DNA of 30,779 bases, taken from a virus. The position numbers and the translations under genes are program-made. A model generated the notes under the pieces. The model was not told where the DNA came from and did not search any database. It was given only the letters and a program-made list of their open reading frames with translations. Numbering within the stretch: the first letter of the stretch is position 1; each line of letters starts with the position of its first letter. Below are positions 1-30,779 of this stretch, in pieces. The stretch covers positions 1 through 30,779 of the IMG/VR virus record IMGVR_UViG_3300035670_000931, one strand, 5' to 3'.

Positions 1-538
1 TTTCTGTTCCGGTATAATATGCTGGACTAACATATCCTTGCTTATCTTGTTTAAAGCTTTCTAATATTTCCATTTGAGATGCAGTAGCTTCGCTCTTATA
101 TTTTTCATATAGAGTTTTATCTAAAACGCAATGTTGCATTTCATAGAATAAACCTTCTACATAACGATTGTAGATATCATGCCAATATCCGATATTATGT
201 TTGGCTACAGATTGTTCAAAGCTTTGAGCCATATGTTGAAGCTCCAGCATATAACGTTTTACTCCCATTATATTGAACCATTGGAATTCATCATGATCTA
301 TCTCTGGGGCTATTTGAGATAGGACACGTTGAAAGTTTTGTGGAGGCCACGCTGGTGGTTCAACTCCATATAAACGACAAAACTCAATGAGTTTTCTTTG
401 GCTGCTAAATGAGATAAAATCAGGTTCTTTTGAACTTTTTGGTATTTTAGATATATTGATACCGGAGCCATGATTAGCTACAAAATAATCAGATACATTA
501 CCTCCATAACAATATGGATCTAGTCTATATTTTAGCAT
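1..538 (-). CDS. Unidentified protein, 3' end beyond window
   Basis: An uninterrupted minus-strand frame starts at ATG 538 and stays open for 179 codons to the left edge, so the C-terminus is missing. The product begins MLKYRLDPYCYGG and is rich in aromatic residues (for example PPAWPPQNF and YWHDIYNRYVEGLFY). I see no signal peptide, membrane segment or recognised catalytic motif. It follows the hub-like gene after 43 bases in the same direction, so it is probably co-transcribed with the tail genes. No clear Shine-Dalgarno sequence precedes the ATG. A TATAAT-like hexamer lies in the short gap. I do not recognise the family. Its position suggests a baseplate or other virion-related role, but that is only inference. 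Confidence 0.7.
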   Translation of the reverse strand, partial: MLKYRLDPYCYGGNVSDYFVANHGSGINISKIPKSSKEPDFISFSSQRKLIEFCRLYGVEPPAWPPQNFQRVLSQIAPEIDHDEFQWFNIMGVKRYMLELQHMAQSFEQSVAKHNIGYWHDIYNRYVEGLFYEMQHCVLDKTLYEKYKSEATASQMEILESFKQDKQGYVSPAYYTGTE

Positions 539-581
539 AAGATGATGCTAACACGATAAGAAAACAAATTATACAAATATA

Positions 582-3500
582 TTATGAGCGATCCCCTCGC
601 CCGGGACGAGGACCAATCGATTCCGATCTAGAGGCTGCGGGTGCTCTGCCGGGAGGTGTAGTTGGTGTAGTTGGAGTGGTTGGAGTTAAACCACCTGGAG
701 TTGCGCCTGGAGTGCTGGGCGTTGCTGACGTAGATACACCACGAGCTGTTGCATATATTTCTGCCACTCGACGTTCCAAATCGGCTCTTTCTCTAGTGGC
801 TGTGGTTTCTGCTTCTGCAACTAGTCTTCGGGCGCTATCTTCTGCTGCTGCCGCCGCCCGTTCACCAGATGGCAGTTGCGGTGCTCTCGGCACATCAGAA
901 ATTTCCTCTTGTATTGGACTTCTTCCAGTTGAGCTTGTCCTTCCTCGACCTCTGCCACCTCTTCTAGAAGAAGTTGACGGCTCTGGCGTACGTTCACTCG
1001 AACCCTCACCTCTCCGAGCACTTATTTCATCAAGTTGTCTTACGGCTGTTTCAAGTTCTCTTATATAATTTCTATATTGGCCAAAACATGACAACGCTAC
1101 GAATTTAATATTACTAGAAAATTCTCCTGATCCAAGTTTATGTTCAATTCCGTTAACCATGTAGATATCATCGGCTGTTGTATTAGTGTTGAAATCTATG
1201 AAAAATTGAGTTGCATATCCGATTAATGGGCAACCATATGAATCTACACTTAGTTCAACCGGCAATATTTGCATTGGAAGATTTCCTAAATCTTGTCCAT
1301 TTGGTCTTAGCATTTCATTTCCAGTTGGTGATCTGACCAATGCTAACGTATTTGCTGCTTGATCATTAATTGTTGTTAAATTAGCATTTTTAATCAATGA
1401 ATTTTTGGCACCATGAATAATATAAGGAGTTGTTCTATAAATAAAAGCTTTTAATGCTTCTGGGCCTCCTACAACTTCATATCCACCACCTTCTGTTGCT
1501 CTTGCTACAATACCATTTGCTTCTGCTTCTCTAAGCAGTTGCTCATAATTTTGTTGAGAATTTGCATTTACTTCTGAAGTTATTGTTCCTGAAGCGCCGG
1601 AAGGTGCAGGTCCAGCTTCTACAGATGAATGATTAGGTATTTCTAACATTCCATTTCTTTGAGCCTGCAATATTGAGCCTAAACCCTCATAAGCAGTACT
1701 TCTTTCATCAAAGATATGAATTCTAGCAATTGTTTTTTCATTTGCAGGTTCTGATGACTCGGATTCGGTCGTTACTCTGCCAGGCAAACATTCAATTACA
1801 AAGTTTAACTGAGGAATTCTGAATGAACCATCTGGCGTAACATTATTTAACACTTCGTTTAATCTAGCATTAAATCTTGCCCCGTCGCTTTCAACAGGTA
1901 CTGTGCTTGTAGTTGTTCTGCCATCTTCTGTTCTTGTTTCTGTTCTATATAAAGCATGACCTCTATTATCTGTTAAACCATATGATTGTTGAGAAGGATC
2001 ATCTAGAATGTTCGATGTTAAAAAAGACCAGAAATCACGAATGGTAAACTGTCCGGATCTGGTAACATGCTGTAAGCGATATTCTGTATATTTTTCTTCA
2101 AAATCTTCAACGTTGATAATGAAGTTTGCAATATTAATATATCTGGCAAATCCCGCATATTCATTAAATGGATAGAAAACTAGTTGAACATCATCAAATT
2201 GATTTGAAGCAGCCAATGGCTTGCCCATAAAGACACTTAATATATTTCCAAGACTAACAGCACCTCTTGGAATTGGAGAAGAACCTGCTAGTCTTGCATT
2301 ATAAGCAGCTAATCTTGCCGGATATTCTCTTCTATATCTTTCTTCAGAAGCTACTCGAGCAGCCCGTGCCTCCGGTGTTTCTGTCACTTCGGGTGTTTCA
2401 GGTGTTTCTGTTTCAGTACCTGATAAACTAGCTGAAGATTCTTGAGGCACGCTTGCGGCTGTAGGTGTTGCAAGTCTTTCTGAATAAGCTGCAACTACTC
2501 GATCAGTCGTAGATGGTCGTGCGACTCTTTCTGCTACTGCTACTCCCACCCCAAGAACAGCTCCAAGTGCCATACCAACAGGACCAGCAATGGCGCCGCC
2601 GAGAGCAGCACCGCTAGAAGCTCCTGCAAATAATTCTGCTCCCAAAGAAGGCTCTGCAATTCTATAATCAGCAAAACCAGCCGAGCCTGGAGTGGTAGCA
2701 GCTCGTGGTGTAGCTGGAGCTGGCACAACAGAAGGAGGTGCTTCTTCTGCTGGCGCTGGTCTTCTAGGGGCTCCAGCACGCAATCTACGATTTCTTCTAT
2801 CGATAGCAGGATTAAACGTTCCAATTAAGAAAGGATCTTCTTCGCCTTTCTTAAGATTACGCATAATATCATGTATTTGATTTTGAATTTGAGAACGTAA
2901 TTGTTCTAATAATGGAGCACTAGAGGTTCTATTTGGTCCAGTTCTAGAACTATCTCTTCCTGGACCATATAATTGAGATAACAAATCACGCAATCTAGTT
3001 ATATCTTCAGTTTGATTAAGAGCTCTTAAACTAGCTTCTAATCTTCTAAGCTCTTGCCTTTGTTCTCTGGTAAGAGTTAAATTGCTATATGCTTCATTAA
3101 CGGAATTTAAAAACTGAATTCCACGAATTTCAGGATTACGAGTTGTTCTACTTGTAGAACCTGTTGCAGTAGCAGTTTCAGTACCACTAGTTGTTGTTGT
3201 TGATTCCGGAGGATTTAATGCCGCACTATTACTTCGAAGTTCTGCTATCGTGTCGATTATGCTATTGATTTGTGCTAAAGAATTTGTAATATCAACATCT
3301 CCAGTAGCTATAGATTCTGTAGTGAGAGCGCCTTCCCCTACTGTTGCTAAATCTAAATCGATATCTATTTCGCCGTTTTCATTGAAACTAAAATTAGAGT
3401 TTGTAACTTGAAATTTTTGTTTCTGTCTCATTCCATTTATTAAGTCGGCATATAAGTTATTTGGATTCGAATTATTTTCAGAATCCATATGACACCATCC

Positions 3501-4589
3501 CCATTCTATTAATATTTCTGTATTTCCACGAATATCTGGACGAACAAATTGTGCGATTTCATTCAATCGTGAGCGATCATGAAGAACCAAGGATAATTTT
3601 CCTGTTCCATATCCATATGCTGAATAAGCTTGACGAACTGAAAAATTAAAATCTTTAAGACTCATAAATGGTCTAAATTTATCTAGAACTATATTTCCAA
3701 AGTTATCAACATTTGTAGCAGCATCCGGATTAACTAACGTTTGTGGCATTAAAAAAGCTTCCATACCAACGTTTGTATATATCTCTGGACGATCTGGTGA
3801 TATCGGTTGCCTTTGTTGCTCATTAGCTGTGCTTAATTGATTTAAAACTGTTCCTGGTGCTGCCTGGGTTCCTCCCAATAAAAACTTATATATTGTCGGA
3901 CTAACTAATCGGTTTTGTCCCGTTCTTTGAACTGCAATATCTGGAACAAGTATATTAACTTCTAGATAAGGAATTGCTCTAGACATTTCTATTGCTGGAA
4001 TTGCGTTGAAGAATAATGAACAAGCGTTTGAGAAGCGATTTGCTATGCTTATTCTGCTAGTTTGAGACAATATTACAGAAAGACCGGGTTTGTTTTTAGA
4101 AGGTTCTTCTGAACCTTCCGCCAAAAGATTGGTATCAGAAACTAGCTCTTTTATACTAGCATTTTTCATAGTTGTTAGGAATTCTGGAAATGGCATATCA
4201 TGCGAATACTGTGCATCACTAACGATATGAAATATTTCTTGATATCTTTGTTGTAACTGTTGAACTGCATTCGCATCTTCTCCAGTTGGCGGACTAACAA
4301 TTCCCAATCGATTTGCAAGAAATTCTAAAAGTTCTTTTGTTGTATAGGCACCTATATTAACATCAAGAAATGCATTGACTATTTCTCCCATTACAGTATC
4401 TTGTTCCGCTTGAGGCGAAGAAGCCGATGAACTACTTGCCGCTTCGGTTGGAGCAGAACCAATTGGATTTATTCCTGTTCCTGCGCCGCCCGCCGCAATA
4501 TAATTTGACAATTGACGAGTAGTTCGCAAATCATAATATTTGCTTAACTTTTCAACTGCTAATTGTAGTTTTCTTTCTCTGTTGGGCAT
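582..4589 (-). CDS. Very large baseplate hub-like virion protein
   Basis: This 1335-residue protein probably forms part of the central baseplate hub. A segment near residue 358 (EILIEWGWCHMD) and one near 1063-1163, which includes GCPLIGYATQFFIDF and DDIYMVNGIEHKLGSGEF, resemble the late-control/gp27-type hub fold, where a 'G-x-pl-G...y-V-x-x-v-x-H' pattern is common. Residues about 440-480 and 600-780 are low-complexity Ser/Thr/Pro/Ala/Glu linkers. A glycine-zipper-like hydrophobic stretch lies at about 648-682. The C-terminal 120 residues are disordered-looking, with Thr-Pro repeats. The gene starts 5 bases after the LysM-like gene and has no obvious Shine-Dalgarno sequence, which suggests translational coupling. 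Lying after tape measure and LysM genes fits a hub. T4 gp27 has fewer than 400 residues, so this is greatly expanded. The family assignment rests on pattern recognition only. Confidence 0.6.
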   Translation of the reverse strand: MPNRERKLQLAVEKLSKYYDLRTTRQLSNYIAAGGAGTGINPIGSAPTEAASSSSASSPQAEQDTVMGEIVNAFLDVNIGAYTTKELLEFLANRLGIVSPPTGEDANAVQQLQQRYQEIFHIVSDAQYSHDMPFPEFLTTMKNASIKELVSDTNLLAEGSEEPSKNKPGLSVILSQTSRISIANRFSNACSLFFNAIPAIEMSRAIPYLEVNILVPDIAVQRTGQNRLVSPTIYKFLLGGTQAAPGTVLNQLSTANEQQRQPISPDRPEIYTNVGMEAFLMPQTLVNPDAATNVDNFGNIVLDKFRPFMSLKDFNFSVRQAYSAYGYGTGKLSLVLHDRSRLNEIAQFVRPDIRGNTEILIEWGWCHMDSENNSNPNNLYADLINGMRQKQKFQVTNSNFSFNENGEIDIDLDLATVGEGALTTESIATGDVDITNSLAQINSIIDTIAELRSNSAALNPPESTTTTSGTETATATGSTSRTTRNPEIRGIQFLNSVNEAYSNLTLTREQRQELRRLEASLRALNQTEDITRLRDLLSQLYGPGRDSSRTGPNRTSSAPLLEQLRSQIQNQIHDIMRNLKKGEEDPFLIGTFNPAIDRRNRRLRAGAPRRPAPAEEAPPSVVPAPATPRAATTPGSAGFADYRIAEPSLGAELFAGASSGAALGGAIAGPVGMALGAVLGVGVAVAERVARPSTTDRVVAAYSERLATPTAASVPQESSASLSGTETETPETPEVTETPEARAARVASEERYRREYPARLAAYNARLAGSSPIPRGAVSLGNILSVFMGKPLAASNQFDDVQLVFYPFNEYAGFARYINIANFIINVEDFEEKYTEYRLQHVTRSGQFTIRDFWSFLTSNILDDPSQQSYGLTDNRGHALYRTETRTEDGRTTTSTVPVESDGARFNARLNEVLNNVTPDGSFRIPQLNFVIECLPGRVTTESESSEPANEKTIARIHIFDERSTAYEGLGSILQAQRNGMLEIPNHSSVEAGPAPSGASGTITSEVNANSQQNYEQLLREAEANGIVARATEGGGYEVVGGPEALKAFIYRTTPYIIHGAKNSLIKNANLTTINDQAANTLALVRSPTGNEMLRPNGQDLGNLPMQILPVELSVDSYGCPLIGYATQFFIDFNTNTTADDIYMVNGIEHKLGSGEFSSNIKFVALSCFGQYRNYIRELETAVRQLDEISARRGEGSSERTPEPSTSSRRGGRGRGRTSSTGRSPIQEEISDVPRAPQLPSGERAAAAAEDSARRLVAEAETTATRERADLERRVAEIYATARGVSTSATPSTPGATPGGLTPTTPTTPTTPPGRAPAASRSESIGPRPGRGDRS

Positions 4590-4594
4590 AATAA

Positions 4595-4888
4595 TCAGTT
4601 AATATATTTTGATATTTCTTCTAATTTTGGTAATTTTAATATTGTATTAGAAGGAACTTGCATTCCCCATCCAATTTCGCTAGCAGCAGCGATTAACCAC
4701 CATAGTTTTCCATCGTTATAATATTGTCCAGCAATAATATCTAATCTTTCATTTTCTTTCGTTACGTATGTAACAAAAGAAACGTTTCCATTATTTAGAT
4801 TTTCTCTAACGATAGGTATTAAATTTGATGTTCCAAATTTTTTTCCGGCAATAATAACTGGTGTTCTCGTATATCTACGCAATGTCAT
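4595..4888 (-). CDS. LysM-like baseplate protein (T4 gp53 type)
   Basis: This 97-residue protein has a LysM-like core at about residues 38-90: an N-terminal 'VTYVTKENERLDIIAGQYY' strand-helix, 'DGKLWWLIAAASEIGW', then 'VPSNTILKLP'. The same layout is seen in T4 gp53 baseplate wedge proteins and in the small LysM tail proteins of many myophages, which lie between tube and hub genes and help join baseplate parts. Its ATG overlaps the stop of the upstream 1103-residue gene by one base (TAATG), a sign of translational coupling. The hub-like gene follows after 5 bases. Whether it belongs to the wedge (gp53) or to the hub (gpX-like) cannot be decided from sequence alone. Confidence 0.72.
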   Translation of the reverse strand: MTLRRYTRTPVIIAGKKFGTSNLIPIVRENLNNGNVSFVTYVTKENERLDIIAGQYYNDGKLWWLIAAASEIGWGMQVPSNTILKLPKLEEISKYIN

Positions 4889-7800
4889 TATTCACCTCCA
4901 CCGACTCTTGGTAATGCCATATAATCTCTTGTTTTATCATTTTGGGCACGCCGACGTGAAACGTCAGCCGGATCAATCTTGCCTAGAAGAGTTGAAGCAA
5001 TGCCAACTTGATAAACCGGGGCAACATTAAATCCAGAAGCGTCAATACCAGGAGTAATATCGTGAATAACAGTTCCACCCATCGATATCCGAACCCACAT
5101 AGGAGCTCGTGCCGAATCATATGACGGATTCCAATCGGTTTCCCATCTGCTATCTTGCCAATCAATCTCGAGATTTTTAAATGCTACAGCTATACCTTGA
5201 CCAGATGTTGATTCAAAAGCTTGCATAATTGGATTATTTTCTCCAAAAAAATTGTTAATAGCATCTCTTTCAATCTGATTTCGTTCTTGTCCAGTAGAAT
5301 TAGCACTCGCACCTATTTCTTCGTTGGCTTTTTGAGTTGCAAATCTTGTCAACCATTCTTCATCAGGGGTTAAAACGTTTAATGGGCTTCGATAAGTATC
5401 TCTTACTCGTAATGCCAAATCAATATCGGCAGCGGTGAAGCTACTCTCAGCAGATAAATCTGTGCCTAAAAATATTACGCTAGCGCCCGAGCCTATACGT
5501 GAATCATTTCTTAAACTTTCCCAAGTTTCCGATGGAACATTTGGATTTGGAACTCGTAATATAAAATTGTTGTTTGTTACTACGGGTGGAGGCATTACAA
5601 ACTCAACTTCATATTCACAAACAAATTGATTTGCACCCTCATTTATAATAGGATCAAGAATTACACGTGTAACTTTTAATGAATAGGGACCAGCAGCTAT
5701 AGGACGAGGAAGATAAAGCTTGCCTGTGCCTGATGCTCTTGGAGTTGTTCCAGAATCTGGTGAGACTCCGAATATATCATTTTCCGCTTCATATGTTGCC
5801 TCGGTCATTTCAACAGTATCAGGTATATTAATAATGATTTGATCACCAACGCTAAGTGCGCCAACTAAAATATTATTTCTAAGTAAAGTACTCCAGCGTT
5901 CAATTGCACGTAGATATCTGTCATTTACAGAAAATCCGCCAGAACCGGTTATAACATTAAAGTTATTACCACCAGCAGTTAATCCAAATAATCTAGCTAC
6001 ATTAAATCTACTATAATTTGTTTTCCAAACGTCTCCAAGTCTTAATCTTATAATTGGAGAAGAACCTGGTATTTGAGAAAAGGGTTGAATAAATTTGTTT
6101 CCATCGGGAGTAGTAATTTTTCTTCCTTCTGTGTATTGTGGATAAATCATTGTTACTAGTTTATTGATTTTCCACCACATGTTGCTGTGATCTTCTTTGT
6201 TGGTTGCAACAATAAAAAAGGAAACGTTTATATCACGTGTTGTTCCTTTATATGTGTGTATAGGTTCTACTCTTCCATATGACGTTGTAGAGTTCCATTC
6301 AACATTAAATCCATCTTTGCTACTTTCCAAGAAAGCATGAAATGAAACAACTTCATTTGTTCTTAAATCATGAAAATAAAAAGGCATATAACTTGAATTC
6401 AATTTTGCCTCTAAATCATCCACGACGAGCTTAGATATTCTTGGCGTATCTACAGATATTCCGCCCAAGTTTCGCAAACTAGATATTGTAGCTATACCAT
6501 TAGCATCAACTTTTCCTGCCCCTATTTTTATATTATTTGGAATAATAAATGCTGAAGGCGTCGTTGATGTGCCATGTGCTAATGTTGTTTTGTCACTTTG
6601 AGACAAACCATATGGTCTTTTCAATCTGTCTTTTTTAATAAGAGCAGATAAATTAATGTTTGCTCTAGGTTGTAATTCGTCTGTTGCTCCTGAATATGAA
6701 TCTTCTATTCTATTAATATAAGATGGGGCAAAGTTAGTCGATATCCCAGGCTGATAAGTAATTTGATTAGTGCCGTTATATTTTTTAGCACTTGCACCAA
6801 TGGTAATTAATTGACGAATAAATCCTATTAATCTACCAGAAGTTAATTGTTGAAAAACTTTAAATGCTGCTGAAGCAACAATTTCAACGCCAGAAGTTGT
6901 ATCTCCAGCATTCTTTGCTATGTTTAATCCGGTTCCAACAGTAGTATCAACAATTAATCGGTTAATAGAACGAATAGTTGTGGCATACCATCCGGTTTCT
7001 CGATATAGACGACCTACAGTTACAGCCTGCACTACAGACAAAGTAAATTCGAGAGCAGAACCTGGATTGTTCAAACGAGGCAAACCAAAGAACGTAACAA
7101 AGCCTACTTGAAAATCAACTAAATCTTCGTCGCTTCTTTTCAGTAACGCAGCCAAACCAGTAAGAACTAAAGATAAGGCACCAAGCTGAATTGCTATACC
7201 GGGAACGCTGGCAACTGTATTTATATTATCATATGCATTTAACCATGTGTTATAACTGCCGTAGCTCGTTTTGCCAAACTGTTCAAGTTCTGGGGATGAA
7301 ACGTTGTTATAGTCCGGATAAATCGATTCTAAAATGTTACTTGGAATTGTAGAATTGAAATCTACAAGACCACCTAATCTAGCAGTTCCAGGTGCTAGCG
7401 TAGCTACTCTTGCTAAAGCTACTTCATCCGAATTAAATGCATTTTTAGGAACATAATATTCTCCGGCAGCCTTTAAAGTTATTTGGCTACCGATAGATTG
7501 CATCATATCTTGATTGGCTAAGAAATTACCTTCAGCAGATACGTTTCCAGTTTGACTACCGCCATTTGGAACCGTAGGAGCAATCTTAGAATATTTTCCT
7601 AAAGTAGTTTGCAGCACCACACGACCAACATTAGATTCCTTTTCTCTAACCGTATTTGCCGTGCTACTGCCTTGAATAAATTTATTATCCGGATTATTGC
7701 TATTTTCTCTTTCTAATGTGCGACCTATAGAAGCAGGCAATTGCGCATCTTGGCGATTTAAATTGATCTCGGCTAGTAAAACTTTATAATCTTTTGTTTC

Positions 7801-8199
7801 TGAATTAGCGGTTGTTGCTCGCCCCTTTACAACGTTAATATCTAGATTGTCCGCATCAGATATTGTTTCAAATATAGTTTTAGCGTTGCCAATTATAGCT
7901 CTTTGCGTAAACGCATTTCCATCACTACCTGGAGCTTCATCAGATATTGATGTTGGATATCCGTTTTCTGATGTAAGATTAATCTCTGTTCTTTCCGTGG
8001 CTATGCCATATTCATTATGACCCTCTTGAACAGTTCCAACTGCCATAGCATTAGCAATACGTTTAGTATCTTGATTATAATCTTCTGAATTAAATACAAA
8101 AGTATTTTCTTCCCCACTAGCCGTAATAATAATACTAACGGTTCTTTTGTTTTGAGCAGCTAAAACTTCTCTAACAAGTTGTGGATATTGATTTGCCAT
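4888..8199 (-). CDS. Large baseplate / tail-tube-initiator-like protein
   Basis: This 1103-residue virion protein probably sits at the tube-baseplate junction. The most recognisable part is residues about 605-735: 'VSFHAFLESSKDGFNVEW', 'YGRVEPIHTYKGTTRDINVSF', 'MWWKINKLVTMIYPQY', then a 'IIRLRLGDVW' strand. That R-x-x-x-x-x-Y-x-x-T-x-R pattern with a following 'YP-x-Y' recurs in phage tube-like and tube-initiator proteins. The N-terminal 500 residues are polar and contain one hydrophobic stretch near residues 333-355 (VPGIAIQLGALSLVLTGLAALL). The C-terminus ends in a basic segment and GGGE. The gene lies between a 60-residue protein and the LysM-like gene. T4 gp48/gp54 would be the functional analogues, but I cannot show homology by eye. 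Confidence 0.5.
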   Translation of the reverse strand: MANQYPQLVREVLAAQNKRTVSIIITASGEENTFVFNSEDYNQDTKRIANAMAVGTVQEGHNEYGIATERTEINLTSENGYPTSISDEAPGSDGNAFTQRAIIGNAKTIFETISDADNLDINVVKGRATTANSETKDYKVLLAEINLNRQDAQLPASIGRTLERENSNNPDNKFIQGSSTANTVREKESNVGRVVLQTTLGKYSKIAPTVPNGGSQTGNVSAEGNFLANQDMMQSIGSQITLKAAGEYYVPKNAFNSDEVALARVATLAPGTARLGGLVDFNSTIPSNILESIYPDYNNVSSPELEQFGKTSYGSYNTWLNAYDNINTVASVPGIAIQLGALSLVLTGLAALLKRSDEDLVDFQVGFVTFFGLPRLNNPGSALEFTLSVVQAVTVGRLYRETGWYATTIRSINRLIVDTTVGTGLNIAKNAGDTTSGVEIVASAAFKVFQQLTSGRLIGFIRQLITIGASAKKYNGTNQITYQPGISTNFAPSYINRIEDSYSGATDELQPRANINLSALIKKDRLKRPYGLSQSDKTTLAHGTSTTPSAFIIPNNIKIGAGKVDANGIATISSLRNLGGISVDTPRISKLVVDDLEAKLNSSYMPFYFHDLRTNEVVSFHAFLESSKDGFNVEWNSTTSYGRVEPIHTYKGTTRDINVSFFIVATNKEDHSNMWWKINKLVTMIYPQYTEGRKITTPDGNKFIQPFSQIPGSSPIIRLRLGDVWKTNYSRFNVARLFGLTAGGNNFNVITGSGGFSVNDRYLRAIERWSTLLRNNILVGALSVGDQIIINIPDTVEMTEATYEAENDIFGVSPDSGTTPRASGTGKLYLPRPIAAGPYSLKVTRVILDPIINEGANQFVCEYEVEFVMPPPVVTNNNFILRVPNPNVPSETWESLRNDSRIGSGASVIFLGTDLSAESSFTAADIDLALRVRDTYRSPLNVLTPDEEWLTRFATQKANEEIGASANSTGQERNQIERDAINNFFGENNPIMQAFESTSGQGIAVAFKNLEIDWQDSRWETDWNPSYDSARAPMWVRISMGGTVIHDITPGIDASGFNVAPVYQVGIASTLLGKIDPADVSRRRAQNDKTRDYMALPRVGGGE

Positions 8200-8207
8200 A
8201 CGTATAA

Positions 8208-8390
8208 CTACTTGTTATCTGATTTTTTTGTAGCCTCAACTATATTTTTAACAGGCACCAATAAATTAATTTCCGTATTATCCACAAAATTCTTTAAAGA
8301 GTCGATAATATATTGCCTTTGATCTTCAGGGTAGTTTTCAAAAAGCTTTTTATAAGCTTCATGCTTCATTAATTCATCAAACAATGACAT
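8208..8390 (-). CDS. Small helical protein after the tape measure gene
   Basis: This is a 60-residue, mostly charged and helical protein (MSLFDELMKHEAYKKLFENYPE...) with no recognised family. It is a credible gene because a good Shine-Dalgarno sequence (AGGAG, 7 bases before ATG 8390) fits in the 15-base gap after the tape measure stop, and because it leaves only 8 bases before the next gene. The repeated aromatic and acidic residues and the lack of a membrane segment suggest a soluble assembly factor or a small baseplate component. That role is inferred from position only. Confidence 0.65.
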   Translation of the reverse strand: MSLFDELMKHEAYKKLFENYPEDQRQYIIDSLKNFVDNTEINLLVPVKNIVEATKKSDNK

Positions 8391-8405
8391 TATAATCTCC
8401 TGTTA

Positions 8406-11400
8406 TCAGCCCCCGGAGCCGCCACCGGATCCACGTCCTGCGGTCGCAGGACCGCCGGAGCCAACTACAAATCTATTACGTCCGGTGCGTGCTCTATCAA
8501 TCAATACATTTTCTAGGTCACGTGCATCAATACTTACATTGAATGTTACTTCTATAGAGAAGTTTCTATTGTTTATAGTTAATTCTCCATTATTAACTCC
8601 AAGAACATTTCCAAGACGTTGCAAGCCGGTATTAATGTTGATTGGATCCAAATTTAATAGTTCTGAATTGATATCATTTACTTTTCCAACTAATTCTTGA
8701 ATAGTGTTTGCAATCCCAGTAATTTTGTCAGTTACTCCATTGGCATTAAAACTATCAGAATTGACAGTTCCAAGTATAGTAGATACAACAGATAAGGTTT
8801 CCGGAATTCTCTGCATTCTTTCAACTAAAGTTTTTGTAAACGAAGATAAGTTAGCCTGGAATTCTCTGCTTCCAACTAATCCTCCTAATTCGGTTACTAT
8901 TGCATCAATAACTGTTCTAGTATCACGCAACATATCATTAATATTTCGTGGAGAAGCAATTCCTCTAGCACTTTGCCCTCCTCGGCCCATAAGAGAGTCT
9001 AATCCTGTTCTAAAATCTGGAGTATTAATTGCAGTAATCAATCCCAGAATATCTACAACAGCTTTTGCTTTTTCACCAATACCACGTGGTAAGTTACCAA
9101 TACCAGATGTTAATAATGATTGAACTATACTTTTAATTAAGCCACCGCTCTCTGGATTAAAGAAAGTTGTTATGACTTGTTCTAATGAGCCTAATAACGA
9201 AGTTATAGATGCTGGATCAAAAAGTCTTAATGTATCTTCAGTAGCTTCTGTTCCCTCACTTAAAGCCCTTCGAACTTCTACTGTTCCAATTTCTTTAATA
9301 GCAGTTAATAATCCAACTACGCCATTTATTACAGATACAACTGTTTCTGCTCCTTTGGCAACACGATTTACTTCTATTGTTGTTAAACCAGAAGTAGCGT
9401 TTGACATTGCTTGGAATATTGGACCAATGCTGGTTCGCATGGAAGTAAATATTGTTTCGAGACTACTAGCCAAATTTGTCGGCAAAGAGGTAGCTACACG
9501 TTCAGCAGCAGCAATTCCTTCACGTGATGTTCCATTGGCTATAGCTTCAACAACAGATGAATCAACTTTTAAATTTTGCGTTAATGTTCCTATAAAACTA
9601 AGAACAGAACTTATAATAGAACCAAGTGCCCCAAGACCTTTTACTTGATCGGCGGATAAACCTCTCATATTAGCAGTTGATGTAGAAATCAAGGTTGATA
9701 TTGTATCAAAAATCCCACTACCTATAACGGCACTCAATATCCCTGTAATTCCACTAATTATAGCATCTAACTTTTTCGTTACTGGATCTGTTTTTGTTTG
9801 CAAATATAACATTCCAAGTGGACCCGAGGCTGCAAGAAATACATCTTGGAGTGCATTAGAAATCGAATCTATAACTCCAATCTCTGCAATATTAGCAACT
9901 GCCGCAAGTATACCAGCTACGCCTTCTAGAACTGCTCCAAATGCCTTAACAGGTTCGGCATTAAATTGACCGGATGGTATTGAGCCCAATTCTCTAACAA
10001 ATTCAGATATTACTTGTATTATATTATTATCACCGGTAAATATTCCCATCACGCTTTTCAGATATTGACTAACTGTAAATGCCATAGTAAATGGCATTAC
10101 GCTACCAATAAGTGCAATACCTGTCGGTGGTTGCATTGCTTCAATTAACGTTCCAACTGCTTCAATAATAGGACCAACAGCCTGTAACAATCCTAGCCTA
10201 TCCGGAGATAATGAGCCAATATTTGCAGTTATAGTTTGTATTAGTTCAGACATTAATGGACCTATTCGATCCATAATTTCAATTATTTGATCAAGTGGAC
10301 TATTAACGGAAGCTACTAAAGCTAATAGTCCACCAATAACAATACCAACTGGTCCTGTAGCCGCCAACATTAATGGCAATATCATAGTTAATGATGATGC
10401 CAAAATCATATCAACAAATACACCCATAAAATTAGCTAAGGCATCGACTACATTTACGAATGCAGTTAATTTTGCTTCTAGTCCAGCATCAATATTTGGA
10501 ACGTTTGTATTAATGTCATTAATAATCGATTTCATTCCAGTCGATATTCCGCCAACTATAGAAGCGAGTGCTCCGAATCCTAATATTATAAGAGGTGCTG
10601 CTAATGACAAAACACCCGCAATAAGAGCAGCGGGCATTAATGCCGACGCACCAAGCAATAATACTTCACCAGCAGCCATAGCTTTAACTGCTTTGTCAAT
10701 ATCTTCTATTTTTACATCATTAAATTCTGATATGATGTGTTTCATTAAGAATGCTACGCCGGCTACTAAGGAACCCATTACTACTAGTCCAGCTCCAGCT
10801 ACTAAGGCACCCACAAAGGCAGTACTGGATATCTCAGCTCCCACAACACCCATCACATGAGCTAATCCAACCATTCCCAATAGAAGTAATTCACCAGCAG
10901 CCATGGCGGCAACGGTAACACCAACTTGAGCCAGGGTAAATCCTCCGAGCAATGCAATAGCTGCTGTCATCATTAGAGCTATAACGGGAATCAACAAAGT
11001 CAAAGCAGCAAATATAGGTAAGGAAGACAAAAGACCTGGTACACCACCAGCGGCGGCCGCCCCAGCTTGAGCAGCCGAGGTTGTTGTAGTTGTAACTGTT
11101 GTTAAACCTCCAGAAGCACTAATGGTTTGCACAACGGTTTGAACTGCTTGTTGACCAGCAGTTCTTACAGCACTTGAAGCAAATCCTCTAGTAATACCAT
11201 CAACGGCGGCTTTGGTTATTCCGCTTGCAAGCCCGGCAGCTAAACCGCCGAACGCTGATCTTAATATGGCAGGACCAAACAAGAATCCCCATATCATCAA
11301 CTTATTTTGTTCATACCATTCAGAAACTTTATTAAAAGCAATTGAGAAAAGTTCTTTAATTGCTTCCCATAGAGGAGGCCACGCCTGTTTAATTGTTTCC

Positions 11401-13397
11401 CACAAACCAGACAAAATTTCCATCATTTGTCCGAGTATTCCAGAAGTATCAATAGGAATTCCTATATCACCTTTTAAGAATCCATTAATAGTTGTAATGA
11501 CGGTAGTAAGGGCGCTAAATACAATTGGTATAAAAGCTTTTAAGCCGCCAACTATAGCTTTCAATATAGTAGTAAAGAAAGTTTTAAACCCTTCTATAGT
11601 TTTTCTACCCGCTCCAGTACTCGCATCAAAATGATCAAAAAAGGCTTTTTTCAACCTATCAAATAGATTTTTAAGACCGGCTTCTGGATTTGTTTGCAAG
11701 TCTTTAAAGAAGTCTTTAAATGCATCAACAACTTTTCTTAATGTAGCTTTCCATCGAGTCGGACTAAATAAATCTGCTAATCCACCAAGAATATTTTTAA
11801 CTCCTGGGAACATTTCTATAAATGCCCTTCCAACCTCCCTACCGGCGTACCTAGTGCTTCTCAGCATTTGCCTAATATTCCTCATTATTTGCCTGAATTC
11901 CCTACTTCGGAATATTGCTTGCTGGAATCCTTCTACGAACGCTCCAAATAATGTTTTCGCACCTCCTCCACCGCTTTTAACTAAGCGTTCTATAGAGCCT
12001 GCCAATTTTTGCATTGCTTCAGCTTGAGTCAGTTGTTTTTTCTCAGCTTCTCCTGCTTTTTTCTTAATTTGATCTAAACTTACACCTCGATTATTTTGTG
12101 CAAAGGCTAGAGCTGCTTCTTCTTGGGTAAGACCGGCTTGTGTAGCCAAATATGCCTGCGAGCGTCTGTCTAAGCCTTCAAATGTTCTACCGGTTTTTTC
12201 AAATTGTTGCCTTAAATACTCTAACCTATCGGCAGGATTCTCCGTTTTCAGCATCCTCATTGTATCAATTTGTATGCCGAATTGTTGATTTAATCTTGCA
12301 GCAGCTTCTGCGGCTGAATCTAGATTATCCCATTGATCCATTATTCCGGTAAGGGCTTTTACTTCAAGACCAAGCTTCTTAGCATATACAGCCGTTTCAC
12401 CAAGTTCTTTCCTGGTTAGTCCACCGAAATGCTTCATATCGGTTTCCATTTCGGCCATATCTCTAGAGATTTCCATAGCATTCATACCGAATGCCTCTCC
12501 AAGTTGAATGGCATAATTGCTCATTTCACGTAGAGATTCATCAATTGTAGTGCCCGATATTAGAGCCGTCCTTGCTATGGTTTTCATCTGTTCGTTAGAC
12601 AGACCCAAACCTTTCTGGAAAGCTCCTATTGCTTCCGCACTTTGTATCATGCCTCTTTGCACAACATTTATTAGCAACGGTCCTAAAGCTTTAGCCAATT
12701 CAGTAAAATATTTTAATCTTTCAGCAAGATTACCAAACGTTCTATATACAGAAAGACCAGTAGCACCAAGCGTTCCGGTCATGCTCTTAGCCATGCTAAT
12801 AATAGCCTTAGAAGAACTTCTTTCTAAGTCACCAAATTCTTTACGTATTGCCTCCAAAGCTTCTCGTAGTCCGCTCCCACCACCACCAGAAGTTGCTTTT
12901 TCAAATAAGAAATTCCATATATTCAGAGGAAACCTCAACACAGCCATGGCAAATTGTCCCACTCTACTAATAGCTGTGCCTAATACACTAACAATGCTAG
13001 TTAATACGTTAAAGCTCAATTGAAAGCCTTTAACAGCGCCTTCATAAGCGGCGGTGGCGGTAACAAATTTTTGAGTTTTCTCTGCGGCATCTTCGATTGC
13101 ATTAGCTACAGATTCCGTATTGCCTCTAGCTTCAGACATTGCTCTAGAAGCTTCATTTCCAGCTTTTTGACCAGAGGTGCCCATTTTTTTAAGAGCTTCG
13201 TCGGCAGCATTAATCTGGTCATTAATATTTTTCATGCTGTCATTAAATTTTGAAACATCAACCTCGCCCATAGCTTCGGCCATAGCTTGCATGACTGCAA
13301 GTTGTCCTCTTTGTATCTTTGCCTGATTGAGATATAGCTGATTTTGTTCAGCCAACATCTTATTCAATTGAGCAGTTATTTCAATATTTGTTGCCAT
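8406..13397 (-). CDS. Tail tape measure protein
   Basis: This 1663-residue protein sets tail length and fills the tail tube before injection. It begins with a helical, coiled-coil-rich region (residues 1-120), followed by long stretches of alternating helices and strongly hydrophobic segments, especially about 790-970 (for example LLIPVIALMMTAAIALLGG), where membrane-spanning helices are likely. A 'MAAGE[L/V]LLLG' motif occurs twice there, near residues 831 and 905. The C-terminus ends in a glycine-rich tail. Size, composition and position after tube and chaperone genes and before hub genes all fit. T4 gp29 is about 590 residues, so a considerably longer tail is expected. No good Shine-Dalgarno sequence precedes ATG 13397, but a CATAAATA element resembling the T4 late promoter TATAAATA lies 14 bases upstream. 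Confidence 0.9.
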   Translation of the reverse strand: MATNIEITAQLNKMLAEQNQLYLNQAKIQRGQLAVMQAMAEAMGEVDVSKFNDSMKNINDQINAADEALKKMGTSGQKAGNEASRAMSEARGNTESVANAIEDAAEKTQKFVTATAAYEGAVKGFQLSFNVLTSIVSVLGTAISRVGQFAMAVLRFPLNIWNFLFEKATSGGGGSGLREALEAIRKEFGDLERSSSKAIISMAKSMTGTLGATGLSVYRTFGNLAERLKYFTELAKALGPLLINVVQRGMIQSAEAIGAFQKGLGLSNEQMKTIARTALISGTTIDESLREMSNYAIQLGEAFGMNAMEISRDMAEMETDMKHFGGLTRKELGETAVYAKKLGLEVKALTGIMDQWDNLDSAAEAAARLNQQFGIQIDTMRMLKTENPADRLEYLRQQFEKTGRTFEGLDRRSQAYLATQAGLTQEEAALAFAQNNRGVSLDQIKKKAGEAEKKQLTQAEAMQKLAGSIERLVKSGGGGAKTLFGAFVEGFQQAIFRSREFRQIMRNIRQMLRSTRYAGREVGRAFIEMFPGVKNILGGLADLFSPTRWKATLRKVVDAFKDFFKDLQTNPEAGLKNLFDRLKKAFFDHFDASTGAGRKTIEGFKTFFTTILKAIVGGLKAFIPIVFSALTTVITTINGFLKGDIGIPIDTSGILGQMMEILSGLWETIKQAWPPLWEAIKELFSIAFNKVSEWYEQNKLMIWGFLFGPAILRSAFGGLAAGLASGITKAAVDGITRGFASSAVRTAGQQAVQTVVQTISASGGLTTVTTTTTSAAQAGAAAAGGVPGLLSSLPIFAALTLLIPVIALMMTAAIALLGGFTLAQVGVTVAAMAAGELLLLGMVGLAHVMGVVGAEISSTAFVGALVAGAGLVVMGSLVAGVAFLMKHIISEFNDVKIEDIDKAVKAMAAGEVLLLGASALMPAALIAGVLSLAAPLIILGFGALASIVGGISTGMKSIINDINTNVPNIDAGLEAKLTAFVNVVDALANFMGVFVDMILASSLTMILPLMLAATGPVGIVIGGLLALVASVNSPLDQIIEIMDRIGPLMSELIQTITANIGSLSPDRLGLLQAVGPIIEAVGTLIEAMQPPTGIALIGSVMPFTMAFTVSQYLKSVMGIFTGDNNIIQVISEFVRELGSIPSGQFNAEPVKAFGAVLEGVAGILAAVANIAEIGVIDSISNALQDVFLAASGPLGMLYLQTKTDPVTKKLDAIISGITGILSAVIGSGIFDTISTLISTSTANMRGLSADQVKGLGALGSIISSVLSFIGTLTQNLKVDSSVVEAIANGTSREGIAAAERVATSLPTNLASSLETIFTSMRTSIGPIFQAMSNATSGLTTIEVNRVAKGAETVVSVINGVVGLLTAIKEIGTVEVRRALSEGTEATEDTLRLFDPASITSLLGSLEQVITTFFNPESGGLIKSIVQSLLTSGIGNLPRGIGEKAKAVVDILGLITAINTPDFRTGLDSLMGRGGQSARGIASPRNINDMLRDTRTVIDAIVTELGGLVGSREFQANLSSFTKTLVERMQRIPETLSVVSTILGTVNSDSFNANGVTDKITGIANTIQELVGKVNDINSELLNLDPININTGLQRLGNVLGVNNGELTINNRNFSIEVTFNVSIDARDLENVLIDRARTGRNRFVVGSGGPATAGRGSGGGSGG

Positions 13398-13483
13398 GTT
13401 TTACTATTTATGTTTATAGTGTTTATCCATTCATGTGATAATTACAATCGGAAATAAAATTTTAGAGTATTGAGGAAACATAT
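13398..13483. promoter_or_regulatory. Divergent intergenic region with candidate promoters
   Basis: This 86-base AT-rich gap separates the leftward tape measure gene from the rightward cassette, so both transcripts must start here or further upstream. On the minus strand, CATAAATA lies just before the tape measure ATG and differs by one base from the T4 late promoter TATAAATA. On the plus strand an extended -10-like TGTGATAAT is visible near 13433-13441, but without a convincing -35. GAGGAA at 13472-13477 is a good ribosome binding site for the gene starting at 13484. Confidence 0.4.
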
Positions 13484-13843
13484 ATGTCAAAGACAAGACC
13501 TTCTAATGCATTAAATGAAGTAAGATTAACTTGGGCTGGTAAATTATTGTTTGCAACAGTTGCTGCTCGTCTTGCAGCGGCAGGTTTAAGAAAAATAGCT
13601 TCTGGTATGAGTGAACAATCAGAACCAGAAGAAGAAAAAATGATGGCAAGTTTTCCATTTAAGCTTCAAGGAACTCCAGAGCAAATGCAAGCAATGAAAG
13701 ATGTAATTGTAGCATCCAAAGAATATCAAGAAGAAATTGGTAAAGAAGGTGCTACAGTTGAATCTGTTATGCAAAAACTTAATGCTCAAAATGAAGCTAA
13801 AAAAGCTTTCCAAGATAAAACCGGTTATGCTTGGCCACTCTGA
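13484..13843 (+). CDS. Unidentified small protein, first gene of reverse cassette
   Basis: This 119-residue protein of unknown function is encoded on the strand opposite to the tail genes. A GAGGAA Shine-Dalgarno sequence lies 6 bases before ATG 13484. The N-terminal third is basic with a moderately hydrophobic, alanine-rich helix (residues 17-37, LTWAGKLLFATVAARLAAAGL). The remainder is acidic and helical, with many Glu, Lys and Gln residues and three Met residues around 'PEQMQAMKDV'. It ends in GYAWPL. There is no recognised domain. It is followed after 12 bases by the next cassette gene, so the two are probably one operon. Confidence 0.75.
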   Translation: MSKTRPSNALNEVRLTWAGKLLFATVAARLAAAGLRKIASGMSEQSEPEEEKMMASFPFKLQGTPEQMQAMKDVIVASKEYQEEIGKEGATVESVMQKLNAQNEAKKAFQDKTGYAWPL

Positions 13844-13855
13844 TTGGAAACACCT

Positions 13856-14431
13856 ATGAACAAATTAAACACTTTATTATCATATCTTCTAAATGAAGGA
13901 AAAATGTCAGATTTCAGCGGTGGTCGCTCAGTCAGCGACAAAGTTGCTGAACTTTTCTTTGATGATGGACTTGATACAATCAATTATGTGCTTGCCGCCG
14001 TAGAAGATGGAGATCAGTCTGATGTCATCAGTAGCGTTGAACAAGCATATGAAGAATTTCTCTTACGTTATCATGATGATGAGCCAGAAATTCAATTAAC
14101 AGAAATGAGCGATGATTTAAAAAGTCTTGCTATCGAAGAGATCGCAAGAAGATTAATGGATCCAGCTCTTAATGAATCTGTTGAAGAAGAAAAAGGTTAT
14201 AGCGGTCCAAAGAAATATAAAAAGGTAGTTGGTTCTGGTAAAAAGAAAAGAACCGTTCGTTATGGTGCTAAAGGTTATTCTATAGCCCCAGGAACTTCAA
14301 AAGGAAACAGCTACTGTGCTCGTTCTTATGGCCAAATGAAAGATCATCCTTCAGCCGCCCGTGATCCTAATAGTCCCCTCAGACTATCACGTAAGAAATG
14401 GCGTTGCAGCGGCAAATATTCAAAAAAATGA
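13856..14431 (+). CDS. Basic protein with conserved SYCARS/LSRKKW domain and leader-like N-terminus
   Basis: This 191-residue protein has three parts. The first 14 residues (MNKLNTLLSYLLNE) resemble the amphipathic leader ending in L-x-E seen on three other proteins in this window. Residues about 17-110 are acidic and helical. The C-terminal 80 residues are basic and contain GYSIAPGTSKGNSYCARS and LSRKKWRCSGK, a pattern I recognise from many large phage proteins of unknown function; its two Cys and basic residues suggest nucleic-acid or metal binding. I prefer ATG 13856 over TTG 13844 because TTG directly follows the previous stop and lacks a ribosome site. The stop overlaps the start of the Nudix gene (ATGA), suggesting coupling. 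If the leader is cleaved, the mature protein would be carried in the head. Confidence 0.75.
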   Translation: MNKLNTLLSYLLNEGKMSDFSGGRSVSDKVAELFFDDGLDTINYVLAAVEDGDQSDVISSVEQAYEEFLLRYHDDEPEIQLTEMSDDLKSLAIEEIARRLMDPALNESVEEEKGYSGPKKYKKVVGSGKKKRTVRYGAKGYSIAPGTSKGNSYCARSYGQMKDHPSAARDPNSPLRLSRKKWRCSGKYSKK

Positions 14432-14973
14432 AAAAGATAAAAGAAATACGCCGCACCTATATTCATCAACCAACCGGCTATAAGAAGAAAGTAATAGAAA
14501 AAACTTTCTTATTGCCAAATGGTCGTTCATGGACTTCTTTTATTGATAGAGTAGATGATAGCGTTAATATCTTTCCTATGACAGATGATGGTCAGGTAGT
14601 GCTCGTAAAACAGTTTAGACCGGGCTCAGAGCGTGTTGAGTTTGAACTACCTGGTGGTATGATAGACCCTGGAGAAAAGGCTTCTAGAGCCGCTGAGAGA
14701 GAGCTACTAGAGGAAACCGGATACGAGGGCAACTTAGAGTTCATATCAAGTCGCAGCTATTCTCCATATTCATCTGGTATGCGCCATATCTTTGTAGCTA
14801 CCGGCTGTAAGAAAATATCAGAAGAACAGGATTTAGATCCGGACGAGTTTTTAGATATTGCTGTAGTTCAAATGGAAGACCTCGAAAATCTTTTATATGA
14901 AGGCAAAATAAGAAACCCAGACGGTGCCTACATGGCATTGCATCATCTGGGTATTCTTAATATTCGTTTTTAA
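14428..14973 (+). CDS. Nudix hydrolase, ADP-ribose pyrophosphatase-like
   Basis: This is a 181-residue cytoplasmic enzyme of the Nudix family, which cleaves nucleoside diphosphates linked to another group. The full Nudix box G-x5-E-x7-R-E-U-x-E-E-x-G-U is present at residues 77-99, with G77, E83, R91, E92, E95, E96 and G98 in place. The upstream part (SFIDRVDDSV, VVLVKQFRPGSERVEFELPGG) matches the ADP-ribose/ADP-sugar pyrophosphatase group better than MutT. ATG 14428 overlaps the preceding stop as ATGA and is preferred over the in-frame ATG 14398, which lies inside the preceding gene. It ends only 4 bases from the convergent tail gene. A role in altering host NAD or ADP-ribose metabolism is possible but inferred; the exact substrate cannot be read from sequence. 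Confidence 0.9.
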   Translation: MKKIKEIRRTYIHQPTGYKKKVIEKTFLLPNGRSWTSFIDRVDDSVNIFPMTDDGQVVLVKQFRPGSERVEFELPGGMIDPGEKASRAAERELLEETGYEGNLEFISSRSYSPYSSGMRHIFVATGCKKISEEQDLDPDEFLDIAVVQMEDLENLLYEGKIRNPDGAYMALHHLGILNIRF

Positions 14974-14977
14974 TTGA

Positions 14978-15316
14978 TCAAGTAAAGCGTTGAAGCTTCG
15001 AAGGCGTTTGGGATCTAACTTTACCAGTTAATGATCTTACGTCCGGGGTATTGTGATGCATTCCTTTGCTTGGAATGTCATTATTATTTTCATGAGCCTT
15101 ACTGATCTCCTTCTCTATTCTTTTTATTAGCCACTTTTTATACATGATTGGGAACTTCATATAAGTTCCCCAATCCATGCCGAAATAATATCCTAATAAG
15201 AAAAATGGTTCAAGGAGAACCGGTTCTCTATCGTTTGAAGTTAGGCCAAAAAAAGGTCGCCCCCATGGGTAGGGACATCTCCTCAAAATGGTCACAGTTC
15301 TTGCATTTAAAATCAA
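14978..15316 (-). CDS. Tail assembly chaperone distal part, probably made by frameshift from the gp26-like gene
   Basis: This reading frame continues from inside the 3' end of the gp26-like gene, in the +1 frame relative to it. The conserved-looking part is REPVLLEPFFLLGYYFG, PIMYKKWLIKRIEKEI, a pattern common in small proteins encoded beside gp26-like genes in large myophages; T4 gp51, which follows gp26, is a possible analogue. The only upstream starts are a TTG at 15316 and a GTG, both within gp26 coding sequence. The first ATG comes after the conserved motif has begun, and no ribosome site serves it. A T7 run at 15254-15248 lets ribosomes pass from gp26 codon F289 into this frame, giving an 89-residue extension and a fusion of about 378 residues. 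The frameshift is inferred. Confidence 0.65.
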   Translation of the reverse strand: MILNARTVTILRRCPYPWGRPFFGLTSNDREPVLLEPFFLLGYYFGMDWGTYMKFPIMYKKWLIKRIEKEISKAHENNNDIPSKGMHHNTPDVRSLTGKVRSQTPSKLQRFT

Positions 15317-16115
15317 TCTTCATATTAACGCCGGGTTCATGTTCATCAATATAATCACGAAGAACAAGCGAGTCACGAGCCGGCATATATTGAACGAAAC
15401 GAGATACTAAGCTCTTATTCTCATTTCCATCAATCGCAACAATAGAGCGAAGCAATCTTCCAGTTACAAGATTCGAATTGAGCAATCCCTTCTTCTTTCT
15501 TGTCTCCATATCGGCAACAATCTCTTCTTCTTCTTTGCCATTAAGAAACTTGAAGGTGATCATCTTTTTAGAAACAGGCAATTTAAAATTAAATGCATTT
15601 GCATTTGGAGATACCGGCTCTATAGTTAATGGCTTAATTGGAAGTTCATTTAAATCGATCTCTAGTTCATTCTTAAACTCACAATTAGGGCATTGATATG
15701 TTGGTTCATATATGTTGCCATAACCAGAAGCACGAATTGCAATCATGAGAGCATTTCTATCTCCGGATAGTAAGCTTTGAACTTCAATATCTTTATTAAC
15801 CAAACATGATTTAATAAGCTCTGTTATAACCGTACCACGTTTAATGAGAGCCTGAGACATAAGAATGTCTTCTTCTCTTGCTGTCATAGCACGATATTCA
15901 ACAGATTCGGCATTACATAATGCATGACCCATAGGATATACTTTACCTTTTGATGGTAATGGAACAGCATCGATAGGAATCTCTACTCCCAATTCTTGTT
16001 TGGCATATTGTTGTGCAGTTATTGGCTGCCCCTCTCCAACTGCACCAGGATTTTGAGCTGCCATTTGAGCAGCTAACATCGCATTTCTTAATTCTCTATT
16101 ATCATTTTCTGACAT
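15228..16115 (-). CDS. gp26-like baseplate hub/tail assembly protein with zinc ribbon
   Basis: This 295-residue protein belongs to the T4 gp26-type baseplate family. Recognisable parts are 'IPLPSKGKVYP'-like residues 47-62 (here VPLPSKGKVYP), 'YRAMTAREEDIL' at 74-85, and two Cys pairs, C142/C145 (QCPNCEF) and C271/C274 (FKCKNCDHF), that can form a zinc ribbon. T4 gp26 is an assembly factor for the hub and is not abundant in finished virions. A strong Shine-Dalgarno sequence (GGAGGAAG) lies just upstream of ATG 16115, and a possible promoter precedes it. The stop codon lies 18 bases beyond a T7 run that opens the +1 frame. Position between tube and tape measure matches tail assembly chaperones of other phages. 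Confidence 0.82.
   Translation of the reverse strand: MSENDNRELRNAMLAAQMAAQNPGAVGEGQPITAQQYAKQELGVEIPIDAVPLPSKGKVYPMGHALCNAESVEYRAMTAREEDILMSQALIKRGTVITELIKSCLVNKDIEVQSLLSGDRNALMIAIRASGYGNIYEPTYQCPNCEFKNELEIDLNELPIKPLTIEPVSPNANAFNFKLPVSKKMITFKFLNGKEEEEIVADMETRKKKGLLNSNLVTGRLLRSIVAIDGNENKSLVSRFVQYMPARDSLVLRDYIDEHEPGVNMKIDFKCKNCDHFEEMSLPMGATFFWPNFKR
15246..15254 (-). other. Candidate programmed frameshift site (T7 run)
   Basis: On the minus strand, gp26-like codons read ACC TTT TTT TGG. After the second TTT a +1 shift still pairs tRNA-Phe with TTT and continues as GGC CTA ACT into the downstream open frame; a -2 slip reaches the same frame. Reading on without a shift ends six codons later at TAG 15230. 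A self-complementary GAGAACCGGTTCTC lies 19 bases downstream and could stall ribosomes. This is a candidate, not a proven site. Confidence 0.55.
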
Positions 16116-16145
16116 TATTCTTCCTCCAATTGATATAACTCTTCA

Positions 16146-16173
16146 ATTGTATAATGTCAGCTTACATTGTCTA
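16146..16173 (-). promoter_or_regulatory. Candidate sigma70-type promoter before the gp26-like gene
   Basis: On the minus strand TAGACA and TACAAT, each one base from consensus, are 16 bases apart in the 73-base gap before the gp26-like gene. CAATTG occurs twice just downstream. This would let the chaperone genes be transcribed apart from the tube gene. AT-rich sequence gives such matches by chance, so confidence is low. Confidence 0.3.
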
Positions 16174-16188
16174 AAAACAAATATCTAA

Positions 16189-16524
16189 TCAAATTTCTCT
16201 TATTACATGAACAATATATTCTTTTAATTGCCCAACATTAAGAACTTGATGATAATAATCCTTTGTCTTTTGCCGTTCTTCATCATTAGTTAGCTTCGCA
16301 TCTAAGAAGATATCGATAACCATATCGGGGACCGGTCTATAACCCTTTTTACGGCTCTCTAACTGCTTTAACCTCTGTAGGTAGCTCCAAGTTTTCATGG
16401 GCTCAAAATCCTTTTTAGAGGCTTTTATAATAAGCTTTGTAATCTTCTGAGCGTCTGCAAATAACTGAGGATATCCTTTACGAATACGCTCATATTGCTC
16501 TAATGATTTTTCTACTTGATCCAT
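16189..16524 (-). CDS. Small helical tail-module protein, unidentified
   Basis: This 111-residue protein (MDQVEKSLEQYERIRKGYPQ...) is predicted to be mainly alpha-helical and highly charged, with no Cys, no signal peptide and no membrane segment. It lies between the tube gene and the gp26-like gene, a place usually held by tail assembly factors, so it may be another chaperone. ATG 16524 follows only 10 bases after the hairpin-plus-T-run terminator of the tube gene and has no clear Shine-Dalgarno sequence, so expression presumably depends on read-through and should be low. I do not recognise the family. Confidence 0.7.
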   Translation of the reverse strand: MDQVEKSLEQYERIRKGYPQLFADAQKITKLIIKASKKDFEPMKTWSYLQRLKQLESRKKGYRPVPDMVIDIFLDAKLTNDEERQKTKDYYHQVLNVGQLKEYIVHVIREI

Positions 16525-16534
16525 ATGCTATAAA

Positions 16535-16566
16535 TAGAAAAACCCAGGAAATAACTCCCAGGTTTT
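16535..16566 (-). terminator. Intrinsic terminator/attenuator after the tube gene
   Basis: The minus-strand RNA can fold AAAACCUGGGA with UCCUGGGUUUU around a GUUAUU loop: 11 pairs, two of them G-U wobbles, followed by a U5 tract (plus-strand stem 16539-16566). On the plus strand the two wobbles become C-A mismatches, so the signal is specific to the direction of the tail genes. It lies 27 bases after the tube stop and probably reduces transcription into the assembly genes. Confidence 0.7.
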
Positions 16567-16592
16567 CTACGAAAGGATAACTGTATTTTAAA

Positions 16593-17081
16593 TCAGAACT
16601 GAAGAACGCAATTATCGAAGCGAATTGTTAGCTGAATATCTGCTAGGTCGTTACCATCATAAGCCATATCGCCAAAGTTAGCAGACTTGCACCATGCACC
16701 CTTAATGTCCCAAAGTTGAACTACTGTTCCAACTGGATCTAACATCTTGATTTGAATGTCACGCTTGTAGAAATCAGAGTAACCTGCACGACCAGAAACG
16801 CTTTCAAAGCAGAGACGAACCCATTCCATGACCTGTTGAGCACCTGACGGAGCAATTGGATCATAAAGAGTAACGTTCATTTCGCCCCATGTTCCCTTGC
16901 CGGCAATGTAGCGGGTGCTATTGATCCATGGAATAGCTGTCTCTTCAAATGTCATTTGAGGGCGAGCAGCAGACTTAACAAGGAAGGAGTCAATACCTTC
17001 AATAGCGAAGACGAACCGATGTTTTTTAAGCGGTTCAAACTTTGTTGGTAACATATCTGTTACTGATAGTGTTTCGGCCAT
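16593..17081 (-). CDS. Tail tube protein (T4 gp19-like)
   Basis: This 162-residue protein forms the inner tail tube; T4 gp19 has 163 residues. Typical features are the N-terminal 'LKKHRFVFAIEGIDSFLVKSAARPQMTFEE' strand region, 'WGEMNVTLYDPIAPSGAQQVMEW', and the C-terminal beta-rich 'IKGAWCKSANFGDMAYDGNDLADIQLTIRFDNC' segment. An AAGGG ribosome site precedes ATG 17081. It follows the sheath genes and the small dockerin-like gene and ends just before an intrinsic terminator, as expected for a protein needed in many copies. Confidence 0.92.
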   Translation of the reverse strand: MAETLSVTDMLPTKFEPLKKHRFVFAIEGIDSFLVKSAARPQMTFEETAIPWINSTRYIAGKGTWGEMNVTLYDPIAPSGAQQVMEWVRLCFESVSGRAGYSDFYKRDIQIKMLDPVGTVVQLWDIKGAWCKSANFGDMAYDGNDLADIQLTIRFDNCVLQF

Positions 17082-17139
17082 AATTCTTTACCCTTTATTC
17101 TTCTATTAAATATATTTCAAAACAGGAATTCTTTTTAAA

Positions 17140-17661
17140 TCATCCACGTTTTCTGTCTTTGCCAACTTGTTTATCGGTTAAACCACGTCTTAACAACATA
17201 AGATCACTAGCTTCAATCTCCCCGTCATCATCTAAATCAAGCTTATCTTGTTCTCCATGAAGTTCTTCTTCTAACCAAGCTTCAAGAAGGGCTGCTGCAC
17301 GACGATTGAAATTCTCTCTAACTGTATTGGCACCACCTGGGTTTCCAGAAGCAGCAGAACCATCGGTTCCTTGTGGACCAACACCTAATGCTCCTTGATT
17401 GTCGCTATAGCCTGGAGAACCTTCTGTACCATCCATGCCACCTTCTTCAAGCACGTCTTCTTCTAATCCACCACGAACAACAATGATTTTAGCTGGCATT
17501 TCATGTTCAGGCATTTCATGGTATCCAGCACCCATACGTAATGGCATTTCATCGTCATAACCGCCTGCGATACCACATTCTTTCATATCATATCCGCATT
17601 CTTTTAATTCACGGACACGTTCTTCAGTTAAGATGCCAAGATTTGTATATATAAGTTTCAT
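17140..17661 (-). CDS. Acidic glycine-rich protein with single dockerin/EF-hand-like loop
   Basis: This 173-residue protein lies between the second sheath gene and the tube gene. Residues 1-60 are acidic with repeated HEMP-type motifs. Residues 63-112 are Gly/Asp/Ser-rich and look disordered. Residues 112-138 form a helix. Residues 142-153 match a calcium-binding loop with ligands at D142, D144, D146, E148 and D153, followed by LMLLRRGL, the layout of one type I dockerin repeat. A dockerin normally has two such repeats; only one is seen here. The tail end is basic (KDRKRG). The Shine-Dalgarno sequence AAGGATG lies in the last codons of the sheath gene. No T4 counterpart exists between genes 18 and 19. 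A calcium-dependent virion role is inferred. Confidence 0.75.
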   Translation of the reverse strand: MKLIYTNLGILTEERVRELKECGYDMKECGIAGGYDDEMPLRMGAGYHEMPEHEMPAKIIVVRGGLEEDVLEEGGMDGTEGSPGYSDNQGALGVGPQGTDGSAASGNPGGANTVRENFNRRAAALLEAWLEEELHGEQDKLDLDDDGEIEASDLMLLRRGLTDKQVGKDRKRG

Positions 17662-17667
17662 TTTTTA

Positions 17668-20600
17668 TCATCCTTGTCCAAAGTTGCTTGGATTGTTGAT
17701 TACGAAGTCCACAGAAAGGAACTCGAGGGTGCGGGTTGGTTGTAAGTAAATCTTACCACGGATTGTCTTGTTCTCAAAGTCCGCTTGAGTTGTTGTGCTT
17801 GTATCGATACGGACAAGGAAGCGATCAACACCCTTTTGATCCTGAACACGCTTAAGGATTGGATTAACAAGCTGAGAAAAGCGTGCAAGTGTCTCTGGAA
17901 GTGTTTGTTCAAAGAGGATGCGATTTGCAACTTGACGAACTTGACGACGAACAGAGAGAAGAAGACGACGAACGTTTACACGATCAAGAGCAGACTGTTG
18001 TGCATACATTGTCTTCTGACCCCAGATTATTAATCCTTCGGATCCGGCAAAAGATACGATTGGATTGATATCGACTTCATATAGATCATCCATATTTGTT
18101 CTAGAAAGTTGAACTGTAGAACGTTCAGTTGTCTCTAGGGCACCTCTTGCAAAGCCGGCTGGAGCAAACCATGGGAATGCTACAGAGTCATTATAAGAGA
18201 AGGCTCCGAGAACTGGAACTGAAGCTGGAACTTGACGTAATCTATTAGCTACATCATCACGCATAATCATATCTGGGAAATATGTTGCTCCAAAAGAGTT
18301 GTTAATATTTCTATCACGGAAGTTATTGACTGTGTAACGAACAGATGGGATTTGTGCTGAACTTGTTAACAAGTTTCCATCAGTATCAAATACTTCTAGA
18401 TCCATGATATAGATTGCATCAAATCTATTTTGAGCAACTTCAAGAGCCTTATCTGTAATGGCTGGATTACGGATACCTGGGATTGCAAAGAGTTGAACGT
18501 CAACTTCAGTTGCATCTGCCATTAAGCTAAGTGCCTTGTTATAAGCAACTACAGCAGAACCGGTTTGTTCGCCACGGCTTGTGAAATCAAGTTCTTCATT
18601 TACAGCTTGATTGGTTAACCAACGTTCGTTATAATTGAAGATATTAACACCATCAAAACCGCCTTGAAGATATACGTTAAACTTAGCAAGTTGACGAGTT
18701 GATGGATCTGCCAAATCTGCTACAGATAATCCTCTTGTTTGAACGGTTGGGCTCGTATCAACAGTTATTTGACCATCTCTTACATATTCCCAATCTATAA
18801 GACTATTAACGTCTGGCAATGTGTTATTTGGGAACAATGCTGTGCTGCCAGGCAATACACGATATACTACCTGAATATTCTCGAGAGAGAATGCATTCTT
18901 ATTAAATCTGTCGGCATCCAATATACCGTTTTGTGTGGTGTCTAGAACTCCCTCATTATCCATAACTACAAAGTTTTGCCATCCATTTTGGAAATTTGGG
19001 AAATAAGAAGCAAAGCTTTCAACGGTTGTTTCACGAAGAGTTGTTTTGTTAGGTTCTAGAGCAGATATTTTGCGTTCAAATTGAACGCCCCAATATAGTC
19101 CCTTGTCAGCCGTTTGATTTGGTGCAAGACCACGAATAAGATTTTGACGGAATGGAACCGGAATCTGAACTGTATTCCGGAATGGATTTGCTACTGTATA
19201 TCCAGTTGGATCAACTGCACTAAATGGAGCAAGAGGAGATGAACCTGATGTTACTAAATGAGCAGGACCACGGAAACCTACCGGTAGAGCTGTTGGGTCA
19301 ACATCGGCGGCGTCTACTGCATCAGCTACTTCTATACGGATGTATTTGGAGTTATTCGGATATGTTCCTAATGTTATTAATTTTGTAGCACCATCTTCTG
19401 CATCAAAGTTATAGAATGTATTATAATCACCAATAACACGTGCAATGTAATTTGGTGAAGATGGATCTAGCGTCAAACCACGGAACGCCTCCAGAACAAC
19501 TTTATTCTTGTCGTTATCTGCAAAATCTCTTACAAGAAGATCGAAACGCCCATAGAGATAAACATCAGAAAGACTTGGCGTGATATTCTCTAGAGAAATT
19601 TTAACTTTATTATTTGCATATACGCCATCATCTAGAGAGTGAATCCGGAAAAGATTAACTGGCTTGCCGCCGAACTTTTGAGAAGTAATCCATGGGCTCT
19701 TTGGCGTGCGGTAACGATCTTCGAAGTTCTCATAGTTAGGAGCAGTTGTAGAGCCGCTATTTCTAGCTTGAGAACCTGTAATAAGGAATGCTACGTTTTC
19801 ATATCCAGCAGCTCTTAAAGTGAGAACTTCTGTAGAACCAGAAATTACAGAAGAACCGGTTGGAACAGCAAACGTTGGATGAATAACCCAATCTGTTTGC
19901 AAGAGATATCCAGCTTGTTCAAGCTTAAGTGGATCTCTGTTGAAGATAAGTCCGAAATAGTTTGGAGCTTCTATGTCGAAGGATGCAGTTACTACGCTTG
20001 GATACATTGGATCTGTGTTTGTAAGACCGTTAATTAACATAACGAATTCTTGCAAACTGCCATTAAGATTTACAGAGCCCGTGACTCCGCCGCCAGGAGT
20101 TGCTGTGCTTGGATCCGCAGCATTTGCCGGCGCAAAAGCGGAAGATAATGTAAGCAACGTTCCAGAAGCAGCAAACAAAACGCCACGAATAACTGGGACG
20201 CCGCTGGCTGGAAGACCAGCTTCTGTAAAGATAGAAGAACTTACTATCTCTGAACCAGAAGTTTCATACTGACTCATGAAAGCGCCAAGGAAGTATGTTC
20301 TTCCAAGTTCATTTCCTGCTGTTGCAAATTCAGAATCTCCTAATTCACCAGCATAACCGCCCCAATATTGTGGAATCTGTCCGCCTACTACGAATCCGGC
20401 ACCTTCTACTTTTCCTATATTGCCACCAGCGGCATCAGCATCTACTGTTCTTTTGCTGCCGCCACCGGCACCTAATACTCTAATAAACGTGGCGGCTTGA
20501 GCGTTTCTTAACCACTCAGATACAGCTAACGGACCCACATATACATCATTAGATGTTTCTCCAAACGTTGCTTGGAAATCGTTATATGTGGCTACTGTCG

Positions 20601-20736
20601 TTGGAACAAATGCTGGACCTGCAATTGCAGTACCTATGACGCCCGCAGGGATTCCAGATGGCTGGATTGCTGTAGGACCAGTTAGGTTTATTGTTCTTGC
20701 TGATACGCCTGCTGATTTAAATGATATCTGAGTCAT
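17668..20736 (-). CDS. Tail sheath protein, second copy
   Basis: This 1022-residue protein is a contractile tail sheath subunit. The N-terminus 'GIPAGVIGTAIAGPAFVPTTVATYNDFQATFG' followed by 'AATFIRVLGAG' is the typical sheath start. The C-terminal 130 residues (VNVRRLLLSVRRQVRQVANR, LVNPILKRVQDQKGV, GKIYLQPTRTLEFLSVDFVI) match the conserved sheath C-domain that bears the interlocking arms. The central region is extended with Ser/Gly-rich segments; T4 gp18 has 659 residues. It is a clear paralogue of the gene immediately upstream, separated by 49 bases that hold an AAGG ribosome site. The next gene starts 6 bases after its stop. Conservation of both termini suggests it is functional rather than a decaying copy. 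Confidence 0.93.
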   Translation of the reverse strand: MTQISFKSAGVSARTINLTGPTAIQPSGIPAGVIGTAIAGPAFVPTTVATYNDFQATFGETSNDVYVGPLAVSEWLRNAQAATFIRVLGAGGGSKRTVDADAAGGNIGKVEGAGFVVGGQIPQYWGGYAGELGDSEFATAGNELGRTYFLGAFMSQYETSGSEIVSSSIFTEAGLPASGVPVIRGVLFAASGTLLTLSSAFAPANAADPSTATPGGGVTGSVNLNGSLQEFVMLINGLTNTDPMYPSVVTASFDIEAPNYFGLIFNRDPLKLEQAGYLLQTDWVIHPTFAVPTGSSVISGSTEVLTLRAAGYENVAFLITGSQARNSGSTTAPNYENFEDRYRTPKSPWITSQKFGGKPVNLFRIHSLDDGVYANNKVKISLENITPSLSDVYLYGRFDLLVRDFADNDKNKVVLEAFRGLTLDPSSPNYIARVIGDYNTFYNFDAEDGATKLITLGTYPNNSKYIRIEVADAVDAADVDPTALPVGFRGPAHLVTSGSSPLAPFSAVDPTGYTVANPFRNTVQIPVPFRQNLIRGLAPNQTADKGLYWGVQFERKISALEPNKTTLRETTVESFASYFPNFQNGWQNFVVMDNEGVLDTTQNGILDADRFNKNAFSLENIQVVYRVLPGSTALFPNNTLPDVNSLIDWEYVRDGQITVDTSPTVQTRGLSVADLADPSTRQLAKFNVYLQGGFDGVNIFNYNERWLTNQAVNEELDFTSRGEQTGSAVVAYNKALSLMADATEVDVQLFAIPGIRNPAITDKALEVAQNRFDAIYIMDLEVFDTDGNLLTSSAQIPSVRYTVNNFRDRNINNSFGATYFPDMIMRDDVANRLRQVPASVPVLGAFSYNDSVAFPWFAPAGFARGALETTERSTVQLSRTNMDDLYEVDINPIVSFAGSEGLIIWGQKTMYAQQSALDRVNVRRLLLSVRRQVRQVANRILFEQTLPETLARFSQLVNPILKRVQDQKGVDRFLVRIDTSTTTQADFENKTIRGKIYLQPTRTLEFLSVDFVINNPSNFGQG

Positions 20737-20785
20737 TTTATATTGCCTTTTCTTTTGCTTTAGTTACTAATATTAACTATTGCTA

Positions 20786-23700
20786 TCAACCGAATTGAAC
20801 GCCTTCTCTCGTGATTATGAAGTCGATTGCAATGAATTCTACTGCCTTAACTGGAAGCAAGTAAATCTTAGCATTCATTCTATTATTTTCACGATCTAAG
20901 GCTGTATTGTTTGTTTCGTCACAGACAACCTTATATTGTCTTAAACCACCACGATTTTGGACCAATGATAGGATTGGAGAAACTTTAGCAACAAACTCTT
21001 GATAAAGAGACGGTGTAAGTTGTTGCCAGATTAATCTGTTGCCAACGTCTATTACTTGACGTTGAACGTCCATGATCATGCGTTGAACATTGATGCTATC
21101 TAGAGATGTTTGAGCACCATCAAGTGTCTTTTGTGCAAAGATTACGTAACCCTCATTTGGGAACTTGACGATTGGATTTACTCTTACAGCATATAACTTC
21201 TCACGTTCATTTTGATTTACTCTTGTTCTTGTAAGAGATACGAAGTTAAGTGCTGCACGATTAAACCCGGCTGGTGCGAACCAGGGGTAGGAAACCTTGT
21301 CATTATAACCTAAAGCAGCTAGAGAAGCTACAGTAGCCGGAACAGTTACTTTCTTTCCAGTAGATGGATCATTCATAACTACATCTGGGAAATAAGCTGC
21401 TATAAATGTATTATCGAGAGAACGTGCATCAAATGCATCAGCCGTTTGTTGAACATCAATATAAGAGCCCGTTCCAGATGTTTGTCCGTCAAATATTCTA
21501 TCTCCGGCTGAGTTATAGTTTGGAACGTCCATCATATAGAGAGCTAAACCATAACTAGATACTGCATCAGATGCATAGTCAGTTACAAACGGTTCACGTT
21601 GACCCGGGATTGCCAGTAGATTGATATTGGAAGCGATCGGATCTGTGATTATATTTGCTGCAACACGATAAGAGTTGATTTGATTATTTTCGATACCTAC
21701 ACCATTTTGATTGAAACTAAATCCTGGAGATACAAAACCTGACCATGAACCACCATCGGTTTCACCTGATGTTGATTTATCATCAAATCTTACAGCATGT
21801 TTATCTAGAATATTGACGCCATCAAATCCACCATACAATACTGTTGTAAACTTAGCGTAGTTATTGTATTTGTTAAACGTTATCGGCTGAGTTCCTTCAT
21901 GCACTAGTGTTGCAAACGTTACATCTCCATTTACGGTATATGTTGTTGGGTCAACAACGCCATTACGAACATATATAGCCTTTCTCATTTGAGATGCTAC
22001 AGTTCCAGTAAGTCCGCCAATTGTGCTTACGCCATTAACTGTAACACGTGCTAATGTAAACTTGTTGTTATTAAAGGAGTCTTTGAAAGAGCCAGTAACT
22101 AATACGTCAAGTTTTTCTACGCCAGCAAACTTTGTGGCAGAAGCAATGTATCTATTAATCTCATTATTAATGTTAACGTTTTCGACGTTATTGTTATTAC
22201 GTTCAAACTTAACACCCCAATAGAAGCGGCTATCAGCTATTTCTAGAGAGCCACTATTTCTTGTGGACTTATAACGGAATGGCATTGGAGGAACAATCGC
22301 TCCTTCACAACCAAACGTACTAGCAGATCCGCTGCCAGCAAGACGAAGTTCACCGGAAGAACCGCTTATGTCTGTTAATACAGGATTTGTATTAAGAGCA
22401 TCAACACCATGGAAACCAAATGGCAAACAAGTTGCTGGAACCATCTTTTGTTCTACCATATCGTTCATTACAACACGAATGTAATTTGATTTATTGGGGT
22501 ATTTACCGCTTCTAACAATTCTTCGGTCGCCTGGATCTTCAACATCGAAGTTATAATAAGCTTTTGCATCGCCAATTACTTTAGCAATATACTTTTCACT
22601 ATCCGGATTAAGACTAAGATCAGTAAACTGTTCAATTATTTCCGGATTTATGTCGTTATCATCAAATCTTCTAACAAGAAGAGAGAACGTTCCATATGGA
22701 TAGACTGGATTTGTTGAAGCTTGAAGATTTGCGATAGATATTTTGATCTTATCATTTGCATATCGACCATCATCAATCGATTCAACATGGAACAAATCAT
22801 ATTCTGTTACGCCATATGGCTGAGAAATAAACCCTGGTGATCTTGGAGTAGTGAAACGTGTATCATAACGTCCAAACAACTCAAGGAATTCTGTTGTTGG
22901 CAAACCGGAGTTGGCAGCAACGTTATCACTACCAGAGGCAATAAGAACACCGGATACTGTATTTTGAACTACAGTAGCAACTTCATCATCAACTGCATAA
23001 TCTAGATACAAATAATGTTGTTCCTCTTCAAATTTGGAAGGATCTGTATTGAGAAGCTTGGCAAAATATAAATCAGATGTTGGATTAAATGATGCAGAGA
23101 ATATTCTTACGCCAGTAAAACCATCGTCTACTCCATATGAGGCACCAAGAGATGTTGAAATTGCAATTTTGAAATAAGGTTCTTCTGAGCCGGCAGGAGT
23201 TGAATACACGGCTGTATCATCCATTAGTGAAGAAAATGATTCATTAGAACCAGACATAATCATAACTCTGGATCCGGATGCTGCAAATATTATACCACGG
23301 ACAAGATTTGCAAAGCCAGGATCCCCTGTGAAGCTATCATTGTCTGTAAAAATTGGAAATCCGGAAGGAGCACTTTCTCCGGGCTGTAATTCGTGACGTG
23401 CAACTAAAAACTGCACAGCACCTAGAGCTCTCGAACCTGCCCCGGCTGTAGTCCAATTAGAAGAACCTGATACTTTAAATCCCGCATTTTTGACAATTCC
23501 GGCAGTTTGTGTTGCGGTAATATCGGCTAAACTTGTATTTGCGCCTGCACCAAGAACTCTTACGAATGTTAAAGCAGAACGATTTTGCAAAAACTTTTCA
23601 ACAGCATATGGAGCTGGAATGCTTGGATCAAAACCACCAAACTTCGTATTGAAATCTGAAAAAGAACCTAAAGTATATGGAATAAATGCTGGTCCCTTTA

Positions 23701-23809
23701 TTGCTGCACCGATTACGCCACCTGGAATACCTGTAGGTAACACAACTCTAGCGGTTAGATCGATTTCACGATCATAAAAGCCTGGGAATTTAAAAATTTG
23801 ATCTGCCAT
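20786..23809 (-). CDS. Tail sheath protein, first copy
   Basis: This 1007-residue sheath subunit has the same layout as its neighbour: N-terminal PGFYDREIDL, 'GIPGGVIGAAIKGPAFIPYT', 'ALTFVRVLGAGANTS', central extension with many Ser/Gly/Asp residues, and the conserved C-domain (INVQRMIMDVQRQVIDVGNR, KVSPILSLVQNRGG, AKIYLLPVKAVEFIAIDFII). AAAGGA 10 bases before ATG 23809 is a good ribosome site. A 6-base stem hairpin lies just upstream. Sheath monomers polymerise around the gp19-like tube and contract on infection. The two copies differ throughout, so the duplication is old. They may be alternative subunits or may alternate in one sheath. Confidence 0.93.
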   Translation of the reverse strand: MADQIFKFPGFYDREIDLTARVVLPTGIPGGVIGAAIKGPAFIPYTLGSFSDFNTKFGGFDPSIPAPYAVEKFLQNRSALTFVRVLGAGANTSLADITATQTAGIVKNAGFKVSGSSNWTTAGAGSRALGAVQFLVARHELQPGESAPSGFPIFTDNDSFTGDPGFANLVRGIIFAASGSRVMIMSGSNESFSSLMDDTAVYSTPAGSEEPYFKIAISTSLGASYGVDDGFTGVRIFSASFNPTSDLYFAKLLNTDPSKFEEEQHYLYLDYAVDDEVATVVQNTVSGVLIASGSDNVAANSGLPTTEFLELFGRYDTRFTTPRSPGFISQPYGVTEYDLFHVESIDDGRYANDKIKISIANLQASTNPVYPYGTFSLLVRRFDDNDINPEIIEQFTDLSLNPDSEKYIAKVIGDAKAYYNFDVEDPGDRRIVRSGKYPNKSNYIRVVMNDMVEQKMVPATCLPFGFHGVDALNTNPVLTDISGSSGELRLAGSGSASTFGCEGAIVPPMPFRYKSTRNSGSLEIADSRFYWGVKFERNNNNVENVNINNEINRYIASATKFAGVEKLDVLVTGSFKDSFNNNKFTLARVTVNGVSTIGGLTGTVASQMRKAIYVRNGVVDPTTYTVNGDVTFATLVHEGTQPITFNKYNNYAKFTTVLYGGFDGVNILDKHAVRFDDKSTSGETDGGSWSGFVSPGFSFNQNGVGIENNQINSYRVAANIITDPIASNINLLAIPGQREPFVTDYASDAVSSYGLALYMMDVPNYNSAGDRIFDGQTSGTGSYIDVQQTADAFDARSLDNTFIAAYFPDVVMNDPSTGKKVTVPATVASLAALGYNDKVSYPWFAPAGFNRAALNFVSLTRTRVNQNEREKLYAVRVNPIVKFPNEGYVIFAQKTLDGAQTSLDSINVQRMIMDVQRQVIDVGNRLIWQQLTPSLYQEFVAKVSPILSLVQNRGGLRQYKVVCDETNNTALDRENNRMNAKIYLLPVKAVEFIAIDFIITREGVQFG

Positions 23810-23886
23810 TTGGGATATCCTTTTTCTTCAAATCGGAGGTTGAAGCCTTTTCTTTTTTTAATTAGAGCTACTAATCTACTATTTCT

Positions 23887-25116
23887 TCATTTAGTCGTTA
23901 TTAAATATTCTTCTAGTGTTTCAATATCTGAGGCAGCAAACACAGTTTCTCCTTTCTTTTGATTTGTATCTAAAATAGATACATATTTCTTAGTCTTTTT
24001 TCCTGTTTTTGCATCAATTAAAGTTTTATTTACTGCAAATCTTTGTTGAGTTGTCGGTGTTTGAGCCGTTTTCGGATTAATATTAATGTCCGTTAATGTA
24101 AAACCATCATGAACTGTATCTTTTTGAGGGGGTCTTTCTAAATGTTCCTTTGGTTGAACATCTCCAGCTATAGCCACGTCAAATACTATATTTGGAGCAC
24201 TTATCCATCTTCTTACAGGAACAGCGTTTGTAGGAGCCTGAGCAGCCAACAAATAACCCTTAACTGTTATATTGAAAGTATACTTGATAAGACGCTCCTC
24301 GCCCTCAAATTGATCAATATTCTCTCCATTGTTGAAAGTATCCTCAGTATATGCCAAAAACCAATAACCCTTGTCGGTTTCTAATTTATGTCCACGAAAC
24401 TGTGGTAAGAACGAAGTCATATACGTTTGTATGAGATATGTCATATGCTGAGTGTAGTTTGTCCAAAATACTACCTCATACTTTGCTGTAAAGAACTGTG
24501 GCTGCGGAATCGTTATTATCTCATATATGTTGTTTGCAGATATACGGTTCTCTAATAAACCACCCTGTATTACCTCTATAGTATTGGCATCATCTCCAGT
24601 TGGTCGTGAAGAAGTTGGCAAACCAGAAAGAACGTTCTGTAAATTCTTCAATCCCTGTTTGTTAACAAGATTTTGATAGTCTCTATCCTCTGGGGACAAT
24701 TTTCTTTTAACTGTTAAAACGCCCGTTCTTGCATTCATACCACGTGTGTATATGTCATCAGGGGTTTGTTCTATAGAAGTTCTTCTGATAGAGATAGCGG
24801 GCAATATAAGAACCTTATTCTTATCCCTCGGTGGCTTCAATCTCTTCGCTAATGCGAATCTTTCGCCAGTAGCAAATATAACATATGGCTTCTTTATGTT
24901 TTGTGGACCCTTATTAGCACTCATTGTAAATGTGTTAAATCCAATCGTTTTATCAAATAAACGATGGATTGCAATATCGATATCCTCAATACCAACTGGA
25001 GGTATTGTAAAATCCAAAGATGGAGAATTCTCATAGCCGCTATCTAAGTGATCTTTTGGATTTCTCGGATCTTGCGGTATGTTTTGACGGGTTACATTCT
25101 CTTTTGGATCAGCCAT
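23887..25116 (-). CDS. Tail sheath stabilizer/completion protein (T4 gp15-like)
   Basis: This 409-residue protein probably caps the tail and sheath and joins them to the neck. The key part is residues about 205-285: 'FFTAKYEVVFWTNYTQHM', 'LETDKGYWFLAYTEDTF', 'EGEERLIKYTFNITVKGYLLA', a pattern I recognise in gp15-type completion proteins of large myophages. The N-terminal 35 residues are polar and disordered-looking. The C-terminal 110 residues, after residue 300, are Lys/Thr/Pro-rich and extend beyond the core; T4 gp15 has about 270 residues. It lies between a gp14-like neck gene and the sheath genes, matching the T4 order 13-14-15-18. No strong Shine-Dalgarno sequence precedes ATG 25116. Confidence 0.75.
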   Translation of the reverse strand: MADPKENVTRQNIPQDPRNPKDHLDSGYENSPSLDFTIPPVGIEDIDIAIHRLFDKTIGFNTFTMSANKGPQNIKKPYVIFATGERFALAKRLKPPRDKNKVLILPAISIRRTSIEQTPDDIYTRGMNARTGVLTVKRKLSPEDRDYQNLVNKQGLKNLQNVLSGLPTSSRPTGDDANTIEVIQGGLLENRISANNIYEIITIPQPQFFTAKYEVVFWTNYTQHMTYLIQTYMTSFLPQFRGHKLETDKGYWFLAYTEDTFNNGENIDQFEGEERLIKYTFNITVKGYLLAAQAPTNAVPVRRWISAPNIVFDVAIAGDVQPKEHLERPPQKDTVHDGFTLTDININPKTAQTPTTQQRFAVNKTLIDAKTGKKTKKYVSILDTNQKKGETVFAASDIETLEEYLITTK

Positions 25117-25127
25117 ATATCTAAATA

Positions 25128-25868
25128 TCAGTCTTCATTATAGATATCTACCGGTTCCACGTATGTTGGGCTATTATTATCAAAAGAACTTGCTTCCTCT
25201 GGCTTATGTGTAGGATCTGGGTCTGCATCTACGTTAACAATACGAGCGCCCTCCTCCAAAGCTATTGGTGCCATATCTTCTGCCAATCTATCACGCATCT
25301 GACGACGATCAAGAGTCTCGCCTTCAATATTCTCAGTTAAACCACGTTGCTGCTGCCAAACCTTTGTAACACTATTGTCAACATACTTAACGCCTTGGTC
25401 TTTAAGCATCTGTTTAAAGATATTAACGTCAAATTGTCCCTTACGAGCTACTTTACCCTCTAACTTATAACCGGTTGTATATTCTACCTGTCCATATATG
25501 TTGTTAATAGGAATAAACGTTACCAACTCATATAGTTGATCACCATAAAGGAAGAAATCACCTTCACTTAGCTTATAACCCTTATCTAACAAATCACGAG
25601 CTTGAACAAACAACTCAAACTTATTGACTTGTTCATTACCAAACTGATTCCATTTTGTTTCCCAGTTAGGCTGACCTGCTAATACGTCCAATCTGATTGG
25701 ATTCTCAAATATTTTTTCTACTGCCTCTTCATATATTGGATGAATCTGAGTTTTCATGGTAGAGATTGGATAATAGATGATCTGTTGACCAATAACGTCT
25801 TTTATGACCTCTTTGGTTACGTCATTGATAAACTGGATCTCTCGGCTGGTTATGAATAAGCGTGAAAT
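25128..25868 (-). CDS. Neck protein (T4 gp14-like), apparent ATT start
   Basis: This protein joins the head to the tail. The first ATG is at 25757 and gives 209 residues, but the frame stays open upstream for 37 more codons that encode a conserved-looking N-terminus (SRLFITSREIQFINDVTKE, VIGQQIIYYPIS). From memory, related neck proteins begin 'M-S-R-L-F-[V/I]-T'. Counting back, the initiator falls on ATT 25866-25868, one base after the stop of the homing endonuclease, with AGTAGG five to six bases before it; in-frame TAG codons lie just upstream. From ATT the protein has 246 residues, close to T4 gp14 (256). The C-terminal 60 residues are acidic. The ATT start is inferred; starting at 25757 would drop conserved sequence. 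Confidence 0.65.
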   Translation of the reverse strand: MSRLFITSREIQFINDVTKEVIKDVIGQQIIYYPISTMKTQIHPIYEEAVEKIFENPIRLDVLAGQPNWETKWNQFGNEQVNKFELFVQARDLLDKGYKLSEGDFFLYGDQLYELVTFIPINNIYGQVEYTTGYKLEGKVARKGQFDVNIFKQMLKDQGVKYVDNSVTKVWQQQRGLTENIEGETLDRRQMRDRLAEDMAPIALEEGARIVNVDADPDPTHKPEEASSFDNNSPTYVEPVDIYNED

Positions 25869-25869
25869 A

Positions 25870-26532
25870 TTAACCTACTACTTTCCAGCCAAACAAACTA
25901 TTACGTTTGCCATTTGCCAATTGGTTAAAAGAAGAAGGATTTAAATTATGAAGCTCGGCAAATTCTGTTAAATTAGTAATATTATCAAATATCTCACCAG
26001 ATGGTGAAACTATACTCCATGTTTTTTTCAATGATTGAGGACGAATTGATTTACCGTTTTTTAAACGCCAACCTTTATAAGTTTTTAATTTTCCATTAAT
26101 TAGAGAACTTAAATGTTCTTTGCGTAATCTATGTTTTCTGGCAAAATCGCACAAACCGGCAGCCAAAAAATATTCTGTGCCGTATTTGTCAATTAGACTA
26201 ACATTAAACGTTTTTTTAGGTGGACTTTCTCTGCCAATTTCTTTGCAAACGTTATAACAATGATTACCGTTATCCCAAAGAACGTTAACATATTTTTGTT
26301 CTATATTTTTTAACTCTGATTCATCACAATATTCAATAACAAAAAATTTAAAAACAGAAGGCATTTTATTATAAGCAGCTTGTAATTTGGGATTTGCGTG
26401 AGTTCCATTTTTAAGACAATAAAAATGTTGACTTTTTCTACGATTTAAATCATTGCTACTTCCAATATAAACGTTTCCGTTTTTTGTATTGACAATTTGA
26501 TAAATTCCAACTTGTGTTTGCAACGTCGTCAT
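25870..26532 (-). CDS. GIY-YIG homing endonuclease
   Basis: This 220-residue free-standing endonuclease makes site-specific DNA breaks that spread its own gene. The catalytic domain has G9-I-Y11, Y22-I-G24, R31/R32 and the metal-binding E78 (NIEQKY). The C-terminal half has two modular DNA-binding repeats of NUMOD type at about 121-157 and 182-220, each ending in 'NGK...GW[R/K]'. ATG 26532 has no Shine-Dalgarno sequence; an AT-rich leader and a GGCTT/AAGCC hairpin lie upstream, suggesting low or controlled translation. It sits between the 395-residue gene and the gp14-like gene and directly adjoins the latter, so it has probably inserted there. The flanks carry an 8-base inverted repeat (25861-25868 and 26579-26586). 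Confidence 0.93.
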   Translation of the reverse strand: MTTLQTQVGIYQIVNTKNGNVYIGSSNDLNRRKSQHFYCLKNGTHANPKLQAAYNKMPSVFKFFVIEYCDESELKNIEQKYVNVLWDNGNHCYNVCKEIGRESPPKKTFNVSLIDKYGTEYFLAAGLCDFARKHRLRKEHLSSLINGKLKTYKGWRLKNGKSIRPQSLKKTWSIVSPSGEIFDNITNLTEFAELHNLNPSSFNQLANGKRNSLFGWKVVG

Positions 26533-26560
26533 ATAGATAATTATGTATATATTAACTTAT

Positions 26561-26576
26561 AGGCTTAAGCAAGCCA
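26561..26576 (-). other. Small hairpin upstream of the homing endonuclease
   Basis: On the minus strand GGCTT-GCTT-AAGCC can form a 5-base-pair stem with a 4-base loop about 30 bases before the endonuclease ATG. It has no U tract, so it is not an intrinsic terminator. Homing endonuclease genes in T4 often have hairpins that limit early translation; this one does not cover a ribosome site, so that role is only a guess. Confidence 0.3.
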
Positions 26577-26607
26577 TAATTTCACGTCTTTGTTATGAGT
26601 AGTCTAC

Positions 26608-27795
26608 TCATTTATTATATCTCTCTCTTGCTGCTGCCAGTTCTCCAGGACCGACTTGCTTTCTTTGTTTACCATATGGCTCTCGTTCACCTCGGGGTTG
26701 AGCATTTCGGGCAGCGACCATATAACGTTGCACTAAATTATTATAGATTTCAAACAATCTTGTTAATGAACTTTCAACTTCTGGTGTGTCAAAACGATGC
26801 TTAAATTGATCAAGTGGCATGTTAGTTAATCCCACAGATCGTGAATATCCTGCCATTATTTTTTCTACAATTATTTTTATATTGGGTATTTTTTTTCCTT
26901 TTGTCACATAATCGGCTAAGAAATCACTCATTCTATTACCGAGTTCTTCTTCATCTTCAGATGATTGTTTGTAGGCAATCTCTGGTTCTTGGCTGGTATC
27001 AAATCCAAGTGGTCTATAGCTATACGTAGTCGCATCTTTAAAGTTCGGTTCTTGATTGTTTTCAGGACGCCGAGCCCAATATCTTCTTGCAATATGCCCC
27101 GGAGCAAACTTATCAGATGGCATTATAGAAAAATATATCTGGTTGGCTATCTTTTCTTTATCGGCTATCCGTATATCACCCATTTTATTTTCAAATTGAT
27201 CTAAAAACCAATATCGGAACTCCCTATCATCTCGGAGTTCAAAAGGCTTTTCAAAAACTTCATTTGGAAGTAAAAAGCCAAATTCTTGTTTAAATGCATT
27301 ATTGACCTTATCTCGCATCTTCTTATCAATAACAATTTTATTGAAACGTGAAGGAGTGATATCGTATTTTTTGCTTTTAAGAACACTTTCACGGCGTCTA
27401 CCAAAGGCTTTGGCTATATAACCGGTGAATGCGTGCATGAGATCATGGCTTTCATCTCCGGCACTCATAACGGGCATTGGAATAGTTGGATCTAAGTAAA
27501 GTTTAAAGCTATTCCCGCTATATTGAAATGACATACCTTTTTTTTGTTCGGTTGGGGTTGTCATTGGTGCCCAATTTTCTCCACGACCACCACCTCGTCC
27601 TCCAAGTCCACGACGTGCATCTATGATATCAATAGGTGAGGCACCCGGCAAGGCTTCGCCTTCATATATTAACTTATTGATTGCTTGAGCAAAAGCATAC
27701 ACTCCGACCATAGATGGAGACAAACGAGACATATCAATGTCTTCTGTCATTTCTTCTTTAATGATTAGTCGGATATATTCTTTTAATAGGTTCAT
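26608..27795 (-). CDS. Paralogue 2: unknown protein with cleavable-leader-like N-terminus and HDxxH motif
   Basis: This 395-residue protein is a tandem paralogue of the gene upstream. Residues 1-14 (MNLLKEYIRLIIKE) form an amphipathic leader ending in I-K-E, like T4 capsid-targeting peptides cut by the prohead protease after [L/I]-x-E. Both paralogues then share 'YAFAQAINKLIYEG', 'ALPG-x-x-PIDII', 'FKLYLDP' and a segment 'SAGDESHDLMHAFTG' followed by AK and RRRES, with H117, D118 and H121 as possible metal ligands. Shared C-terminal parts are 'DTPEVESSLTRLFEIYN' and 'QRYMVAARNAQP'. Its ATG overlaps the previous stop as ATGA. I do not recognise the family. If the leader is real the protein is packaged in the head. 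Confidence 0.8.
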   Translation of the reverse strand: MNLLKEYIRLIIKEEMTEDIDMSRLSPSMVGVYAFAQAINKLIYEGEALPGASPIDIIDARRGLGGRGGGRGENWAPMTTPTEQKKGMSFQYSGNSFKLYLDPTIPMPVMSAGDESHDLMHAFTGYIAKAFGRRRESVLKSKKYDITPSRFNKIVIDKKMRDKVNNAFKQEFGFLLPNEVFEKPFELRDDREFRYWFLDQFENKMGDIRIADKEKIANQIYFSIMPSDKFAPGHIARRYWARRPENNQEPNFKDATTYSYRPLGFDTSQEPEIAYKQSSEDEEELGNRMSDFLADYVTKGKKIPNIKIIVEKIMAGYSRSVGLTNMPLDQFKHRFDTPEVESSLTRLFEIYNNLVQRYMVAARNAQPRGEREPYGKQRKQVGPGELAAARERYNK

Positions 27796-29105
27796 CTTTT
27801 AGTTCTTCTTGCTGGGGCTTTTTTGGTTGGGCGAGCGGGTGCAGGAGTGGGGGTAGCAGGTGCTCTACGTCTTCTTACAGGAGCAGGCTGCGGGAATGGA
27901 GATGGTTGTGGTTTGGCTCTTAAGCTTTGTCTTGCTGCCTTTAATTGTGCTGGCGTAACTTGTTCACGATCATACGTATCGGCTCTTTTTGAAATCTGCT
28001 TACGAGATGGTTGTGCTGTAGATAAACCAACCGTATAACGCTGCAACATTTGATTATATAGTTCAAATAATCTTGTTATTGCTTTTCTTGCTTCTGGAGT
28101 ATCGTATCTTAGCTTATATTCTTCCGGCGTAATATTTCCTACGTTAACGCTTGGACTTGGAGCTCTTTTATAGGCACTAAATACTTGTTCAACCGCTTCT
28201 TTTCCAATAGGCTTTCCGTCTGCAACATTATCCCGAATAACAACGTTAATAATATTTCCAAACATTTCTTCATCTTCCATTGATTGTTTCCAAGAAATTT
28301 TACCAGGCGCATTTTTGCCTATTCTTGGTGCTCCGAAGTTGTCGGGATCTGCTGGATTAAGTTTTGCATCGGAAATATCAACATTTCCCCAATATTTGTG
28401 TCCAAAAATACCCGGCACAACACCGCCACCGTATACGGATTTCCATAATACAGCGCCAAGATGTCTGAGCGTAAGTATATTAATAGGATTTCCGTATATT
28501 TTAGCGTTCTTTTTCTTAATATTTGGCCAAACTGTTTGACCAAACCAATCGCCATATTCGTATGGGTCTTTATATTTAAATGTTTTTTCAAAAACTGAAT
28601 ATGGCAACTTATATCCAAACTTTTTGTCAAAACTGTCAGTAAACTTTGCAATTTCATCTTTTTTCAAAGTTATTTTATTGAATTTGGAAGGGGTGCCGCT
28701 ATATTGACCAGAAGCTTCAAGGCTTTCTCTTCTTCTGGCTATTGCTTTGGCAAGGTGTCCAGTAATCGTATGAATGATATCATGAGTTTCATCATCGGCA
28801 CTCATGAAAGTTTTTGACTTAGAAGGATCAATATATAATTTAAAAGTAGAGCCGGTATGTTGAAGGGATATGCCAGATTTTCTTTCTGTATCTGTTATCA
28901 TTGGAGCAGATTTTAAATCTTTTCCAGAACTAATAATGTCTATTGGCAAGGTTCCAGGCAATGCACCGCCTTCATAAATTAATTTATTTATAGCTTGAGC
29001 AAGAGCATATATGCCAAGCATATCTGGATGCAGACGCTTCAAATTTACGTCTTCATCCATAACTTCTTTAATGATTAAACTAATATATTCTTTTAAAAGG
29101 TTCAT
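27792..29105 (-). CDS. Paralogue 1: unknown protein with leader-like N-terminus, HDxxH motif and basic Pro/Arg tail
   Basis: This 437-residue protein begins MNLLKEYISLIIKE, nearly identical to its downstream paralogue. ATG 29105 is chosen over an upstream in-frame TTG because it matches the leader shared by three proteins. The core has 'YALAQAINKLIYEG', 'LPIDII' and SADDETHDIIHTITGH with H108, D109 and H112, then AKAIARRRES. The last 45 residues are rich in Pro, Ala, Arg and Lys (PVRRRRAPATP, PTKKAPARRTKR), like histone-H1-type tails, so it may bind packaged DNA; the paralogue lacks this tail. A purine-rich GAAGA precedes the ATG. It lies directly after the gp13-like neck gene. Its function is unknown; an internal head protein is inferred. 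Confidence 0.8.
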   Translation of the reverse strand: MNLLKEYISLIIKEVMDEDVNLKRLHPDMLGIYALAQAINKLIYEGGALPGTLPIDIISSGKDLKSAPMITDTERKSGISLQHTGSTFKLYIDPSKSKTFMSADDETHDIIHTITGHLAKAIARRRESLEASGQYSGTPSKFNKITLKKDEIAKFTDSFDKKFGYKLPYSVFEKTFKYKDPYEYGDWFGQTVWPNIKKKNAKIYGNPINILTLRHLGAVLWKSVYGGGVVPGIFGHKYWGNVDISDAKLNPADPDNFGAPRIGKNAPGKISWKQSMEDEEMFGNIINVVIRDNVADGKPIGKEAVEQVFSAYKRAPSPSVNVGNITPEEYKLRYDTPEARKAITRLFELYNQMLQRYTVGLSTAQPSRKQISKRADTYDREQVTPAQLKAARQSLRAKPQPSPFPQPAPVRRRRAPATPTPAPARPTKKAPARRTKR

Positions 29106-29169
29106 ATGTCTTCTTTTTTTTCTAATTGGTAGCGTTCCATTTATCAAACAATAGAGGGGACGTTTTGAC

Positions 29170-30441
29170 TCATCCTATAAACAGGTTATATTTTGCCGGC
29201 ATTGGTAGATGCTGCAACATTTTCATTTCATTTTCAGCTTTATTAGCTTGTATCTCTGAAAGCTTATCATAAGTAAGTGCGTCAAGTTTTGTTATAATAC
29301 CAGTATCACCAGTTAATAAATCTTTCTTATCTTCTCTCCCTTGAGTTATAAGGTCTTCACCATTAAGTTGTAATTCTGCATTTGGAATTGGAATGGACTT
29401 CATCTTGCTTCTTACCAAACCAAGGAGTTCTTTGCAAAGAGCTAGCGTATATAGAATAATCCAGTTTCTGCTCCATGGGTTAAGAGAAGAATACGCTATA
29501 AAGCCCATAGGAATGTTTGCAGGGCTGTTAACACCGAATATCACAGACGATGGTGTAGCAGGGTTCTGGAGGCTTCCAGACGCCTCTAATGAGCCGCTGA
29601 AGTATGTTCCCATGATGCCTGGATAGGCAGATGGAGGGAAGCCTACTCGGATCCATAATTTGTCATTATAGAATGGAATCATATTGTTTGGAGTTGGGAA
29701 TAAGCGAATAGAAGTGCCGGCTAGCTTATAAGAATAATGGGAACGGCGGACACGGGAAGCGGCGTCTAACATACTGGCTCTCAACACGTCTTCGAATAGG
29801 GGAAGAACATAGAAGCGTGTATCTGGAATATAAGATTCTACAGGTAATCCAGTTGCAATAAAGTTGGATGCAAGATTTGAGTTAAAGACATATTGAATTG
29901 GAGCATAATGATAAACTTCAAATACTTTCATACGTCCACGAATATCAAGAGAACCGGTGCCCATATAAGAAGAAAGAAGATTTCCATTTTGATCTTTTAA
30001 TTCTGTATAAAGATCATAATCCTGGCGTCCCATTTCTAACGTTATAGAACCAGAATAAGATTGAAGGGATTGACCATAGCCAACCTCAGAAGCATATGGC
30101 TCCGCTTGCCTTACAAGATATTCTAGATTTGGCTGAACGTAATTGTTAACAAGATTTAGATTATATTTGCCAGTTGCCGTATCGATGCTACCAGTAGGAG
30201 AACCAAGAAGATAAGACAAATTTGATTTAGCTTGATATTCGATCATGATAGCATTGAAGTATAAGGTCGCCTCTTCAAAACATGCCCAAATCATCTTTTT
30301 TGTGAGTTCTACACTTAATACATCTTCCCCAAGTTTTCTTAAAACAAAGGTAACGATCTTGTCTGCATCACTCTGGAAAGCTGGATCAGAGTCAAAGTAG
30401 CCAAATGGAGTAGGCTTCATCGTGGTATTAAATGTGCTCAT
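29170..30441 (-). CDS. Neck protein (T4 gp13-like)
   Basis: This 423-residue protein probably closes the filled head and receives the tail. The N-terminus 'PTPFGYFDSDPAFQSDADKIVTFVLRKLGEDVLSVEL' followed by 'FEEATLYFNAIMIEYQAKSNLS' is typical of gp13-type neck proteins of large myophages. The C-terminal part, including 'WSRNWIILYTLALCKELLGLVRSKMKSIPIPNAELQLNGEDLITQGREDK', is another family hallmark. I chose ATG 30441; ATG 30420, which begins MKPTPFGYF, is also possible. A TTG at 30474 is unlikely since it would overlap the divergent HAD gene. No strong Shine-Dalgarno sequence is seen. T4 gp13 has 309 residues. It is the first minus-strand gene in the window. Confidence 0.82.
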   Translation of the reverse strand: MSTFNTTMKPTPFGYFDSDPAFQSDADKIVTFVLRKLGEDVLSVELTKKMIWACFEEATLYFNAIMIEYQAKSNLSYLLGSPTGSIDTATGKYNLNLVNNYVQPNLEYLVRQAEPYASEVGYGQSLQSYSGSITLEMGRQDYDLYTELKDQNGNLLSSYMGTGSLDIRGRMKVFEVYHYAPIQYVFNSNLASNFIATGLPVESYIPDTRFYVLPLFEDVLRASMLDAASRVRRSHYSYKLAGTSIRLFPTPNNMIPFYNDKLWIRVGFPPSAYPGIMGTYFSGSLEASGSLQNPATPSSVIFGVNSPANIPMGFIAYSSLNPWSRNWIILYTLALCKELLGLVRSKMKSIPIPNAELQLNGEDLITQGREDKKDLLTGDTGIITKLDALTYDKLSEIQANKAENEMKMLQHLPMPAKYNLFIG

Positions 30442-30462
30442 AAAGCTAATTAGTATAGAATC

Positions 30463-30779
30463 ATGAGCAAGCAACTATTAAAAGAATATATTGCAGTCCT
30501 CATAAATGAGGCTTTAGATGGTGTTAGCAAGCTTCGTGTTTTTGATTTTGATGATACTCTTGTAAAAACCCATAGCAAAGTTCATGTTAAAAAAGCTAAT
30601 GGCGACGAACTTTGGCTCACGCCTGCCGAATATGCAGTCTATGATAAAGAAACTGGGGATGAATTTGATTATTCAGATTTCAGTAATGTAATCAATCCGG
30701 AGGCAATTCATTGGACACAAAATATATTGCAAAAAGTTATAAGCAAAAGAGGTCCAGGGGCGGCGGTTATATTAACAGC
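30463..30779 (+). CDS. HAD-family phosphatase-like protein with leader-like N-terminus, 3' end beyond window
   Basis: The first 105 codons of a rightward gene are present. Residues 1-16 (MSKQLLKEYIAVLINE) match the leader on the two paralogues and end in I-N-E. HAD motif I follows at once: VFDFDDTLVKT, in which the first Asp of D-x-D-D-T would be the nucleophile. Then come 'LTPAEYAVYDKETGDEFDYSDF' and 'INPEAIHW', which I recognise from a HAD group common in large phages, and 'AAVILTA', the likely motif II with Thr. HAD enzymes of this kind act on phosphates of nucleic acids or small molecules; the substrate is unknown. The ATG lies 21 bases from the divergent neck gene and lacks a clear ribosome site. 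Confidence 0.85.
   Translation, partial: MSKQLLKEYIAVLINEALDGVSKLRVFDFDDTLVKTHSKVHVKKANGDELWLTPAEYAVYDKETGDEFDYSDFSNVINPEAIHWTQNILQKVISKRGPGAAVILT

Follow-up and report, generated by a model that had tools for sequence, protein, structure and literature searches.

How is a reading frame that overlaps the 3' end of a gene, and that has no ATG to start from, brought to translation? The question is raised by a locus on the minus strand of a viral contig of 30,779 nucleotides (IMG/VR record IMGVR_UViG_3300035670_000931, positions 1 to 30,779, analysed at its full length and referred to here as the window), in which a gene for a protein resembling gp26 of phage T4 ends shortly after a run of seven T and a second frame reads on beyond it. 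With a probability of roughly 0.88, and drawing on comparative sequence data, we suggest that both frames would be read from one start and that +1 ribosomal frameshifting, from YUU to UUU, would generate a short (G) and a long (GT) tail assembly chaperone.

The gp26-like gene (15228..16115, minus strand) would encode the short form, a protein of 295 residues including the C-terminal FFWPNFKR, which matches PF12322 (E=3e-20; 73.3 bits against a curated cut-off of 24.5, profile positions 10-219 of 219) and phrog_150 (E=7e-23). On the minus strand its 3' end reads ACC TTT TTT TGG CCT AAC TTC AAA CGA TAG; six sense codons lie between TTT TTT and the TAG stop (15228..15230), confirming on this strand the initial annotation of a gp26-like gene that ends six codons after a T7 run (15254-15248, the last T of which is the first base of TGG). 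Within the putative shift site TTT TTT TGG CCT (15243..15254, minus strand) the P-site TTT is at 15251-15249 and the A-site TGG at 15248-15246. The downstream frame, referred to as the T part (14978..15247, minus strand; GLTSNDREPVLLEPFFLLGYY...QRFT), is in the +1 frame (equal to -2) relative to the gp26-like frame, begins with GGC at 15247 and extends for 89 codons to a stop at 14980-14978. As had been described, no ATG precedes its motif, and the only start listed for it is a TTG at 15316, deep within the gp26-like gene. The predicted long form (14978..16115, minus strand) would have 289 + 89 = 378 residues and the junction ...GATFF-GLTSNDR.

The locus is part of a tail operon on the minus strand, and its surroundings are those of a tail chaperone gene. 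The gene for the tail tube protein is the upstream neighbour and was identified by HMM (16593..17081, minus strand; PF06841, E=7.6e-8; phrog_4542, E=1e-29), and in Flavobacterium phage immuto the tape measure gene is annotated directly after the T part, without intervening plus-strand ORFs. The window's own probable tape measure protein, encoded by an ORF of 1663 codons downstream on the same strand (8406..13397, minus strand), is assigned by length, position and composition, and an HMM search with this ORF gave no match to any tape measure family. From the protein family and this place in the gene order we infer a chaperone role in this phage. Three plus-strand ORFs at 13484-14973 separate the T part from the tape measure gene in the window, one of them coding for a NUDIX protein (PF00293, E=1.1e-18), and an ORF of 111 residues without convincing family match lies between the tube and gp26-like genes (16189-16524, minus strand). 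Elsewhere on the minus strand, tandem large ORFs of 1022 and 1007 residues that resemble each other occupy the position of tail sheath genes (17668-20736 and 20786-23809), an ORF with a GIY-YIG-like start (GIYQIVNTKNGNVYIGSS; 25870-26532) is by eye a possible homing endonuclease amid the tail genes, and two adjacent, paralogue-like ORFs both start MNLLKEYI-x-LIIKE (26608-27795 and 27792-29147).

Several lines of data bear on whether the T part is made as a protein. An open frame of 89 codons has a chance probability of about 0.002 under the base composition of the window. The T part is conserved across 22 loci at 53-100% identity, its pairwise substitutions are distributed 340/254/971 by codon position and the median dN/dS is about 0.12; it is a real protein under purifying selection, with the core F-x-L-x-Y-Y-G-x-G-x-S-x-x-E-x-YN-L-P-V-x-L-R. 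In family-profile searches the T part of the window had no convincing database match of its own, and tblastn against annotated phages gave no match; the T part is short and diverged, and profiles are needed. At the level of profiles, the T parts of the +1 type match those of the relatives with a -1 shift discussed below (E=7e-10), and by this comparison the two are homologous.

Related loci were taken from two viral-contig scans (62), from a gp26 alignment (80) and from genome collections (14) and, together with a few isolated phages, were reduced to 134 gp26 ends. The block [TTT/TTC][TTT/CTT] TGG CC[T/C] is present in 126 of these, and the gp26 stop follows 1-8 codons on, mostly 2-4. Isolated phages of the +1 type are immuto, which has TTT CTT TGG at the site and the record of which contains only a 36-codon fragment of the T part annotated as a hypothetical protein, and Microcystis phage Mel-JY01; Rhodothermus phage RM378 has TTT TTT TGG AAT with a +1 overlap. 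In 121 complete loci the +1 frame extends 54-105 codons beyond the end of gp26 (median 79), compared with a median of 11 codons for the -1 frame, lending support to the programmed frameshift by which the initial annotation had joined the two frames. When the run and the frame are aligned across homologues, as had been proposed, block and frame are kept in the related loci without a duplicated gene, with the exception of two in which the block has changed (L070 and L199). In these two +1-group loci the Trp codon is replaced, giving TTT TTT TTC CCT in L199 and TTT CTA TTC CCT in L070; the latter is without an obvious NUU U site, yet has retained the +1 overlap. A further +1-type gp26/T pair (L202) was found in a contig binned as a Woesearchaeota archaeon, which is most likely a misplaced viral contig.

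Given that homopolymer runs are error-prone and that the window is a metagenome contig, the frame break might be ascribed to a sequencing or assembly error in what is truly one ORF, or to a decayed gene. However, the same break recurs in 126 distinct loci and in phages isolated by different groups (immuto, Mel-JY01, RM378 and SP-15), and the T part is under purifying selection; the error reading is already refuted by the relatives, and we assign it a negligible probability. Judged from these alignments, a fixed spot for probable forward slippage in more than 100 related viruses is real biology rather than sequencing error.

The codons at the site are strongly biased. Of the 126 distinct loci of the +1 type, 111 have TTT, 15 have CTT and none has TTC at the P site, and the A-site codon is UGG in all; in the same genes TTT accounts for 70% of Phe, CTT for 27% of Leu and CCT for 32% of Pro codons. 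With one sequence per 70%-identity cluster, and clusters treated as independent, the codons seen at the site would arise by chance with a probability of 1.7e-11 (Phe), 3.9e-4 (Leu, six cases) and 5.5e-33 (CCT). Conservation of CCT speaks for double coding, since it is also needed for Leu in the T frame. Third positions carry 0.02-0.15 bits of information from -22 to -10 and 1.65, 2.0 and 1.83 bits at -4, -1 and +5, respectively. When the overlaps of the two open frames are compared over 120 deduplicated loci, only -8 to +9 around TGG is common to all, which pins the shift to the conserved block. The conservation of the site, its frame and the position of the shift are established by these data. 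In 108 of 120 loci TTT TTT is preceded by C or G (background 33%; 1.9e-38), which excludes from the +1 group the -1 heptamer used by relatives. Downstream RNA structure at the shift site gave no signal in the related loci (median z -0.58).

The same protein could be generated one step earlier if RNA polymerase dropped one U (or added two) on the T7 run and the fused frame were then read normally. A run of exactly seven T is present in 97 of 120 loci including the window, and loss of one base from it would give the same FF-GL protein. In 21 of the 120 loci, however, the T runs are only 3-4 long (TTT CTT TGG or TTC TTT TGG) with overlap and frame unchanged, and the feature that is kept is NUU U, the re-pairing rule for a P-site tRNA, rather than the length of the run. 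NUU U is found at the P site in all 126 loci, so that the P-site tRNA can always re-pair on UUU, and, with CTT TGG in some of them, homopolymer slippage cannot be the mechanism in general. Transcriptional slippage is possible at the window's own T7 run; as an account of the locus we consider it unlikely and favor a ribosomal shift, the ribosomal nature and the rate of which we infer.

Alternatively, the T part could be translated separately by internal initiation or re-initiation. In its favor, most loci have a Shine-Dalgarno-like element ahead of the site, a potential start (TTG, GTG or ATG) occurs in the +1 frame of some, and public records of the -1 relatives annotate the T part as a gene of its own. 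Against this, 48 of 121 loci offer no ATG, GTG or TTG upstream of the T core in the +1 frame, the position of potential start codons is not conserved, and in three lineages (L020-L022, T4 gp51 and probably CP81, described below) a gp26 homologue bears the T part in frame at its C terminus. A frame that is startless in so many loci makes separate initiation of the T part very improbable. Two observations that the initial annotation had listed as speaking against a frameshift are, accordingly, not borne out: a second ORF with its own start is no general property of these loci, and no close homologue has lost both run and overlap without carrying the domain fused in frame.

The Shine-Dalgarno-like element is a puzzle of its own. 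In the window it reads GAGGAG and lies upstream of the shift site (15279..15284, minus strand). Of 120 loci, 89 have a GGAGG-like element 22-36 bases upstream of TGG, compared with 29.6 expected from synonymous reshuffling (500 shuffles, with a maximum of 43 loci with the element), and with one locus per 70% cluster the element is present in 53 of 74 compared with 17.4 expected; control windows elsewhere in the gene have little or no excess, the largest being 9 versus 3.8 at -72. By this reshuffling analysis the element is under selection beyond the protein sequence. A function as start signal for the T part was considered and rejected, as neither frame has a conserved start codon at an appropriate distance. 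The element is located about 20-26 bases before the P-site codon, and we know of no frameshift mechanism or stimulator that acts at a Shine-Dalgarno spacing of about 20-26 bases. Stimulation is known at spacings of 3 bases for +1 shifts and of 9-14 bases for -1 shifts (PMC5009743); the element is outside both, and another explanation is needed.

In the model that we favor, +1 frameshifting by the ribosome, most ribosomes would read FFWPNFKR and then stop, giving the short G form. In a minority, with the peptidyl-tRNA on UUU (or CUU) at the P site and the Trp codon UGG waiting at the A site, the P-site tRNA would let go and re-pair one base forward on UUU, and decoding would resume at GGC CUA to give the GT form of 378 residues. 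As UGG is a sense codon, this slippage may be rare. By analogy with lambda G/GT, the tape measure protein would be coated by many copies of G and few of GT, with tube subunits recruited through the T part.

Other members of the family shift in the opposite direction. In P-SSM2, Syn9, S-PM2, HTVC008M, DLP6, phiM12, KVP40 and phiW-14, gp26 ends at U UUU UUC or U UUU UUU, and a short 'gp51' (phrog_634) follows directly in the -1 frame at this heptamer. This cyanophage/KVP40-type 'gp51' is a T part after gp26 and homologous to that of the window, but it is in the -1 frame at U UUU UUY whereas the window uses +1. In the cyanophages, KVP40, phiM12, DLP6, HTVC008M and phiW-14 one PF12322 gene was found per genome. 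Most of the eight phages have a Shine-Dalgarno-like stretch about 10 bases before the heptamer, the spacing given for -1 sites in PMC5009743, and XacN1, RAS14, 121Q and PA5oct also have a -1 frame at T runs. Cyanophage gp51 has been described as lacking the first 200 residues (Sullivan et al. 2010, PMC3037559), which would be explained by gp51 being the T part in the -1 frame of gp26. A distant sister group of the +1 type is formed by SP-15, LIS04 and GXN1: among 35 relatives of their genes the homologous site is mostly TTT TTT CGT CCN or TTC TTT CGT, the A-site codons are CGU, AAU and others, and all complete cases inspected have the T part in the +1 frame. In this group tRNA-Phe would shift from UUU to UUC. 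For SP-15, LIS04 and GXN1 a distinct +1 site at NCC CGA was considered and dropped, as 25 more relatives have mostly TTT TTT CGT at the homologous site.

In at least three lineages the shift has been replaced by gene duplication, a finding that seems to be new. L020, L021 and L022 each have two copies of the gp26 gene. The end of copy 1 reads FFWP... and is encoded by TTC TTC TGG CCG or TTT TTC TGG CCA; with TTC at the P site the slip codon has been lost and the amino acids have been kept. Copy 2 has the T part in frame (FF-[S]-[L/I]), joined at the residue predicted for a +1 shift; after a -2 shift there would be one additional residue. In the family tree these duplicates lie inside the +1 clade and the T4 gp26/gp51 pair within the -1 clade. 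The third case, Campylobacter phage CP81, is on long branches, and its GT copy is probably a gp26 homologue that continues in frame into the T part. The predicted fold of a natural GT fusion (pLDDT 85.5) had as its only PDB match of sizeable probability the HK97 tail assembly chaperone 2ob9 (probability 0.60, TM 0.47 on target), which with E=0.94 proves nothing by itself; among predicted viral proteins the fold matches gp26-type baseplate hub proteins.

T4 gp26 and gp51 match PF12322 over the full length of the profile (8.8e-64 and 3.9e-52, respectively), and gp51 has about 48 residues more than gp26, which are matched by phrog_634 and the cyanophage T profile, so that gp26 corresponds to the G form and gp51 to the GT form. 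The two proteins have already been published as a G/GT pair (Vladimirov, Gautam and Davidson 2022, via PMC10885494 and PMC12846349). As related by the citing papers, the same work describes some T4-like phages with one short gene and one longer fusion gene (PMC10885494) and poly-T -1 signals in T4-like phages (PMC12846349). Our sequence searches agree with the published proposal and support it. The same equation in the initial annotation holds in so far as PF12322 is found in both proteins and the gp51 tail matches cyanophage 'gp51', but needs amending in that the downstream frame of the window is only the C-terminal T part whereas T4 gp51 is a whole G+T fusion. Genes 26 and 51, described there as separate and adjacent, are indeed neighbors but lie on opposite strands; where the window has a putative shift, T4 thus relies on two genes of the same protein family, one on each strand. 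A direct profile match of the window T group to T4 gp51 was not significant, and the link runs via the cyanophage T group; similarly, the profile of gp26 alignment A1 matched single T4 sequences weakly, and the link is the shared match to PF12322.

T4 has been described as an exception to the frameshift-made tail chaperone pairs of long-tailed phages (PMC5009743), and the relatives show how this exception fits the rule: the gp26 family mostly frameshifts, by +1 in one large branch and by -1 in another, and T4, CP81 and L020-L022 switched to duplication. Besides these replacements, the +1 class with its motif, its sister relation to the -1 sites of cyanophages and KVP40 and the Shine-Dalgarno-like element appear to be new. 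In many records the T part is either missing or entered as a small gene of its own, which could be corrected; in those of KVP40 (NC_005083), S-PM2 (NC_006820) and CP81 (NC_042112) the T part or GT copy is annotated as separate or hypothetical, with no joined or slippage feature. More tentatively, and with somewhat less confidence than doubt, we propose that a recoding cassette consisting of a +1 site (YUU UGG or UUU CGU), aided by a Shine-Dalgarno-like element about 20-26 bases off, may operate across widely different hosts, and that +1 shift, -1 shift and duplication may have been interchanged within the family. As a naturally occurring putative +1 site at a sense codon the cassette is well conserved, and its distant Shine-Dalgarno-like element poses a testable puzzle.

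A close counterpart of the site itself is that of bacterial prfB (RF2), where a +1 shift takes place at CUU UGA. In both, the P-site CUU or UUU re-pairs, or would re-pair, on UUU one base forward and the A-site codon begins with UG. Unlike prfB, the site described here has the sense codon UGG in the A site instead of the stop UGA and is without a Shine-Dalgarno sequence at 3 bases; also, one peptide is discarded in prfB, whereas both products of a tail chaperone locus are presumably useful. In arrangement, the locus resembles lambda G/GT, and Xu, Hendrix and Duda reportedly described in 2004 that the lambda chaperones and their relatives depend on a -1 frameshift. The likeness consists in a small gene between the tube and tape measure genes, a startless second ORF overlapping its 3' end, a conserved slip site and a short and a long product; in 126 loci such a startless frame would be joined to the first gene close to its 3' end, where the slip site is conserved. 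The direction differs, being +1 in all these loci compared with -1 in lambda and -2 in Mu, and the proteins of the window belong to PF12322. The archaeal myovirus HSTV-2, with a likely +1 shift in its G-T region (PMC5009743), also has this direction in a tail chaperone gene, but as a single case. As +1 and -2 forms have been reported elsewhere, we regard the locus in the window and its relatives as a variant of the G/GT locus.

Follow-up and report, generated by a model that had tools for sequence, protein, structure and literature searches.

Why should proteins with unrelated bodies, encoded at one phage locus, begin with nearly the same short peptide? The question is raised by an IMG/VR record of 30,779 bases (the window, i.e., the whole stretch of DNA analyzed here), a fragment with the tail module of a giant myophage related to T4. 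A common N-terminal leader is found on three of its proteins, a HAD protein and two further proteins, here termed para1 and para2. The first-pass annotation had likened this leader to a capsid-targeting and cleavage signal. The features concerned are given below, with a slash marking a predicted cut.

Leader-bearing genes of the window

30463-30777, plus strand: ORF of the HAD protein, truncated at the contig end
30463..30510, plus strand: HAD leader MSKQLLKEYIAVLINE, predicted cut after Glu16 (INE/A)
30511..30777, plus strand: HAD phosphatase domain, truncated by the contig end; a full 187-aa homologue lies at L002:2117-2677 (contig G002)
29064..29105, minus strand: para1 leader MNLLKEYISLIIKE, ATG at 29105, predicted cut after Glu14
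27792..29063, minus strand: para1 body, an HDxxH protein with a basic, Pro/Ala/Arg-rich C-terminal tail
27754..27795, minus strand: para2 leader MNLLKEYIRLIIKE, ATG at 27795, predicted cut after Glu14
26608..27753, minus strand: para2 body, an HDxxH protein with one relative in contig G001 (84%)
13856..13897, plus strand: candidate further leader MNKLNTLLSYLLNE/G on ORF 13856-14431, a weaker match outside the confirmed set

The leaders end in INE in the HAD protein and in IKE in para1 and para2, and the body of the HAD protein is unrelated to those of the other two. The latter are full-length paralogues (44% identity) encoded in tandem, the TGA of para1 overlapping the ATG of para2; as they are paralogues, the independent evidence within the window is confined to the HAD/para pair. 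The HDxxH motif previously ascribed to them is present in both. A family search with the para1 body found no family, and the AlphaFold model of para2 is poor (pLDDT 54).

The three leaders lie exactly at the positions originally reported. A leader matrix trained solely on the leaders of a 281-kb relative, G025, placed para2 first (24.9), para1 second (20.2), and the HAD protein third (16.0) among the 488 possible starts of the window. In a control of 300 residue shuffles, the best score over all starts averaged 8.2 and reached a maximum of 16.4, which places the HAD leader, taken alone, at roughly the 1-in-300 level.

Several further observations concern the surrounding genes. The ORF at 13856-14431 has a basic C terminus with Cys, adjoins a gene for a Nudix hydrolase, and lies on the strand opposite the tail genes. 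In place of the para1/para2 pair of the window, G001 has a single para2-type gene (L139 16388-17436). An inserted GIY-YIG homing endonuclease (25870-26532) separates the para2 gene of the window from its tail genes. Two adjoining tail sheath genes of ~1000 residues each are present both in the window (17668-20736 and 20786-23809) and in G025 (116849-123131).

Spread and conservation of the leader in related phages

Relatives of the window were gathered via homologues of the HAD protein (80 contigs). In G025 (280,913 bases), nine adjacent genes at 199,426-204,901, that of the HAD protein among them, carry the leader in front of differing bodies. These array leaders share a near-identical stretch of 14 residues, M-x-LLREYIRELL-x-E, in the form of M[NKRS]LLREY[IV] and, after it, a stretch that closes with [LI]xE (LLLKE in one member). 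An apparent tenth leader of this kind by the G025 protease (106,446) was discarded, as it is internal to a 280-aa ORF. All-against-all comparison of the G025 N termini yielded 184 similar pairs, versus 3 for internal segments, and recovered one cluster of 33 genes with leaders of two types, A (LLREYIRELLxE) and B (MKITKxQLRRIIKEE). A type B-like leader is found on 16 genes of the 309-kb contig G017 (31 pairs versus 4). As a point against a capsid-targeting leader, no leader cluster was detected at the same threshold in G020 and G031, both of which are large and code for the HAD protein and an S77 protease.

Further carriers, which the first-pass annotation had proposed to look for, proved to be numerous: a pattern scan of IMG/VR retrieved 37 stretches with type-A leaders, and 91 distinct type-A cases were found across the database. 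After removal of redundancy, the alignments of 72 type-A proteins and of 46 type-B or core-gene proteins are confined to the leader. Of the lineages with the HAD protein, those of the LLREY and MIKLK groups and groups related to them are the only ones in which it shares a leader with its neighbors; in one contig, for instance, the HAD leader is MIKLLDILLE and the adjoining gene starts with MIKLKDLLLE. In another large lineage, the HAD homologues (L022-L081) have a different leader, WNGxKVEFGKVYSNPxxxAFxxINEA, which is not common to neighbors within 10 kb, and G020, which is of that type, has no cluster genome-wide. Searches of cultured phages with para2, the HAD protein, and the leaders (tblastn) gave no match. 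The cultured Flavobacterium phage immuto, which has a related capsid protein, shows only a few leader-like N termini and no array, and our literature search found no proteomics paper on it.

Within the G025 array, nucleotide identity is 0.75 over the 42 nucleotides of the leader and ~0.3 just outside it, and a pS of 0.66 against a pN of 0.15 indicates purifying selection on the leader peptide. A functionless by-product of gene duplication or of recombination at start sites might at first seem to account for shared N termini, given the tandem arrays, members such as the three SVDPK paralogues of G025 whose likeness extends past the leader, and the paralogy of para1 and para2. However, this difference between pS and pN, together with the unrelated flanking DNA on both sides, leaves that explanation hardly any weight, and HAD homologues retain the cut site behind entirely different leaders: in those from other lineages, [LIVMF]xE stands just before the domain in 38 of 44, against 14.5 +/- 3.0 in shuffled sequences.

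The predicted cleavage site and the head genes

Among the 91 distinct type-A proteins, whose ORFs were picked on residues 2-8 alone, the predicted cut has Glu at P1 in 74, a position outside the DNA pattern that fetched the contigs, and L/I at P3 in 84, a position partly inside that pattern. P2 and P1' are variable, and no conservation is seen beyond them. Residue 14 closes the motif [LIVM]xE in 72/91, and any given position from 15 onward does so in at most 4/91; in 51/91 the motif also ends at residue 10, the T4 position. Against a protease-cleaved leader, Glu is absent from the modal position in 19% of the leaders, Gln occupies the cut position in the para2 homologue of G001, with VLSE four residues on, and [L/I]-x-E, the consensus of the T4 protease (PMC9026906), is a very short motif.

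In an alignment of capsid proteins, the known T4 cut, SFLTE/A, falls on ELLKE/T in G002, VLRE/S in G025, and VLKE/S in G017, with MLKE/Q and LLDE/A as further sites aligned to FLTE/A; leader ends and capsid propeptide ends thus look alike in these phages. T4 gp24 starts with MAKINELLRE/S and loses its N-terminal propeptide to gp21. The proposed resemblance to a capsid-targeting and cleavage signal is supported by a leader end that conforms to the T4 consensus and agrees with the cut site predicted for the phages' own capsid protein. A tag for stability or translation, such as an expression-boosting start region or a degron, would be in keeping with the invariable location of the leader at the extreme N terminus and with the many array genes that overlap via ATGA-type junctions; we regard it as very improbable, since it leaves unexplained the sharp [LI]xE end, the match to the capsid site, and an in-register likeness to the T4 tag (see below).

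A search of the window alone for an S77 protease was negative, the window being only a fragment. The contig G002 overlaps positions 28,347-30,779 at 95.9% nucleotide identity and beyond the overlap carries a T4-type head module composed of portal, S77 (gp21-like) prohead protease (E value of 1.8e-25), scaffold, and major capsid protein. The S77 protease was also found in G025 and in 8/8 searched type-A contigs of at least 119 kb; the 14 type-A contigs in which it was not found are all 101 kb or shorter. G014 (145 kb), whose genome may be incomplete, has the HAD protein with a leader and no S77 match. The first-pass annotation had held that a genome devoid of a prohead protease would speak against its reading; given the protease in G002, that objection falls away. 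Two more LLKEY-type leaders in G002, KLLKEYVSLLVRKILNE (L114:8516-9874) and LLLKEYIRLIVENVLLE (L115:13277-13807), bring the carriers in the phage of the window to at least five.

Shortly behind the S77 gene, in G002 and nearly all related genomes, lies a small gene whose product has a leader-like N terminus ending in [LI]xE (MKMTKSDFKGLIKECIRELIKE/G in G002; MAKITKRMLKGIVKECLVEILSE/G in another example), and in other lineages MIKLKNILRE/T or MIRLKNLLKE/S occurs at the same position. In T4-like phages, the region behind the protease gene encodes head-core and scaffold proteins. The N terminus of the G002 protease itself, MKLLKEFKEFNYEIIKE, resembles the leader, and T4 gp21 has a consensus site near its own N terminus (LIE-9; PMC9026906). 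The gene immediately upstream of the S77 gene (L113:8864-9706; equivalents in L114, L116, L119, L121, L220, and L225) codes for a recurrent LLREY at about residue 200, which, lying inside the protein, is not a leader.

These head genes bear on a further alternative, namely, that the leader directs its protein to another compartment, such as a phage nucleus-like shell, the membrane, or the tail, and is left uncut by the prohead protease. Several bodies are nucleic acid enzymes that could be wanted at the site of replication. Nevertheless, conservation breaks off with the protease consensus, the motif agrees with the cut site of the capsid protein, leader-like N termini occur inside the head gene cluster, and the phages are of the T4 type with gp22-like scaffolds, with the tail genes of the window devoid of the leader; these features make another destination distinctly improbable.

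The recurrence of the tag on unrelated proteins, coupled with its apparent cut site for the head protease, suggests that it probably marks proteins for packing into the head and delivery into the bacterium. On the basis of sequence, the leaders are very probably T4-type capsid-targeting sequences that are removed by a protease. We infer a course of docking, cutting, presence in the virion, and ejection: the leader, as an amphipathic helix of ~14-16 residues, would dock the protein on the prohead's scaffold core, the S77 protease would cut it off after its terminal [L/I]-x-E, and the mature protein would remain among the packaged DNA and probably be ejected into the cell along with the genome. 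Injection, the weakest step of this reading, is likely, and for the proteins of the window in particular we lean toward ejection; a counterdefense role for them is somewhat less likely than not.

Predicted cargo and comparison with known head-packaged proteins

The complete HAD homologue in G002 matches a polynucleotide kinase family (PHROG_415; E value of 2.9e-9), and a match of the HAD protein to Pfam PNK3P is below the cutoff. The catalytic motif DxDxT takes the form DFDDT, and D28, D30, D31, T32, K140, D160, and D161 are invariant in 39 homologues. A model of the G002 homologue, which is 94% identical to the protein of the window, confidently displays a HAD fold (pLDDT of 90), ahead of which the leader forms an N-terminal helix of its own (residues 3-19), modeled with less confidence. 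Structure comparison recovered HAD phosphatases, Pnkp1 among them, as weak matches, with TM scores of ~0.5 in the PDB, and a sequence search of the PDB with the family retrieved none. Besides the PNK-like HAD, the bodies found behind a leader are, among others, a tRNA nucleotidyltransferase (E value of 5.8e-57), a DEDD exonuclease, a Zeta/AAA kinase, a phosphatidylserine decarboxylase, a DUF192 protein, and a protein with a weak match to ART-PolyVal; the majority of the leader-bearing bodies are without an assigned function.

The nature of this cargo weighs on the option that the leader indeed targets and is cut, with the proteins serving inside the prohead as factors for assembly or head maturation rather than as ejected effectors. 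In its favor are the leader-like N terminus encoded by the small gene of head-core type that follows the protease and the destruction of the T4 core proteins gp67 and gp68 in the prohead (PMC9026906). We consider it unlikely, as the tRNA nucleotidyltransferase, DEDD exonuclease, Zeta/AAA kinase, and phosphatidylserine decarboxylase have no evident role in assembly, and the leader-bearing bodies are diverse and lie in tandem arrays, as accessory genes do.

The closest precedent for ejected leader proteins is in T4. The capsid targeting sequence of its internal proteins IPI, IPII, and IPIII was reportedly described by Mullaney and Black in 1996. With the IPII/IPIII tag MKTYQEFIAE as the sole query, seven array leaders top the 361 N termini of G025. 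The tag is in register with MNLLREYIRE of that array, sharing the arrangement M1-E6-[FY]7-I8-x-E10; the leaders of the window have the E-Y-I core in common with it but not E10. Genetic studies on the T4 tag assign targeting to residues 4 and 7 and processing to residues 8 and 10 (PMC9026906). As in the phages studied here, a short N-terminal peptide ending in [L/I]-x-E is borne by divergent T4 proteins (PMC9026906, PMC3012670), which are diverse defense proteins in which the tag alone is conserved (PMC3012670): IPI inhibits a restriction enzyme, and IPIII is required on strain ECOR17 (PMC9391042). Both settings also combine an S77 protease with T4-type head genes. The leaders differ from the T4 tag in having 14-16 residues versus 10, i.e., one more helical turn and often two potential cut sites, and they are carried by at least 10 genes in arrays, versus three in T4, with enzymes as cargo and two leader types in one phage.

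Other systems share single aspects of this arrangement. T4 Alt is an injected, head-packaged enzyme, an ADP-ribosyltransferase, whose N-terminal propeptide is removed by gp21, and the leader protein with the weak ART-PolyVal match (L188:2713-3216) recalls it; in contrast, the Alt propeptide has 7 residues, and no sequence relation of Alt to the proteins of the window was found. In phage SPN3US, gp53 and gp54 are diverged proteins with an identical 15-residue N terminus that has protease motifs and is processed by the prohead protease, but in SPN3US and other giant phages the ejection proteins have the motif A-x-E and mostly propeptides of >100 residues, in a head biology of the phiKZ type, for which no gp22 is confirmed (PMC5694885). 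Polyvalent proteins, predicted to be injected multienzyme proteins (Iyer et al. 2017, PMC5512222), likewise unite diverse enzymatic domains that are predicted to travel in the virion and to be delivered as infection starts; they are single fused proteins, whereas here separate polypeptides each have their own leader. A related HAD domain occurs inside large multidomain proteins of uncultured phages. By analogy, the leader arrays may embody the polyvalent-protein idea in separate polypeptides.

A broader and somewhat unlikely proposal is that of a modular head-packaged arsenal, in which any enzyme acquired behind a leader would become virion cargo and leader dialects would track the head core of each phage. 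This might include an apparent nucleic acid and tRNA repair set (the PNK-type HAD phosphatase, a CCA-adding tRNA nucleotidyltransferase, a P-loop kinase, and a DEDD exonuclease) acting against RNA-cutting defenses at time zero.

The principle is already known from T4; what appears to be new is the scale, the enzyme cargo, and the lineage-specific leader dialects. Our search of open-access full texts found nothing on this leader or on MKITK-type leaders and no description of arrays of at least 10 genes per phage, of 91 distinct type-A bodies, of enzyme cargo, of two leader types per phage, or of lineage dialects. If the reading is correct, the injected proteins of uncultured giant phages could be recognized in the genome from a leader that closes with [LI]xE, and dozens of so far unannotated ORFs per genome would become predicted effectors delivered by the virion. 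The internal-protein strategy of T4, known from three small proteins, would then be used far more widely and with enzymes, and the leader would provide a natural tag, perhaps a transferable one, by which large phage heads could be loaded with proteins.

We also observed a domain starting with AIGQCYPHAVKMA or LATGMCFPFAYQKAEEW that directly follows the leader. It has a conserved Cys, no family was found for it, and its C-terminal fusions vary (tRNA nucleotidyltransferase or phosphatidylserine decarboxylase). It is found at the following loci:

L193:9526-11160
L203:2053-2835
L210:3662-4477
L216:3331-4455
L219:8139-10202
L188:2046-2402
L198:2870-3220
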